NCBI GenBank assembly: GCA_028284865.1
Contig: JANQQV010000008.1
Coordinates: 124,001 to 188,000 of the forward strand
Direction: 5' to 3'
From: Rhodothermales bacterium
Lineage (GTDB): Bacteria; Bacteroidota; Rhodothermia; Rhodothermales; UBA10348
Length of the DNA stretch: 64,000 nucleotides
Shown here: piece by piece, positions 1 through 64,000 of the stretch
Layout of the letters: every line of letters starts with the position of its first letter
Position numbering within the stretch: the first letter of the stretch is position 1
Made by a program: the position numbers and the translations under genes
Notes under the pieces: generated by a model
What the model was told of the DNA's origin: nothing
Database searches by the model: none
What the model saw: the letters and a program-made list of their open reading frames with translations, nothing else

Positions 1-1017
1 CGGATGCAGCGGCATCAGACCCGTATCTGGCGAATAGGCTCGCACGCCTTTTGTCTCCACTTCGATGTTTCCGATGACGGAAACGCCTTCCATCTCGTCG
101 ATTTTCGGGACATCCTCCTCGCGAACCGTGAAGAGCAGCTCGTAATCCTCCCCTCCAAAAAGGGCGTAGGCGTCAATGTCATCCAGGAATTGATCGGCTA
201 CCGCACGGGTCTCCGGATCGAACGGTACGGCAGGAATGCGCACCGTGGCTCCCACACCCGATCGCCGACCGATGTGGTGCACTTCGGAGGCGACTCCGTC
301 TGAAACATCGATCATCGACGTAGGCCGAACGCCTGCTTCCTTCAGGGCCTGGATCACATCCAGTCGTGCGTTGGGTCGCAGTTGACGCTGGATCACGTAC
401 TGGAAGGCTTCCAGATCCGGCTCATAGGACTCGCCCAGGTTTTCTAGCTGCTCGCGCTGATCCAGGAGCACTTTCAGGCCGGCATACGCCCCGCCGACGT
501 CCCCACTCAGGCACAGGAAATCGCCAACGTTGGCGCCGCGGCGAAAGACTACATCCTTCTCATCCACTTCGCCGATCACGGTGATCGAGAGATAGAGCGC
601 GTGAGCCGTCGACGTATCGCCGCCGACCAATTCCATTCCGTACGCTTTACAGGCCTCCGCCACTCCGTCATACAATCCGTCCATCATCTCGACGGAGAAG
701 TTGCGCGGAAGCCCCGCTGAGACCGTGGCATACAGCGGTTTTGCATTCATGGCCACGACGTCACTCACGTTGACTGCGATGGACTTCCAGCCCAGGAACG
801 AGGTCGGAATGAACGTGCGATCAAAGTGCACCCCTTCGATGAGCACGTCCGTCGTCACAACGTGCAGCTTGCCATCGCCAGCGCGATAGACGGCAGCGTC
901 GTCTCCAATCCCTTCAATCAGGTTTTCGGAACGAGGAATATCTGCCAGGCGCTCCTTCATCCGGTCGATCAGACCGAATTCTCCAAGGGATGCGATGGGA
1001 GTGAATGACTGACTCAT
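1..1017 (-). CDS. thiL: Thiamine-monophosphate kinase (3' end off window)
   Basis: Reverse-strand translation from ATG at 1017 reads MSQSFTPIASLGEFGLIDRM...IEGIGDDAAVY...TTDVLIEGVHFD...VNVSDVVAMNA, typical ThiL motifs; no stop before window edge. Confidence 0.93.
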   Translation of the reverse strand, partial: MSQSFTPIASLGEFGLIDRMKERLADIPRSENLIEGIGDDAAVYRAGDGKLHVVTTDVLIEGVHFDRTFIPTSFLGWKSIAVNVSDVVAMNAKPLYATVSAGLPRNFSVEMMDGLYDGVAEACKAYGMELVGGDTSTAHALYLSITVIGEVDEKDVVFRRGANVGDFLCLSGDVGGAYAGLKVLLDQREQLENLGESYEPDLEAFQYVIQRQLRPNARLDVIQALKEAGVRPTSMIDVSDGVASEVHHIGRRSGVGATVRIPAVPFDPETRAVADQFLDDIDAYALFGGEDYELLFTVREEDVPKIDEMEGVSVIGNIEVETKGVRAYSPDTGLMPLHP

Positions 1018-1088
1018 GACAGGGGTGTGAGGTTGGTGCGGACGGGCGAACCCAGTGTTTAAGGACCGGGATCAGCAAGTTGGAACGC

Positions 1089-2255
1089 TCAGCTGGCACT
1101 CGTTGTCCCGGCTCTGAAGATCTTTCCGGAAAATGCACGGCCCGAGGCTCCTGTCACGCTCGGCATCCCGGTGGGCACACCGTTGAGGGCTTCATGCGCG
1201 AGAATCGCGAAACAGACCGCCTCCTTGGCGTCCGGATCAAAACCGGTAGCCAGTAGCGACTCGACATGGATCGGCGCCAACCGTTCCTTCAAACCCTGCA
1301 TGATGGCCTGATTGTGAACGCCGCCGCCGGAGACCCACATGCGTTCCGGCTGGCCGGGAATGAATCGATCCACGGCATCGGCCACACTGCGCGCTGTGAG
1401 TGCCGCGGCGGTTGCCAGTCTGGAAGCCGTGTCCAGATGCTCGGTCAGCCCTAGAAGTCGATCGACGTAGTCGCTTCCGAACAACTCTCGACCCGTGGAC
1501 TTGGGCGGCTGCAGGCCGAAGTAGGGCTCAGTCATCAAGGTGTCCAGCACAGACTCGTCAACCGTTCCATCGAGAGCGACAAGGCCGCCTTCGTCGTGAG
1601 ATCGGGATAGCAATCGTTGGGCGAGCGCGTCTACCAGCATGTTCGCTGGCCCGGTATCGAAGGCCAGCACATCATCGGGCTGAGCACCCGGCGGCAAGCT
1701 CGTCACGTTGGCGATTCCCCCGAGATTCAACAGCAGCCGATGCTCGGAATCGTCAGTGAACAACGCCCAATCCATGTAGGGCACCAAGGGCGCTCCCTGC
1801 CCACCCAACGACACGTCTGCCTGCCGGAAGTCAGCGACTACGGTGGTGTCGAGCAAGGATGCAAGCAGCGCCGGGTCTCCAATCTGGAGCGTGACCCTTT
1901 GGTCGGGATCATGAAAGACTGTTTGACCGTGATTCCCCACGGCGTCAACCTCATCCATGGTTCGGCCGGACGCTCGCACGACGTCCTGAATGACCTCGGC
2001 GTAGATGGATGCCAGTTCCTGGTGAAGGATCTCTGTTTCGCCTATTCGCGAAGTGGCTGGCCCCTTGGCAGTATCAGCCAGATCCAACAATCGGGAGCGT
2101 GTATCAGCAGGCCAGGAACGATCATCGGCATGAAGGACATCGAGCTTCAGCGACCGTCCCGATCCTTGAATGTGCACCAGCACCACGTCGATTCCGTCGA
2201 GGCTGGTCCCCGACATGCAGCCCACAACCAGGCGTGATTCTCCAGTCGAGATCAC
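1089..2255 (-). CDS. anmK: Anhydro-N-acetylmuramic acid kinase
   Basis: VVGCMSGTSLDGIDVVLV, GNHGQTVFHDP, LNLGGIANVT, FDTGPANMLVDA: AnmK signatures. Confidence 0.95.
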   Translation of the reverse strand: MISTGESRLVVGCMSGTSLDGIDVVLVHIQGSGRSLKLDVLHADDRSWPADTRSRLLDLADTAKGPATSRIGETEILHQELASIYAEVIQDVVRASGRTMDEVDAVGNHGQTVFHDPDQRVTLQIGDPALLASLLDTTVVADFRQADVSLGGQGAPLVPYMDWALFTDDSEHRLLLNLGGIANVTSLPPGAQPDDVLAFDTGPANMLVDALAQRLLSRSHDEGGLVALDGTVDESVLDTLMTEPYFGLQPPKSTGRELFGSDYVDRLLGLTEHLDTASRLATAAALTARSVADAVDRFIPGQPERMWVSGGGVHNQAIMQGLKERLAPIHVESLLATGFDPDAKEAVCFAILAHEALNGVPTGMPSVTGASGRAFSGKIFRAGTTSAS

Positions 2256-2881
2256 CCCGCTTTCTCCTTCATTTCTGCGGAGCGCTGCAAGAATTCGTCT
2301 TTCCGATCAGGATGCTGGACCGCCAGCTTCTCATAGACCGTCGCTGCTTCTTCGAAGTAGCTCTGGTTGGCGTAGATGCGAGCCAACGTTTCGGACACCA
2401 CGTCCTCGATGTCCGACTCTAGATCATCGGGCGAGACCATGGGAATGTCCGGATCGGGCACGATGGAGGCCGTTTCCAGTTCGTTGATAAGTCGATCCAG
2501 GTCCTGGAACTCCGGAGCAGCTGATTCGGACGGAGCGTGCGTCGGGGCCGCGGCAGGAGCCGTGGCCACGGGACGCGGCAGCACCGGATGATCAGCCGGA
2601 AGCGCCTCAATCGGGACCGGGTTGCCGAATCGATTCCGGATCAGTGCATTCCGCAATCCCTCTTCGATGATCCGAACACCTGGGCCGTGGAATGCCGCCT
2701 GCTTCCACATGGTGAGCGCCCCGCTCCAGTCACCGTCCGCCTCAAGAATGCGGGCAAGCAGGACGCGGGCAGAGAGATGAGATGGCACCTTGTGCAGGAT
2801 ATTCTGCAGCACGGTCCGAGCCGGGTCTGTGCGACCCTCCTCGATCATCGTAGCAGCTTGGCGAATATCTGGCAGCGACAT
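2252..2881 (-). CDS. Tetratricopeptide-repeat protein
   Basis: 209 aa; ARVLLARILEADGDWSGALTMWKQAA and YANQSYFEEAATVYEKLAVQHPDR are TPR-like; overlaps anmK by 4 nt. Confidence 0.7.
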   Translation of the reverse strand: MSLPDIRQAATMIEEGRTDPARTVLQNILHKVPSHLSARVLLARILEADGDWSGALTMWKQAAFHGPGVRIIEEGLRNALIRNRFGNPVPIEALPADHPVLPRPVATAPAAAPTHAPSESAAPEFQDLDRLINELETASIVPDPDIPMVSPDDLESDIEDVVSETLARIYANQSYFEEAATVYEKLAVQHPDRKDEFLQRSAEMKEKAG

Positions 2882-2957
2882 GGCTCCGGATTGAAAGACG
2901 GAATGACCTGCACGGGACTTGCTTCACCAGCTGTCCCGCGAACTCGAACAAGATACG

Positions 2958-3581
2958 TTACCAGTTGGACGTCGCCGCAGTGAAGACGTCATCGGCAATC
3001 TTCTCCAGGGCAGCAAAGGCAGCCGTCTCCTCCTGGGCCGGGTCAAACGGATCATATTCCTCGAATGCCGAGAACGTGCGTCCGACCAGCTCGACATCAT
3101 TCACCTGATCCTGATAGGTGACCTGCGCGGTGATCGTGACCCGATTTCGCGTGGCCTGCTCCTGGCCAGACACCGAGGTCGGTTGATTCACATAACGGGA
3201 GATGATCACCTGAAGCAGCGCATCGGCATTCGCCTCGTTCGTCTCCAGGTTCAACCGGGTTTGGCGAACGAATCGGTCTACCATCAGTCGGGTCAACTCA
3301 TCATCCATCCCAGCGACCGTAGAAACCGTGTTGTCCTCAGCCAGAGGCACCGCAATCGTTGACAGATGCTCGGGAATGGTTGCTCCGGTGAAACTGTAGT
3401 AGGCGCAACCGGCGATTGCCACGGATACCACGAAAACGAACAGCGCAGCCCGGATGCGGCTCACCATGGCCGGCAAGCAGACTTCGCCCGTTCCGGTCGA
3501 AGAGACATCGCAATCCTGCGAAGGTGCCTTTTGAGCTTGGTCTGTTGATGGATGTGAGGGGCGCTTATCAGGCGTCATCAC
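2958..3581 (-). CDS. lptE: LptE-family LPS-assembly lipoprotein
   Basis: Lipobox VAIAGCAYYSFTGATIPEHLSTIAVP...; LptE-like pattern typical of Bacteroidota; start may be downstream of 3581. Confidence 0.8.
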   Translation of the reverse strand: MMTPDKRPSHPSTDQAQKAPSQDCDVSSTGTGEVCLPAMVSRIRAALFVFVVSVAIAGCAYYSFTGATIPEHLSTIAVPLAEDNTVSTVAGMDDELTRLMVDRFVRQTRLNLETNEANADALLQVIISRYVNQPTSVSGQEQATRNRVTITAQVTYQDQVNDVELVGRTFSAFEEYDPFDPAQEETAAFAALEKIADDVFTAATSNW

Positions 3582-4854
3582 CGGCCTCCTCGATATCCTT
3601 CAGTTTGCGATAGAGCGTGCGCTCACTGATTCCCAACGCCTCAGCCGTCTGGCGGCGATTGTTGTTGAATCGCTCGAGCGCCGTCAGGATCAGGTGCCGT
3701 TCCGCATCTTCCAGCGTTGGCAATTCTTCTTCGGCAACCGGTTCGTCCTCTTCGATGAACGAAGACACATCCTCTGGTTCACCGTCAAACTCGAATGGCG
3801 CATCCTCTATGAACGTCTCCTGGGAAGACGAATAAGCGTCCCGCCGCGGCTCGTCGTCATGCATGACCAACAGTCGGCCGGGATCTTGAACCGGGGCACC
3901 TCCTCGCGCGGCATTCACCAGGACAGCGATCTGATCCTTCAGGTCCTTGACCTCACCTCGGAGTTCGAGCAGCGCCCGGTAGATCAGCTCCCGTTCCTTC
4001 GCTCCCGTTCCATCGTCGTCTTTTGTCGCTCCGCCGGCAAGGGGCACCAGCCCCATTCCACCACCGGGCGAACTCACGCCGCGCAGGTACGGGCGAAGAT
4101 CCTCTGCCGAAATTGATACACCACGCAAGAGAACGACCGTTTGCTCGGCCACGTTGCGCAGCTCGCGAATGTTGCCAGGCCAGCGATACCGAAGCAGCAG
4201 TTCTTTTGCTGACAGGTCCAGATCGGGCGCCGACGAATTGTAGCGCTGCCCGAAGCGGTGCTGGAAATGCTCGAAAATCGGCAAGATGTCCTCGCGACGC
4301 TCCCGCAACGGGGGGACGTGCAGGATGACCGTTGACAAACGGTAGTACAGGTCCTCGCGGAAACGGCCGGCTTCGACTTCGACGGCCAGGTCCTTGTTGG
4401 TGGCCGCAATCACGCGAACGTCTGTGCGCAGCGTGTTCGTGGATCCGACACGGCTGAATTCACCCGTTTCAAGGACACGAAGCAGGCGTACTTGGGCAGT
4501 CAGCGGCATTTCGCCGATCTCGTCCAGAAAAATGCTTCCCCCGTCAGCCTCTTCGAAATAGCCATTCCGGCGCTCGACGGCCCCGGTGTAGGCGCCTTTC
4601 TCAGCCCCGAACAATTCGGACTCGATCAGACCCTCGGGAATGGCACCGCAATTCATGATGAGCATGGGCTTGTGCCGACGCTGTGACAACTCATGAATAG
4701 CCTGCGCGAAGAGCTCCTTACCAACACCACTTTCCCCCTGAACGAGGACAGTGATTTCAGTCGATGCTACCTGGCGAACACGATCCAATGCCTGACGGAT
4801 GCCGCCCGAATGGCCGACAATTCCGAAACGCTCCTGCATCGCTTGTCTGTCCAT
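3568..4854 (-). CDS. Sigma-54-interacting transcriptional regulator without receiver domain
   Basis: Walker [22 protein letters not shown] loop, [10 protein letters not shown]-like segment, C-terminal Fis HTH ([20 protein letters not shown]). Confidence 0.93.
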
Positions 4855-4863
4855 GCTGTTCTC

Positions 4864-6414
4864 CTATGCGCGTCCGAGGGGTTCTGCAATCAGCGTAGCA
4901 GACGTACAATCGGTCACTTTCACGCGGACATACTCACCTTTCTCGAAATCCATCCGATCGAATACCGCCATCTTGTTGGAATCCGTTCGTCCGGACATTT
5001 GCTCTTCGCTGCGACGGCTGGTGCCCTCGACGAGTACAACGTGCTCGTTGCCGATTTCGGCCCGATTGCTCTCCAGCGAAATACCAGATTGCAACTGGAT
5101 GATTTCGGTCAGGCGACGCTTCTTGACCTCTTCGGGGACATTGTCCTCATACTTGCGGGCCGCATACGTGTCGGGCCGTTCCGAGTACATGAACATGTAG
5201 GCGTGGTCATAGCGAACCAGCTCCATGAGCGAAAGCGTGTCCTTGTGCTCTTCCTCGGTCTCATCGCAGAATCCGGCGATGATGTCCGTGCTGAGGGAAA
5301 TGCCCGGGACAATCTGCTTGGCGCGCTCGACCAGATCGAGATACTGCTCCCGGCTGTACGTACGGCGCATGCGCTGGAGCATGTCCGTGTTGCCGTGCTG
5401 GACGGGGAGGTGAATGTAGTTGCATACGTTGTCTCGCTCGGCGTGAACGTGCAACAGGGCCTCCGAGCAGTCCTTCGGATGCGAAGTCGAGTAGCGGATC
5501 CGCAAGTCAGGCGAAATCAGCGAAATGCGATACAGAAGCTCGGCGAAGTCAACGGTCGACCCATTCTGACCGTCGCGGTAGGAGTTCACGTTTTGACCCA
5601 GTACAGTGACTTCCTTGTAGCCCGATTCGACCAGGGTCTTGCATTCGTCAAGGATGCTGGCCACCGGTCGCGAGCGCTCACGACCGCGCGTGAACGGCAC
5701 GACGCAGAAGGAGCACATGTTGTCGCATCCACGCATGATGGAAACGAATGCCGATACGCCGTTGGTGTCGTAGCGCACCGGCTGGATATCCTGATACGTC
5801 TCCTCTTTGGACAGCTGCACGTTGACTGCCGCCTGACCTGTGTCCGTGGCTTCGTTCAGCAGATTCGGGAGATCGCGATACGCGTCAGGACCAACGACCA
5901 GGTCAACCAGCTTTTCCTGATCCAGCAGCTTTTCACGCAGGCGTTCAGCCATGCATCCGAGGACGCCCAGCTTCAGGTCCGGATTGTACTTCGTCTTCTG
6001 CGCGCGAAGCTCACCCAATCGACGGCGCACTTTCTGTTCGGCGTTTTCGCGAATGGCGCAGGTGTTGATGAGCACGACATCGGCCGCGTCGGCGTCGTGC
6101 GTCAGGCCATATCCATTCTCGCGCAGCACGGCGGCGACGATTTCGGAATCGGATACGTTCATCTGACAGCCGTACGTCTCCAGATAGACCTGTTGTTTAC
6201 CGTCACTGGTCACAGAGACCTGCTTCGGGGCATCCAGATCTTCAAGGATGGGGATGTCGACCAGAGAGTCGGAGGATTGCGGCTGCACGGGCGTCCTGGG
6301 TGAGGCGTTCGGGATGAAATGTGTTCGCGCTGCGATGGGACAACCTGCCAAATTCGGCGAAAAAGGAGGTTGGAGCGGAGGTACAACCCACCTTGAGAGG
6401 CCAGGTTCGCACAT
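4864..6414 (-). CDS. miaB: tRNA-2-methylthio-N6-dimethylallyladenosine synthase
   Basis: [15 protein letters not shown], radical [34 protein letters not shown]. Confidence 0.96.
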
Positions 6415-6586
6415 TGCCTCAGAAATCCCGCCAAAATGTCAGCAGTATCCCGCCTGGCTTCCGGATCGATTGGAGTCGGATCGGGCGAACCGTGGCTCAC
6501 GCAGCATCGTATATTCGCCCGTCTCTTTTAGCGGCTTGTTGCAGCCCTCTGCAGCCGCAGCATTTGTACATCGAGTCCGTTCTACC

Positions 6587-7333
6587 ATGGCTGGCCACAA
6601 TAAATGGTCGAAGATCAAGCGGCAGAAAGCCGTAACTGACGCCCGACGCTCCAAGGTCTGGGCACGCATCACACGTGACATCATGGTCGCCGCCCGAGAA
6701 AACGGTGGCGATCCGAACATGAACGCCCGACTCGCCCTATGCCTCGAAAAGGCCAAAGGCGCGAACATGCCGAAGGACAACATCGTACGCGCCATCAAGC
6801 GTGGAACGGGCGAAATCCAGGGAGCGGACTACGAAGAGATCACCTACGAAGGCTATGGCCCTCACGGCATCGCCATCTTCGTCGAGACTCTGACGGACAA
6901 CAACAACCGAACGGTGGCCGATGTGCGTCACCTGTTCGGAAAACATGGTGCAGGTCTTGGTCAGTCCGGATCTGTCGCCTTCCAGTTTGATCGGAAGGGT
7001 GTGTTCGAAATCCCGGCCGAAGGAATTGACGAAGACGAACTGTTCCTGTTGGCAGCTGATGCGGGCGCGGAAGACGTGTCTCGTGAAGGAGATGACTTTG
7101 AGGTCACCACTCCGGTTGAGGCATTCGGCGCTGTGCAGGCGGCCCTGGAAGAAGCCGGCATTAAAGTCGAAGAAGCCAGCCTCCAACGCATCGCCACCAC
7201 GACGACGGCCTTGGGCCCGGAAGAGGCAAAATCTGTAATGAAGCTGATCGACCTGCTTGAAGAGCTGCAGGATGTTCAGGCCGTTTACTCGACGCTTGAG
7301 ATGGACGACGCAACGATTGCAGCGGTGTCCTGA
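6587..7333 (+). CDS. YebC/PmpR family regulator / translation factor
   Basis: MAGHNKWSKIKRQKAVTDARRSKVWARITRDI start at 6587; canonical YebC N-terminus. Confidence 0.96.
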   Translation: MAGHNKWSKIKRQKAVTDARRSKVWARITRDIMVAARENGGDPNMNARLALCLEKAKGANMPKDNIVRAIKRGTGEIQGADYEEITYEGYGPHGIAIFVETLTDNNNRTVADVRHLFGKHGAGLGQSGSVAFQFDRKGVFEIPAEGIDEDELFLLAADAGAEDVSREGDDFEVTTPVEAFGAVQAALEEAGIKVEEASLQRIATTTTALGPEEAKSVMKLIDLLEELQDVQAVYSTLEMDDATIAAVS

Positions 7334-7362
7334 CCTATACCTTCGACGTTTTTTCCACTCCC

Positions 7363-7923
7363 ATGATCATCCTCGGCATCGACCCCGGCTCGAACATCAC
7401 CGGCTTCGGCGTGGTGATGACGGGTGATGATGGCGAGCGTTTGCTGGAGAGCGGCGTGATTCGGGTTGGACAGCCGGACAAGGCTTCGGGAGTTGCGCCT
7501 GAGCACGTGCTGCGACTCAAAAACATCCACGAGGCCGTCACTGAACTCATCGATGAGTTCAAACCCGATCTGTGTGCCGTCGAGATGCCGGTCTACGGGA
7601 AGAATCCGCAGTCCATGCTGAAGTTGGGACGCGCCCAGGCTGCAGCCATGCTCGCTGCGCTGAATCGTCAGATTCCCGTCACGGAATACACGCCCAAGGA
7701 GATCAAGAAAGCCGTTACCGGCAACGGGAATGCGTCCAAGGAGCAGGTCCGATTCATGGTCGAAACGATGCTCGAAATGCGCCAAGGCATGAGCATCACG
7801 CTGGACGCCTCGGATGCGTTGGCCGTCGCACTGTGCCATGTCCACCGGGGAGCGACCCGCTCTACGGCGACCTACAAGAACTGGGAAGCCTTCGCCCGGG
7901 CCAATCCGGGGCGAGTGAAGTAG
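7363..7923 (+). CDS. ruvC: Crossover junction endodeoxyribonuclease RuvC
   Basis: MIILGIDPGSNITGFGVV, VEMPVYGKNPQSMLKLGRAQAAAM, DASDALAVALCH. Confidence 0.96.
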   Translation: MIILGIDPGSNITGFGVVMTGDDGERLLESGVIRVGQPDKASGVAPEHVLRLKNIHEAVTELIDEFKPDLCAVEMPVYGKNPQSMLKLGRAQAAAMLAALNRQIPVTEYTPKEIKKAVTGNGNASKEQVRFMVETMLEMRQGMSITLDASDALAVALCHVHRGATRSTATYKNWEAFARANPGRVK

Positions 7924-8035
7924 GTCCGCGTCACGGCAGTTTTCCACACGGGTTTCGGGGTGGGCGTTCTCCGGTTATACTTGTCCGTTGGCCTTCCGGG
8001 AAGGCCGATCCACCCACTCACAAGGAGACCCGCAC

Positions 8036-8668
8036 ATGAACAAGCTCATCACTGAATTCATTGGCACGTTTTTCCTCGTTCTGACGATCGGATTGGTCGT
8101 CGGAAGTGGAACCGAGTTCGCTGCCCTTGCCATCGGAACCGTCCTGATGGTGATGGTCTATGCAGGAGGCCATATCTCTGGAGCCCATTACAATCCGGCT
8201 GCCACGCTCGGCATCATGATGCGTGGCAAGATTGACAACGGCGAGGCCATCAAGTACATGGTCGTACAGATCGTGGGCGCGCTGGTCGCCGCTTTCGTTT
8301 CCATGCACCTGCTTGGCGGCGATACATTCTCTCCCGCACCCGGAGCGGGTCATTCAGCCATGCACGCGCTGATCGCTGAATTCCTGTTCACTTTCGCACT
8401 CGTGTTGGTGATCCTGAACGTGGCTACGGCAGAAGCCACAGAAGGCAACTCATACTTCGGTCTGGCCATTGGATTCACCGTGATGGCCGGAGCCTATGCA
8501 GTGGGCGGCATCTCGGGTGCTGCGTTCAATCCGGCTGTAGCCATCGGAGCCATCGTGGTTGACGCGACCATGGGTGGCGGCTCGTTCGGCGACATCTGGA
8601 TCTATCTGGTCGGACCGTTTGCGGGTGGCGCCGTTGCTGCCATCGTATTCAAGATGCAGAACGGCTGA
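8036..8668 (+). CDS. MIP family aquaporin
   Basis: Two NPA motifs (ISGAHYNPAATLG and GGISGAAFNPAVAIG), six hydrophobic segments; start MNKLITEFIGTFFLV. Confidence 0.95.
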   Translation: MNKLITEFIGTFFLVLTIGLVVGSGTEFAALAIGTVLMVMVYAGGHISGAHYNPAATLGIMMRGKIDNGEAIKYMVVQIVGALVAAFVSMHLLGGDTFSPAPGAGHSAMHALIAEFLFTFALVLVILNVATAEATEGNSYFGLAIGFTVMAGAYAVGGISGAAFNPAVAIGAIVVDATMGGGSFGDIWIYLVGPFAGGAVAAIVFKMQNG

Positions 8669-8713
8669 TCCGATCGGCGGGCTTCGCTTCAAGAGGCATG
8701 TCGACTGAAAAGC

Positions 8714-8758
8714 AAAGGGCGGAGCGGGCAATCAGTGATTGCCCGCTCCGCCCTTTTT
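8714..8758. terminator. Bidirectional rho-independent terminator between convergent genes
   Basis: aaagggcggagcgggcaatca-g-tgattgcccgctccgcccttt followed by T-run; perfect 21-bp inverted repeat. Confidence 0.9.
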
Positions 8759-8775
8759 CGTTCGGGTCTGTCAGC

Positions 8776-9069
8776 TCAGTTGCGGTCTTTCTTGTTGTAC
8801 CCGCGCTCGGCGTCGCGAAGACGCACGATGTTGGCCGTCTCCTCGCGATCAACGCCACCGTGGCTCATGTGGAAGATGAGGTGGGCGATCTGCTTGTCCT
8901 TGTTGGGAGCCTGATTCCACTCGGGATGGGCCTGCTCGATGATGGAGATCAGGATGCGGATATACGGGTAGCGCTCAGCTTCCGTCTCCATTTTGCCAAC
9001 GGATTCGGCCAGCAGATCTGCGTTTCGCCCTACAGAGCGGTCGACAATCTTCGTTTCGTACTTGATCAC
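8776..9069 (-). CDS. Small conserved hypothetical protein, possibly DUF4290-like
   Basis: 97 aa, YETKIVDRSVGRNADLLAESV...; ends next to bidirectional terminator; DUF assignment tentative. Confidence 0.55.
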   Translation of the reverse strand: MIKYETKIVDRSVGRNADLLAESVGKMETEAERYPYIRILISIIEQAHPEWNQAPNKDKQIAHLIFHMSHGGVDREETANIVRLRDAERGYNKKDRN

Positions 9070-9301
9070 GTCTCGGGATGTGCTGTGTGATACAGGCGCT
9101 GATTCCGATCAGCGCGTGGGGTGATGGGACGCAGAAAATAGGGTCATTCAAGTGGTCAACCAAGCCTGAATTCAGAGAACTCACGACCGTCGCATCATCC
9201 GCCAACCTCCGCAAAGCGCCCGAATTTCGTAATCTGAGGGTGTGAACCCGCCATCCATCACTCCGTTGAACCGGCCGGTCCGCACCCCTCAACAACGTTG
9301 A

Positions 9302-9574
9302 ATGCGCAATCTTCAAATCCCATACCGCCTGGAGCTTCTTCCTGCTGTGCCCGCCTTTCACCGGCGTGCGCGCAAGGAAAAGGAGTTCGAAGAAGGGCAG
9401 CTCGTGTATTACGGGCCGTCGCCGGGCTACTATGGGATCGGCGAAGTGAAGAGCCTGATTGAAGGGTTCGTTGCCGTGGACTTTCGGGGTACGGGTCAGT
9501 TCGGCGTTCACGAAGACATGTTCAAACCCGAATACCTGATTCCGATTCCGCGCTCGACCATGAGCATCCTCTGA
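9302..9574 (+). CDS. Hypothetical protein (90 aa)
   Basis: Open frame with charged, protein-like composition, followed by hairpin; no family recognised. Confidence 0.5.
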   Translation: MRNLQIPYRLELLPAVPAFHRRARKEKEFEEGQLVYYGPSPGYYGIGEVKSLIEGFVAVDFRGTGQFGVHEDMFKPEYLIPIPRSTMSIL

Positions 9575-9584
9575 TCCGCAGCGA

Positions 9585-9617
9585 CTGGGCGAACTCATCC
9601 TGGCCCGAGTCGCCCAG
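9585..9617. terminator. Candidate terminator hairpin
   Basis: CTGGGCGA-a-CTC / GAG-TCGCCCAG inverted repeat just after the stop at 9574; weak T-tract. Confidence 0.4.
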
Positions 9618-9658
9618 ACCCTACCGAGTCAGTCATCACCCATTCATCTCACCCACCC

Positions 9659-10270
9659 ATGCTTCGCTCGTTCTGGTTGCTGACCGCTCTCATTCTGTTG
9701 GCCGGTTGTGGCCCACGTCAGGAATCCATCCCCATGATCGATGGCCGCGTCGATGATTTCGAGGACGGCGACATCTACAACTACCTCGGATTCACGTGGG
9801 AATCCGTCTCCGGCGGCGCCGACGCTGATGCCACGATATTCGTTGAGGCCGGTGGTGTCCTGGATTCGCGTTATCAACTGACCATCGGTGGCATGCGTCC
9901 CACCGGTTCAACGGGTGACCTCGTGTCGGGCGCACGCGTGCGCATGGGGCAAGCCCTGGAAGCCAACCGCTCGGAAGTTACCAACGTCTCTGCCTATGAC
10001 GGTCTCGAGCTTCGCATGCGCGGCACGCCGGGGTCCTACATCGTGCAATTGGGAACGGAAGCCATCACGGACTTCGACTTCTACAATTCGTACGTGGAAG
10101 TGACTCCAGAGTGGGCGCTGTTCCGCATTCCATTCGCGGACTTCAATCAGGAAGGTTTCGGCGCTTCGAAACGCTGGACCGGATCTGATCTGACACACAT
10201 CGCCATCTACTCGAATCGGTTCGGTCCGTACACCATTGCCGTAGACGATATCCGGTTCTACAACCAATAG
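9659..10270 (+). CDS. Lipoprotein with CIA30/CBM11-like jelly-roll domain
   Basis: Lipobox LILLAGCGPRQ; DDFEDGDIYNYLGFTWES...YDGLELRMRGTPGSYIVQL...IAVDDIRFY resembles CIA30-like proteins. Confidence 0.65.
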   Translation: MLRSFWLLTALILLAGCGPRQESIPMIDGRVDDFEDGDIYNYLGFTWESVSGGADADATIFVEAGGVLDSRYQLTIGGMRPTGSTGDLVSGARVRMGQALEANRSEVTNVSAYDGLELRMRGTPGSYIVQLGTEAITDFDFYNSYVEVTPEWALFRIPFADFNQEGFGASKRWTGSDLTHIAIYSNRFGPYTIAVDDIRFYNQ

Positions 10271-10373
10271 AATCCACGGAAACGGTTAAGGCGATTTCAT
10301 AAGCAATCAGGCAACCTGACGGGCGGATTCACGTCCGATCAGACCTGCACCCAACCTCCCTCCCTACCCCATC

Positions 10374-11327
10374 ATGCACACCCTCCAGGTCCAGGGCGTC
10401 ACCAAACAGTACGAAAAGGTGCTCGCCGTGAACAACGTCTCATTCGAGGCGCAACCCGGTCGGATTCTCGGCTTGCTCGGCCCCAACGGTGCCGGAAAGA
10501 CGACGTCCATCCGGATGATCACGTACATCACCATTCCTGATAGCGGGCAAATCCTGTTCGGCGGCCAAAAAGTCAGCCCAAAAAGTCAGGAAATCATGGG
10601 CTATCTGCCCGAAGAGCGCGGTCTCTACAAGAAGATGAAGGTCGGCGAGCAGCTGATGTACTTCGCCGAGCTGAAGGGTATGCCCAAGAGCGAAGCCCGC
10701 GATGCGATCAAGTACTGGCTCGACCGCATGGGGGCGCTCGATTGGGTATCCAAGGAGACCAATGAGCTCTCCAAGGGAATGCAGCAGAAGATCCAGTTCA
10801 TTGCGACGATCCTTCACGATCCCAAGCTGCTTATCCTGGATGAACCCTTTGGTGGCCTCGACCCGATCAACTCCGACCTCCTCCAGGATGTGATCCTCGA
10901 ACTGAAGGATTCGGGACGGACGATCCTGTTCGCCTCACACCGCATGGAGCAGGTCGAACAGCTCTGCGATGATATCTGCCTGGTTTCCAGGGGCGAAATC
11001 GTTGTCAATGGCGCCTTGAACGAAGTCAAGAAGCGTTACGGAAAGAACACTGTGATGATCGACTTCGAGGGCTCGGACGCTTTCCTGGATCCACTCGAAG
11101 CAGCCGGTGATGTGCGTGTCAATGTGCGATCGACGCGGCATGCTGAGATTCGACTTCTCAACGACACCCCGTCCAAGAAAGTGCTGCAGGCTGCTCTGGA
11201 GCACGTTTCTGACATCACCCGATTTGAATTGGTTGAACCCCCGATGCGGGAGATTTTCGTGACCGCCGTGACCGAACAACAGGGCGAGCAAGCCCTCGAG
11301 CCTCAAACGGAAGGAGGTGCAGCATGA
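10374..11327 (+). CDS. ABC transporter ATP-binding protein (NatA-like)
   Basis: LLGPNGAGKTTSIRM, LSKGMQQKIQ, LLILDEPFGGLDP. Confidence 0.95.
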   Translation: MHTLQVQGVTKQYEKVLAVNNVSFEAQPGRILGLLGPNGAGKTTSIRMITYITIPDSGQILFGGQKVSPKSQEIMGYLPEERGLYKKMKVGEQLMYFAELKGMPKSEARDAIKYWLDRMGALDWVSKETNELSKGMQQKIQFIATILHDPKLLILDEPFGGLDPINSDLLQDVILELKDSGRTILFASHRMEQVEQLCDDICLVSRGEIVVNGALNEVKKRYGKNTVMIDFEGSDAFLDPLEAAGDVRVNVRSTRHAEIRLLNDTPSKKVLQAALEHVSDITRFELVEPPMREIFVTAVTEQQGEQALEPQTEGGAA

Positions 11328-12616
11328 ACAAGACATTCATCGTAGCCAAGAACGAGTTCATGAAGCGGGTGAAGACCAAATGGTTCATCTTCACCACACT
11401 GCTCGGTCCTATCGTGCTGGTGGGCTTTTTCACCGTCATCGGCTTCGTGTCGGCCTCCGCCATTGAAGGCGGCGAGTCTACCATTGTGGTCCTTGACGAA
11501 ACCGACCGCATCGCTGAAAACCTGAGCGACCCTGAAGGCGACATGACCTTCACCGTTTCCGACGCCGACGAGGAAACGCTGCGTCAGCAGGTCCTCGATG
11601 GCGAATACAATGGCTACCTGGTCTTGCCTGCGGGATTGATCACCGGCGATGAGGGAGCCCGCTACTATTCGACCGAAGGAGGCGGTGTCAGTTCGTTCAA
11701 TTTCGACCTGCGCAGCATCATCCGGAATACCGTGCGCCAGCTGCGTCTGGAAGATCAGAACGTACCGTCCGAGGTCTTCGAGATCATCAACGCAGGCGTT
11801 TCGCTCGACACGATCAAGCTGTCCGAAGAAGGCGAAGAACAGGGCAGTTCCGCGGCCTACGCCATCGTCGGCGGCATCATGGGCTTCCTGATCTATCTGA
11901 CCATGCTGATCTACGGCTCTGTGGTTATGCAGGGGGTCATCCAGGAGAAGATGAACCGAGTCGTGGAAGTCATTGTGTCCTCCGTTCGGCCTTTCGATCT
12001 CCTGATGGGCAAGGTACTTGGTATCGGCGCGATGGGACTGGTCCAGATGACGTTTTGGGCAGGTCTGATCGCCGCGGGTACGTTGGGGTCCGGTGCCATC
12101 ATCAGCCTCTTCATCGACCCGGCGAACATGGATCTGCCTGACACCGCGACCCAAGCGGAAGTCCTGGACGCCGTCGGCTTCCAGGTACCCGAACTCGGAC
12201 CGGAAGTCTTCATCTTCTTCGTGATCTACTTCCTGCTGGGCTATTTGCTGTACTCAACCCTGTTCGCCGGAATCGGCTCAGCGGTTGAGCAGCAGCAGGA
12301 TGCACAGAGCCTGATGGTGCCGGTCATGATGCCCATCATCATCTCGATCGTCTTCCTTCAGGCCGTGATCGAAGCGCCCAATTCAGGACTGTCTGTCGCG
12401 CTGTCGTTGATTCCGTTTACCGCACCCATTCCGATGGTTGTGCGCGTGGCGATGATCGACGTACCGCTTTGGCAAATGGCGGCTTCCCTTTCCCTGCTGA
12501 TCGGAACGTTCGTTGGCGCCGTCTGGGTCTCCTCGCGGATCTACCGGGTCGGCATCCTGAGCTACGGCAAGAAGCCTTCGCTGAAAGAGATCATCAAGTG
12601 GATGCGGTACGCGTGA
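11324..12616 (+). CDS. ABC transporter permease (NatB / ABC-2 type)
   Basis: MNKTFIVAKNEFMKRVKTKWFIFTTLLGPIV; KMNRVVEVIVSSVRPFDLLMGKVLGIGAMGLVQ; 4-nt overlap with ATPase gene. Confidence 0.93.
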   Translation: MNKTFIVAKNEFMKRVKTKWFIFTTLLGPIVLVGFFTVIGFVSASAIEGGESTIVVLDETDRIAENLSDPEGDMTFTVSDADEETLRQQVLDGEYNGYLVLPAGLITGDEGARYYSTEGGGVSSFNFDLRSIIRNTVRQLRLEDQNVPSEVFEIINAGVSLDTIKLSEEGEEQGSSAAYAIVGGIMGFLIYLTMLIYGSVVMQGVIQEKMNRVVEVIVSSVRPFDLLMGKVLGIGAMGLVQMTFWAGLIAAGTLGSGAIISLFIDPANMDLPDTATQAEVLDAVGFQVPELGPEVFIFFVIYFLLGYLLYSTLFAGIGSAVEQQQDAQSLMVPVMMPIIISIVFLQAVIEAPNSGLSVALSLIPFTAPIPMVVRVAMIDVPLWQMAASLSLLIGTFVGAVWVSSRIYRVGILSYGKKPSLKEIIKWMRYA

Positions 12617-12684
12617 TCGCTGGAGACTGGCAGTGGCTGTCATGAGGGCCTACCTTGGGGTCGCACCCAAACGAGTAGGTCCTC

Positions 12685-13644
12685 ATGAAGTCTGTTTTCA
12701 GGAGCTCTGTATTTACCTGCGTCCTGGTGATTGTTCTGTGGGCCAATCCCGCAGCCGCGCAGTCGTCTGAGGATCTGAAAATGACCTATCTCGGTGCTGC
12801 CGGATGGATCATTGAGGACGGCAAGGTGGTGGTCCTGATCGACCCGTACATCACTCGTGCGAAGTATGGCGGTGGCGGCCACCCAGACGATGATCGACCC
12901 GATTATGGTCGCGACGAAGTGGTCCCCTCGGACACCAAACTGATCGATGACATCCTGGATGGGATCGGTGCGCCCGTAGACTTCATCCTGGTCCACCACA
13001 GCCACTTCGATCACCTGGGGGATGTGCCGTACATAGCCCAGAAGACGGGCGCAAAAGTGATCGGTACCGAGACGACCAAGAGGATCCTGCTGGCCTACGG
13101 CATTCCAAGTGAACAGCTTTATGCGGTCGGTGGCGGCGAGGACTACCAATTCGATGACTTCTCCATCCGCGTTCTGCCGGCCATTCATTCAGCATTGAAT
13201 GAGAAGCTGTACCACGATACGCGACGCTATAATCGGACCACCGAACTGAACGCTCCCTTGGTGGTCAGCGAGTTCATCGAGGGTGGATCGCTGCAGTTTT
13301 TGGCTCGGTTCGCGAAACACGAAGTCATGACGATGGGCTCGATGAACTTCCTCGAGCGCGAACTCGAAGGCATTCATCCCGATGTGCTCCTTGCTGGCAT
13401 CAATGGTTCGCGACTCGGCCTCTACAAATACGACGAGCGCCTCGCGAAAGTAACCGGCTATCCCCCCGTGGTCATTCCTACCCACTGGGACAATTTCCGC
13501 GTGCCGTACGGCTATAGCCAGGAGGCGAACATCCAGCGGAATCTGGTGCCCTTCGCTGACAAGATGAAATCGCTTTCTCCCGAGACTCGGGTCATCCTTC
13601 CAGTCCATCTCGAGCCGATCGTACTGGGACCGGTCGATCGCTAG
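12685..13644 (+). CDS. Exported MBL-fold metallo-hydrolase
   Basis: Signal peptide ...ANPAAAQ; YLGAAGWIIEDGKVVVLIDP and VHHSHFDHLGD metal-binding motif. Confidence 0.88.
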   Translation: MKSVFRSSVFTCVLVIVLWANPAAAQSSEDLKMTYLGAAGWIIEDGKVVVLIDPYITRAKYGGGGHPDDDRPDYGRDEVVPSDTKLIDDILDGIGAPVDFILVHHSHFDHLGDVPYIAQKTGAKVIGTETTKRILLAYGIPSEQLYAVGGGEDYQFDDFSIRVLPAIHSALNEKLYHDTRRYNRTTELNAPLVVSEFIEGGSLQFLARFAKHEVMTMGSMNFLERELEGIHPDVLLAGINGSRLGLYKYDERLAKVTGYPPVVIPTHWDNFRVPYGYSQEANIQRNLVPFADKMKSLSPETRVILPVHLEPIVLGPVDR

Positions 13645-13722
13645 AATCAGCTAACGTCTGCTCGCGACTCGATTCAATTCGGACAAGTCAGTCGTCTCTC
13701 CCTCTTTCACGGGAAATCGCTG

Positions 13723-14403
13723 CTATGTCAGTGCCACGAAGATTCGCTGGGCGGTGTCGGTGTCAATGACCCTGGGGCCGTCTGCCAAGGAAAGCGTGAC
13801 CCGTCCGACTGAAAGACCTTGTTCGTCGATCCGGACGCGCGTGTCCGGCATCAGGCCCTCGCCCTCGATGTACTCGAGAAAATCGGGATCCCCGTCAGCC
13901 ACGTGGTGGATGATCGCTTCATCGCCGGCAGCCAAATCGGCCAGCGTTGTTGTTGGTGAAGGCGCGATGTGTCCGGCCTTCGTCGGAATCGGATGACCGT
14001 GTGGGTCGTGCGTGGGGAAGCCCAGCATCTCGTCAATGCGCTCCTCGAATTCCTCCGAGATGTGATGCTCAAGCCGTTCGGCTTCGCGATGCATCTCGTG
14101 CCAAGAGAATCCCATCACGTTCTTGAGGAAGGTCTCCAGGAGCCGGTGATGGCGAATGATCTCGAGCGCCACCAGATTACCTGCTTCGGTCAGGACTGCG
14201 CCCTTGTACGAGACATGGTCGACCAATTCCATCTGGGCCAACCGCTTGAGCATGTTGGTGACCGTCGCAGACGACACGCCCATGGCGTCAGCCAGATCAT
14301 TCGTGCTTACTCGACCGAAAGCCTGCCGCTTGTAAATAGCCTTCAGATAGTCCTCTGCCACCTGGCTCAGCATGCGATGCGAAGATGAAGGTGAGTTGGA
14401 CAT
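13723..14403 (-). CDS. DtxR/MntR-family metal-dependent transcriptional regulator
   Basis: MLSQVAEDYLKAIYK...VSSATVTNMLKRLAQMELVDHVSYKGAVLTEAGN, HRLLETFL, EAERLEHHISEEFEERID; ATG at 14403 preferred to upstream GTG at 14511. Confidence 0.92.
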   Translation of the reverse strand: MSNSPSSSHRMLSQVAEDYLKAIYKRQAFGRVSTNDLADAMGVSSATVTNMLKRLAQMELVDHVSYKGAVLTEAGNLVALEIIRHHRLLETFLKNVMGFSWHEMHREAERLEHHISEEFEERIDEMLGFPTHDPHGHPIPTKAGHIAPSPTTTLADLAAGDEAIIHHVADGDPDFLEYIEGEGLMPDTRVRIDEQGLSVGRVTLSLADGPRVIDTDTAQRIFVALT

Positions 14404-14514
14404 GGAGTTCAGACGGACCCAGGCGAATTCGGGCGATTCGGGCTCGAACCAAGCGATTATCGACGTACTCAAAGGTAGTCGACTGGCAGATCCGGGAGCG
14501 AAGCTGTTCACGTT

Positions 14515-14528
14515 TTAGCCTGGGCTAA
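14515..14528. promoter_or_regulatory. Candidate DtxR/MntR-type operator palindrome
   Basis: TTAGCC-tg-GGCTAA upstream of the DtxR-family gene. Confidence 0.5.
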
Positions 14529-14669
14529 CAATAGCGCCGGGGCAGACGCGGGACAAATCGTCCCGACTATTTGCCCTGATCACAACGGAACACCCGGGAT
14601 GGCAACCTCTATCAATCGTCCGATCTCCCTCGAATCGAGGCGCACTCCCGTCGCTTTCGCATCCCATCT

Positions 14670-17600
14670 GTGAAACGCTGCACCCTCATAGCGATCATCC
14701 TGCTCGGTCTGTTTGCAGCAGCCCTGCCCGCGAATGCCCAGTACTTCCGATACGGGAAGAACAAGGTGCATTACGAAGACCAGGATTGGTCCTTCATCCA
14801 GAGCCGGCACTTCACGGTCTACTACTACGGGGATCCGGCGCTCGCCGACTTCGCGGCTCGCGCCGCGGAGGAGGCCTTCGGTTCGATGGCCCGTCTTTTC
14901 CGCTTCGAACCCGAGAAGCGGATCGCGATGATCGTCTATCCGAATCACGCAGAGTTTGCTGTCACCAACGCGGTGAATTTGCCCACCTTTTCCGAAGGGA
15001 TCGGGGGCGTCACGGAGCTCTACAAGAACCGCATCGCCATCCCGTTCGCAGGCGACTACCGGGATTTCCGTCGCGTGGTCCATCATGAACTCCTGCATGC
15101 GGTCGTCAACGAGGTGTACTACGGTGGCTCGATTCAAAGCCTGATCCAGTTGGGCCCGCGCATGCGCATCCCCCTCTGGTTCAACGAAGGCCTGGCTGAG
15201 TATCTCGCATTGGGATGGGATACGCAGTCCGACATGTATATCCGAGAGGCCGTCATCAATGATCACCTTCCGGATATCGATCAGCTCAACGGCTATTTCG
15301 CGTATCGAGGAGGACAGGCCGTCTGGGACTACGTGGCCGAGCAGTACGGTCAGGAGAAGATTGCCGAGATCCTTCGCCGCCTGCAGACGGCGCGCTCGGT
15401 CAGCCAGGCGTTCCAGCGATCAATCGGGCTAACGGTCGATGAACTGAGCGACCAATGGAAGCGGTCGCTTCGCGAAATCCATTTCCCGGAAGTGACGGCG
15501 CGCGAATCCCTCGAGGAAATCGGGGATGCCATCATCACCGATCAGGATGGCTTCTACAACGCCAGCCCCGCCCTCTCACCACTCGGTGATAAACTCGCCT
15601 TCGTCACAACGACGAGCGGCCTCTTCGACATCTACATCGCCGACGCGCACGATGGCACGATCCAGAAACGCCTGGTTCAGGGTCAGCTCTCGCGCGAGTT
15701 CGAATCTCTTCGGATTCTGACTCCCGGATTGTCCTGGAGTCCGGATGGCAACACACTAGCGGCCGCCGTTCGTTCAGGGCGCTCGGACGCGGTCATCCTC
15801 ATCGATGTGATGACAGAGCGCACCGAGCGCATCGAAGTGCCCGGTGTCAAGCAGATCCTGTCCCTGGATTGGAGCCCGAATGGCGAACAGATCGCGATGA
15901 GTGCTTCAGATGGGCAGCAGTCCGACATCTGGGTGCTGACCCTGGCTGATCAGTCCGTTATCAACCTGACAAACGATGTGTGGGGCGATTTCGAACCTGC
16001 GTGGAGTCCTGACGGAGAAGTCATCGTCTTCCATTCCGACCGAGGCGGAGAGACGGAGTTGGGTCGGCTTCCAGCCACGGACACCCGCCTGCTCGAACAC
16101 ACGTTCGATCAACTGGACCTGTATCTGTTGCGTCCTGACGGGCGATTTGCTCGTCGCTTGACCAACAACGACACGTGGGACGATCACAGCGCACGCTTTG
16201 GAGAAAGCACCGAGCGGATTGTCTTCATCTCGGATCGCAACGGCATCCCGAACCTGTACGAGAAGCACCTTGAAACCGGCCGTGTTCGCCCGCTGACGGA
16301 TCTCGACGTCGGGGTAATGGAGGTTGCGGTAGCCCGTGGGAATGACCTGGCTGCCCTGGTCAGTCTGCGCAACGGTATCCCTTCGATCTACACCCTTCGG
16401 CTGCCCTTCGATCGGCAGCTGCCGCGCGACCCCCTGATTCCGAACGTCTGGGCCCAGCGCGTCGATCAGAGCGAGTTCCGCGAAGCGCCTGCCGTGACCG
16501 TAGCAGGACCGAGTCGCCTGGACGGGAATCCGTTCCTGCGAGATGCATCAGACGGCATTGCCTATCTCAGAGGCCGCAAGCGGTTGTTTCCGCCCGAGCC
16601 GGAGCTTCCAGTGATCCCGGACCTTGATTCGTTGATGGCCAATCTGCCCGATGAAGCTGCGGCGGCCCTGCTGGCATTAGAAAACCGCGAGCCGGTCGAT
16701 GTGCCCATCGACTCATTTGTCGCTCAGCTGGAAATCGATTTTGAGACGCTCACTGCCCGCAGCGCACCCCCTCGACCGCTGGATCCTGTGCAGGCGTTGA
16801 TTTCGCCCACATCAGGACCTCATGTAGATGAGGATGGCGACTTCATTCCCCGGGACTACAAGCTGCGCTTCTCGCCGGACATCGTGTACGGGGCGGCGGG
16901 GTATGATGCGATATACGGCGTGCAGGGCGTGACCCAGATGCGGTTCTCCGACATGCTGGGCGATCATCAGTTCATTCTGGCGACCAACCTGCTGCTCGAC
17001 CTGCGCAACTCGGACTACTCCCTGGCCTACCAGTACTTGCCTCGACGCATGGACTGGACCGTCTCGGGATTCCACGTATCGCGGCTCCTGGCTGACTTCA
17101 CCGAATCGGACCCGACCTACTTCCGCTATCGCCAATTCGGGGCCAGCATCGCAGCCAGCTATCCCTTCGACAAATTCCACCGCCTGGACGCGGACATCGG
17201 CGTGGTGGGCGTCAATCAGGCTGACATCACCGATGTCACCGTGCCTCCTGTCAGCCGGGCATTGCTCATCCCACGACTCACATTCACGCGGGACGTGACG
17301 ACTCCGGGGTTCCTCTCCCCGATTGATGGCGGGCGATTGGCTGTTTCCATTTCCGGAGCTCCGCTGGCCTTCAACGACGCAAACATCCGATTCGGTACCG
17401 TTTTGTTTGATGCGCGCCTCTACGAATCGTTCGGCCGGAGTCGCTACACCTGGGCGCTGCGCATGTCGACGGGCCATTCGTTCGGACGCACGCAGCAGGT
17501 GTTCTACACGTCGGGTGTCCAGAATTGGCTCAATCGGGACTTTGATGACGTCAATGGTTTCCCAATCGAGGAAGTCACAGACTTCGTGTTCGCGACGCCG

Positions 17601-17978
17601 ATGATGCCACTTCGCGGGTATGACATCAACTCGGCGAACGGTTCGCATTTCGGATTGATCAACTTCGAGTTCCGATTCCCGCTATTGGCGGCCGCGCTTC
17701 CAGGCCCGCTACCCTTCATCCCGCTCTACAACATTCAGGGGCAGGTCTTTGCCGACGTGGGAAATGTCTGGGGTGGCCGCACGTCTTCCCGTGGCGAACT
17801 GGCGCCCGGCGAAACGGCACTGCCGCGCCGAGGTGTCGAGGACATCATGGCCGGAACCGGATTCGGATTCCGGACGCTTTTCCTCGGCTTGCCCGTTCGC
17901 ATGGATCTGGCCTGGCCGTTCGATGGTCGCTCATTCGGCGATCGCCACTTCTACCTGAGCGTTGGACTCGACTTTTGA
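14670..17978 (+). CDS. Large exported protein: peptidase-MA-like domain, TolB/PD40 propeller, C-terminal BamA-like barrel
   Basis: GTG start; HHELLHAVVNE, WFNEGLAEYLA (HExxH-like metalloprotease), repeated SWSPDGNTLAAA-type PD40 repeats, C-terminal barrel ending YLSVGLDF. Confidence 0.85.
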   Translation: MKRCTLIAIILLGLFAAALPANAQYFRYGKNKVHYEDQDWSFIQSRHFTVYYYGDPALADFAARAAEEAFGSMARLFRFEPEKRIAMIVYPNHAEFAVTNAVNLPTFSEGIGGVTELYKNRIAIPFAGDYRDFRRVVHHELLHAVVNEVYYGGSIQSLIQLGPRMRIPLWFNEGLAEYLALGWDTQSDMYIREAVINDHLPDIDQLNGYFAYRGGQAVWDYVAEQYGQEKIAEILRRLQTARSVSQAFQRSIGLTVDELSDQWKRSLREIHFPEVTARESLEEIGDAIITDQDGFYNASPALSPLGDKLAFVTTTSGLFDIYIADAHDGTIQKRLVQGQLSREFESLRILTPGLSWSPDGNTLAAAVRSGRSDAVILIDVMTERTERIEVPGVKQILSLDWSPNGEQIAMSASDGQQSDIWVLTLADQSVINLTNDVWGDFEPAWSPDGEVIVFHSDRGGETELGRLPATDTRLLEHTFDQLDLYLLRPDGRFARRLTNNDTWDDHSARFGESTERIVFISDRNGIPNLYEKHLETGRVRPLTDLDVGVMEVAVARGNDLAALVSLRNGIPSIYTLRLPFDRQLPRDPLIPNVWAQRVDQSEFREAPAVTVAGPSRLDGNPFLRDASDGIAYLRGRKRLFPPEPELPVIPDLDSLMANLPDEAAAALLALENREPVDVPIDSFVAQLEIDFETLTARSAPPRPLDPVQALISPTSGPHVDEDGDFIPRDYKLRFSPDIVYGAAGYDAIYGVQGVTQMRFSDMLGDHQFILATNLLLDLRNSDYSLAYQYLPRRMDWTVSGFHVSRLLADFTESDPTYFRYRQFGASIAASYPFDKFHRLDADIGVVGVNQADITDVTVPPVSRALLIPRLTFTRDVTTPGFLSPIDGGRLAVSISGAPLAFNDANIRFGTVLFDARLYESFGRSRYTWALRMSTGHSFGRTQQVFYTSGVQNWLNRDFDDVNGFPIEEVTDFVFATPMMPLRGYDINSANGSHFGLINFEFRFPLLAAALPGPLPFIPLYNIQGQVFADVGNVWGGRTSSRGELAPGETALPRRGVEDIMAGTGFGFRTLFLGLPVRMDLAWPFDGRSFGDRHFYLSVGLDF

Positions 17979-18061
17979 TGGACGAGTCGGTCTGAATTCT
18001 TTGTGACACTCCAGCTCAGTTCGCCCGTAACCTGATTCGATTCCCCTCCCTATTTTGAATC

Positions 18062-18865
18062 ATGTCCCGCACCTACACCAAGAAGGAAGTCGAAGAAATT
18101 CTGCGTCGCGCCGCCCAATCAACGGCCGAAGCACAGGATGAGCGCAGCCAGGACTCCGGTCTTTCGATCGAAGACCTCGTTGAAATCGGCACCGAGTCCG
18201 GTCTGGACCCGGCGGAAATCGTTCGAGCGGCGCAAGGACTGGACCAAGGCGACTCTCGGACCTACCAGCAGACCCTGCTGGGGATGGACATCAGTGCCTC
18301 GCATTCGGTTAGACTGCCCGGCCGCATTACGGATGAAGAGTGGCGATCCCTTGTCTCCGACTGCCGGAAGACGTTCTATGCCAAGGGCAACGTGGTGGAA
18401 ACGGGACCGCTGAAGGAGTGGTCAAACGGTAACCTGCATGTGACCACTGAGCCCGAAGGCGATGACACGCTGTTGACGTTCAGGACCCACCGAAGCGCCG
18501 CCGCCTCCCTTCTTGGCGCTGCGGGCAGCGCCCTGTTCATCACGCTGATGATGTCGACCCGGTTGTGGTCGGGTGAATTCCTCGAAGGCGGTTTCTTCGT
18601 CATGCTGGGCATGTTGGGCACGACTTCCATCGTTCTGGCTCTGATGGGCACCCTTGGTACGAAACGATGGGCGCGCACTCGAAAAGAGCAGATGCAGCAA
18701 CTTGCAGCGCGGGCAGGTGCTCGGCGGGCCGAGGAGACAGGAAAAGAGAAGGCATCCGTGGTGGAAGCACTTCCTCAGGCTGAACCACGGATCTCGCTGG
18801 AAAGTGAACCCTTGCAGGAAGAACCCAGCGAAGAACGCATCACGGCAAGGCACCGAGAACGATAG
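18062..18865 (+). CDS. Hypothetical membrane protein, paralog of 37457..38314
   Basis: YTKKEVEEILRRAAQ...LSIEDLVEIGTESGLDPAEIVRAAQ; two hydrophobic segments mid-protein. Confidence 0.7.
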   Translation: MSRTYTKKEVEEILRRAAQSTAEAQDERSQDSGLSIEDLVEIGTESGLDPAEIVRAAQGLDQGDSRTYQQTLLGMDISASHSVRLPGRITDEEWRSLVSDCRKTFYAKGNVVETGPLKEWSNGNLHVTTEPEGDDTLLTFRTHRSAAASLLGAAGSALFITLMMSTRLWSGEFLEGGFFVMLGMLGTTSIVLALMGTLGTKRWARTRKEQMQQLAARAGARRAEETGKEKASVVEALPQAEPRISLESEPLQEEPSEERITARHRER

Positions 18866-19047
18866 GTCGCCTTGATCGGGCAGCGTCGGATTGTGAAAAC
18901 CCTCCGAAAGCCGCTTCTGATGCTTTCAGAGGGCGAACTACCCCAAGAATCCGTGGTAGATGACGGGCTCTACTCTTCTGCGAAGATTGGCGACTCCCTG
19001 ATCGGGCGTTGTCCAGAAGAGACTCCCACCTTATTGCCCGCTAGCCG

Positions 19048-20349
19048 ATGCAGACCGAGATCAGAAACATCAACGACGTTGAGCTCGAATTTGAGTTGAA
19101 CGCCACCGCCGAAGACCTGGCTCACGAAATCAACGAAGCCATCCGTCGTCAGCGCGTTCGCACGACCCTGAAGGGCTTCCGCCCGGGCAAAGTGCCGACC
19201 GGCATGGTCAAGAAGATGTACGGCAAAGCGCTGGCTTATGGTGTTGCCGAGGATCGCGTCCAGCAGACGTTCCGCAGCGAAGTACTCGAAGGCGACAGTG
19301 CGTACGATGTGCTTGGCCAGCCAACGATCACCGAGTTGGACTACGACTACGAAGGCGACCTGAAAGCGGTCGTCAGCTTCGGCATTCGCCCGAAGGTGGA
19401 GCTGAAGGATGTTTCGAAGGTGAAGATCTCGAAGCTGGTTCACGAGATCACCGACGAGGATGTTGACAAGGAGGTGGAGCACCTGCTGGCACAGCACGCA
19501 GACTTGACCCCGGATGACGGTCCAGCCAAGAAGGACTCCTATGTCATCGTGGACATGCAGCGTCTGGATGGCAAGAAAGGTGATCCGATCGAAGGTGAGA
19601 AGCAGGAAGGCGTGCCGTTCCTCCTCTCCGACGAAAACCTCATGCCGGAGCTTCGCAAAGCGGTGACCGGCATGAAGATCGACAAGACCAAAGAGGTTGC
19701 GCTTCCAGGACCGGAAGGCGAAGACGACCGCTACTACGCTGTCACGCTCAAGGAAGTGAAGATCCGCGAGCTTCCAGAGCTGGACGACGAGATGGTCAAG
19801 AAAGTGACCAACGACCAGGTCGAAACCGCAGAAGCGCTCAAGGAGCAGATCCGCGAGCAGCTTGTGGACGGCTGGAATCAGCGCAGCCGGGAGTACTTCC
19901 AGTCCGACGCCATCGAAAAGCTGATCGACATGCACGAATTCGAGGTCCCGAGCTCGGTTGTCGAGATGTACCTCGATGCCTACGTCAACGAGATCAAGTC
20001 GAAGAACAACGACGAGCTGCCCGAAGGCTTCAACGAAGCAGGCTATCGCGAAGGCCGCAAGGAAGAAGCCGCAAATCAGGCGCGTTGGATGTTCATTCGC
20101 GATGCCATCGTGGCCGAGCATGGCTTTGAAGTCACCGACGAAGACCGCGACGAGCACTTCGAGAAGATGGGCGCCCAGGGTGGATTCTCTGGCGACATGA
20201 TGCGCTCATACTACCAGTCCATGCCGCAGCTAATGGACCAGGTCGACCAGGGCATCCTCTCGACGAAAGTCTTTGGTTGGCTGGAAGGCCAGATGAAGGT
20301 CACCGAGAAGGACAAGGACGCGTACGAGAAGGAAATGAAGAAGGGCTGA
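19048..20349 (+). CDS. tig: Trigger factor
   Basis: VRTTLKGFRPGKVPTGMVKKMYG; FKBP-like and C-terminal domains; precedes clpP. Confidence 0.93.
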   Translation: MQTEIRNINDVELEFELNATAEDLAHEINEAIRRQRVRTTLKGFRPGKVPTGMVKKMYGKALAYGVAEDRVQQTFRSEVLEGDSAYDVLGQPTITELDYDYEGDLKAVVSFGIRPKVELKDVSKVKISKLVHEITDEDVDKEVEHLLAQHADLTPDDGPAKKDSYVIVDMQRLDGKKGDPIEGEKQEGVPFLLSDENLMPELRKAVTGMKIDKTKEVALPGPEGEDDRYYAVTLKEVKIRELPELDDEMVKKVTNDQVETAEALKEQIREQLVDGWNQRSREYFQSDAIEKLIDMHEFEVPSSVVEMYLDAYVNEIKSKNNDELPEGFNEAGYREGRKEEAANQARWMFIRDAIVAEHGFEVTDEDRDEHFEKMGAQGGFSGDMMRSYYQSMPQLMDQVDQGILSTKVFGWLEGQMKVTEKDKDAYEKEMKKG

Positions 20350-20522
20350 TCGCTCTCCTTCGTCCTTCAGACGACCTGAAATCCCGACCGTCGCTCACAT
20401 CGTGACGACCTTCAGCATCGGCGGAACCCGTCGATAACAGGACTGGTTCGAACCTGCGTTTGCCACCGGCGTGAGCAGACTCAGCGGACCCTCATTCCCA
20501 TTCAGCCCAATCCAGCGTCCCG

Positions 20523-21224
20523 ATGGTCGAAGATTTTCTCAAGTTCTCGAAGAGCCTCAACAGCACCACGATTCCGAGCAGCATTTACAGCGGCGGATTC
20601 CAGAATGCGCCGATCAGTCAGCTCGTACCGATGGTCGTTGAGCAGTCGAGCCGCGGCGAGCGGGCCTATGACATCTTCAGCCGATTGCTGAAGGATCGCA
20701 TCATCATGCTGGGTACGCCCATCAATGATGCCATCGCCAACCTGATGGTTGCCCAGCTGCTCTTCCTGACCTCGGAAGATCCCGAGCGTGACATCAACAT
20801 CTATGTCAACTCCCCTGGCGGATCGGTGGACAGCGGCCTGGCCATCTACGACACGATGCAGTACATCTCATGTGATGTATCAACGATCTGTGTCGGCCTT
20901 GCTGCCTCCATGGGCGCTGTCTTGTTGACGGCCGGAACAACGGGTAAGCGCGCATCGCTGCCCAACTCACGCATCATGATCCACCAGCCGCTCGGTGGCG
21001 CGCAGGGTCAGGCCTCGGACATCGAAATCCAGGCACGTGAGATCCTGAAAATGAAGAGCTCGCTCTACGGCATTCTCTCTCATCACACAGGACAGCCGCA
21101 GGACAAAGTCACGGAAGACGGCGATCGCGACTACTGGATGAGCGCACAGGAAGCCAAGGACTACGGTCTGATTGACAACGTCCTCGTTCCTGGCGAAATG
21201 AAGAAGAAGAGCGACAAAGAGTAG
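20523..21224 (+). CDS. clpP: ATP-dependent Clp protease proteolytic subunit
   Basis: [56 protein letters not shown]. Confidence 0.97.
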
Positions 21225-21277
21225 CCGCTCTATTCGGCGCAGCAACGCCGAGGTCGGCGCAAGTTTTGCGAAAGGAA

Positions 21278-21307
21278 GGGGGAGCGCGACGCGCTCCCCC
21301 TTTTTTT
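21278..21307 (+). terminator. Rho-independent terminator after clpP
   Basis: gggggagcgc-gac-gcgctccccc followed by TTTTTTT. Confidence 0.93.
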
Positions 21308-21432
21308 GTACCCGTTGAGCATGCAAACAGGCGATTGAGGGTATTTCAGTATACATTGTTCATCAATGTAACTTGATCAGCCAGGTACCCGTACCCGAGT
21401 TCAATCACCTCGCATATCTCCGTTGATTCGCC

Positions 21433-21777
21433 ATGATCGTTTCCCGCGAATTGGTGGGCGCCTCTGTGCAGCCCATCATCCTTTCCATTCTGAACCAGCA
21501 GGACTCCTACGGCTACGCCATCATCAAGAAAGTGAAGCGCTATTCCTTTGGCGCACTGGAATGGAAAGACGGCTCCCTCTATCCCGTCCTGCATCGCATG
21601 GAAGACGAAGGGCTGATCGAGTCCTATTGGCAAGAGACAGAAACCGGTAGACGACGCAAATACTACCGCATCAAAGATGCCGGACACTCTCAGCTGGAAA
21701 TCGAGAAGCGTCAGTGGCTGCATGTCGACGCGGTCCTCGCTCATCTTTGGGGGCTACAGCCCCGCATCACCGGGTAG
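21433..21777 (+). CDS. PadR-family transcriptional regulator
   Basis: ILSILNQQDSYGYAIIKKV...WKDGSLYPVLHRMEDEGLIESYWQETETGRRRKYYRIKDAG. Confidence 0.95.
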   Translation: MIVSRELVGASVQPIILSILNQQDSYGYAIIKKVKRYSFGALEWKDGSLYPVLHRMEDEGLIESYWQETETGRRRKYYRIKDAGHSQLEIEKRQWLHVDAVLAHLWGLQPRITG

Positions 21778-21782
21778 TCGCC

Positions 21783-24428
21783 ATGAAAGCATTCGACCTC
21801 GAACAAGCCATCTCTTTGTGGCGCACGTCGCTCAAGTCTTCCGGCAAGCTCCTGGAGGATGACATCGCCGAACTTGAAGACCATCTCCGCGGAGAGATCG
21901 AGGACAAAATCGAAGAAGGATCCACCGAACAGGCGGCCTTCCTTGAGGCCTCAGGCAACCTGGGGTATCGACCCGAACTCGAACGGGAATTCGGACTGGT
22001 CCGGTACGGCAGAAGAAAACGCGGTAGATCTCTGGTCGCCGCCTTCCGCTACCAGGGAAACATGATCCGGCACTATCTGAACGTGGCGCGCCGCAACATC
22101 TCCAGACACCCAGGAACTGCGGTCATCAACGTGGTTGGTCTGTCGCTGGCCTTGGCCATCTGCTTGGTCATTGGCGTGATGGTTCAGCATGAGTTGAGCT
22201 ACGACCGATTTCATGAGGAAGCCGATACCATTCACCGGGTCCACATTCATGATGAAAGTGGAATCCAGTCCACGGTACACGCATCACTCGCGGGTACATT
22301 GGAGGACAATTGGCCGAACGTCGAGTCCACAGCGCGCGTCTTCCGCCACTGGGAAACGCCTTTGGTTGGAAATGACGACACCGGCAATCTGGAGCCGCAC
22401 TTCTACTTCGCCGACCCATCGTTCCTGAACATGTTCGCATTTGACGTGCGCAGCGGTGATTCAGACACTGCCCTATTACAGCCGTTCTCGGTGGCGGTGA
22501 CTGAGGCAATGGCCATGAAGTACTTCGGCCGTTTGGACGTCGTCGGGGAATCCCTCCTCTACAATAATCGGGTGACCTTTCAGATTACGGCCGTCCTGGA
22601 AGACCCGCCATCACACTCCCATCTGCAGCCGGACTTCATCGCCTCCCTATCATCCTTGCCCGAAGTCTCGTACGATCGCATCTTCGAGCAATGGTCCGTG
22701 TTCTACACCTACGTAAAGCTGTTGCCTGAAGCAGGCCCGGACGCGCCGTCAGCCATTCAGTCGGCTCTCCACGAGGTCACGCCAACCGTAGACCAGAGTG
22801 ACGAGGTCATATTGCTGCCGGTGTCGGACGTTCACTTGCACTCTCGCGCCATTACGGAGCTGGAACCCATTGGCAACTTCCGGAACGTCATCCTCATGGC
22901 CTCCATCGCGCTGTTGATCCTGCTGACAGCGGCCATAAACTATGTCAATCTGACTACAGCCCGAACGCTCAAGCGGGCGCGGGAGGTTGCCATTCGCAAA
23001 GTCTCAGGCGCTCGCAGGATTGAAATTGCCAATCAGCTGATCCTCGAGACACTCCTGATGGTCGCATTGTCCCTGGTCGCCGGAGTTGCTGTCCTTTTCG
23101 CGGTTGCCGACAAGCTCAATGGTGTCGCCGGTCTGAGCGTCTTCTCGACGGAATCGCTCGCCATCATGGCTGTGATCGGAGTGGTCCTTGCTGCAGTCCT
23201 TGGATTGGTCGCCGGGGGCTATCCGGCCATCTTCTTTTCCAGGTATCAACCCGCACGCGTCCTGAAGGGCGCTTTCATTTCCAGTACGTCTGGCCGCCGA
23301 TTGCGCAGTACCCTTGTTTTCGCCCAATTCGGCATTTCGTCCGTCCTGATAGTCCTGACCATGACCGTTTCACGGCAGATGGACCATGTCATGACCGCCG
23401 ATGTGGGATTCGATGCGACCAACGTGGTTTCCATTCCGGTGGCTGGCGGCGAGGCACGGGGTCAGTATGAAGCCTTGCGACAACAATGGATGACGCTTCC
23501 ATCTGTCACCTCCGTGGGCGTCAGCGCATCTGCCATTCCCGGCTTGCGTCACTCCGACGGCCACGCGGTCCGTCCATCGGGCTCCACTGACGAACCCGCA
23601 ATCGTTCAGCGAAATTGGGTCGACCGAGGCTACTTCGAAGTACTCGACATCGGATTCGAGGCTGGCGAAGCATTCGACGAGCGCATTGACGTAGCCGAGC
23701 AAACCATCATTCTCAATGTCGCCGCTGCTCGGCTGTTGGGCTGGGTCGATCCGGCTGACGCCATTGGGCAACTGGTCGACTTGAATCCAGGCTCTGAATC
23801 CGCCGCCCTTCGCGTGACAGGTGTAACTGAGGACTTCAATTATCAGTCCATGCACTCGCATATCGGCCCTCTGGTGTTCACCGCCGTGGACTTCCCGACC
23901 CGGGTTCTGGTCGAATTTGCAACGACGACCAATGCCGCAACCGTATCTGATTTGCTGCCAGGCTGGAATGCGATTACCAATCAACCCATGATGCCTTCGT
24001 ATCTGGAAGCTTCCTGGGCCGAGCTGTACAGCTCCGAGGCTCGATGGACCACCATTTTCAATCTGGCCAGCACGATCGCCTTGATCATCGCAGTTCTCGG
24101 CTTGTTCGGGCTGGCAGCGTTCACGTCCGAGAGCCGCAAACGTGAGATCGGCATTCGGAAAGCGCTCGGTGCGACCTCTTCGAGTATCATGGTGATGATC
24201 AGTCGCGACTTCGCTGCCATCATTCTGGTATCGCTCATCGTCACATCCCCCTTGGCGTTTTGGGTTGCCACCGAATGGCTGTCCTCATTTGCCTATCGGA
24301 CCTCCATCGGGATCGAGGTTTTCATCTGGAATGCCATCATTTTGCTCGCGACCGGATTGATCACCATCAGCTGGCACACATCTCGAGCAGCCCTGACAAG
24401 ACCAGCCATCACCTTGCGAAGCGAATAG
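21783..24428 (+). CDS. FtsX/MacB-like ABC transporter permease with N-terminal permease-prefix domain
   Basis: N-terminal LEQAISLWRTSL...AELEDHLRGEIE; MacB-PCD and two FtsX-like regions (AREVAIRKVSGARR; KREIGIRKALGATSSSI). Confidence 0.92.
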   Translation: MKAFDLEQAISLWRTSLKSSGKLLEDDIAELEDHLRGEIEDKIEEGSTEQAAFLEASGNLGYRPELEREFGLVRYGRRKRGRSLVAAFRYQGNMIRHYLNVARRNISRHPGTAVINVVGLSLALAICLVIGVMVQHELSYDRFHEEADTIHRVHIHDESGIQSTVHASLAGTLEDNWPNVESTARVFRHWETPLVGNDDTGNLEPHFYFADPSFLNMFAFDVRSGDSDTALLQPFSVAVTEAMAMKYFGRLDVVGESLLYNNRVTFQITAVLEDPPSHSHLQPDFIASLSSLPEVSYDRIFEQWSVFYTYVKLLPEAGPDAPSAIQSALHEVTPTVDQSDEVILLPVSDVHLHSRAITELEPIGNFRNVILMASIALLILLTAAINYVNLTTARTLKRAREVAIRKVSGARRIEIANQLILETLLMVALSLVAGVAVLFAVADKLNGVAGLSVFSTESLAIMAVIGVVLAAVLGLVAGGYPAIFFSRYQPARVLKGAFISSTSGRRLRSTLVFAQFGISSVLIVLTMTVSRQMDHVMTADVGFDATNVVSIPVAGGEARGQYEALRQQWMTLPSVTSVGVSASAIPGLRHSDGHAVRPSGSTDEPAIVQRNWVDRGYFEVLDIGFEAGEAFDERIDVAEQTIILNVAAARLLGWVDPADAIGQLVDLNPGSESAALRVTGVTEDFNYQSMHSHIGPLVFTAVDFPTRVLVEFATTTNAATVSDLLPGWNAITNQPMMPSYLEASWAELYSSEARWTTIFNLASTIALIIAVLGLFGLAAFTSESRKREIGIRKALGATSSSIMVMISRDFAAIILVSLIVTSPLAFWVATEWLSSFAYRTSIGIEVFIWNAIILLATGLITISWHTSRAALTRPAITLRSE

Positions 24429-24524
24429 TCAGTCGGAGCAGATTACATTGACGTAGATGATTTGAGCCTGGATCTTGTCCTTGCCAGTCTCATTCGCACG
24501 CCACCAAACATGCCTCCTGCCTGA

Positions 24525-25127
24525 ATGGCCGTATCACTTTCACCCACCACTTTGATTGGTACCGTAGTGTGCCTCGTCCCGTTGACTGAGAGCCACCTGG
24601 ACACGTTGTGCGACATCGGGTTATACCCAGGGATCTGGACCCATAGTCCGTGGCCGGTTCGAGACAGGAATGGAATGGCCAAGTACATCCAGAAGGCACT
24701 CGAAGGACGTGACAGCGGGCATATGCTACCGTTTGTCACCACACTGATCGAGAACGGTGAGGCCGTTGGTTGCACGCGTTTCGGTGCCATCGACCTGTTC
24801 AACAAGCGCATGGAAATCGGATGGACGTGGATCACGCCTGCCTGGCAGCGTACCGCAGTGAACACCGAAGCCAAACTCCTCATGCTCCGGTACGCATTTA
24901 ATGACGTGGGCTGCAACCGGGTCGAATGGAAGACGGACGCGCTGAATGAGCGATCACGCAATGCCATCCTGCGTCTCGGGGCCAAGTACGAAGGCCTCCA
25001 CCGATCACACATGGTCCGGGAAGACGGCTCCCTGCGTGATACGGTGTACTACAGCGTAACCAGGGAAGAATGGCCCGGCGTAGAGAGCCGACTCGAGAAG
25101 AAGCTTGCCGCATACGTACAGCGCTAA
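24525..25127 (+). CDS. GNAT family N-acetyltransferase (RimJ-like)
   Basis: RMEIGWTWITPAWQRTAVNTEAKLLMLRYAFNDVGCNRVEWKTDALNERSRNAILRLGAKYEG. Confidence 0.92.
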   Translation: MAVSLSPTTLIGTVVCLVPLTESHLDTLCDIGLYPGIWTHSPWPVRDRNGMAKYIQKALEGRDSGHMLPFVTTLIENGEAVGCTRFGAIDLFNKRMEIGWTWITPAWQRTAVNTEAKLLMLRYAFNDVGCNRVEWKTDALNERSRNAILRLGAKYEGLHRSHMVREDGSLRDTVYYSVTREEWPGVESRLEKKLAAYVQR

Positions 25128-25204
25128 GCATCGATGTTATCCTGCCGTGAGGTTGGCGCTGTAACGGTGTCGCATATTTGCTTCACCTAGAACACCGTCA
25201 ATTC

Positions 25205-25654
25205 ATGATGCTTGGTCCGATGAAAATTTCGTTCCCCGTTCTTCTCCTACTCGTTTCCCTTGTGCTGGCAGGATGCAGCAGTGACTCCATGCCGACTTCA
25301 GTCGCGCCTGACGATCAGGAACAGGAGAATACCTCCAACTTCCGACGTGGAAACTGGGAGCCACTCAATGGCAAAGAGACGCAGGGCACCGCTTCCCTGG
25401 TAACCCTGGACGATGGGATGCTGCAGGTCGCTTTCTCGGATGATTTTTCCCTTTCCGACGGGCCTGGACTGTTCGTTTACCTCTCCAACGGCGAGACCCC
25501 ATCGACGGACTTCGTCAATCTTGGCGACTTCCTGAGCCCCATGGGAGCACAGACGTACAGCGTCCCGGATGGCGTTACGCTCGACTCGTACACACACGTC
25601 ATCGTGCATTGCGAGCCCTACGATGTCACGTTCGCCTTCGCTGCACTTCGCTGA
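25205..25654 (+). CDS. DM13-domain lipoprotein
   Basis: Lipobox LVLAGCSS; DGMLQVAFSDDFSLSDGPGLFVYLSN...YTHVIVHCEPYDVTFAFAAL is DM13-like; start ambiguous (25178/25205). Confidence 0.78.
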   Translation: MMLGPMKISFPVLLLLVSLVLAGCSSDSMPTSVAPDDQEQENTSNFRRGNWEPLNGKETQGTASLVTLDDGMLQVAFSDDFSLSDGPGLFVYLSNGETPSTDFVNLGDFLSPMGAQTYSVPDGVTLDSYTHVIVHCEPYDVTFAFAALR

Positions 25655-26012
25655 TTGCGGTCCAAAGACCCAACAAGATTAGCCAACCTGAGATGATCGC
25701 AGTCCAGACTACCCAGCTCTGACCGTTGCCCGAGAAGGTCAATTCCACATTCCCTGCTTTCCAGATGGAAAACGGGTACCAGGAGATCGACAGGATCAGT
25801 CCGAGCCACGCCAGTTGACGTCGCCGTGTGAGGCGCGGCGCGTATCGGAGAAGCGCCCATGCGGTTGCCATGAGCATGCCCCAGGTCGCCACCGTACCCA
25901 ATGGGAATCCACCTGGTAGCCGGATCTCAAGCCAGCCCAAGCCCAGGATCAGACTGACCAGGCACAAGAGGATGAACCCCCAAATGAGGGGGTGAACCTT
26001 CCAGTTGGTCAT
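25626..26012 (-). CDS. Hypothetical four-helix membrane protein
   Basis: 128 aa with several hydrophobic segments; overlaps convergent DM13 gene by 29 nt. Confidence 0.6.
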   Translation of the reverse strand: MTNWKVHPLIWGFILLCLVSLILGLGWLEIRLPGGFPLGTVATWGMLMATAWALLRYAPRLTRRRQLAWLGLILSISWYPFSIWKAGNVELTFSGNGQSWVVWTAIISGWLILLGLWTAISEVQRRRT

Positions 26013-26015
26013 GCG

Positions 26016-28397
26016 CTACAGATCCTGCTCCTGCTTCTTGAGCATGAACACTCCTTCGGCCTGACTTGAGACCACGATGATGCCGCTCTTGAAGTACGGG
26101 TAATTGCTCCACGATCCGGCAAAGCCTTTCACGTCGTCCGCGAAGGGCGCTGTATCGAATGAGGCCACTTCAACCGGATTTTCGGGGTCCGTGATGTCCA
26201 GGATGCGAAGGCCTGCCTGGTAGTTCGACTGGTACATCAGGTTACCCTTGACGTAGAGGTTGTGGTCACTGGCGCCGTTGCTGTGGTAGAACTCATTGAC
26301 CAGAATCGGCTCGTCCAGGTCACTCATGTCCCAAATGAGCGTGCGCGTACGATCGACGATGTCGTTCATTTCGTCAAGCTCATCATTCATGTAGAAGTAG
26401 TTGTGGTCCTCGCTCAGCCATCCCTGGTGGGTATAGGCCGTGTTCGGGTACTCAGCCACAGTGATCGTGGTCGGATTGTCTTTATCCGTCACGTCTGCCA
26501 GGATGAGAGCACTGCTGTTCGAGTTGATGCAGACTTCGCGACCAACATAGTCAGCGTCTGATCCGCGGTAAATGACGCACTGCGAATCGTGCGTTCCGCC
26601 GTACTCCGGGTTGTTGTAGCACCCGACAAACTGCGGATTGCCAGGATCACGTAAATCGAGCATATGGAGCTGGCCGCCGCAACCGCCCGGGCCCGAGCCA
26701 CTGCCGACTGCATAGCCGTAGCCAGTCTCCTCGTTGATGATGATGTTGTGTGAGCTGGCCACGCCGTGGTAGGTCATGTCCGGCTCGAAGTCGACCGGCA
26801 TGTCAGCGGGATCCACGTCGAGCAGGCGGGTTAGATCAAAGACCTGCATGCCGTGTTCGCCCGACCCATCGGCCACGATGTAGGCGTAGTTCTTGTACGT
26901 CTTGACGTCGCGCCACCACGCACCGGGTGAGCCTTCCGTGCGCATGACTTGCCCGATAACCATCGGGTTGGCAGGATCGGTGATATCGATGAAGGAAGTA
27001 CCGTCGGTGCGGCCCGCCAAAACGATCTCTCGACCGCTTTCCGGATCGGTCCATCCCCAGATGTCATTCAGGTTTGCTCCGCGATCGTTGGCCAGAACAT
27101 CGGTCGACACCATCGACAGCAGGTCGACGCCTTCGCAAGGAAAGAGGTCATTCACCGTGCCGTCTTCGCATTCGATTTTCTCGGTGCCGGTAATGGACTC
27201 CATACGGACGACTTCCGCAGCGGCGCTTCCTGTTTGCATCCATGATCCGTCCTCGTCCTGCTCGTAGATGTGCGCCAATCCGGATCCGTAGTCCGCATCG
27301 GGTGCGCCAACGGCCACGACCCCGTTCTCAATGGCCACGCCGACAGCGAAGCCATTCCCAGCCTGCTGCGCTGGAGCAGCTACCAGACCCGGGGCCGCAT
27401 CCGGCATGGTCACATCGAAGACAAATGCCGCGCGGTTGGCCGCAACAAGCAAGTGATCGCCGGACAGGGACAGCCCACGACCGAATTGACTCGCCAATCG
27501 CTGATTTTCATCCGTCGGCTCGGGCTGCTGGATGGTGTGCGTGTGCTGCCAATCGCCATTGCCATCCCGCTCGAAGGCGAAAACGGCGCCAAAGCGCTCA
27601 TGTGAGGGTGCGCCAACAAAGAGACGATTGCCAGAGACTGCTACCGTCCGACCCAAACCTGCATTTTCCGTGACACCCTCTGCGTACAGCTCTTCTCCTT
27701 CGGTCCATGAGCCTGACTCGGTCAGACCAAATACGTGGATGGCGCCCATGCCGTCATTCATCGAAGGCGTTCCCACAAACAGCGAGTTGCCCGATCCGGC
27801 AATGGCCCAAGCAGGGGCCTCAGTCACGGTACCCATGGTGTGCCATGTATCGCCCATTTGATGAGCGATGTGCACCGCGCCTTCGTTCGTCGTGCCATTG
27901 TAAGAGGCGATCAACCAATTGCCACCCACCTTGGCCATGGTCTGCGTCCGGAATCCGCCACGCGCATAAGCTCCGCCGAATTCGTGGCCTTCCGGCAGGT
28001 CTGGCGATTCGATTCGTCCCGTTTCTGTCCAGCCGTCGCCATCCATTCCGAATACATACACGGCTCCGGCACGCGGAGCGGCGATGAGCATGGTTTCTTC
28101 GTCGACGTAAATGGCTCGACCGAATTCGTCGCCGTGTGCGCCATCCGAAGCTCCGTATTTGGCGACTTCAACCCACTCACCGTCTGCATTCTTGACGTAT
28201 TGATGCACGGTTCCTGCCGGATCCGAACCGGATGGCCAACCGATGGGAGCCGAGCCGACATAGATGCTGCCGTCCGACATGGCAACCGCACCGCCAAAAC
28301 CGAGGCGGGCACCCAGCGATCCATCTGGCGATGATTGTGCCCACACGAGGATTGCTGACACGAAGAACAAGGACAGGACAGACAGGAAACGCGACAT
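26016..28397 (-). CDS. Choice-of-anchor B family secreted protein with FG-GAP-like repeats
   Basis: Signal peptide; repeats VGAPSHERFGAVFAFERDG; C-terminal LNDIWGWTDPESGREIVLAGRTDGTSFIDITDPANP...HDSQCVIYRG. Confidence 0.85.
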   Translation of the reverse strand: MSRFLSVLSLFFVSAILVWAQSSPDGSLGARLGFGGAVAMSDGSIYVGSAPIGWPSGSDPAGTVHQYVKNADGEWVEVAKYGASDGAHGDEFGRAIYVDEETMLIAAPRAGAVYVFGMDGDGWTETGRIESPDLPEGHEFGGAYARGGFRTQTMAKVGGNWLIASYNGTTNEGAVHIAHQMGDTWHTMGTVTEAPAWAIAGSGNSLFVGTPSMNDGMGAIHVFGLTESGSWTEGEELYAEGVTENAGLGRTVAVSGNRLFVGAPSHERFGAVFAFERDGNGDWQHTHTIQQPEPTDENQRLASQFGRGLSLSGDHLLVAANRAAFVFDVTMPDAAPGLVAAPAQQAGNGFAVGVAIENGVVAVGAPDADYGSGLAHIYEQDEDGSWMQTGSAAAEVVRMESITGTEKIECEDGTVNDLFPCEGVDLLSMVSTDVLANDRGANLNDIWGWTDPESGREIVLAGRTDGTSFIDITDPANPMVIGQVMRTEGSPGAWWRDVKTYKNYAYIVADGSGEHGMQVFDLTRLLDVDPADMPVDFEPDMTYHGVASSHNIIINEETGYGYAVGSGSGPGGCGGQLHMLDLRDPGNPQFVGCYNNPEYGGTHDSQCVIYRGSDADYVGREVCINSNSSALILADVTDKDNPTTITVAEYPNTAYTHQGWLSEDHNYFYMNDELDEMNDIVDRTRTLIWDMSDLDEPILVNEFYHSNGASDHNLYVKGNLMYQSNYQAGLRILDITDPENPVEVASFDTAPFADDVKGFAGSWSNYPYFKSGIIVVSSQAEGVFMLKKQEQDL

Positions 28398-28586
28398 GGT
28401 GGGAGCGATCTGTTTGAGGGAGTGGACGCGATAGACGCCAAGGCGTCAGATGGAAGGAGGCATACACTAACCCAAATACAGCGAATCAGCAAGGGAATCG
28501 GGCGAATTCCGTGCCCGGAGCAACATTGGCCGTGGATTTCCGTCTGTTGAACCCCGCACGATCTTCAACCCCATCCGACCAATCTG

Positions 28587-29426
28587 ATGAAGTTTCTGAA
28601 GCTGTTTTTCCTCGCCCTGCTGATGGCCCCCTTGGCCTCTGCTCAACACGGCCCTGTCAACCCCGCTGAGCATGAAGTGATGGAAGTCATCGAAACCATG
28701 TTCGACGGCATGCGCGCACTCGATGCTGACATGGTGGCGTCCACGTTCGCCGAAGGCGCCACGCTCAAATCAAGTGGCAGCCAGGACGGTGTGCCCTTTG
28801 TGCGCTCGACGCCCATGAGTGGCTTTGTCAATGCAATCCGTGGCTCACAGGACGGGCCGGCCTGGGACGAGCGTATCTGGAACGTTGACATCCACGTCGT
28901 CAACGACCTGGCTACCGCGACAATGGATTATGCCTTTTTTGCTGGCCAACAGTTTTCGCATTGTGGATCGAATACGTTCCAGTTGGCCCGTCACAGCGAC
29001 GGCGCATGGAAGACGATCGCCCTCGCAGATACCCGCGTCATGAGTGGCTGCAAGCTGGACACCAATGACCTCGAGGAGACACTTGTACGTGCCGCGTTGC
29101 GCCACTACTTGCGCGGTCACGCCACCGGCCAGGGCAGCGAACACGAACAGGCCTTCCACGAGATTGCCAACCTGTACTGGGTCACAGACGATGGCCTCAC
29201 CACGCGTTCGAGCGAAGAGTACATCGCGGGCGCATCGGGACAGCCGGCCGGCAACGAAGCCGAGCGTTCACGCTGGATCGATTGGGTCGATATTTCTGGA
29301 AATGCAGCCATCGCCAAGATCACCCTGGACTATCCCGGCGCGTACTTCACGGACTACATGCAGCTGCTCAAAATCGACGGCGAATGGAAAATCGTGAACA
29401 AGATCTTCCACATAGACCGGGACTAA
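28587..29426 (+). CDS. Secreted protein with two NTF2-like (lumazine-binding-like) domains
   Basis: Signal peptide ...LASAQ; two tandem regions each ending in NTF2-like pattern (ATMDYAFFAGQQF...DGAWKTIALAD; AKITLDYPGAYFTDYMQLLKIDGEWKIVNKIF). Confidence 0.75.
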   Translation: MKFLKLFFLALLMAPLASAQHGPVNPAEHEVMEVIETMFDGMRALDADMVASTFAEGATLKSSGSQDGVPFVRSTPMSGFVNAIRGSQDGPAWDERIWNVDIHVVNDLATATMDYAFFAGQQFSHCGSNTFQLARHSDGAWKTIALADTRVMSGCKLDTNDLEETLVRAALRHYLRGHATGQGSEHEQAFHEIANLYWVTDDGLTTRSSEEYIAGASGQPAGNEAERSRWIDWVDISGNAAIAKITLDYPGAYFTDYMQLLKIDGEWKIVNKIFHIDRD

Positions 29427-29515
29427 GCGGTCATTCGGTCCATTTCGGACCGTTTGTGGACCACCGAATGCCCTGACATGACGTTTGGGCGAAACACTGC
29501 TGAATGCAGCATGGC

Positions 29516-29557
29516 GGCGGGGTATCGTTCGATGAACGATACCCCGCCACTGTTTTG
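29516..29557 (+). terminator. Strong hairpin, terminator/attenuator-like, at the 5' end of the T9SS triplet
   Basis: GGCGGGGTATCGTTC-gat-GAACGATACCCCGCC (15-bp perfect stem) followed by acTGTTTTGTT. Confidence 0.7.
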
Positions 29558-31195
29558 TTCATCCGCTCCCTGTACATAGCCCCACTGTTGCTGGGACTTG
29601 CTTGCTCAGCTCTTGCTCAGACCGCACCGCAGGTCGGCACATGCGAACCAGGAAAGGCGACCAAATACCTTGAGTCGCGCAATGTCCGGGCACAAATCTT
29701 CAATGGTGGCGCCCAGTATCATCCGGCAACCCCATTCCCCGGATATGAACTGCCAAAGGGAAGCGGAAACAGCGCTCATTTCACCGATTCCTTCATGCTC
29801 GTAGGGACTGTGGAAGGAGAACAGCGAATGGTTGGCTCCACGTTCGGTCCTAGAGGCTTCTGGCCTGGACCGATACCGGCGCATGGCGTTCCAAGCGATT
29901 GCACATCCTTCGACCGCATTTACGAACTCCGTCAGGTTCAAAGAGAGATCGATGCGGGCCCTGTCGGCGATGTGCTGGACTGGCCAGTGGAATTGGGAGC
30001 GAGCTTCGCCGATCGAAATGGACTCGCGGGCTATCAGCCATTGGACGGCGATCTTCCGCTCATGCGTGGCGACCACTATCTCTGGTGGATCAACAACGAC
30101 CTGGGAAATCTGCAAAGTGATCCTGTTTCGAATCCGCTGGGCGTCGAGATGGTGAACGAAGCCTGGGGATTCGACGCCGTCGGGGCCGTAGGTGACATGA
30201 CCTTTTATCGACACTCCATTGTCAATAAAGGGCGATCGACAATTAGCGACATGTACGTCGGGTTGTGGGCCGACATCGACCTTGGCGACTTCGGTGATGA
30301 TGCAACGGGGTCGGACTCCACGCTGAGCCTGGCCTACTTCTACACGGCCAATGAGTCCGACGGGGTGTACGGTTCGCCCGGACCGGCTTTCGGATTCACC
30401 TTCCTGGAGGCGTATCACTCTGCTGGAGGACTCCCGTCCAACGTTGGTTCGGGACCCGAGACGTTCCTGACTGCCATTACCGGTCCTCGTAAAGGCGGAC
30501 AGCAAGGTGAATGGCCGCGGACCACAGAACGCTACTATCGCTTCATGCGCGGACTGCTGCCTGATTCGGGAGAACCGATGCGCGCCTGGGGTCAGGGCTG
30601 GGAAGGCGAAGGCCCAGTGACCCGCTACGTCTTTCACGGCGATCCAGTCTCTGGCGAAGGGTGGTCGGAGCGCAATCTCGATGGACAGGGCACCACGATG
30701 CCTGGCTTTGACAAACGCATCATGGGATCCTTTGGGCCGTTCGAGTTGGCCCCCGGGGATACAGCCTCCTTCACCCATGCTTATGTCTGGGCCGTGGGCG
30801 ATGATCATCTGGACTCAGTGACGGAGTTGAAGGTCATCACCAACTACTTGCACGACGTCAAAGCGGCACTCATGTCGGCTCGATTCCCCGAGCCCCGCTT
30901 CATTGACGGCAATCCTCCCGAAGAGCCCCAATTCCCGTTCTGGATCGACGAGCCCTACCCCAACCCCGCCGACAATCGCTTGTCGTTGCGTTCCAGCTTC
31001 AGTAGGGAAGGCCGAGTCGTCATTCGCGTGAGCGATGCACTCGGCAGAACACGCATCTCCGAAATCGTCCAGATCGATGAAGCAGGGCAGCGTACCATCA
31101 CCATTGACATTTCCGGCCTGACGCCTGGATCCTATACCGTCCTTGTTCAGGGCCCATCCCGCCACACAAGCCATCCATTCGTAGTGCTGCGATGA
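29555..31195 (+). CDS. T9SS type A sorting-domain secreted protein, paralog 1
   Basis: Signal peptide FIRSLYIAPLLLGLACSALAQ from likely TTG 29555 (ORF extends to ATG 29504); C-terminal PYPNPADNRLSLRSS...GRTRIS...LTPGSYTV. Confidence 0.8.
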   Translation: MFIRSLYIAPLLLGLACSALAQTAPQVGTCEPGKATKYLESRNVRAQIFNGGAQYHPATPFPGYELPKGSGNSAHFTDSFMLVGTVEGEQRMVGSTFGPRGFWPGPIPAHGVPSDCTSFDRIYELRQVQREIDAGPVGDVLDWPVELGASFADRNGLAGYQPLDGDLPLMRGDHYLWWINNDLGNLQSDPVSNPLGVEMVNEAWGFDAVGAVGDMTFYRHSIVNKGRSTISDMYVGLWADIDLGDFGDDATGSDSTLSLAYFYTANESDGVYGSPGPAFGFTFLEAYHSAGGLPSNVGSGPETFLTAITGPRKGGQQGEWPRTTERYYRFMRGLLPDSGEPMRAWGQGWEGEGPVTRYVFHGDPVSGEGWSERNLDGQGTTMPGFDKRIMGSFGPFELAPGDTASFTHAYVWAVGDDHLDSVTELKVITNYLHDVKAALMSARFPEPRFIDGNPPEEPQFPFWIDEPYPNPADNRLSLRSSFSREGRVVIRVSDALGRTRISEIVQIDEAGQRTITIDISGLTPGSYTVLVQGPSRHTSHPFVVLR

Positions 31196-32847
31196 GATGG
31201 GCGTTCGTTGTCATATCGCTCATTCTGACCTGGCCGTTGCAAGCCCAGGATCTGTATTCGACGGGAAACTGTGAGCAGGCTCGAGCAGAGACCATTCTTG
31301 AAGTCGGCAATGTGCGAGCAAGAGTGTTCAACAATGGGCCCTTGTTCTGGAGAGGCAGCCCCCATATCTACGAAGTGCCGGCTGGTGGAGGTGTAAATGC
31401 CGTTTTTTCTGCCAATTTGCTGTTGGCGGGATTTGTCGAAGACGATGTCCGAGTTGCTGGAAGCACCTATGGACCCTATGAGTTCTGGCCCGGACCCTTA
31501 CCCGTTGATGGGAGCGCTCCGTTGAATTGCGCTCGCTACGACCGCATCTGGGAACTGGATTTCCGCGATGACCTCCTGGCGACATCGAGCGGACGAACCC
31601 CATCGGAAAACGTGCTGGAATGGCCGACTGAGAATGGGGCACCATTCGTGGATGTGAATGGAGAAACTGGGTATCAACCACTCGGCGGCGACCATCCAGT
31701 GATGTACGGCGATATGCAAGCATTCTGGATCATGAATGACCGGGGAAATACCCATCAACGATTCGATTCCGCTCCGCTAGCCGTCGAGGTGCAGGCTCAT
31801 GCGTTCGGATTCGATGTGCCTGGCGACGTAGGAAATACCACATTCTACCGCTATCGAGTTGAGAATAAAGGCACTCATACCATTCGTGAAATGGGCATTG
31901 GATTCTTCGTTGACGTCGACTTGGGCGACTTCGACGATGACTATGTCGGGACGGATACAACCAACTCCATGCTCTATTTCTACAATGCCGACAACAATGA
32001 TTTTGACAACGGATACGGGTACGGTCCAGCTCCTCCTGCCATTGGCATCGCAATACTGGAGGCTTCGCACGCAAATGGCTCACTTCCCAGTGACACGGGA
32101 GGTCACCCCGGTTCGTTTGCGACAGCATCGGTTTGGAATCCGGGAGGAGGAGGTGTCACCGGAGATCCGGACAACGCTGAGCATATTCACCATTTCATGA
32201 ATGGTCGTTGGAAAGATGGAACGCCAATTACTGAAGGTGGTGATGGATGGAGAAACGGTAGCGTCCCAATGCCTTTCGCGATGCCTGGTGATCCAGTGAC
32301 AGGTCAATACTGGTCAGAGGTGAATTCGACTCTCTCTGGTAGACCCATGCGTCCATCCGATCGAAGAGGATTCGTTTTCTTCGGCTCTTTTGACCTCGAC
32401 CCAGGTCAATGGGCCCGATTTACGTTCGCTTACGTTTGGGCGCGAGGACGCGACCACCTGGATTCTGTGGTTGAGCTGAGAGATGCGGCTCGACACCTTC
32501 ATGAGAACAAAGAAGCGTTGCTGGCACCTCGTGATCCGAACTTGTCCAGATTCATTGACGGCAACCCACCCGAAGATTCCCAATTCCCCTTCTGGGTCGA
32601 CGAGCCCTACCCGAATCCTACTGACGACCAGTTGGCTCTGCGAGCCAGCTTCGATAAGAGCGGCCCCCTTTCTGTAAGAGTGAGTGACGCACTCGGTAGG
32701 ACACGCATTTCCGAGGTGTATACAGCCAACGAGGCCGGACAGCAGACCATCACCCTCGACGTTTCGGCCTTGGCCCCCGGGTCGTATTCGGTTTCACTCG
32801 AAAGCAGGTCCCACCGCCAGTCGCACGCTTTCGTTGTGCTCCGATGA
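31192..32847 (+). CDS. T9SS type A sorting-domain secreted protein, paralog 2
   Basis: Same architecture as paralog 1; C-terminal PYPNPTDDQLALRASF...GRTRISEVY...LAPGSYSV; ATGA overlap with upstream gene. Confidence 0.85.
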   Translation: MRWAFVVISLILTWPLQAQDLYSTGNCEQARAETILEVGNVRARVFNNGPLFWRGSPHIYEVPAGGGVNAVFSANLLLAGFVEDDVRVAGSTYGPYEFWPGPLPVDGSAPLNCARYDRIWELDFRDDLLATSSGRTPSENVLEWPTENGAPFVDVNGETGYQPLGGDHPVMYGDMQAFWIMNDRGNTHQRFDSAPLAVEVQAHAFGFDVPGDVGNTTFYRYRVENKGTHTIREMGIGFFVDVDLGDFDDDYVGTDTTNSMLYFYNADNNDFDNGYGYGPAPPAIGIAILEASHANGSLPSDTGGHPGSFATASVWNPGGGGVTGDPDNAEHIHHFMNGRWKDGTPITEGGDGWRNGSVPMPFAMPGDPVTGQYWSEVNSTLSGRPMRPSDRRGFVFFGSFDLDPGQWARFTFAYVWARGRDHLDSVVELRDAARHLHENKEALLAPRDPNLSRFIDGNPPEDSQFPFWVDEPYPNPTDDQLALRASFDKSGPLSVRVSDALGRTRISEVYTANEAGQQTITLDVSALAPGSYSVSLESRSHRQSHAFVVLR

Positions 32848-34499
32848 GGTGGACGCTAGTCAGCATATCGCTGCTGCTCGCCTTACCGGTTGTCGCCCAG
32901 GACCCCTATGCGGTTGGAAGCTGTGAAACTCCCGGCGCCGAGACCCTGCTGGAGGTTGGTAATGTCAGGGCCAGACTACTGAACAATGGCGGGTTGTTTT
33001 GGAAAGGCATCCCCAACATTTATGAGGTTCCAGCTGGTAGCGGTGTACAAGTAAGTCACGCGGCTAATCTCTGGATAGGAGGACAGATCGATGGTGAAGT
33101 TCGAATATCTGCCAGCACGTACGGACCCTACGAGCAATGGGCTGGACCGATACCGGAAGGCGGCCACCCTCCGACTGAATGTGACCTGTTCGACCGCTTC
33201 TGGCATCTCGACTCTACAACTGAACGACGGCATGCGGTCTTTGGAAGTGGGCCTTCGCTGAATGCGCTCGAATGGCCAGCTCATCTAGGGGCTCCATTCG
33301 AAGACCGGAACGGAGTCGAGGGATACCAGCCCCATGACGGTGATGTGCCTGTCGGTCTTGGGGACAGAACGGCTTGGTGGATCATGAACGATAGAGGAAA
33401 CGAGCACACGCGTACACGATCCAGGCCGCTCGGTGTTGAGGTTCATGCCACAGCGTTTGGATTTGATGTGCCCGGTGACCTTGGCAATGCCACGTTCTAT
33501 CGCTATCGCATCTGGAACAGGGGGCCGAGACCGATTGACAGTATGGGGGTGAGCATGTGGGCCGATTTAGAGCTGGGAAATCCGTTCGACGACAGAGTGG
33601 GGACAGACACGACCCTGGCACTTTTCTATGTGTACAACGCCGATGACGACGAGGACCTGACGGGTCCGACGCCTGGATACGGAAGCGCCATACCAGCTTT
33701 TGGCATCACGATTCTGGAAGCCTCACACGTGAATGGAGGACTTCCTTCGGACGTAGGAGCGCATCCCGGGAAACATGCGACATCCAGCGTCTCATATGTT
33801 GGAGCCGGTGGTGTAACCGGGGCGCCCCGCCACTATCAGGATCACTATTACTTCATGCAGGGGGTTTGGAAGGGTGGATATCCCATAACACTCGGCGGAT
33901 CAGGATTTTCGTATTCCCGCATCCCGATGCCATTCTGGATGCCCGGCGACCCAGTCACGGGCTCTTTCTGGTCCGAAGTGAACGACGATGAAAACGGAAC
34001 TGCATTGGCAGAAGCCGATCGCAGGGGCCTGATTTCGTTCTTCGGTTTCAACTTGGCTCCTGGTGAGTGGACTCAATTCACATTTGCTTTTGTTTGGGCC
34101 CGAGGAAGCGACAACCTCAACTCTATCACAGAATTGAGACGGGCCACGAGATTCATTCATCAAAACAAAGCTGCCGTACTGGTCCCGAGGACGTCAACGT
34201 CTCCTCGAATTGAGGATCAACTTCCGACGCAAGACCCCCAATTCCCCTTCTGGGTCGATGAGCCCTATCCAAACCCGGCCCAAGATCATGTGACGATCAG
34301 CATGAGCCTGAAGTGGGAGGCACCGGTCACGATCACGCTGATTGACACTCTCGGGCGGGAATGGAAACGTGAGCAATATGCTGGGTCGCCCGGGCCGGTC
34401 ACGAAGCGACTGGATACCCGAGACCTGCCTCCTGGAACCTACCTGATTCGCGTTTCCCAGCGCTCAGAGCACGTCGATTGGCCCCTTATCGTCCTGTAA
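32844..34499 (+). CDS. T9SS type A sorting-domain secreted protein, paralog 3
   Basis: Same architecture; PYPNPAQDHVTISMSL...GREWKREQY...LPPGTYLIRV; ATGA overlap with upstream gene. Confidence 0.85.
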   Translation: MRWTLVSISLLLALPVVAQDPYAVGSCETPGAETLLEVGNVRARLLNNGGLFWKGIPNIYEVPAGSGVQVSHAANLWIGGQIDGEVRISASTYGPYEQWAGPIPEGGHPPTECDLFDRFWHLDSTTERRHAVFGSGPSLNALEWPAHLGAPFEDRNGVEGYQPHDGDVPVGLGDRTAWWIMNDRGNEHTRTRSRPLGVEVHATAFGFDVPGDLGNATFYRYRIWNRGPRPIDSMGVSMWADLELGNPFDDRVGTDTTLALFYVYNADDDEDLTGPTPGYGSAIPAFGITILEASHVNGGLPSDVGAHPGKHATSSVSYVGAGGVTGAPRHYQDHYYFMQGVWKGGYPITLGGSGFSYSRIPMPFWMPGDPVTGSFWSEVNDDENGTALAEADRRGLISFFGFNLAPGEWTQFTFAFVWARGSDNLNSITELRRATRFIHQNKAAVLVPRTSTSPRIEDQLPTQDPQFPFWVDEPYPNPAQDHVTISMSLKWEAPVTITLIDTLGREWKREQYAGSPGPVTKRLDTRDLPPGTYLIRVSQRSEHVDWPLIVL

Positions 34500-34577
34500 C
34501 TTTTGCCGATTAATGGTGTACAGAGGGGCCCTTTTAACCAGAAAGGCCGATTAAAGCGGTTTAAGCCGATATCCGGT

Positions 34578-34844
34578 ATGAGTAACACCGATTACACACC
34601 CATCTCCTGCAACTTCCACGACATCCTGGAGCATCACGCGATTCGCGGTGATGTGGTCCGTGTCGTCTGGGAGGCCAGTGGTGTCCGGCGCGAAGGGTCA
34701 TTCTGGTTGCTGGACGTGTCTGCCCACGATGGAGCTGACTGGGTCAAAATGCTTCCTGTTGGCGAGGATTCTGCCAAAGCATTCGAGGTTCGCCTGGACC
34801 GGCTGGTCCAGGTCGATGGCAATGAACTGGCGCGTTTCTGCTAG
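34578..34844 (+). CDS. Rof-like (Rho-binding antiterminator family) small protein
   Basis: From ATG 34578: MSNTDYTPISCNFHDILEHHAIRGDVVRVVW...LDV..EVRLDRLVQVDG; resembles YxPIxCxxxDxLE... of Rof/YaeO. Confidence 0.65.
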   Translation: MSNTDYTPISCNFHDILEHHAIRGDVVRVVWEASGVRREGSFWLLDVSAHDGADWVKMLPVGEDSAKAFEVRLDRLVQVDGNELARFC

Positions 34845-35036
34845 ATTCACGCTGGAAGGGTATCCGGGACTGCCCCGGAGCGAACGTAACTGATCAATCG
34901 TGGCTGTCGTACGTCTTCTCTCCGGAAGACGCACACGATCCGCCGCTCCCTTTGGATCGTTCCGATACCATCTGACCATCCAGCGACCACTGTCCACCTC
35001 CCTGGCCAGGTCGGAAGCCCCCTACCCAGACCCGCC

Positions 35037-37466
35037 ATGTTCCGGAATTATATGCGCGTTGCGTTGCGCAACGTGTTCAAGCACAAGGTCCATTCATTCA
35101 TCAATGTGACTGGATTGGCCATTGGCCTGGCCTCGTTCGTCCTCATCTTCCTCTACGTTCAGGACGAGCTCTCGTATGACAAGTACCACGAGAAAGCGGA
35201 CCGCATTTACCGTGTGACCTCCGAAGTCGTGGGCGCCGAGTTCTCGGCCAGCATGTCGTTTCCTGTGGGCCACACGCTGCAGCAGGAGTATCCCAACTTC
35301 GTCGAGTCCTACGTCCGCTTCTTCAATTTCCAGGCTCCTACGGTCGCGATGACCTACCAGCCGGATGGCGGTGAACGCGTTCGGTTCAATGAGCCCAACT
35401 TCTTCTTTGCCGACTCCACCCTCTGGGATGTATTCGACTTTGAGCTGCTGGTGGGCAATGAAAACACCGCTCTGGCGCAGCCGAACAACATTTTGCTCAC
35501 CGAGCGGATGGTCGCCAAGTATTTCCGGGACGAAGACCCGGTTGGCAAGGTTATCCAGCTGGAGAACCAGGGCACCATCAACTTCACCGTAGCTGGAATC
35601 CTGGCCGACCCGAAGCCGAACTCGCATTTCGAGTACGATTTCCTGGCCTCGATCAATACGCTGAACGCGTTCCAGAATGGGCAGCCGTTCCAGGACAACA
35701 ACTGGTACTGGAATCCAGCCTGGACCTACATCGTCGTGCCGGAAAACGTGGACATGGCCACCTTCGAGGGCTACTTCCCAGATTTCGTCGACAAATACTG
35801 GCCTCCGTTCATCAAGGACAATTCGGCCATGTACTTGCAGAAGCTGACGGACATCCACCTCACGTCGCGCCTGGACTTCGAGATCCGGCCGAACAGCGAC
35901 GAAGCGTATGTCTACATCTTCTCGGCCATCGCCTTCTTCATCCTCATGATTGCGTGCATCAACTTCATGAACCTGACCACGGCTCGGTCTGGTCAGCGAG
36001 CACGTGAAGTTGGATTACGCAAAGTGCTTGGTGCCGTCAAACCGCAACTGGTCCGCCAATTCCTGAGCGAGTCGATCCTGCTGGTTGCTTGCGCGCTCCT
36101 GGTGGCGATACCGTTGATCTACATCGGACTGCCCATTCTGAATGGATTCGCTGGCAAGGCGCTGACGTTCAGCCCCGTTACCAACCCTCTGCTGTTTGCG
36201 GGGCTGATTGGAATCGTCTTTGCCGTTGGGGGACTCTCCGGGCTCTACCCGGCATTCTTCCTCTCAGCATTCCAGCCTGTCCAGGTGCTCAAGAACATGC
36301 TGACCGTCGGGCGAACGGACGTGTCCGGCATACTCCGCAAAGGACTCGTCGTCACCCAATTCGGTATTTCAATCCTGCTCATCGTGGGCACGTTCGTCGC
36401 CTACGACCAGCTGGAGTACATGCAGAACAAGAACCTCGGGTTCGACAAGGAAGAGGTCATCCTCATTCCCATTCTGGGTACACCGCTGGCTCCACAGTAT
36501 CACGCATTCCGCGACCAGATCCTGCAGGACAATCGGATTGCGGCGGTAACGGTGCTCGAGGACATCCCGGGCAGCAAGTATCAGACAGACAACTTCCAGT
36601 TTGAGGGGATGTCCGACCCGATGCAGATTCCGCGTTTGACGGTCCATGATGATGCGGTTGAAGTCCTCGGCATGGAGCTGGCTGCGGGTCGCGGGTATTC
36701 CCGGGACTTCCCGGCTGATTCTGCCGCTGCCATCATGATCAATGAGGCGATGCTTCCTGTTCTTGGGCACCAGACCGCCGAGGATGCGATCGGACATCGG
36801 ATCACGCTGCGCGGACAGGAGAAGGAAGTGATTGGCGTCGTCCGGGACTTCCACTACGCCAGTCTGCACAACCCGATCGGCCCCTTCATCGTCGAGCGTT
36901 TCTTCAATCAGGGCATCTTCAACTTCTTCGGGCGATATGCCGCAGTCCGGGTCCGTCCAGGCGATCCGGCAGGTACACTGACCTACCTGGAGCAGCAGTG
37001 GCGCAATTTCGTACCAGATCGGCCATTCGAGTACCGCTTCCTGGACAACGAACTCGACAAACTGTACACGGCGGAGCAAACCCTCGGCCAGGTTGCAACC
37101 GTTTTCTCGTTGATGGCCATCTTCGTGGCATGTCTTGGACTGTTCGGCATGGCATCGTTCACCGCCGAGCGGCGAACCAAGGAAATCGGCGTGCGGAAAG
37201 TGCTGGGTGCTTCTGAAATGGGCATCATCACACTCTTGACCAAGGAATCCGCGCGTCTCGTGTTGATTGCGTTCGTCCTTTCAGCGCCACTCGCCTGGTT
37301 CGCCATATCCAAATGGCTGCAGACCTTCACGTTTGCAACGACCATCAATCCGGTGTCCTTCGTGGTTGCTGGTGTAGCGGTCTTTGCTGTTGCAATCCTG
37401 ACGGTCGGCTTGCAGTCAGTCAAAACTGCGACGGCCAATCCGGTCGACAGTATCCACTACGAATGA
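35037..37466 (+). CDS. FtsX/MacB-like ABC transporter permease (no prefix domain)
   Basis: MFRNYMRVALRNVFKHKVHSFINVTGLAIGLASFVLI; two FtsX regions (AREVGLRKVLGAVK; TKEIGVRKVLGASE). Confidence 0.93.
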   Translation: MFRNYMRVALRNVFKHKVHSFINVTGLAIGLASFVLIFLYVQDELSYDKYHEKADRIYRVTSEVVGAEFSASMSFPVGHTLQQEYPNFVESYVRFFNFQAPTVAMTYQPDGGERVRFNEPNFFFADSTLWDVFDFELLVGNENTALAQPNNILLTERMVAKYFRDEDPVGKVIQLENQGTINFTVAGILADPKPNSHFEYDFLASINTLNAFQNGQPFQDNNWYWNPAWTYIVVPENVDMATFEGYFPDFVDKYWPPFIKDNSAMYLQKLTDIHLTSRLDFEIRPNSDEAYVYIFSAIAFFILMIACINFMNLTTARSGQRAREVGLRKVLGAVKPQLVRQFLSESILLVACALLVAIPLIYIGLPILNGFAGKALTFSPVTNPLLFAGLIGIVFAVGGLSGLYPAFFLSAFQPVQVLKNMLTVGRTDVSGILRKGLVVTQFGISILLIVGTFVAYDQLEYMQNKNLGFDKEEVILIPILGTPLAPQYHAFRDQILQDNRIAAVTVLEDIPGSKYQTDNFQFEGMSDPMQIPRLTVHDDAVEVLGMELAAGRGYSRDFPADSAAAIMINEAMLPVLGHQTAEDAIGHRITLRGQEKEVIGVVRDFHYASLHNPIGPFIVERFFNQGIFNFFGRYAAVRVRPGDPAGTLTYLEQQWRNFVPDRPFEYRFLDNELDKLYTAEQTLGQVATVFSLMAIFVACLGLFGMASFTAERRTKEIGVRKVLGASEMGIITLLTKESARLVLIAFVLSAPLAWFAISKWLQTFTFATTINPVSFVVAGVAVFAVAILTVGLQSVKTATANPVDSIHYE

Positions 37467-38314
37467 TCGCGGGAGCGCAGGCCTGACTGGGACGCTTCTT
37501 GCGACTCTTCTTCGAGCCCGTCATCAGGCAAGCTGATGGCGGGCTCGCTCATTTCTTCCGGAAGAGACTCGCTGTTCGCAGTCGAAATGGAGCTGTCCGA
37601 TTGAACCGCAATGTTTACCGACGATGTTCGGCCAACCAATCCGCGCAATCTGCCCATCAGCCGCTGCATTTTCTTGCGCTGATTCTGCTCCCAGAGACTG
37701 ATTCCGGCCCTGACTGCTGCCATGCCTCCGAGGCCCCCCGAAGCCGCAAGAGGGAGAATGACCCAGGGCGGCAATCCAGAGCCATCCAGGGAGATTCCCG
37801 TGATGGTTGCTCCGAAAATGGCGGACATCACATAGAAGAAGGCCGCCGCGCCGCTGTAGAATCGCTCAAGTTCAATGGAGCTTTGATTGTCTCGGGATCG
37901 AACGATCACCTGGGTCCCGGCCAGCGTTTGACCCATATCCTCGAAAACGGACTTCCATTCCCTCATGGAACCGATCTCTTCCGCTTTGCCCGATGCACTG
38001 ACCGACCGTCTGAGCTCCATCACAATATCAGCCCAGGCATCGTCATCGATTTCGCCGTCGATCAATTCCGCAATTCGCATCCGGAACGGTGCCCCATTGA
38101 TGGACCGCTCCTGGACCTCTTCCCGGCCGGTCGCCATTTCAACAGCTGCGGTTCGAACATACTCGGCAGGGACGCCGAGATCGGCGGCAATGCGTTCGAC
38201 CTCATCCAGGGAAAGCTCGCCGTCGGCGGCATGCGCAGCGGCATGCAGCTCAGTCGCGCGCTGAATGAGCGCACCGATTTCGGATTCACTGTAGCGACGG
38301 GAAGAAGGAGCCAT
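37457..38314 (-). CDS. Hypothetical membrane protein, paralog of 18062..18865
   Basis: YSESEIGALIQRATELHAAA...LSLDEVERIAADLGVPAEYVRTAAVEM; two central hydrophobic segments; 10-nt convergent overlap with 35037..37466. Confidence 0.7.
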   Translation of the reverse strand: MAPSSRRYSESEIGALIQRATELHAAAHAADGELSLDEVERIAADLGVPAEYVRTAAVEMATGREEVQERSINGAPFRMRIAELIDGEIDDDAWADIVMELRRSVSASGKAEEIGSMREWKSVFEDMGQTLAGTQVIVRSRDNQSSIELERFYSGAAAFFYVMSAIFGATITGISLDGSGLPPWVILPLAASGGLGGMAAVRAGISLWEQNQRKKMQRLMGRLRGLVGRTSSVNIAVQSDSSISTANSESLPEEMSEPAISLPDDGLEEESQEASQSGLRSRDHS

Positions 38315-38318
38315 AGGT

Positions 38319-38942
38319 TCAGTCCAACCAATTGACGACGCCTGAGACCATGTCGTATTCGGCGCCGACCAGCTTCACGCTCCCGGAATTGACCGCATTC
38401 CGAATGATCTCCGAGTAGTTGACGAGATTATCGAGCGCATGATGCACGTTAGCCAACCCCGCAATTTCGCATTTTGCATCAACGGATGCAGCCGAATCAA
38501 ATGTATCATCATGCTCGACCGCTTCGCTGATGCGTCCCACCAACATGTCCATACTCGGCGAGTAATGCAATTCCGGGTCCAGGATGGCCTTGACGGCCGC
38601 GCTGATGGCGCCACATCCGGAATGGCCCACGACGACCACGAGCGAGGTCTTGAGGACATCAACCGCATATTCCACGCTTGCTGTCTGCGACGGACCCACG
38701 ACATTGCCGGCAACCCGGATGACAAACAGACTACCCAGGTCCTGATCGAAAATGAGGGACGGGGGCACACGACTGTCGCTGCAAGCGATCACGACGGCGT
38801 ACGGGTGCTGGCCTGAAAGCAATTCGCCCCTCATCTTTTCGAGGTCCAGGGCGGTGAGTGAATGCCCACCGGCCAGGAATCGAGTATTCCCCTCCTTGAG
38901 GCGGCGCAGAGCTTCTTCTGGAGCTACCGGTGGGTAATCCAT
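38319..38942 (-). CDS. Beta-class carbonic anhydrase
   Basis: VVIACSDSRVPPSLIFDQDLGSLFVIRVAGNVV, VVVGHSGCGAISAA: zinc ligands C, D, H, C. Confidence 0.95.
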   Translation of the reverse strand: MDYPPVAPEEALRRLKEGNTRFLAGGHSLTALDLEKMRGELLSGQHPYAVVIACSDSRVPPSLIFDQDLGSLFVIRVAGNVVGPSQTASVEYAVDVLKTSLVVVVGHSGCGAISAAVKAILDPELHYSPSMDMLVGRISEAVEHDDTFDSAASVDAKCEIAGLANVHHALDNLVNYSEIIRNAVNSGSVKLVGAEYDMVSGVVNWLD

Positions 38943-39049
38943 GGATCGGAATGGTGAGGTGAAAACGGGCCACTTGGTGCCCGTCTCCAAGATACCACCC
39001 GATCCCGTCCGCTACTCAACCATGGACGACCTTATCGGTGGCTTCGGCG

Positions 39050-41689
39050 CTACTCGACCCGCAGGATGTCAGCCGGGGCGCTGCGCCGAATACTTCGTGC
39101 CTGCGTGGTAATGGTCAGCAACGCTACACTCAGAATGATGCAATACGTGATGACGAATGGAAGGACATTGAGATGCATACTGTAGGCATAGATATCCTGG
39201 ATCAATCGATTCATTCCGGTCCACGCCATGGGGAATGCAATCAAGGACCCGATGGTCATGATGACCAGGTAACGTCTGTTGACGAAATGCGCTATGCCGA
39301 TCGGTGCACCACCCAGAACTTTTCGTATTCCGATTTCCTTCTGGCGATTGATCACGTTTTGTGCTGACAGGGCGTAAATGCTCAAGCAGGAAATGATCAA
39401 TGCGAGGGTGGCCACAAACAGGAAGATCAAGGCGATACCCATGCTCTCTTCCTGAAAGGACTCGAAAACCTGGTCCTGATAGCGCACGCGTACTTCGTCG
39501 CCACCGAATACATCCTTGAAAGCACCATTCAGTGCCAGTACCGTTTCGTTGGTCCTTCCAGGTGCCAATCGAACCGATACCAGACGGTGATCCGTCTCTC
39601 TAACCTGTTCGAACACCGTGGGCTTGATCAGGCTGAAAAAGTCCTCGTGATGGAAATCCGCAACGACCCCGACAATGAGCCGAGGAATGGAATCCAGATC
39701 CACAACGGAACCGACCGGTTGGGAAAGGCCGACCTCATCAACGAATGTCTCGTTGACAACGATGGCCTCCGGACCCGCCGTCATGGTTGAATCAGACAAC
39801 AGGAGGCCTTGTAGAGGTCTGAGCCCGAGAAACGATGCATAGTCGGCACGTCCTCCGAATACGAAGGTCTCGACACCATCCTCTGGAGTGTTTTCGGTCA
39901 CGGTCTGCTGTTCGTTGTAGGAAAAGCCCACGACTTCCCTGCTCGTAGTCAACGCCATGACCCCAGACTGCTGACTGAGGAATTCCGTCAACCACGCCTG
40001 CTGTTCAGCAGAATTGGACTCGAATGAAACCAGCTGCTCTGTATTAAATCCCCAATCCTTGTGGGCCAGATACTGCCCATTCCAGGTCAGAACGATGCCC
40101 ATGGACATGGTCAGAAAGGCCAGCAGGAACTGGATGGCAAGAAACCCATGGGAAAGCGGCCTCCGCTTTCGGAGTTGGAGGCGATGCTGGAAGATGGCTG
40201 TTGGCCGGAACGAGGAGATGTAGAGTGCTGGATACGCTCCTGAGATCAGGCCGATGGACAAGACCAGTCCACCCATGAACAGCCAGACTCTGAGATTCCG
40301 GGTCATTCCGAAATCCAGCTCGTGTCCTGAGATCTGACTGAAGATCGGTAGCAGGCCTTGCCATGCAAGAAGGAGACCCATGATCAGAGCCAAGAGACTC
40401 ATCACGATGTTCTCCGTCAGAAACTGAATGACGAGCTGCTTTCGACTGCCTCCGACAGCTTTCCGGACTCCGATCTCCTTGAGGCGCTTGGTTGCTGTGG
40501 CCATGGAGATGTTCATGTAATTGAAGCAAGCCAGCAACAGAAGCAATCCTGAGATCAGCGACAACACGACCACGGGCGCCCAGGGAATCGAGTTGGCCAT
40601 GCTCCGTTCTACGTTCTCCCTGTTCCAGGCAAGATTGGTGATGGCATCGATGTCATATCGGACGATCTGCCAATCGGGGTTTGCGGCATTCAGCTGATCC
40701 TGCCAATTCTGCAATGCAGATCGAAGGGTCGCCACCGGGGTTCCGGCGACTCGTCTGATGAAAGTGGCATCCACGGTCTGCCTCCACCCGCTCTCGAGTT
40801 GGTCTTCGAGCATCGAAAATGGCATAACCATCAAGTACTGAATGCCCGCTTCCGTCGTGAAAGGCTCCGACACCGCGGCTACCCGGATTTCTTGTTCAGG
40901 TCCGTCGCCGATGGAGAGCGACAGCGATTGCCCGACAGGATCAGCATCACCAAACACGGTTTGAGCCCAGGATGCACTGAGCACAACAGCGGGCTCCGAT
41001 CCAAAGGCCTCAACGCTTCCCGAGGCCGTCGGAAAGGCAAACATCGAGAAGAAATCCGCGTCGGCGAACAGCGCCACCCGCTCAAATTGGTCGTCTCCCC
41101 GAGTCAATTGAACTCGACGCTGTTCCAGTCGCACAACCGAATCAACGAGCGGGGAAGACTCGGCAAGGGCTGGTCCCAATGCCGCAGGAGTATGTCCCCA
41201 CCATTGTTCACCGTCAGATTCCTGCGTCACCTGATGAACCAGCATCAGGTCGTCCACGCGAGGGTGGTGATGGTCCCGCGTCAGAACCTTCGACACGAAG
41301 GCGTACGAGACCATGGTCACGGCAATGGCCACTGCCAGTCCGAACATGTTGATCATGCTCGGCACGCGGTTCTTGCGAAGATTGCGCATCGCTACGCGCA
41401 CATACCCCTTCGCCAGAGACCATTGATACAGGACCTCCGAACGAATCTCTCGGCGATCACGGGTCTTCATCCAAGCAACGCTGCGAAACTCGGATTCCGT
41501 TTCATGGAACGTCCCCAACTCGGCCGTCGCCTCACGAAATGCTTCTTCCTCGCTGTGACCCGCTTCCACCAGGAAGGCGACCTGATCACGCAGGTGCTGT
41601 TCGAGCTCATCAAGGTCACGTCCCTTGAACGCGCGGGAGTACTTGTACTGGTGGCGCCAGGTGGAAAGCGCCTTCTCCAAATTGAACAT
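39050..41689 (-). CDS. FtsX/MacB-like ABC permease with N-terminal prefix domain
   Basis: MFNLEKALSTWRHQYKYSRAFKGRDLDELEQHLRDQVAFL; FtsX regions (LKEIGVRKAVGGSRKQ; QKEIGIRKVLGGAPIG). Confidence 0.92.
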   Translation of the reverse strand: MFNLEKALSTWRHQYKYSRAFKGRDLDELEQHLRDQVAFLVEAGHSEEEAFREATAELGTFHETESEFRSVAWMKTRDRREIRSEVLYQWSLAKGYVRVAMRNLRKNRVPSMINMFGLAVAIAVTMVSYAFVSKVLTRDHHHPRVDDLMLVHQVTQESDGEQWWGHTPAALGPALAESSPLVDSVVRLEQRRVQLTRGDDQFERVALFADADFFSMFAFPTASGSVEAFGSEPAVVLSASWAQTVFGDADPVGQSLSLSIGDGPEQEIRVAAVSEPFTTEAGIQYLMVMPFSMLEDQLESGWRQTVDATFIRRVAGTPVATLRSALQNWQDQLNAANPDWQIVRYDIDAITNLAWNRENVERSMANSIPWAPVVVLSLISGLLLLLACFNYMNISMATATKRLKEIGVRKAVGGSRKQLVIQFLTENIVMSLLALIMGLLLAWQGLLPIFSQISGHELDFGMTRNLRVWLFMGGLVLSIGLISGAYPALYISSFRPTAIFQHRLQLRKRRPLSHGFLAIQFLLAFLTMSMGIVLTWNGQYLAHKDWGFNTEQLVSFESNSAEQQAWLTEFLSQQSGVMALTTSREVVGFSYNEQQTVTENTPEDGVETFVFGGRADYASFLGLRPLQGLLLSDSTMTAGPEAIVVNETFVDEVGLSQPVGSVVDLDSIPRLIVGVVADFHHEDFFSLIKPTVFEQVRETDHRLVSVRLAPGRTNETVLALNGAFKDVFGGDEVRVRYQDQVFESFQEESMGIALIFLFVATLALIISCLSIYALSAQNVINRQKEIGIRKVLGGAPIGIAHFVNRRYLVIMTIGSLIAFPMAWTGMNRLIQDIYAYSMHLNVLPFVITYCIILSVALLTITTQARSIRRSAPADILRVE

Positions 41690-41700
41690 GTTGGATGACC

Positions 41701-42039
41701 TCATCCGTTGGCTGTTTGCTGGCCCCATAGTTCGGCCCAGACAGCATTAACCATTTTCCATTCTTGCTGGACATGAGCCAGCGCTTTCTTACCGTCTTCC
41801 GTGATGCGGTAGTACTTGCGATCCGGTCCTTCCTCGGAGGCCTGCCAGTAGCTTTCCACCCATCCGTCGTGTTCCATTCGATGCAGGATGGGATAAAGCT
41901 TGCTGTTCGACCAGGCGACCTGGCCGTCATAAAGCTGTCGAGCCCGATAGACGAGCTGAAACCCGTACTTGGGCCCTTCCATGAGCATGGACAGGATGAG
42001 TGGCTTGAGCGTGGCGCCGGCCAGCGATTTGGACAACAT
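41701..42039 (-). CDS. PadR-family transcriptional regulator
   Basis: LILSMLMEGPKYGFQLVYRARQLYDG...SKLYPILHRMEHDGWVESYW...DRKYYRITEDGKKAL. Confidence 0.93.
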   Translation of the reverse strand: MLSKSLAGATLKPLILSMLMEGPKYGFQLVYRARQLYDGQVAWSNSKLYPILHRMEHDGWVESYWQASEEGPDRKYYRITEDGKKALAHVQQEWKMVNAVWAELWGQQTANG

Positions 42040-42249
42040 GGATCGCGCGATTCGATGATGGGGTGGGGATGACCTTTCCGAATCATTTCCAAGACGAACC
42101 CGGAGTCATTCGGTGTGGCCGCTATAATCACTTTTGATATAGACTATGACAAAAGACGGTATAGCCTGAAAGAGGTTGCGGTCGATTCCGAAAAAAGATG
42201 ATTTCAACTTCACGAAGGGATCTTTCGCGCTGAAACTGAATCTTTTAGG

Positions 42250-42726
42250 TTGTTTTGCCATTATTACTGGCTACAAACCGGGTTTTTCGGTCTCAACGCA
42301 CCCTTAAGGGCATTCAACGCAGCTCCAACGTTGCATCTAAGACGAACCATAGCGGCTTTTTCCTTGCTCACCAGCGTTCTGCTGGGCGGGCTGATTGCGC
42401 CTCTGTCGCACTTCGCCTATATGGCGGTAAGCGACCACTATGACACGTCTGCAGCGGCCGCGCAAGAAATGGCGCATGGTCACGGGCACGAGCATAAGAC
42501 CATTAACCTTGACGGACCCGGGCTGGACGCCGATCACTCGGTAGATCACCTCGAGTGTCCCTATGCCGCGTTTTTCCTGAGCCAGGCATCAGCTGTTTCT
42601 TCAGATGATGCAGGCCTGGCACTGACGTTTTCTTCGACGACGCTGACGGCTGGACCGGTCGCGACACTGACCGCCACCTCCGTCCACATCTCCCCCATCC
42701 GCGGACCACCCGGGCTTCTGGCCTGA
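42250..42726 (+). CDS. Small exported DUF2946-like protein, His-rich
   Basis: Hydrophobic N-terminal segment, MAHGHGHEHK, HLECPYAAFFLS, C-terminal ISPIRGPPGLLA; true start may be downstream. Confidence 0.6.
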   Translation: MFCHYYWLQTGFFGLNAPLRAFNAAPTLHLRRTIAAFSLLTSVLLGGLIAPLSHFAYMAVSDHYDTSAAAAQEMAHGHGHEHKTINLDGPGLDADHSVDHLECPYAAFFLSQASAVSSDDAGLALTFSSTTLTAGPVATLTATSVHISPIRGPPGLLA

Positions 42727-42979
42727 TCCGGTCGCGGAAGAGGTTCCGTCTAGTTTTTGCACAGACGCTCTATCGGTGAGACCGATGGCGGCGTCCCTGA
42801 TGACGCTCATCCTCTGCGAATCGTGCACCGCTGCCCGTGTTCAGGGCATCGCTGCGTGCTCATGACGTGTGCTGGCTTTCAGTCGCCCGTTCCGGAAAGG
42901 CCTTCCTGTCCCCGAACGCCCCTGCGCCTCCATCCGGCGCGACTGTTATTCCATTGACATTTCTATCCGCATTTTCGTC

Positions 42980-43825
42980 ATGAAAGCACTTCGTACGTTT
43001 TTCCTCCCTGCCCTGATTGCCTCGGTCCTGCTGGTTGGCTGTGACGCCAGCGATATGGGCAATGAAGAAGTAGATCTCACCCTTCGCCTGGAGGGCCTCT
43101 TCGACGGACAGCAGCTGACCGGTCAGGTGTTCGAGCACAATGGTGCAAACATCACGCTCGAGTCAGCCCGCATTTACCTCTCCGAGATTTCCCTGACGAC
43201 GGCCGATGGCGAAGTCATCACATTCGAATCCGATGCCATCACGGTCCCGGCCAAGGATGCCAATGACAACGACGTCTCCCACACCGTTACCGACAAGATC
43301 ATTCTTGCCAAGCATGACCTGGGCATGGAAGACTACCACCTCGGCATGGTCCCGGAAGGCGATTACACGTCGATGTCGTTCCGCCTCGGTATTGTGGGCA
43401 TGGACAACCGTATTGATGCCTCCCAGGTACCTTCGAATCACTCGCTTGCCAAGCAGACAGACAAGAACAACCACTGGAACTGGGCCAACGGCTACATCTA
43501 CCTTCGCGTCGATGGCCAGGTTGACACGGACGGTGATGGCACGGTGGACGAAGACTGGAATGCCCACATCGGCAAGGACGACTTTTCCCGTGTAATCACC
43601 CTGGATACCAACTTCACGTTGGACCATGAGACCGGCAACGAAGTGCACGTGATGGTGGATTACCACGACATGTTGCACATGGTCGACCTGGCTGATCCTG
43701 CAGAGCGCGTTACGCACACGAGCAACAACCTTCCGATGACGAACAAGATCATCGGAATGGTGGACAGCGCATTCATGCTGCATGGTGTTCACATGAGTGA
43801 ACACGACCACGATCACAACCACTGA
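42980..43825 (+). CDS. mbnP: MbnP-family copper-binding periplasmic lipoprotein
   Basis: Lipobox LLVGCDAS; VDLTLRLEGLFDGQQL...ARIYLSEISLTTADGE...NNHWNWANGYIYLRVDG; HDHDHNH tail. Confidence 0.85.
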   Translation: MKALRTFFLPALIASVLLVGCDASDMGNEEVDLTLRLEGLFDGQQLTGQVFEHNGANITLESARIYLSEISLTTADGEVITFESDAITVPAKDANDNDVSHTVTDKIILAKHDLGMEDYHLGMVPEGDYTSMSFRLGIVGMDNRIDASQVPSNHSLAKQTDKNNHWNWANGYIYLRVDGQVDTDGDGTVDEDWNAHIGKDDFSRVITLDTNFTLDHETGNEVHVMVDYHDMLHMVDLADPAERVTHTSNNLPMTNKIIGMVDSAFMLHGVHMSEHDHDHNH

Positions 43826-43827
43826 TC

Positions 43828-44835
43828 GTGACGCGTCGCGTCCACATACTCATCGCTTTTGCGCTGGGTATTTCGCTTGCGGGATGCGGGATCGCGGACT
43901 CTGACGTCCGCGATCCCGCAGTCCTCGATGTCCCGACTGGATTCGAGCCCATCCCGATCCCGGATCACAATCCGCTGACTGCGGAGAAAGTGGCACTGGG
44001 AGAACGGTTGTTCTTTGATCCACACCTGTCGGAAACGGGCACCGTGTCATGCGCCTCCTGTCACCTGACGGAAGCAGCCTTCGCGGACCCACGACCGATC
44101 TCCATTGGTGTCCACGGACGTATCGGCGAGCGCAATTCCCCCAGCCTTGTGAACATCGGGTACATCAACCTGCTGTTCTGGGATGGTGGTGCACTGACGT
44201 TGGAAGCTCAGGCCCTGGCGCCGCTGGAAGCCGACTTCGAGATGAACATGAATCTCGGAGATCTGATTTCGCGCATCGGTGAGGATCCTTCCTATGCGGC
44301 CGAATTCGATGAGGCTTTCGGCGAAGGACCCTCGATTCAGAACGTGACGCAGGCGCTGGCCTCGTTCCAGCGGACCATCCGAAGTGGGGGGTCGCGATTC
44401 GATCGTTTCGAGGCTGGTGCGGTGGACGCATTGAGCGCTGCGGAGCGGCGTGGGATGGAGCTCTTCAACGGCAAGGCGAATTGTGCCTCCTGTCATGCAG
44501 GCTTCCTGTTCACCAATCAGGCATTCGAGAACAACGGGGTGGCCTTCACCTATCCCGACTCGGGACGAGCCCGCATCACGATTGACCCGGCAGACTTCAT
44601 GGAATTCCGGGTCCCTTCGCTGAGGAATGTTGAGAAGACGGCTCCATACATGCACGATGGCCGATTCGCGACTCTCGAAGACGTTATCGAACACTATGAC
44701 GAAGGCGGAAGCGATGTCCGAAACAAGAGCGCATTGATCGAGCCTCTTCGCCTTACAGAATCTGAGAAGGGTGACCTTGTCGCCTTCCTTCACACATTGA
44801 CTGACGAAGTCATTTTGACCGGCCTTGCGCCGTGA
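43828..44835 (+). CDS. mbnH: MbnH-like di-haem cytochrome c peroxidase-family protein
   Basis: Two CxxCH motifs (VSCASCHLTEAAFADP, NCASCHAGFLF); NIGYINLLFWDGGALTLEAQALAPLE; 2 nt after mbnP. Confidence 0.85.
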   Translation: MTRRVHILIAFALGISLAGCGIADSDVRDPAVLDVPTGFEPIPIPDHNPLTAEKVALGERLFFDPHLSETGTVSCASCHLTEAAFADPRPISIGVHGRIGERNSPSLVNIGYINLLFWDGGALTLEAQALAPLEADFEMNMNLGDLISRIGEDPSYAAEFDEAFGEGPSIQNVTQALASFQRTIRSGGSRFDRFEAGAVDALSAAERRGMELFNGKANCASCHAGFLFTNQAFENNGVAFTYPDSGRARITIDPADFMEFRVPSLRNVEKTAPYMHDGRFATLEDVIEHYDEGGSDVRNKSALIEPLRLTESEKGDLVAFLHTLTDEVILTGLAP

Positions 44836-44842
44836 CAAGACC

Positions 44843-45634
44843 ATGACCCTAACCAAATTGTCAGCACTGACCAGGCTTTCCCTGCTGTTGGTTCCACTGA
44901 TATTCGTGGCCGGATGCGCCCCGGATATCGCGGAAACCGACTTCTACAGCATGCACCCCGATCCCGACGCGGGCTCGGCTGCGGAAGTTGTCCTGCTCGA
45001 CCATGTCGAGTCCGGTACACAACTGACGCTGGTCGCCCGGGAAGCACTTGGATGGGGCTTCAATGCCTTCCGCGTGGAAGCAGCTGAAGGATGGCAGTCG
45101 ATTTCCCCAGCACTCGTATACGAGGTGGGTGCCAGTCGATGGACGTCTCCCCTCTCCTCTGAAATCTCCGATGGAGCGGGCGTGATGTATGCCGTCCCCC
45201 CTCCCGTTGAAGGAGGCGAGTGGTTCCTGGAAGTCTCCGGCTCGACGAGTGCAGGCTCCCTGTCGCTTCGGGTACCCGTCACGGTTGAAGAAGACATCTG
45301 GGTTCGGCCCGCCAACGCATCGGATCTCATCGTGGCGTGGGTGGCTCCAACCGCGCCCAAGACGGGCAATGACGATTTCGAAGTGGCTTTGTATCGCTAT
45401 GTGAACGGCCAGTTTGAAGCCGTCACCAACGCATCCCTCGATCTTTACCCGTACATGGATATGGGAGGCGGTGAAGGGCACAGCACGCCGTATTCCGCAC
45501 CGACACACGTTGGCGGGGGTCGATACAAGGGTGATGTCAACTTCATCATGTCCGGCGGCTGGGACATGACCGTCATCGTTACGCTGAACGGCCAAACCGA
45601 GGAAATCGTGTTTGCCGGATTCACGGTGCAGTAG
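44843..45634 (+). CDS. YtkA/FixH-like domain lipoprotein
   Basis: Lipobox IFVAGCAPD; C-terminal YMDMGGGEGHSTPYSAPTHVGGGRYKGDVNFIMSGGWDMTVIVTLNGQ is YtkA-like. Confidence 0.75.
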   Translation: MTLTKLSALTRLSLLLVPLIFVAGCAPDIAETDFYSMHPDPDAGSAAEVVLLDHVESGTQLTLVAREALGWGFNAFRVEAAEGWQSISPALVYEVGASRWTSPLSSEISDGAGVMYAVPPPVEGGEWFLEVSGSTSAGSLSLRVPVTVEEDIWVRPANASDLIVAWVAPTAPKTGNDDFEVALYRYVNGQFEAVTNASLDLYPYMDMGGGEGHSTPYSAPTHVGGGRYKGDVNFIMSGGWDMTVIVTLNGQTEEIVFAGFTVQ

Positions 45635-45645
45635 AGAGGAATCAA

Positions 45646-47928
45646 ATGAGAATACCTGGAATCACATCCTTCACGACTCGGCAGTCACTGCGCCTTTGGA
45701 TAGGTGCACTGCTGCTGGCCGTGGTAAGCGCTGCGCCATCATTTGCTCAGGACGAACAACCCTTGCTGGGGGTCGTGCTGGACGACTTGTCCGGGCAACC
45801 GATCCCATTGGCCACCGTCATCGTGACCGGGACGCAGTATGGAACGGCAGCCGACTATGATGGGCAATTTGAGCTACTCCTTCGTCCCGAGCACCACATG
45901 CTCCGGATTTCGGCCCTGGGATATGCTTCTCGGGTCGTCCACATCACGTCAGAAATGCGGGATGGTGGGTCGATGACGATCCGGTTGGAGCCGTCAGTCA
46001 TCAATGTTGACGAGGTTGTTGTGGCCGGAGATCGCGCACGCGTCGATGACCCATCGGCCTCCTCGCACAATCAAAATGCGACCGAGGATTTGATGGATCG
46101 CATTCCGGGAGCCGACTTCCTCCAGCGTGCCAACATTGCCTGGGAGCCGGTCATCCGGGGAATGAATGGCGGGCAGGTAGGCGTCGTGATTGACGGAATG
46201 AAAGTGGTTGGTGCCTGCATCGACCGAATGGATCCAACGTCGGCATACGTTGAGGTAGAGAATCTGGAACGCCTGGAGTTGACCAAAGGCGGATTTGACC
46301 TGAACATGGGTTCGCAGATTGGCGGTACGGTCAACCTGATGACTCAGCGTCCTTCGTTCGATGAGGACCCGTTCATCACTTCTGAAGTGGGCTTCGAATC
46401 GGCTTCGATGCTTCGCCGCGGGCGTGTATCGGCCGGCATGGCAAAAGGAAAAACGAGTGTCCGAGGGAGCTGGTCCTACCGCATCGCTGACGACTTCACC
46501 GCTGGTGGAGGTCAGTCGCTGGCCAACTCCGGCTACGAGAAGAACAATTACAAAATCGACGTCACCCGGATGCTCAATCACGCACATCAGGTGACAGGTT
46601 CGTTCCTGGCTGACAACGCCTGGGGTGTCGGATATCCCGTGCTGCTCATGGATGCGACGCTTGCCAAGGCGCGCATCGGAAGCGTCACCCACAATTGGGA
46701 GCGTCACACGGCCACGCGTGGCCTGAAGACGGCCGAAACGAGGATCTATCACAACACGGTCGATCACTGGATGGACGATTACCAGCGGGACGTGTTCGAT
46801 CGCCCGGTGATGCGCGGCATGTACATGCCCATGTTTGGCAATACCCAGACATCCGGGCTGATTTCGAACTGGGGATTCCGCTTCGGTCCGAGCCGCATGA
46901 ACCTGACATTGGACGCATACCAGACCGACAGTTTTGGCGATATGTGGATGTTCTCCGTGTTCGAGAATATCCAGGACATGTATCTCCTGAACCTCGGAGA
47001 CATCCGAGTTCGTCACGGAGCTATTGCAGCCGATTGGTCGACGCCTCTGGCGGACAACCTGGTCGGTCGTCTGAATGCCCGCTGGGACTACTCGACCCGC
47101 GACGTTTTGCGTGACGAAGCTGTGGCCATTCTTCAAGGCCGCTGGGGTGATGGAGACCTGGCGCGCACTTACTCGTTCGGCAACATCAGCGGAACGATCG
47201 ACTATGCGCTCAATCCGATTACCCGGCTCCATCTGAGCCTCGCGCATGTGGCCCGACTGCCCACTCATGTGGAGAACTACGGCCACTACGTCTACAATTA
47301 CGTCGACGGATTCTTCTATACGGGCAATCCGAACCTCAAGCCGGAGCGCTCGAACCAGATGGAGATTGGCGTCGAGCGATGGACTTCGCGGTATGGTCTG
47401 ACGGCTTCCGTTTACGGCAATTGGATCCAGGACTACATCGTAGGTCTGGCAGACGACGGTCTTTCCGACAACGAGATCTATCGCTTCCGAGTATACCAGA
47501 ATGCGTCCTCCGCAACCCTGGTTGGATTTGAGCTCAGTGCTGTCGCAGACATCGCGCGTGGCTTCTCCGTGGCCGGCTCGTCTTCGTACACTCGTGGCCA
47601 GAATCATGAGTTGGACGAGCCCATGTTCCTGATTCCGCCGCTCAGTGCGCAGCTCGCGCTGCGATTTGATCAGCCCAAGTACTGGGCCGAAATCGAATCG
47701 CGAATGGCCATGCCCCAGGAGCGTGTCGCCAGACAGATTGCCGTGGAAGACGTGACCGATGGCTACTTCATAGTCAACATGCGCGGTAGCTACACGGTGC
47801 GCGAGACGACGTCATTGCGATTCGGAATCGACAACCTGTTCGATACGTTCTATCACGAGCACCTGAGCTTCGGCAACCTGCCCAACGAAGGTCGCAACGT
47901 GTACCTTTCGGTATCGCACACACTGTAG
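45646..47928 (+). CDS. TonB-dependent receptor, OprC/NosA-like candidate copper receptor
   Basis: Carboxypeptidase-like N-domain, plug (IDGMKVVGACIDRMDPTSAYVEVENLERLELTKGGFDLNMGSQIGGTVNL), C-terminal barrel ending VYLSVSHTL. Confidence 0.88.
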   Translation: MRIPGITSFTTRQSLRLWIGALLLAVVSAAPSFAQDEQPLLGVVLDDLSGQPIPLATVIVTGTQYGTAADYDGQFELLLRPEHHMLRISALGYASRVVHITSEMRDGGSMTIRLEPSVINVDEVVVAGDRARVDDPSASSHNQNATEDLMDRIPGADFLQRANIAWEPVIRGMNGGQVGVVIDGMKVVGACIDRMDPTSAYVEVENLERLELTKGGFDLNMGSQIGGTVNLMTQRPSFDEDPFITSEVGFESASMLRRGRVSAGMAKGKTSVRGSWSYRIADDFTAGGGQSLANSGYEKNNYKIDVTRMLNHAHQVTGSFLADNAWGVGYPVLLMDATLAKARIGSVTHNWERHTATRGLKTAETRIYHNTVDHWMDDYQRDVFDRPVMRGMYMPMFGNTQTSGLISNWGFRFGPSRMNLTLDAYQTDSFGDMWMFSVFENIQDMYLLNLGDIRVRHGAIAADWSTPLADNLVGRLNARWDYSTRDVLRDEAVAILQGRWGDGDLARTYSFGNISGTIDYALNPITRLHLSLAHVARLPTHVENYGHYVYNYVDGFFYTGNPNLKPERSNQMEIGVERWTSRYGLTASVYGNWIQDYIVGLADDGLSDNEIYRFRVYQNASSATLVGFELSAVADIARGFSVAGSSSYTRGQNHELDEPMFLIPPLSAQLALRFDQPKYWAEIESRMAMPQERVARQIAVEDVTDGYFIVNMRGSYTVRETTSLRFGIDNLFDTFYHEHLSFGNLPNEGRNVYLSVSHTL

Positions 47929-47957
47929 CCTCGATAAGGCGCTTTCTCACCAAGACC

Positions 47958-48323
47958 ATGATTCCGGCCGATATCAAGGAAATGGCGAAACACGACCCGC
48001 TGGTCGCCGAATTGTTGGCGATCGGTGGCCCGTTTTTCTACAACGACTATCAGCGAATGCGGTCCGGTGATTCTGAATGGGTGATGCGTGATCGGGCCAA
48101 GAAAGCTCGTTGGGCGTTCGTTTTCTTTGTGATTCTCTGGGGGATCTACCTCACCTTTTTCTTGATTACCACCTTCAGATACGAGGCTGACTGGATTGCG
48201 CAATTGCTGCGACTCCTCAGTGCAGGTCTGTATGGTGGAGCCGCATGGTTGATCTTCCGAAACATGCGGCGACTTGAAGAGGTCATCGCACGCATTGACG
48301 CCGGCGAATTCTCGACGGATTGA
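47958..48323 (+). CDS. Small hypothetical membrane protein
   Basis: 121 aa, two hydrophobic segments; immediately downstream of TonB receptor. Confidence 0.6.
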   Translation: MIPADIKEMAKHDPLVAELLAIGGPFFYNDYQRMRSGDSEWVMRDRAKKARWAFVFFVILWGIYLTFFLITTFRYEADWIAQLLRLLSAGLYGGAAWLIFRNMRRLEEVIARIDAGEFSTD

Positions 48324-48434
48324 TCGGCAAGGTCCGATCCGCGGCGAACCTTTGGGCGGAGTGGGCTTTCTTGAGCGATCCGGCTCGGCGCGTTGCTGCG
48401 TTGGAGACATCACCCAACCTTTCCTCCTCCCGCC

Positions 48435-50108
48435 ATGAGCGATCAGAAGATCATCTTCTCGATGAATGGCGTCGGCAAGATCTACAAGTCGACGCGCAAG
48501 CAGGTACTCAAGGACATCTGGCTGTCCTTCTTCTACGGCGCCAAGATTGGCGTACTTGGACTGAACGGCGCTGGAAAGAGCTCGCTGCTTCGCATCATTG
48601 CGGGGCTCGACACTGATTATCTGGGCGAGATCCAGGCCCAAAAGGGCATCACGTTCGGCTACCTGCCACAGGAGCCCGAGCTGGATCCAGAAGCCACCGT
48701 GCTGGAGATCGTTGAGGAAGGTGCAGGTGAGGCTGTCCGACTATTGAAGGCATACAACGAGGTGAGCGAGAAATTCGCCGAGCCCGATGCCGACTACGAA
48801 GCCCTGATGGAAGAACAGGCCAAGCTTCAAGATCGCATTGACGCGATGGGGGCCTGGGATCTGGAGAGCCAGCTCGAAATGGCGATGGACGCTCTTCGCT
48901 GTCCACCGTCAGACGCCAAAATCGGCGTGCTTTCGGGTGGTGAAAAGCGCCGCGTTGCACTCGTTCGCCTCCTTCTCCAGAAACCAGATGTCTTGCTGCT
49001 GGATGAGCCCACGAACCACCTCGACGCAGAAAGTGTCGCCTGGCTCGAGCAACACCTGGATCGCTATGAAGGCACGGTCATCGCCGTGACCCACGATCGC
49101 TACTTCCTGGACAACGTCGCCGGATGGATTCTTGAGCTCGATCGGGGTCAGGGGATCCCGTTCGAAGGCAACTACTCGTCCTGGCTCGAGCAGAAGAAGA
49201 AGCGCCTCGAACTGGAAGAGAAGCAGGAGTCCAAGAAGCAGAAGGCGCTTGCGGCCGAGCTCGAGTGGGTCCGCATGTCACCGAAGGGGCGTCGCGCGAA
49301 AAACAAGGCGCGTATCACGGCCTACGAGAAAATGGTCGAAGAGCAGGCCGACAAGCGACAGGAAGAGGTCCAGATTCCCATCCAGCCCGGGCCTCGTCTC
49401 GGCCAGCAGGTCATTGTGGCCAAGGATGTGATGAAAGGCTTCGGCGATCGACTGCTGTACGACAACCTGAACTTCTCCCTGCCACCGGGTGGTATCGTGG
49501 GAATCGTCGGGGCCAACGGAACGGGTAAGACAACCATGTTCCGGATGATCACCGGTCAGGAGACGCCCGACAATGGATCCTTTGAGGTCGGTGAGACCGT
49601 GCAGCTCGGCTACATCGATCAGGATCGTCCGCTGGACGGGACAAAAAACGTCTGGCAGGAAATCACAGGCGGTACGGACTTTATCGAGCTGGGAGGACGT
49701 GAGGTCAACTCGCGCGCCTACGTCGGGAAGTTCAACTTTGCTGGAAGTGATCAGCAAAAGCTGGTATCCGAGCTGTCCGGTGGTGAGCGTAATCGCGTTC
49801 ACCTGGCCAAGATGCTCAAAGAAGGAGCCAACGTGCTGCTGCTTGACGAGCCGACAAACGATCTGGACGTCAACACGCTACGCGCGTTGGAAACCGCTCT
49901 GCTCGACTTTGCCGGATGCGCCGTGGTGATTTCGCACGATCGCTGGTTCCTTGACCGCATCGCGACTCACATCCTTGCCTTTGAGGGCAATTCAGAAGTG
50001 GTCTGGTTCGAAGGCAACTACAGCGACTACGAAGAGAATCGCAAAGAGCGACTGGGCATCGAAGCGGATCAGCCGCACCGCGTCAAGTATCGTCACCTGA
50101 CGCGATAG
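48435..50108 (+). CDS. ettA: Energy-dependent translational throttle protein (ABC-F)
   Basis: Two ABC domains ([26 protein letters not shown]), [23 protein letters not shown], EttA-like linker [18 protein letters not shown]. Confidence 0.96.
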
Positions 50109-50160
50109 GCGGCGATCAAGCAAGATCGAGTGCTGAAAAGGACTGGCGACGGGGGTTCGC

Positions 50161-50370
50161 TCAGTCGGGCTCGCAGGTTTTGTACTGGAACGGCAGATAC
50201 AGTCCGCATACGCCGACGAAGCTCGTTCCCAGGAGGACGATGGCGAAGACCAAGCCGATCGTTCCGACCGTACCGGAGATGATGTCCATGAAGTAGAGGA
50301 CGATCAGGACAGCACCGACCACGAATCGGATCGACCGGTCAGCGCGGCCCATGTTTTTCTTGATGTTCAT
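50161..50370 (-). CDS. DUF2892 / YgaP-like inner-membrane protein
   Basis: MNIKKNMGRADRSIRFVVGAVLIVLYFMDIISGTVGTIGLVFAIVLLGTSFVGVCGLYLPF. Confidence 0.88.
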   Translation of the reverse strand: MNIKKNMGRADRSIRFVVGAVLIVLYFMDIISGTVGTIGLVFAIVLLGTSFVGVCGLYLPFQYKTCEPD

Positions 50371-50404
50371 GACAAGTGGGGTTTCAGGAAAACGGAGCTG
50401 TTTC

Positions 50405-50497
50405 CTACTTGAAAATGGCCTCGAATAGCAGGACACCAACTGTGATGATGCCCAGGCACATGATGCATACCACAATCAGTTTCCAGGCTTCTTTCAT
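50405..50497 (-). CDS. Candidate 30-aa single-TM small protein
   Basis: Translated by hand: MKEAWKLIVVCIMCLGIITVGVLLFEAIFK*; not in ORF list because below length cut-off. Confidence 0.45.
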   Translation of the reverse strand: MKEAWKLIVVCIMCLGIITVGVLLFEAIFK

Positions 50498-50626
50498 CGT
50501 TACGTGTGTTGGAGGGACGGCTTGGCAAAGCCGAGATCCTATTGCCCTGACAGGGTACGATCAGTGCGGGGGCCAATCAATACCGACGCCCTGCGTCATG
50601 CAACCATCTTGGTCCCCGTGAGTATA

Positions 50627-50641
50627 TTGACTATCGGTCAA
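50627..50641. promoter_or_regulatory. Palindrome TTGAC-tatcg-GTCAA upstream of tetR
   Basis: One of four TTGAC-N5-GTCAA copies at this locus. Confidence 0.75.
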
Positions 50642-50663
50642 TAATCGAACATGGTACGGAAAG

Positions 50664-51293
50664 ATGGGCGTCGCAGAACGTCGACTCAGGGAAAAAGAGG
50701 CTCGCAAGACTACCATCCTGCATGCGGCAGAGAGGGTTTTCTTCGCAAGTGATCCGGATACAGCCACCATGGACGAGGTGGCTGATACGGCAGAGTTGTC
50801 GAAGGGGCTACTCTACCACTACTTCGGCAGCAAGGATGAACTTATCCATGCCATCGCTCACAAAGGGCTGCTGATCATGCAATCCATGTTCAGGGAGGTC
50901 CTCGATTCCGAGGGCGATGGGTTGACCAAAGCCCGAGGAATGGGCGAAGCGTACATCCGTTTCGCTAAACAGTATCCCGATTACTTCCGGATTTTCACGT
51001 GGGCGGAGACGAGGGGCCATTCATCAGGCTCAGTAGGTGAACACACCGAAGCCTGTCACCTCGTTGGCGACTCGTGTATCGGTATGGTAGCTGAAGCGGT
51101 CCAGATCGGCATTGATGATGGGACCATCCGACCGGAATTGAATCCTATCGAAACGGCCATCACGCTGTGGGCGCAGACCCACGGAGTGATTGAGATTTCC
51201 CAACGGAAGCGCATGCGCGAACGCAAGATGGTGGATGAAAACCAATTGCAGCGTGCCAGCCTGGACATGATGCAAAAGGGCCTCAAGGCTTGA
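50664..51293 (+). CDS. TetR/AcrR-family transcriptional regulator
   Basis: KTTILHAAERVFFASDPDTATMDEVADTAELSKGLLYHYFGSKDELIHAI. Confidence 0.95.
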   Translation: MGVAERRLREKEARKTTILHAAERVFFASDPDTATMDEVADTAELSKGLLYHYFGSKDELIHAIAHKGLLIMQSMFREVLDSEGDGLTKARGMGEAYIRFAKQYPDYFRIFTWAETRGHSSGSVGEHTEACHLVGDSCIGMVAEAVQIGIDDGTIRPELNPIETAITLWAQTHGVIEISQRKRMRERKMVDENQLQRASLDMMQKGLKA

Positions 51294-51384
51294 GGCTCAC
51301 GCTCCCCCCGTTCGGCCCCTGAATGCGAACACGTTGCATTGAAGCGAAACTTTTTCTTCGATCTCCGTAACACCTGACACTTCA

Positions 51385-51399
51385 TTGACTCTGAGTCAA
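51385..51399. promoter_or_regulatory. Palindrome TTGAC-tctga-GTCAA
   Basis: Second of four copies; between tetR and tolC-like gene. Confidence 0.75.
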
Positions 51400-51449
51400 T
51401 GATCACCTTCCTCCCAGTGGCCTCGAGCCACTCTTTTTTGATCACAAGA

Positions 51450-51464
51450 TTGACTGATAGTCAA
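51450..51464. promoter_or_regulatory. Palindrome TTGAC-tgata-GTCAA
   Basis: Third of four copies; overlaps the first nucleotide of the ORF-track ATG at 51464. Confidence 0.75.
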
Positions 51465-52936
51465 TGTCTGATTTCAAGTTAACCAGAAGCCCCCTCGGGT
51501 CCGGCCCACTGTTCCAGCAGCGTCCTGCCGTTTTTTTTGGACCGCTCGTTGACCGCGAGTCAATAATCGGTTCAAAGTCGGCATTCGCCGGGTTGGCCGT
51601 GGCATTGTTCGCCGCATTGGCCTTCGCTTCACCCTTGCACGCGCAATCCATGTCACCCATGGAGGCCTATGTGTCGATGGGGCTCGAAACCAACCCTACC
51701 CTGCTTTCGACGCGAGCGGCCCTGGCTGTGAGTGAGGCCGCCTCGGCGGAGTCTCGCAATGCCTACATGCCCAGCCTGGGCCTGCAGTCCCGCTACACAC
51801 GCTCGGCCGGAGGTCGCACCATCGAATTTCCCGTGGGGGACCTGCTCAATCCGGTGTACGGAGCTCTGAACGGGCTCACTGGATCATCTTCCTTCCCCGC
51901 AATCCAGAACGAGGAGATCCGGTTTCTGAGAAAGACCGAGCAAGAGACCAAGGCCAATTTGATTCAGCCGCTCTTCCTCCCCGGAGCTTCAGCCTGGCGT
52001 CGCGCAGCCTCAGCCGATGCAGACCGGGTCGGAGCATCTCTGGCCTCCCTGGAGCGGGACCTTGCAGCGGGTATTCGGGATGCGTACCTCTCGTGGATTC
52101 AGGCAGGACAGGCCGTACAGATTGTGGAGGCGGCTCAAGCACAGTTGGAAGAAGCCCATCGGTCGACCTCCGCTCTACTCGACAACGGCCTGGCGACCAA
52201 CGATGCCTTGTTTCGCATCGAAGCGGACCTGTCCGACATTCGTCAACGGCTGGCCGTCGCGAAGAACCAAGTGGAGTTGGCGGCAGCGGCCCTCAACACG
52301 CTGTTGTCGCGCCCGATTGACACACCAGTCGACTCCATCGAAATCGCTGCGCTCGAAGCGGATCTCCGCGTCTATTCGGAAAGCCGGCCCTCCAGCATTG
52401 ACGATCGTCCGGAGCTGAAAGTGCTGGACGCGGCAGACGACGCAGCCTCAGCCGGAATTACCCAGGAACGGAGCGGGAGACTGCCTCAGGTAGTCCTCGC
52501 TGCCGACTGGGGAATCCAGGGAACGCGATACACCTTCGCCGACGACAGCGATTTCCGTACCGCTTCGGTTGTAGCCACCTGGACCTTGTTTGACGGACGG
52601 CGGCGCTCGGCCCGCATCCAGCGGGCCGAGGCGCAACAGCGCCAGGTAGCGGCCCAGCGCGCTGCCGTGGTGGACCAGCTGGAATTGGAAGTACAGGCTG
52701 CCCGCTGGCGGCTCGAACTGGCCGAATCCAACGTGCTGGCAGCGCGCGATGGCCGCACCAGCGCCGCCTCCGCCTTCCGCCTGACCGAACGTCGCTACAA
52801 GGAAGGAATGGCCACCGTGCTCGAGCTCCTCGACGCGAGACGCGCGCTCACGCTCGCCGAACAACAGGTACTTATCACACGCGTGGACGTGCTACGCGCC
52901 CTGGTCGAGCACATCCGCGTGACGACCACGATCTGA
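51464..52936 (+). CDS. TolC-family outer-membrane efflux protein (true start probably downstream of 51563)
   Basis: Signal peptide FAGLAVALFAALAFASPLHAQ; coiled-coil TolC pattern, C-terminal RRYKEGMATVLELLDARRALTLAEQQ. Confidence 0.9.
   Translation: MSDFKLTRSPLGSGPLFQQRPAVFFGPLVDRESIIGSKSAFAGLAVALFAALAFASPLHAQSMSPMEAYVSMGLETNPTLLSTRAALAVSEAASAESRNAYMPSLGLQSRYTRSAGGRTIEFPVGDLLNPVYGALNGLTGSSSFPAIQNEEIRFLRKTEQETKANLIQPLFLPGASAWRRAASADADRVGASLASLERDLAAGIRDAYLSWIQAGQAVQIVEAAQAQLEEAHRSTSALLDNGLATNDALFRIEADLSDIRQRLAVAKNQVELAAAALNTLLSRPIDTPVDSIEIAALEADLRVYSESRPSSIDDRPELKVLDAADDAASAGITQERSGRLPQVVLAADWGIQGTRYTFADDSDFRTASVVATWTLFDGRRRSARIQRAEAQQRQVAAQRAAVVDQLELEVQAARWRLELAESNVLAARDGRTSAASAFRLTERRYKEGMATVLELLDARRALTLAEQQVLITRVDVLRALVEHIRVTTTI
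51549..51563. promoter_or_regulatory. Palindrome TTGAC-cgcga-GTCAA
   Basis: Fourth copy; lies inside the ORF-track N-terminal extension of the TolC-like ORF. Confidence 0.7.
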
Positions 52937-53031
52937 CCACCGGCCATTGCATCTCACGATGTGACGCCCACAATCTGAAAGCCCCTACCGCTTCCTCCCC
53001 AGGACTCTCCAGACCTCAGCTCATCAGCATC

Positions 53032-54081
53032 ATGACTGCATCCATCAAAACTCTCTCCCTAACCGTGCTTCCGATCCTGGCCCTTTCCGTGATCGTGGCC
53101 GGGTGTTCATCCCGTGCCCAGGAAGCGACTGTTCCTGCGGCCACTCCTGTGAAGACCGTGACGGTCACCCAGTCCACCGCAACAGACGCTGTCCAGACGG
53201 TCGGGACGGTTGAACCAGCATCGACCGTCGATCTCTCCTTCAAGATCGGTGGCCCAATTGCACGCATCCTGGTTGATGTTGGCGACCGCGTCCAGAAGGG
53301 ACAGGTACTCGCTGAACTGCAGACGGCAGAGATCGATGCCGCGGTCCAGCAAGCCACTGCTGCGCGGGACAAGGCGCTGCGCGACTTCGATCGCATGGAG
53401 CGGCTCTATGCCGACAGCGTCGTCACACTGGCTCAGTTCCAGGATGCCCAAACCGGCCTGGATGTGGCCACCGCCCAGCTCGAATCAGCGGCCTTCAACC
53501 GCACCTACGCCACCATCACCGCGGAATCAGCTGGTCGGATCATGACTCGGAAGGCCGAGCCGGGACAGATGATTTCCTCGGGCAAAACGGTCCTCAGCAT
53601 GGGTCTGACCTCTCAATGGGTTGTGGCCGTGTCCCTGTCCGACATGGATGCCGCTTCCCTTTCGGTTGGTGACAAAGCGACCCTCACGCTGGACGCATTT
53701 CCGGGGGAATCGATTTCAGGTCGCCTGGTCGAAATCGGCGAGATGGCTGATGCCCGAAGCGGCACGTTCCGTGCCGAGATCGCACTGGAGTCCAGATTGC
53801 CGTTTCGCGCCGGTTTTGTGGCCCGCGCATCCATCCAGCCGTCGTCAAGCACGCCGCGAACCATCATCCCTTCAGAAGCGCTGGTTCGTGCCAATGGACA
53901 TTCGGGCGAGGTCTTTGTCATGAATCGGGAGGCTGGCACGGCTGAAGCGCGCTCGATCCGGATTGGCTCCATCCTCACGGAAGGCGTGACGGTTACCGAA
54001 GGGTTGGCGCCCGGCGAAGAGGTCATCACGGATGGCGCCGCCTATGTCTCCGATGGCTCGCCGATTGCCGTTGCCCGATAG
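53032..54081 (+). CDS. RND efflux periplasmic adaptor (MFP)
   Basis: Lipobox VIVAGCSS; VDLSFKIGGPIARILVDVGDRVQKGQVLAELQTAEID; IIPSEALVRANGHSGEVFVMN. Confidence 0.95.
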   Translation: MTASIKTLSLTVLPILALSVIVAGCSSRAQEATVPAATPVKTVTVTQSTATDAVQTVGTVEPASTVDLSFKIGGPIARILVDVGDRVQKGQVLAELQTAEIDAAVQQATAARDKALRDFDRMERLYADSVVTLAQFQDAQTGLDVATAQLESAAFNRTYATITAESAGRIMTRKAEPGQMISSGKTVLSMGLTSQWVVAVSLSDMDAASLSVGDKATLTLDAFPGESISGRLVEIGEMADARSGTFRAEIALESRLPFRAGFVARASIQPSSSTPRTIIPSEALVRANGHSGEVFVMNREAGTAEARSIRIGSILTEGVTVTEGLAPGEEVITDGAAYVSDGSPIAVAR

Positions 54082-54115
54082 CTCTGCCTCGACTTCATCC
54101 TGATCGAAACCTGTC

Positions 54116-57100
54116 ATGTCTTTCATCCGATTCATTCTCGATCGCCATCAGTTTACACTGGTTGTACTGATGCTGCTGGCTGCGCTGGGACTCTCGTCAT
54201 ATTTCTCGATGCCTCGCGCCGAAGATCCCCAGTTCAACTTCCCTGCGGCGACGGTCATTGTCATCTACCCCGGCGCCAGTCCCGAAGATGTGGAGCAGTT
54301 GGTGGCCGACCCGCTCGAAGAGTCCATCAATGAGCTTGAGGACCTGAAAAAGGTCCAGACCACCATTCGCGACGGCGTGGCCGTCACGTTCGTGGAATTC
54401 TTCCAGGGCGTGGATCCCGATGATGCCTTCAGCGATGTCCAGGATGCGGTCAAGAACGCTGAGCGCGAGCTGCCAGGAGAAGTGGCCGATATCCAGGTCC
54501 TGCAGCAGTCACCTTCGGACGTGAACATCCTCCAGGTCGCGCTCATTTCTTCGGACGCGGACTATGGCTTGCTACGCCGCGAAGCCGAACGGCTTGAGCA
54601 GACGTTCGAGCGCATTCCATTGATCAAGCGCGCGGAAACGTGGGCTTTCCCGGATGAGGAAGTTCACATCGCGCTCGACTTTGAACGAATGCGGACCGTC
54701 GGTATCGCGCTCCCCGAAGTCATCCGTGCCATTCAGACCACGGGCGCCAATATCCCCGGCGGCGATCTGGATCTGGGCCGAACACGCTACAACGTCAAGA
54801 CCAGCGGAGACTACGGCTCACTGGAAGACATCCGTCGCACCGTGATTCGCGGATCGGGTTCATCGGCCGTGTTCCTGGAGTCCATCGCGGACGTGGATTT
54901 CGGCTTTGCCGATGAGTCCTACCGGGCGCGTGTCAACGGGGAGCGGGCGGTCTTCGTCACAGCCGTTCAGCGCGAAGGGACCAACATTCATGACGTCACG
55001 GCACTGGCGCGTGAGGCGTTGACCGGTTTCGAACAGCGCGTGCCCGAGGAAGTCCGCGTCGAGTCCGTGTTCGTCCAGGAAGACAGCGTGTCTGAGCGCG
55101 TCGGCGGCTTCTTTGCCAATCTCTTTCAGGGCGTCCTGCTGGTCGGCATCATCGTGTTTCTGGCGATGGGGTTACGCTCGGCTGGAATCGTCATGCTGGC
55201 CATTCCGTTTTCCCTCTTGATCGCCATCGGATGGCTCGACTTCAGTGGATTCGGGCTGCAGCAGATGTCCATCGTAGGCCTGGTCATAGCGTTGGGTCTG
55301 CTTGTAGACAATGCCATCGTGGTCACCGAGAACGTCGAACGATTCAAATCCATGGGGCTCTCCTCGCGTGAGGCGGCGCTCAAAGGTGCCGGACAGGTGG
55401 CAGGTCCCATCATCAGCGCGACGATCACGACCATCCTGTCATTCCTTCCGATGGTCCTTCTCCAGACGGGTACGGGAGACTTCATCCGTTCCATGCCCCT
55501 CATGGTGATCTTTGCGCTTGGTGCCTCCCTGATCGTTTCCCTCACCCTTACTCCCCTACTAGCCGGTGCATCTCGTCGGCGTAAAACCGAAAACGGCGAG
55601 GACGTCACCCGCGAGCGGAAGGCTACCTGGCTCAATCTCCAGCTCGAAACCATTGCCAAAGGTCGCTACACTCGCCGCCTGCGTCAGGCCGTCGCGAGGC
55701 CCGGCCTCGTCATCGTTGCTGCGGTCGTCGTGTTCGCAGGATCCATGGCCCTGTTCCCATTCGTGGGTGTCAGCCTCTTTCCCCGCGCTGAGAAGCCCTA
55801 CCTGATGGTCAACGTGGACCTTCCGGAAGGTGCCAGCCTGGATCGTACGGATTCCATCGCCCGTCAGGTGGAGGATGTTCTTCGGGAAAACGAAGGCATT
55901 ACCGATCTGATCACGAATGTGGGTCACGGGAATCCGCGCATCTACTACAACGTCGTTCCCGAGCGAGATAACGCGGCTCACGCGCAGATCATCGCGGGCC
56001 TGGCCTCCGCCTCGCCGACGGCCATCACCGAACGCATTGAAGAACTGCGACGCAGTCTCCGGGAAATCCCCGGCGCCCAGATCCAGGTCAAGGAATTCAT
56101 GCAGGGACCGCCTGTGGAAGCCCCGATTGCCATCAGCATCGTCGGTAATGATCTCAGCGTGCTGCGCAACGAAGCAGCGCGCATTGAGCAGGTCCTTCTG
56201 GACGTTCCGGGTACAATCGACGTCGATAATCCATTTGAGCGATTCAAGACTGACCTGAAGGTGGACATCAACCGCGACAAAGCCGGATTGCTGGGCGTTT
56301 CCCTCGATGCTGTGGATCTGACCGTTCGCTCGGGCCTCGCAGGTCTGCCGGTAACGTCATTCCGGGACGAGCAGGGCGAAGACTATGAGGTCGTCGTTGG
56401 ACTGCCATCAGAGGGCCGACCGGGAATCGATGCCTTCGACCGGCTCCACGTCGTCTCGAATCTGGGAGGCACCGTGCCTGTTCGCCAGGTCGCCTCGCTG
56501 TCATTCGAATCGAGTCCGTCCCTGATCCAGCACCGAGACCTCGAGCGCATCGCAACCATCACGGCCGACGTTGTGCCTGGTGCCAACGTGGCTGAGGCCA
56601 CGGCCGCCGCAATGGACGCCCTTGCCGACGTCAATCTTCCCACCGGATATCGCTACCTGGTCGGCGGCGAAGAGGAAAGCCGGGCTGAATCCTTCGGCGG
56701 AATGGGCCAGGCGCTGCTGATCGCCCTGCTCGGCATCTTTGCGGTGCTGGTCCTCCAATTCCGTTCGTTCCGTCAGCCGGGCATCGTGTTCGCTGCCATC
56801 CCGTTTGCCATAACCGGCGCCATCCTGGCACTGCTGATCACCGGGTACACATTCTCCTTCACGGCCTTCATCGGGCTCACGTCGCTGGTCGGGATTGTGG
56901 TGAACAACTCGATCATTCTGGTCGACTATGCGAACCAGTTGTTGCAGGAAGGGAAATCCGTCCTGGATGCGATTGTTGAAGCCGGACAAACCCGATTCAT
57001 TCCCATCATCCTGACCACGCTGACCACGATCGGTGGCCTGCTGCCGCTGACTTTGACCGGCTCGAGCATGTGGGCGCCCATGGGGTGGGCCATCATTGGT

Positions 57101-57190
57101 GGCCTGATCGTTTCGACCGTGCTGACACTGGTTGTGGTTCCTGCGCTCTACGCCCTACTCACCAAAGCACCTGAGTTCGAGATCGCGTAG
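54116..57190 (+). CDS. RND efflux permease (AcrB/MdtB-like)
   Basis: 1024 aa; YPGASPEDVEQLVADPLEESINELEDLKKVQTTIRDG; GLLVDNAIVVTENVERF; GIVVNNSIILVDYANQLLQEG. Confidence 0.97.
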   Translation: MSFIRFILDRHQFTLVVLMLLAALGLSSYFSMPRAEDPQFNFPAATVIVIYPGASPEDVEQLVADPLEESINELEDLKKVQTTIRDGVAVTFVEFFQGVDPDDAFSDVQDAVKNAERELPGEVADIQVLQQSPSDVNILQVALISSDADYGLLRREAERLEQTFERIPLIKRAETWAFPDEEVHIALDFERMRTVGIALPEVIRAIQTTGANIPGGDLDLGRTRYNVKTSGDYGSLEDIRRTVIRGSGSSAVFLESIADVDFGFADESYRARVNGERAVFVTAVQREGTNIHDVTALAREALTGFEQRVPEEVRVESVFVQEDSVSERVGGFFANLFQGVLLVGIIVFLAMGLRSAGIVMLAIPFSLLIAIGWLDFSGFGLQQMSIVGLVIALGLLVDNAIVVTENVERFKSMGLSSREAALKGAGQVAGPIISATITTILSFLPMVLLQTGTGDFIRSMPLMVIFALGASLIVSLTLTPLLAGASRRRKTENGEDVTRERKATWLNLQLETIAKGRYTRRLRQAVARPGLVIVAAVVVFAGSMALFPFVGVSLFPRAEKPYLMVNVDLPEGASLDRTDSIARQVEDVLRENEGITDLITNVGHGNPRIYYNVVPERDNAAHAQIIAGLASASPTAITERIEELRRSLREIPGAQIQVKEFMQGPPVEAPIAISIVGNDLSVLRNEAARIEQVLLDVPGTIDVDNPFERFKTDLKVDINRDKAGLLGVSLDAVDLTVRSGLAGLPVTSFRDEQGEDYEVVVGLPSEGRPGIDAFDRLHVVSNLGGTVPVRQVASLSFESSPSLIQHRDLERIATITADVVPGANVAEATAAAMDALADVNLPTGYRYLVGGEEESRAESFGGMGQALLIALLGIFAVLVLQFRSFRQPGIVFAAIPFAITGAILALLITGYTFSFTAFIGLTSLVGIVVNNSIILVDYANQLLQEGKSVLDAIVEAGQTRFIPIILTTLTTIGGLLPLTLTGSSMWAPMGWAIIGGLIVSTVLTLVVVPALYALLTKAPEFEIA

Positions 57191-57228
57191 AATGGCCGGC
57201 GTCCCACTCATCGCCAGCGAGTTTTGTC

Positions 57229-57585
57229 ATGCGCAAGACACTCCTCCTTGAAGAAGTCGGCCTGTTCGGCCTGTCCCTGTTCATGTATACCCAGCTTCCC
57301 TACGGCTGGGGGCTGTTTGCGCTTTTGATCCTGACACCGGATGTCTTCATGCTGGGATATCTGGCCGGAAAGCGCGTCGGAGCTTTGATATACAATATCG
57401 GCCATCACCGAGGACTGGCATTGGCCGTTTGGGGAATGGGGTACCACGTGGGTATCAGCTGGATCATGCTGATCGGCGTCATCCTTTTCGCTCACGCCAG
57501 TATGGACCGCATTTTCGGATATGGCTTGAAGTACGCGGATGACTTCAAGCACACCCACCTCCAGGAAATCGCTGATCAGACGTAG
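57229..57585 (+). CDS. DUF4260-like membrane protein
   Basis: LLLEEVGLFGLSLFMYTQLPYGWGLFALLILTPDVFMLGYLAGKRVGALIYNIGHH...ASMDRIFGYGLKY. Confidence 0.85.
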   Translation: MRKTLLLEEVGLFGLSLFMYTQLPYGWGLFALLILTPDVFMLGYLAGKRVGALIYNIGHHRGLALAVWGMGYHVGISWIMLIGVILFAHASMDRIFGYGLKYADDFKHTHLQEIADQT

Positions 57586-57696
57586 TATCCGGCCAGAATC
57601 AGCACTCAAACGCCCGTGTAGGGGAAACTTGCAATCGCCATGAAGAGGCTGTCAAGCCATTGCAGCGCAGGCTGTCGTTCGTAATTTAGGAATAGA

Positions 57697-57716
57697 TAGT
57701 CCTTAATTCCTTAATA
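57697..57716. promoter_or_regulatory. Candidate Rrf2 operator upstream of rrf2
   Basis: TAGTCCTTAATTCCTTAATA; reverse complement TATTAAGGAATTAAGGACTA shares TATTAAGGAnTTAA with site at 58186. Confidence 0.6.
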
Positions 57717-57736
57717 CCCTCAATAGCGAATCCTGA

Positions 57737-58171
57737 ATGCTCTCCAGCGCCTGCAGATATGGAATCCTGGCCTCGATTCATCTGGCTCGTCAAGATGCTG
57801 ATGGATTCGTACCGGTTCGCCAGATCGCCTCGAGCCTGGAAGTATCCGCCCCCTTCCTCTCGAAGATCATGCAGCAGCTGGTCAATGAAGACCTGCTGGA
57901 CTCACTCAGGGGGCCCACCGGGGGCGTCAAGCTTGCTCGCTCACCCAAGGATATTCGCGTGAACGACATCGTTCTGGCCATCGATGGCCGCAAGATGCTG
58001 GAATCATGTGTTCTGGGTCTCCCTGGATGTGGTTCCAATGCGCCGTGCCCCATGCATGCAGATTGGGCGGTCGTCCGGGAAAGTTTCTGCAAAATGCTGG
58101 AAGAAACCACGCTAGCTGACTTGGCAAAGGACACGGACGCAAACGGCCTGCGCCTCACACCAACCGGCTGA
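57737..58171 (+). CDS. Rrf2-family transcriptional regulator, putative Fe-S/NO sensor
   Basis: ACRYGILASIHLARQ...FVPVRQIASSLEVSAPFLSKIMQQLVNEDLLDSLRGPTGGVKLAR; Cys cluster CVLGLPGCGSNAPCPMH. Confidence 0.93.
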   Translation: MLSSACRYGILASIHLARQDADGFVPVRQIASSLEVSAPFLSKIMQQLVNEDLLDSLRGPTGGVKLARSPKDIRVNDIVLAIDGRKMLESCVLGLPGCGSNAPCPMHADWAVVRESFCKMLEETTLADLAKDTDANGLRLTPTG

Positions 58172-58185
58172 CCTTTTTTTATCCC

Positions 58186-58201
58186 TATTAAGGACTTAAT
58201 A
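58186..58201. promoter_or_regulatory. Candidate Rrf2 operator upstream of nos operon
   Basis: TATTAAG-GA-CTTAATA perfect inverted repeat between rrf2 and cytochrome c gene. Confidence 0.65.
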
Positions 58202-58236
58202 CTCTTTTATCCTCTGACTCATTCGCGTACATCCTC

Positions 58237-58698
58237 ATGAACCGCTCCATCCTACCTCTGCTCGCTCTCGTTCTCCTTTGCTTCGGCTGTGGATCAGGCA
58301 CGCCCGAATCGGCCGGCTCCACTGATGCTCCCGCAACGACAGCCGGACTGACAGAAGAACAATTGGAACACGGCATCGGACCGATTGAGGCCTTCGATCC
58401 CGGCCCTCTGGACGACGCCCTGGCTGACAAAGGCCTCGAGGTCTTCAACCTGAAGTGCTCAGCGTGTCACAAGATGGAAGGACGCTACGTGGGTCCCGAA
58501 ATGGGCACGATCGCAAATGAACGCTCTCCTGCATACATCATGAACATGGTGCTCAATCCCGCTGAGATGATTGAGAAACACCCTGAGGCGAAAAAGAAGT
58601 TCGCCGAATTCATGACGCCCATGCCCAACCAGAACATTTCCGAGGATGAGGCCCGCGCCATCCTGGAGTATTTCCGCCGCGAAGCCGCCTCTCGTTGA
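58237..58698 (+). CDS. Mono-haem c-type cytochrome lipoprotein of nos cluster
   Basis: Lipoprotein signal LLCFGCGSG; LKCSACHKMEGRYVGPEMGTI...MTPMPNQNISEDEARAILEYF. Confidence 0.9.
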   Translation: MNRSILPLLALVLLCFGCGSGTPESAGSTDAPATTAGLTEEQLEHGIGPIEAFDPGPLDDALADKGLEVFNLKCSACHKMEGRYVGPEMGTIANERSPAYIMNMVLNPAEMIEKHPEAKKKFAEFMTPMPNQNISEDEARAILEYFRREAASR

Positions 58699-58754
58699 GG
58701 CCGCCTTCTGAGCAGCTACCGAATTCCACCCCAACAACAGTCTGGTGCACAGAT

Positions 58755-60707
58755 ATGAAACGCACTACCACCTCCCGCATCATCGTACCCATCGCAGCCC
58801 TGCTGTTGATTGGTGTGATCGCAACCTCCTGCCAAACAGCTGAACAGGCCGGCTCAAGTGATGCCGCCAGCGCCGTCTATGTACCGCCTGGAAGCCACGA
58901 CAGCTACTACACCTTCTTCTCTGGCGGATTCTCCGGCCAGATGACCGTCGCCGGCCTCCCCTCCGGTCGTCTCTTGAAAACCATCCCGGTATTCTCGCAG
59001 CATGCTGAAAACGGCTGGGGGTACGATGAGGAGACCAAGGCCATGCTGAACACATCCTATGGATTCGTTCCTTGGGATGACTCCCACCACCCGCAGCTAT
59101 CGCAGACGGATGGCGTGCCGGATGGTCGCTGGGTGTTCATCAACGGCAACAACACGCCACGCATTGCCCGCATTGATCTGTCCACCTTCGAGACGCAGGA
59201 AATCGTAGAGATCCCGCTCTCTGCTGGCAACCACGCCTCTCCTTTCATCACGCAGAACTCGGAGTACGTCGTTGCGGCCACCCGCTTCTCCGTACCGATT
59301 CCGCAACGTGACATCTCCATCGAGGAGTACAAGGAAGAGTTCAAAGGCACGATCTCCTTTGTTCGCGCCGACGATCCGGGCAACATGGAAGTGTCTTTCC
59401 AGATCATGCTCCCGGGCTACGACTACGACGTCAGCCACGCCGGTAAAGGCCCCTCCCACGGTTGGGCATTCTTCTCGACCTACAACGTTGAGCAGGCCAA
59501 CACCCTGAAAGAGGTGTTCGCCTCGCAACGTGACAAGGACTTCATCGCCGCCGTCAACTGGATGCGCGCTGAAGAATGTGTTGCCAACGGCGCCGCTGAG
59601 CGCTGGGATGCGTCCTACCTGCGCAACTTCAAGCCGCACGGCGATATGGCCTTCACTGAAGAGCTTCGTGGATCAAACATGCTCTTCCCGGAAAACTGCG
59701 AAGGCCTGGTCTATTTCCTTCCCACCCCGAAATCCCCGCACGGTGTTGACGTAGATCCTACCGGCGAATACATCGTCGGTGGTGGCAAGCTCGCCACGGT
59801 GATTCCGGTCCACTCGTTCTCAAAAATGCTGGCTGCCATTGAAAACGAAGCATTTGAAGGCGAAATCGACGGTATCCCCGTGCTCGAATACGATGCCGTC
59901 ATGGCTGGTGAAGTCGAGAACGCAGGTCTTGGACCACTCCACACTGAATTTGACGGACGCGGATTTGCCTACACGACGGCATTCCTTTCGTCTGAAGTCG
60001 TGAAGTGGGAAATCGGTACCTGGCAGGTCGTCGACCGCATCCCGGTTTACTATTCGGTCGGTCACCTCATGATTCCTGGTGGCGACAGCCGTGAGCCTTG
60101 GGGACAGTACCTCGTGGCCATGAACAAGATGACCAAGGATCGCTATCTGCCGACCGGACCCGAGCTGGCACACTCCGCTCAGCTGATTGACATCTCGGGC
60201 GACAAAATGGAAATGCTGCTTGACTTCCCGACGATGGGCGAGCCCCACTATGCACAGGGTATCGCAGCCGATCTGGTCAAGGAAAACCAGGTGCAGATCT
60301 ACCGCTTGGAAGACAATGAGCATCCGTACGCCACGCTGACTGAAGCCGATGCCCGCGTCGAGCGCGATGGCAACGAGGTGCACATCTACATGACGAGCAT
60401 CCGCAGCCACTTCGCTCCCGACAACATCGAAGGCATCCAGGTTGGCGACAAGGTCTATTTCCACGTAACGAACCTGGAACAGGACTGGGATGTCCCGCAC
60501 GGACTCGGAGTTATGGGCGCCAACGCGTCTGAGCTGCTGATCATGCCGGGCGACACCCGTACGCTGGTTTGGGAGCCAAAGGCCCCGGGCGTTTACCCAT
60601 TCTATTGCACGGACTTCTGCTCGGCCCTCCACCAGGAGATGCAGGGATACGTCCGCGTCTCCCCGCGGGGCTCGAACGTTCCGATCTCTTTCCACACGGG
60701 TGGATGA
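58755..60707 (+). CDS. nosZ: Nitrous-oxide reductase, clade II (Sec-type signal)
   Basis: DDSHHPQLSQTDG...VFINGNNTPRIARIDL; CuA site GVYPFYCTDFCSALHQEMQGYV; N-terminus MKRTTTSRIIVPIAALLLIGVIATSC has no twin-arginine motif. Confidence 0.97.
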   Translation: MKRTTTSRIIVPIAALLLIGVIATSCQTAEQAGSSDAASAVYVPPGSHDSYYTFFSGGFSGQMTVAGLPSGRLLKTIPVFSQHAENGWGYDEETKAMLNTSYGFVPWDDSHHPQLSQTDGVPDGRWVFINGNNTPRIARIDLSTFETQEIVEIPLSAGNHASPFITQNSEYVVAATRFSVPIPQRDISIEEYKEEFKGTISFVRADDPGNMEVSFQIMLPGYDYDVSHAGKGPSHGWAFFSTYNVEQANTLKEVFASQRDKDFIAAVNWMRAEECVANGAAERWDASYLRNFKPHGDMAFTEELRGSNMLFPENCEGLVYFLPTPKSPHGVDVDPTGEYIVGGGKLATVIPVHSFSKMLAAIENEAFEGEIDGIPVLEYDAVMAGEVENAGLGPLHTEFDGRGFAYTTAFLSSEVVKWEIGTWQVVDRIPVYYSVGHLMIPGGDSREPWGQYLVAMNKMTKDRYLPTGPELAHSAQLIDISGDKMEMLLDFPTMGEPHYAQGIAADLVKENQVQIYRLEDNEHPYATLTEADARVERDGNEVHIYMTSIRSHFAPDNIEGIQVGDKVYFHVTNLEQDWDVPHGLGVMGANASELLIMPGDTRTLVWEPKAPGVYPFYCTDFCSALHQEMQGYVRVSPRGSNVPISFHTGG

Positions 60708-60756
60708 GACTGGTGAATGACTCTGGTGGAGAACGCCGGAGGATGATTTGACCGCG

Positions 60757-60785
60757 GTTCGGGGGCCGCGCAGCGGCCCCCGAAC
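60757..60785. other. Perfect 13-bp hairpin between nosZ and nosL-fusion gene
   Basis: GTTCGGGGGCCGC-gca-GCGGCCCCCGAAC; no good T-tract. Confidence 0.7.
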
Positions 60786-60830
60786 ACCGTTTGGACCACG
60801 ACTTACACTCCCCTTTAAACGACCAAACAC

Positions 60831-61853
60831 ATGACGCAACGTAGCCGCATCATTCTCGCCCTTGCTGGCCTGATGCTGGTTGTGATGTACGTCGCACCGC
60901 TGTGGCGCATCGAGCTGGAAGCGCCTCAGTATCCGGAAGGACTCGGTCTGCATATCATGATCGATGACATCCAGGGCATCAGCGAATTCGACCTGATGAA
61001 GATCAACCAGCTCAATCACTATATCGGGATGCAGGAAATCGTCCCGGACGCTATTCCGGAGCTGCGAATCATGCCCTGGCTGGTCGCCGGATTGATTGGT
61101 CTCGCGCTCCTGGCTGCAGGCACTGGCTCGCGACTCCTGTTTACCATGTGGGTCAGCCTGTTCATGCTGACCCTGATCGTTGGCCTCGTCGACTTCTGGT
61201 TATGGGAGTACGATTACGGCCACAACCTGGATCTGGAGCATGCCGCCATCAAGGTGCCAGGCATGTCGTATCAACCTCCCCTCATCGGATCCAAGCAGCT
61301 ACTCAATTTCCGCGCGACCTCCTGGCCGGCATTGGGTGGTTGGACTGCCGTGATCTCATGCTTGACCGGCATGATTCTTTGGTGGAAAACACGCCCAGCC
61401 CGTCAGAGCGGAAGCTCGACCACATCGGTCGCTGCAGCAGCCTTGCTCGCGCTGACCGTGACGGCTTGCACCCCCGGACCTGAAGCCTTCCACTTTGGAG
61501 AAGACATCGGTGCACATTGCCGGATGCCCATTTCCGATACCCGATTCGCCTCTCAGGTGGTCATGGATACTGGCAAGGTCTACAAATTTGACGCCATCGA
61601 ATGCATGGCTAACTGGTTGGCTGCCCATGACCAGGAAGCCGTGCACTCCGTCTGGGTCTCAGATGCCCTGGGCTCCGGGACGCTGATCGAAGCCGATGAG
61701 GCCGTCATCGTGCGCAGTGAGGATATCCGTTCGCCCATGGGAGCAGGATTGGCTGCTTTCCAGACCCGGGAAGCCGCCGCAGAAGCCATGGGCGAAAGCC
61801 CCATGGAAATCCTGTCCTGGAGCGCCCTCGTTGCTGAATCGCCAGCTGCCTGA
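60831..61853 (+). CDS. Fusion: N-terminal nos-cluster membrane protein + C-terminal NosL-like copper chaperone
   Basis: N-terminal hydrophobic segments and WRIELEAPQYPEGLGLHI; C-terminal TACTPGPEAFHFGEDIGAHCRMPISDTRFASQVV...NosL-like. Confidence 0.85.
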   Translation: MTQRSRIILALAGLMLVVMYVAPLWRIELEAPQYPEGLGLHIMIDDIQGISEFDLMKINQLNHYIGMQEIVPDAIPELRIMPWLVAGLIGLALLAAGTGSRLLFTMWVSLFMLTLIVGLVDFWLWEYDYGHNLDLEHAAIKVPGMSYQPPLIGSKQLLNFRATSWPALGGWTAVISCLTGMILWWKTRPARQSGSSTTSVAAAALLALTVTACTPGPEAFHFGEDIGAHCRMPISDTRFASQVVMDTGKVYKFDAIECMANWLAAHDQEAVHSVWVSDALGSGTLIEADEAVIVRSEDIRSPMGAGLAAFQTREAAAEAMGESPMEILSWSALVAESPAA

Positions 61854-63118
61854 TGTTGGCCCGCCGCACCCATATCACGCTCTGCTCGCTGTTGCTGATG
61901 ATCATTGCCTGGGTACCGGCTCATGTGCACGGCCAGTCCATTGGTGAACGCGTAGCTGCCAGCAGCCCTGGTGATATCGTGACCATCGAGGCAGGCGTCT
62001 ACACCGAGGCTCCGATCATTATCCAACATCCCTTGACCTTGATTGGAGAGACAGGAGCCATTATCCGGGGCGCCGGGGACCATGAATTGCTGGTCGTCGA
62101 CGCCGATTCAGTGACCATCCAGGGCTTCCAGTTCGAACGTGTCGACAAGACGTTCCTCGAAGATCGGGCTGCGCTGCGGATCGCCGGTGCCTCTCACTGC
62201 CGGATCCTCGACAACACGTTTGACGATGTCTTCTTCGGCATTTACATGGCCAAAGCGCATGCATGTGCCATCGAGGGCAACACGCTTTCAACGACCATCG
62301 AGAACGAGACCAGTGGTGGAAACGCGATCCACTCCTGGTATTCCACCGACCTGTTCATCCAGAACAACACGATCGATGGATTCAGGGACGGGATCTACCT
62401 CGAGTTCACCGACGACTCCGTTGTCCAGAACAACGTCTCGACCGAGAATCATCGCTATGGTCTCCACTTCATGTTTTCGGACCGATGCGCCTATCGCAAC
62501 AATCGGTTCGTTGACAACCGGGCCGGGGTCGCCGTCATGTACGCGGACGGCATCCTCATGCATGACAACGAATTCACTCGTGCATGGGGGACCTCGGCTT
62601 ACGGTCTCCTGCTCAAGGAAATCCGTGACGGCGAGCTGATCGGCAATCGCTTCTCGGAAAACACCACAGCCGTGTTCATGGAGGCAACCGATCGCATGCA
62701 GATCGAGCACAATCAGTTTGCGAACAATGGCTGGGCGCTGAGAATCATGGCCAATGCCATCGACAACACGTTCACGGCCAATGACTTCGTAGGCAACACA
62801 TTCGATGTGGCCACAAACAGCCGCTCTGCGCCCAGCTCCTTCGCGGGCAACTACTGGGATCGATACGCAGGCTACGACCTGGACGCCGACGGCGTAGGGG
62901 ATGTCCCATTCCGTCCGGTCACGCTCTTCTCACTGATTGCCGAGCGCCACGAATCCGCGCTGTTCCTCTACCGAAGCGTTCTCGTCGATGTCTTGAACGC
63001 TGCTGAACGCATCATGCCCGCCATGACGCCAGTTGATCTCGTGGATGCTGAGCCGCTCATGGCGCCCACGATCGACCCCGACCAGGGAACACCCATCAGT
63101 CAGACGGTCCTTCGCTGA
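61853..63118 (+). CDS. nosD: NosD periplasmic beta-helix copper-maturation protein
   Basis: Signal peptide, parallel beta-helix repeats (NTFDDVFFGIYMAKAHACAIEGN...NNRFVDNRAGVAVMYADG...FAGNYWDRYAGYDLDADGVGDVPF). Confidence 0.95.
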   Translation: MLARRTHITLCSLLLMIIAWVPAHVHGQSIGERVAASSPGDIVTIEAGVYTEAPIIIQHPLTLIGETGAIIRGAGDHELLVVDADSVTIQGFQFERVDKTFLEDRAALRIAGASHCRILDNTFDDVFFGIYMAKAHACAIEGNTLSTTIENETSGGNAIHSWYSTDLFIQNNTIDGFRDGIYLEFTDDSVVQNNVSTENHRYGLHFMFSDRCAYRNNRFVDNRAGVAVMYADGILMHDNEFTRAWGTSAYGLLLKEIRDGELIGNRFSENTTAVFMEATDRMQIEHNQFANNGWALRIMANAIDNTFTANDFVGNTFDVATNSRSAPSSFAGNYWDRYAGYDLDADGVGDVPFRPVTLFSLIAERHESALFLYRSVLVDVLNAAERIMPAMTPVDLVDAEPLMAPTIDPDQGTPISQTVLR

Positions 63119-63150
63119 CCCTCCCCCCTTTTCACCCGACCTGCGGCTCC

Positions 63151-63888
63151 ATGCACCTCATGCAACCCATCCAGATCACTGACCTGCACAAATCGTTCGG
63201 TCCCGTGGATGTGCTCAACGGCGTCGACCTGACCTTCCACCCGGCTGAAACCACAGCCATCGTGGGTCCGAATGGCGCTGGGAAAACGACGCTCATCAAG
63301 TGCATCCTCGGCTTGACCCATCCCGACCGGGGTGATATTGATGTACTCGGTCAATCGATCGACCAGGGCGTGACGTATCGCGACCAGATCGGCTACATGC
63401 CGCAACACGCCCACTTCCCTGAGAACCTTTCGGGGCGGCAAATGATGAGCATGATCCGTGCCCTTCGCGCGGCATCCGACGATGGCGACACCGACATCGA
63501 TCACTCATTGATCCGCACGCTGCAGCTGGAAGCAGACCTCGACAAACCCTTCCGTGTCCTTTCCGGTGGAACGAGACAGAAGATCTCAGCCCTGTTGGCC
63601 TTCATGGTGCGACCCGCCATCCTGATTCTGGATGAACCAACAGCAGGTCTCGATCCGGTATCCTCAGCGGCCCTCAAGGATCACATCATGGAGCGTCGTG
63701 ATGAGGGCGCTAGCGTCGTGCTGACTTCCCATGTCCTTGCCGACCTGGAAGAGCTTGCCGACCGGGTAGTCTTCCTGCTTGATGGTCGCATTCGATTCGA
63801 TGGCGCCCTGGACGACTTGCGCAGCATGACGGGCGAACACCGCCTGGAGCGCGCCATTGCCACATTGCTTGAAGGAGAAGCCGCATGA
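63151..63888 (+). CDS. nosF: ABC transporter ATP-binding protein NosF
   Basis: VGPNGAGKTTLIKCILGL, LSGGTRQKISALLAF, LILDEPTAGLDP; start may be 63163; follows nosD. Confidence 0.95.
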   Translation: MHLMQPIQITDLHKSFGPVDVLNGVDLTFHPAETTAIVGPNGAGKTTLIKCILGLTHPDRGDIDVLGQSIDQGVTYRDQIGYMPQHAHFPENLSGRQMMSMIRALRAASDDGDTDIDHSLIRTLQLEADLDKPFRVLSGGTRQKISALLAFMVRPAILILDEPTAGLDPVSSAALKDHIMERRDEGASVVLTSHVLADLEELADRVVFLLDGRIRFDGALDDLRSMTGEHRLERAIATLLEGEAA

Positions 63889-64000
63889 AATCATCGAGTT
63901 CAACCCTGCGAATCATCCAATTCCAGTTCCAGGATGCCCTGAGCAGTCGCTGGTTGCTGGTCCACACCTTGATCTATTTGCTTATCGCTGAAGGCCTGTT
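63885..64000 (+). CDS. nosY: NosY permease (5' end only)
   Basis: ATGA overlap with nosF; MKSSSSTLRIIQFQFQDALSSRWLLVHTLIYLL..., runs off window. Confidence 0.8.
   Translation, partial: MKSSSSTLRIIQFQFQDALSSRWLLVHTLIYLLIAEGL

Follow-up and report, generated by a model that had tools for sequence, protein, structure and literature searches.

A five-gene operon in this Rhodothermales genome joins two separately widespread modules, an MbnP-MbnH pair and a YtkA-receptor pair, behind a leader gene, and its sequence supports well a role in copper acquisition. Our joint reading, to which we give a probability of about 0.7, is that an OprC-type receptor would import copper, a YtkA-domain lipoprotein would receive it, MbnP would be oxidised by MbnH, and a CruR/CutF-type arrest leader would govern synthesis. 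Coordinates refer to the window, the whole 64,000-nt stretch of DNA that was analysed.

An earlier reading of this DNA, made without database searches (here the sequence-only reading), had proposed five co-directional genes with gaps of 2, 7 and 11 nt between the last four. All five are present on the + strand, from 42331 to 47928, and the proposed gaps (MbnP/MbnH/YtkA/receptor) are exact; in order from gene 1 to gene 5, the gaps are 253, 2, 7, and 11 nt (Table 1). Every gene passes its curated Pfam cut-off, DUF2946 marginally. The narrower NCBIfam models are matched below cut-off by MbnP (TIGR04052, 41.5 against 140 bits), MbnH (TIGR04039, 268 against 363), and the receptor (TIGR01778, 168 against 472), indicating that these three proteins are diverged relatives. 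The HMM check of the proposed families thus came out in their favour for Pfam and fell short for NCBIfam, and we counted the latter against the joint reading. Measured against the nearest relative, dN/dS is 0.05 to 0.26 across the five genes, rough ratios with dS near saturation, indicating that all five are under protein-level selection. Promoter-like sites were no more numerous than in shuffled sequence, and a plasmid search for MbnP gave no match.

Table 1. Features of the operon, in window positions
Feature	Positions	Strand	Details
CruR/CutF-like leader (DUF2946), 131 aa	42331..42726	+	TTG start; PF11162 24.2 bits against a cut-off of 23.7; homologues in 8/14 joined loci
Cys76 codon of the leader	42556..42558	+	Position of the first Cys of the CruR CXXC; CPYA here
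RGPP arrest-type motif of the leader	42700..42711	+	Four residues before the C terminus; RGPP/RAPP/RDPP in 8/8 homologues
Long gap after the leader, 253 nt	42727..42979	+	133-243 nt in relatives
MbnP-like lipoprotein, lipobox LVGC	42980..43825	+	ATG start; PF20243 92.3 bits against 27
WNW motif of MbnP (W166, W168)	43475..43483	+	Candidate Trp for oxidation; W166 in 51/51, W168 in 48/51 MbnP sequences
H196 of MbnP	43565..43567	+	Candidate metal ligand; 51/51 MbnP sequences
MbnH-like di-haem MauG-family lipoprotein	43828..44835	+	GTG start; CCP_MauG 185.9 bits against 25.6; CXXCH at residues 75 and 219, W118, Tyr290
YtkA-domain lipoprotein, lipobox VAGC	44843..45634	+	ATG start; PF13115 38.8 bits against 25.9; motifs by alignment
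OprC-type TonB-dependent receptor with N-terminal CarboxypepD_reg domain	45646..47928	+	ATG start; TonB_dep_Rec 109 bits against 27; OprC 6fok, E 3e-29
Copper-site motif CxxxM of the receptor (C191, M195)	46216..46230	+	Aligned with OprC C143, M147; kept in all joined loci
Copper-site motif HxM of the receptor (H374, M376)	46765..46773	+	Aligned with OprC H323, M325; kept in all joined loci

Among 60 related genomes, 12 carry a relative of MbnP, and across the phylum PF20243 is matched in 96 of 394 genomes. To the window locus we added 51 further PF20243 neighbourhoods, giving 52 loci in which all reading frames were scored with profiles of the window genes. MbnH adjoins MbnP in 52/52, bearing out the pair that had been claimed. 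In 38 of the 52 loci, the sequence retrieved around the pair showed neither a YtkA gene nor an OprC-type receptor; contig ends truncate some of the neighbourhoods. The remaining 14 are joined loci (MbnP-MbnH together with YtkA-receptor; the cassette), 12 of them complete and two split by contig ends (L022 with L110, L023 with L129). Reverse sampling from the receptor family, with 40 loci fetched, found YtkA directly beside a receptor bearing the Cys/Met/His/Met site, with neither MbnP nor MbnH, in 20. The existence of MbnP-MbnH loci lacking the receptor and of YtkA-receptor loci lacking MbnP-MbnH identifies two separate modules, of which the window operon is a fusion.

The order MbnP-MbnH-YtkA-receptor is common to 13 of the 14 joined loci, as far as contigs reach, and is found, though patchily, in further genera and families of the order; the exception, L088, has YtkA-receptor-MbnP-MbnH. 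A failure of the genes to co-occur in relatives had been named beforehand as grounds for refuting the operon proposal, and they do co-occur. On an MbnH tree of 59 rows, the joined label needs three changes, all three forced by well-supported branches, and L088 lies away from the clade of the window. Three label changes could in principle equal one gain and two losses; the reversed order in L088 argues for a separate joining. The modules were probably brought together on two or three occasions, one of them in the reverse order.

The receptor lends good support to copper as the metal. Its best relative among solved structures is OprC, and the four OprC residues that are changed in mutant chains among the listed solved structures fall on identical residues in the window protein. 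In OprC, these Cys, Met, His, and Met residues coordinate copper, and Cu(II) is no longer bound once the Cys is lost (PMC8610252). All four ligands are kept by every receptor of a joined locus, complete or contig-split, but not by unlinked or unrelated receptors nearby. We read the ligands from the profile alignment, a first MAFFT alignment of all receptors having misplaced M195 behind a gap. TIGR01778 was rejected as a specific receptor probe: no genome among the 394 of the phylum reaches its cut-off and general receptors match it in 377 of them, so receptors were instead recognised by their ligand positions. Among distant OprC-like receptors (L130 to L146), no YtkA neighbour was detected, and Gly replaces the Cys in five. 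The window receptor resembles OprC of P. aeruginosa and NosA of P. stutzeri in its CxxxM-HxM ligands and, by sequence, its TonB receptor fold (PMC8610252), and P. aeruginosa oprC is likewise preceded by a cruR homologue (PMC9426467). It differs from both in lying below the TIGR01778 cut-off, in its extra N-terminal domain, and in its pairing with YtkA and MbnP-MbnH.

We also considered an operon for another metal, such as zinc or nickel, or for defence against excess copper. CutF-like leaders with only His motifs precede nickel/cobalt genes (PMC9973294), so the metal specificity of a leader is not to be assumed, and CutF itself raises multicopper oxidase production in response to copper (PMC9973294). 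However, the Cys/Met/His/Met site of the window receptor is complete and of copper type (PMC8610252), and import through a TonB-dependent receptor is the opposite of detoxification, making either alternative very improbable. Copper acquisition independent of methanobactin, as the sequence-only reading had proposed, is supported both by the retained OprC ligand set and by a whole-genome search for the MbnB family, which found nothing in a genome that is 98% complete by its own estimate.

The neighbouring lipoprotein carries its YtkA domain as the C-terminal third, with the motifs YPYMDMG-GHSTP and MSGGW conserved in the alignment. In B. subtilis, oxidases are loaded with copper with the help of YtkA/CtaK, a membrane-anchored lipoprotein, and of the YtkA domain in YcnJ (PMC13344008). 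The window protein shares this domain but places it in a longer lipoprotein that is coupled to an outer-membrane receptor.

The first gene most likely encodes a CruR/CutF-type leader peptide, judging by its anatomy. The sequence-only reading had treated it as a structural copper-handling member of the operon and had spoken of both a DUF2946 protein and a small His-rich exported protein, which are one and the same gene. The start it placed at 42250 is probably wrong, since alignment with homologues sets the start at the TTG at 42331, where one relative has GTG. That reading was right about gene content and metal and probably mistaken about the role of this gene. In Bordetella pertussis, the nascent chain of CruR, a DUF2946 protein, stalls ribosomes at a C-terminal RAPP; once its CXXC perceives copper, the stall is released and the copper receptor encoded downstream is shut off (PMC9426467). 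The Cys-to-RAPP spacing is nearly fixed among CruR proteins (49 residues in CruR itself), and a long gap then leads into the operon (PMC9426467). CruR arrest has been demonstrated in vitro, and the arrest support for RGPP is even stronger than that for RAPP (PMC12992588).

The window leader has a hydrophobic N terminus, a His-rich middle (MAHGHGHEHK), and a single Cys, which lies 48 residues from RGPP. All eight cassette leaders (window and seven relatives) keep this spacing at 47 to 49 residues, end in RxPP, and are followed by a gap of 133 to 253 nt; several also have a His directly before the Cys. The second Cys of CXXC is missing from all eight, so we call the leader CruR-like and do not file it as CruR. 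Eight other DUF2946 matches in the phylum, those judged to look like true leaders, keep the CXXC 46 to 51 residues from RxPP, and most precede a TonB receptor. The change is thus a mark of the cassette, and a putative sensor with one Cys and His-rich sequence in place of CXXC looks new. Copper-related RAPP/RGPP leaders were reported missing from Bacteroidota (PMC12992588), whereas many CutF-like proteins were counted there (PMC9973294); the window leader sides with the latter.

A different role for this gene, as an exported His-rich periplasmic copper carrier, would fit its hydrophobic N terminus, its His-rich stretch, and the weak purifying selection that acts on it. It is nevertheless the fastest evolving of the five genes (dN/dS against the nearest relative); a C-terminal RxPP, a fixed Cys spacing, and a long gap before MbnP, against 2 to 11 nt elsewhere in the operon, also count against a carrier, and CruR is thought to be short-lived and to have no further function (PMC9426467). 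We therefore regard a carrier as improbable. Rather less unlikely, though still doubtful, is a decayed leader that no longer senses copper once CXXC is lost, its arrest merely holding the operon on. The uniform loss of the second Cys is in keeping with decay, as is the B. pertussis double Cys-to-Ser mutant, in which expression was kept and copper control was lost (PMC9426467). Retention of the first Cys, the spacing, and RxPP across a large divergence instead points to a kept function, and the His that directly precedes the Cys in several homologues also speaks against decay.

The preferred reading, a functional leader, has observations counted against it as well: in addition to the lost CXXC, an RxPP leader was not found before six of the 14 joined loci, L088 among them. 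Nor was one found before YtkA-receptor pairs without MbnP. The RNA of the leader gap folds more stably than shuffled sequence (z-score of -3.4), and the window has a hairpin with a T-run at 42734. A conserved intrinsic terminator or attenuator was rejected, since comparable sites are missing from some relatives and lie elsewhere in the rest; an Rfam search returned nothing relevant. Like the cruR-crtA (bfrG)-PepSY_TM operon of B. pertussis and other cruR operons (PMC9426467, PMC12914433), the window operon has DUF2946 first, then a long gap and a TonB-dependent copper receptor. It differs from that of B. pertussis in a leader lacking CXXC, in a receptor of OprC rather than CrtA type, and in having MbnP, MbnH, and YtkA in place of PepSY_TM.

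MbnP and MbnH were described by the sequence-only reading as known from methanobactin loci, yet pairs outside such loci have been on record since 2013 (PMC3621798), and OprC-type receptors and MbnPH-like genes are already listed in cruR operons (PMC9426467). As in methanobactin producers (PMC3621798), the window MbnP lies next to an MbnH of the di-haem MauG type, with a TonB receptor close by; in contrast to them, the genome lacks a detected MbnB, MbnP and MbnH fall below their NCBIfam cut-offs, and the operon includes an OprC-type receptor and YtkA. Among solved structures, MbnH comes closest to 6e1c ("Di-heme enzyme"; E 3e-56), which is the MbnH of M. trichosporium. Inspection gives a lipobox, LAGC. 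Both CXXCH motifs (C75 and C219) are conserved, and the distal Tyr290, where CCP has its Met ligand, is found in 56 of 60 sequences. Going by alignment end points of 293 to 297, Tyr290 presumably matches MauG Tyr294.

Within MbnP, W166 and H196 are invariant and W168 nearly so. In CorA and MopE, two His bind the copper close to a kynurenine that derives from Trp, and a MauG-like partner is suspected of making it (PMC3912023). By analogy, W166 in the WxW motif is the leading candidate for the modified residue, and H196 is a candidate metal ligand. The CorA-CorB and MopE-SACCP systems of methanotrophs resemble the window pair in that a copper protein is teamed with a di-haem protein of the MauG type; they are copper-repressed, and CorA is on the cell surface (PMC3912023). 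MbnP is not markedly similar to these proteins in sequence (PMC3621798), nor did we obtain a match, and their operons as described have no receptor, whereas the window operon has one. Sequence comparison of MbnP with solved structures gave chance matches only and none to solved copper proteins, which we counted against the joint reading; a structure model (three-sequence alignment, mean pLDDT of 41) was discarded. The C-terminal HDHDHNH to which the sequence-only reading drew attention is present but was over-read, as the alignment confines it to near relatives.

We propose that the operon is expressed under copper shortage, most likely. Because CutF and CruR show opposite responses to copper, the sign of this regulation is our inference. 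The nascent leader peptide would stall the ribosome at RGPP and couple metal sensing to the four downstream genes. The receptor would move ionic copper across the outer membrane via its CxxxM-HxM site, and the YtkA lipoprotein would take it over in the periplasm. MbnH would oxidise a Trp of MbnP, with W166 the best candidate, and the modification may create or tune a copper site through which MbnP captures copper at the envelope or surface. In Bacteroides, surface lipoproteins hand vitamin B12 directly to the receptor. A more speculative possibility, which we hold only tentatively and consider unlikely as a whole, is a chelator-free surface machine in which oxidised MbnP hands copper to the receptor and a new class of one-Cys, His-rich arrest sensor sets synthesis.

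The window also contains a clade II nos operon, which begins at 58695, 11 kb downstream of the copper operon (NosZ, TIGR04246, 934 bits); genes for an Rrf2 regulator and a cytochrome c lie ahead of it. Such an operon would consume much copper. Among 60 relatives, NosZ occurs in 4/9 that have the cassette and in 20/51 that lack it, which is no excess, and NosZ as an obligate client was rejected.

None of the parts of the operon is new in kind; what looks new is their combination and the altered leader. Copper scavenging by Gram-negative bacteria is poorly understood, and what the widespread MbnP-MbnH pair does in bacteria that make no methanobactin has been described as a mystery. Finding the pair in one operon with a copper-ion receptor makes that role testable, and the cassette leaders offer a natural CruR-type set with a defined sensor change, which may help in learning how nascent peptides read metals.

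The genes around the copper cassette are listed below. The PadR regulator and permease genes are divergent relative to the cassette; the small membrane protein gene lies immediately 3' of its receptor gene and is weakly conserved in a related locus, L020.

Features flanking the copper cassette (window coordinates)
Feature	Position	Strand
PadR regulator and MacB/FtsX-type permease	39050-42039	-
Small membrane protein	47958-48323	+
TetR regulator, then RND efflux trio (outer-membrane channel, HlyD_D23 adaptor, AcrB-type pump)	50664-57190	+
Clade II (Sec-dependent) nitrous oxide reductase (nos) operon (Rrf2 regulator, cytochrome c, NosZ, NosL-domain protein, NosD, ABC ATPase)	57737-63888	+

The clade II nos operon, a system with a demand for copper, lies 11 kb from the cassette.

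Among the more distant OprC-like receptors, those of loci L132, L135, L136, L139 and L141 carry Gly where the copper-binding Cys would stand (GMHM); they may handle only Cu(I) or have a different specificity. In the related loci L079, L087, L093 and L099, two MbnH-like genes adjoin either a single MbnP gene or two of them, which suggests that enzyme and substrate form paralogous pairs.
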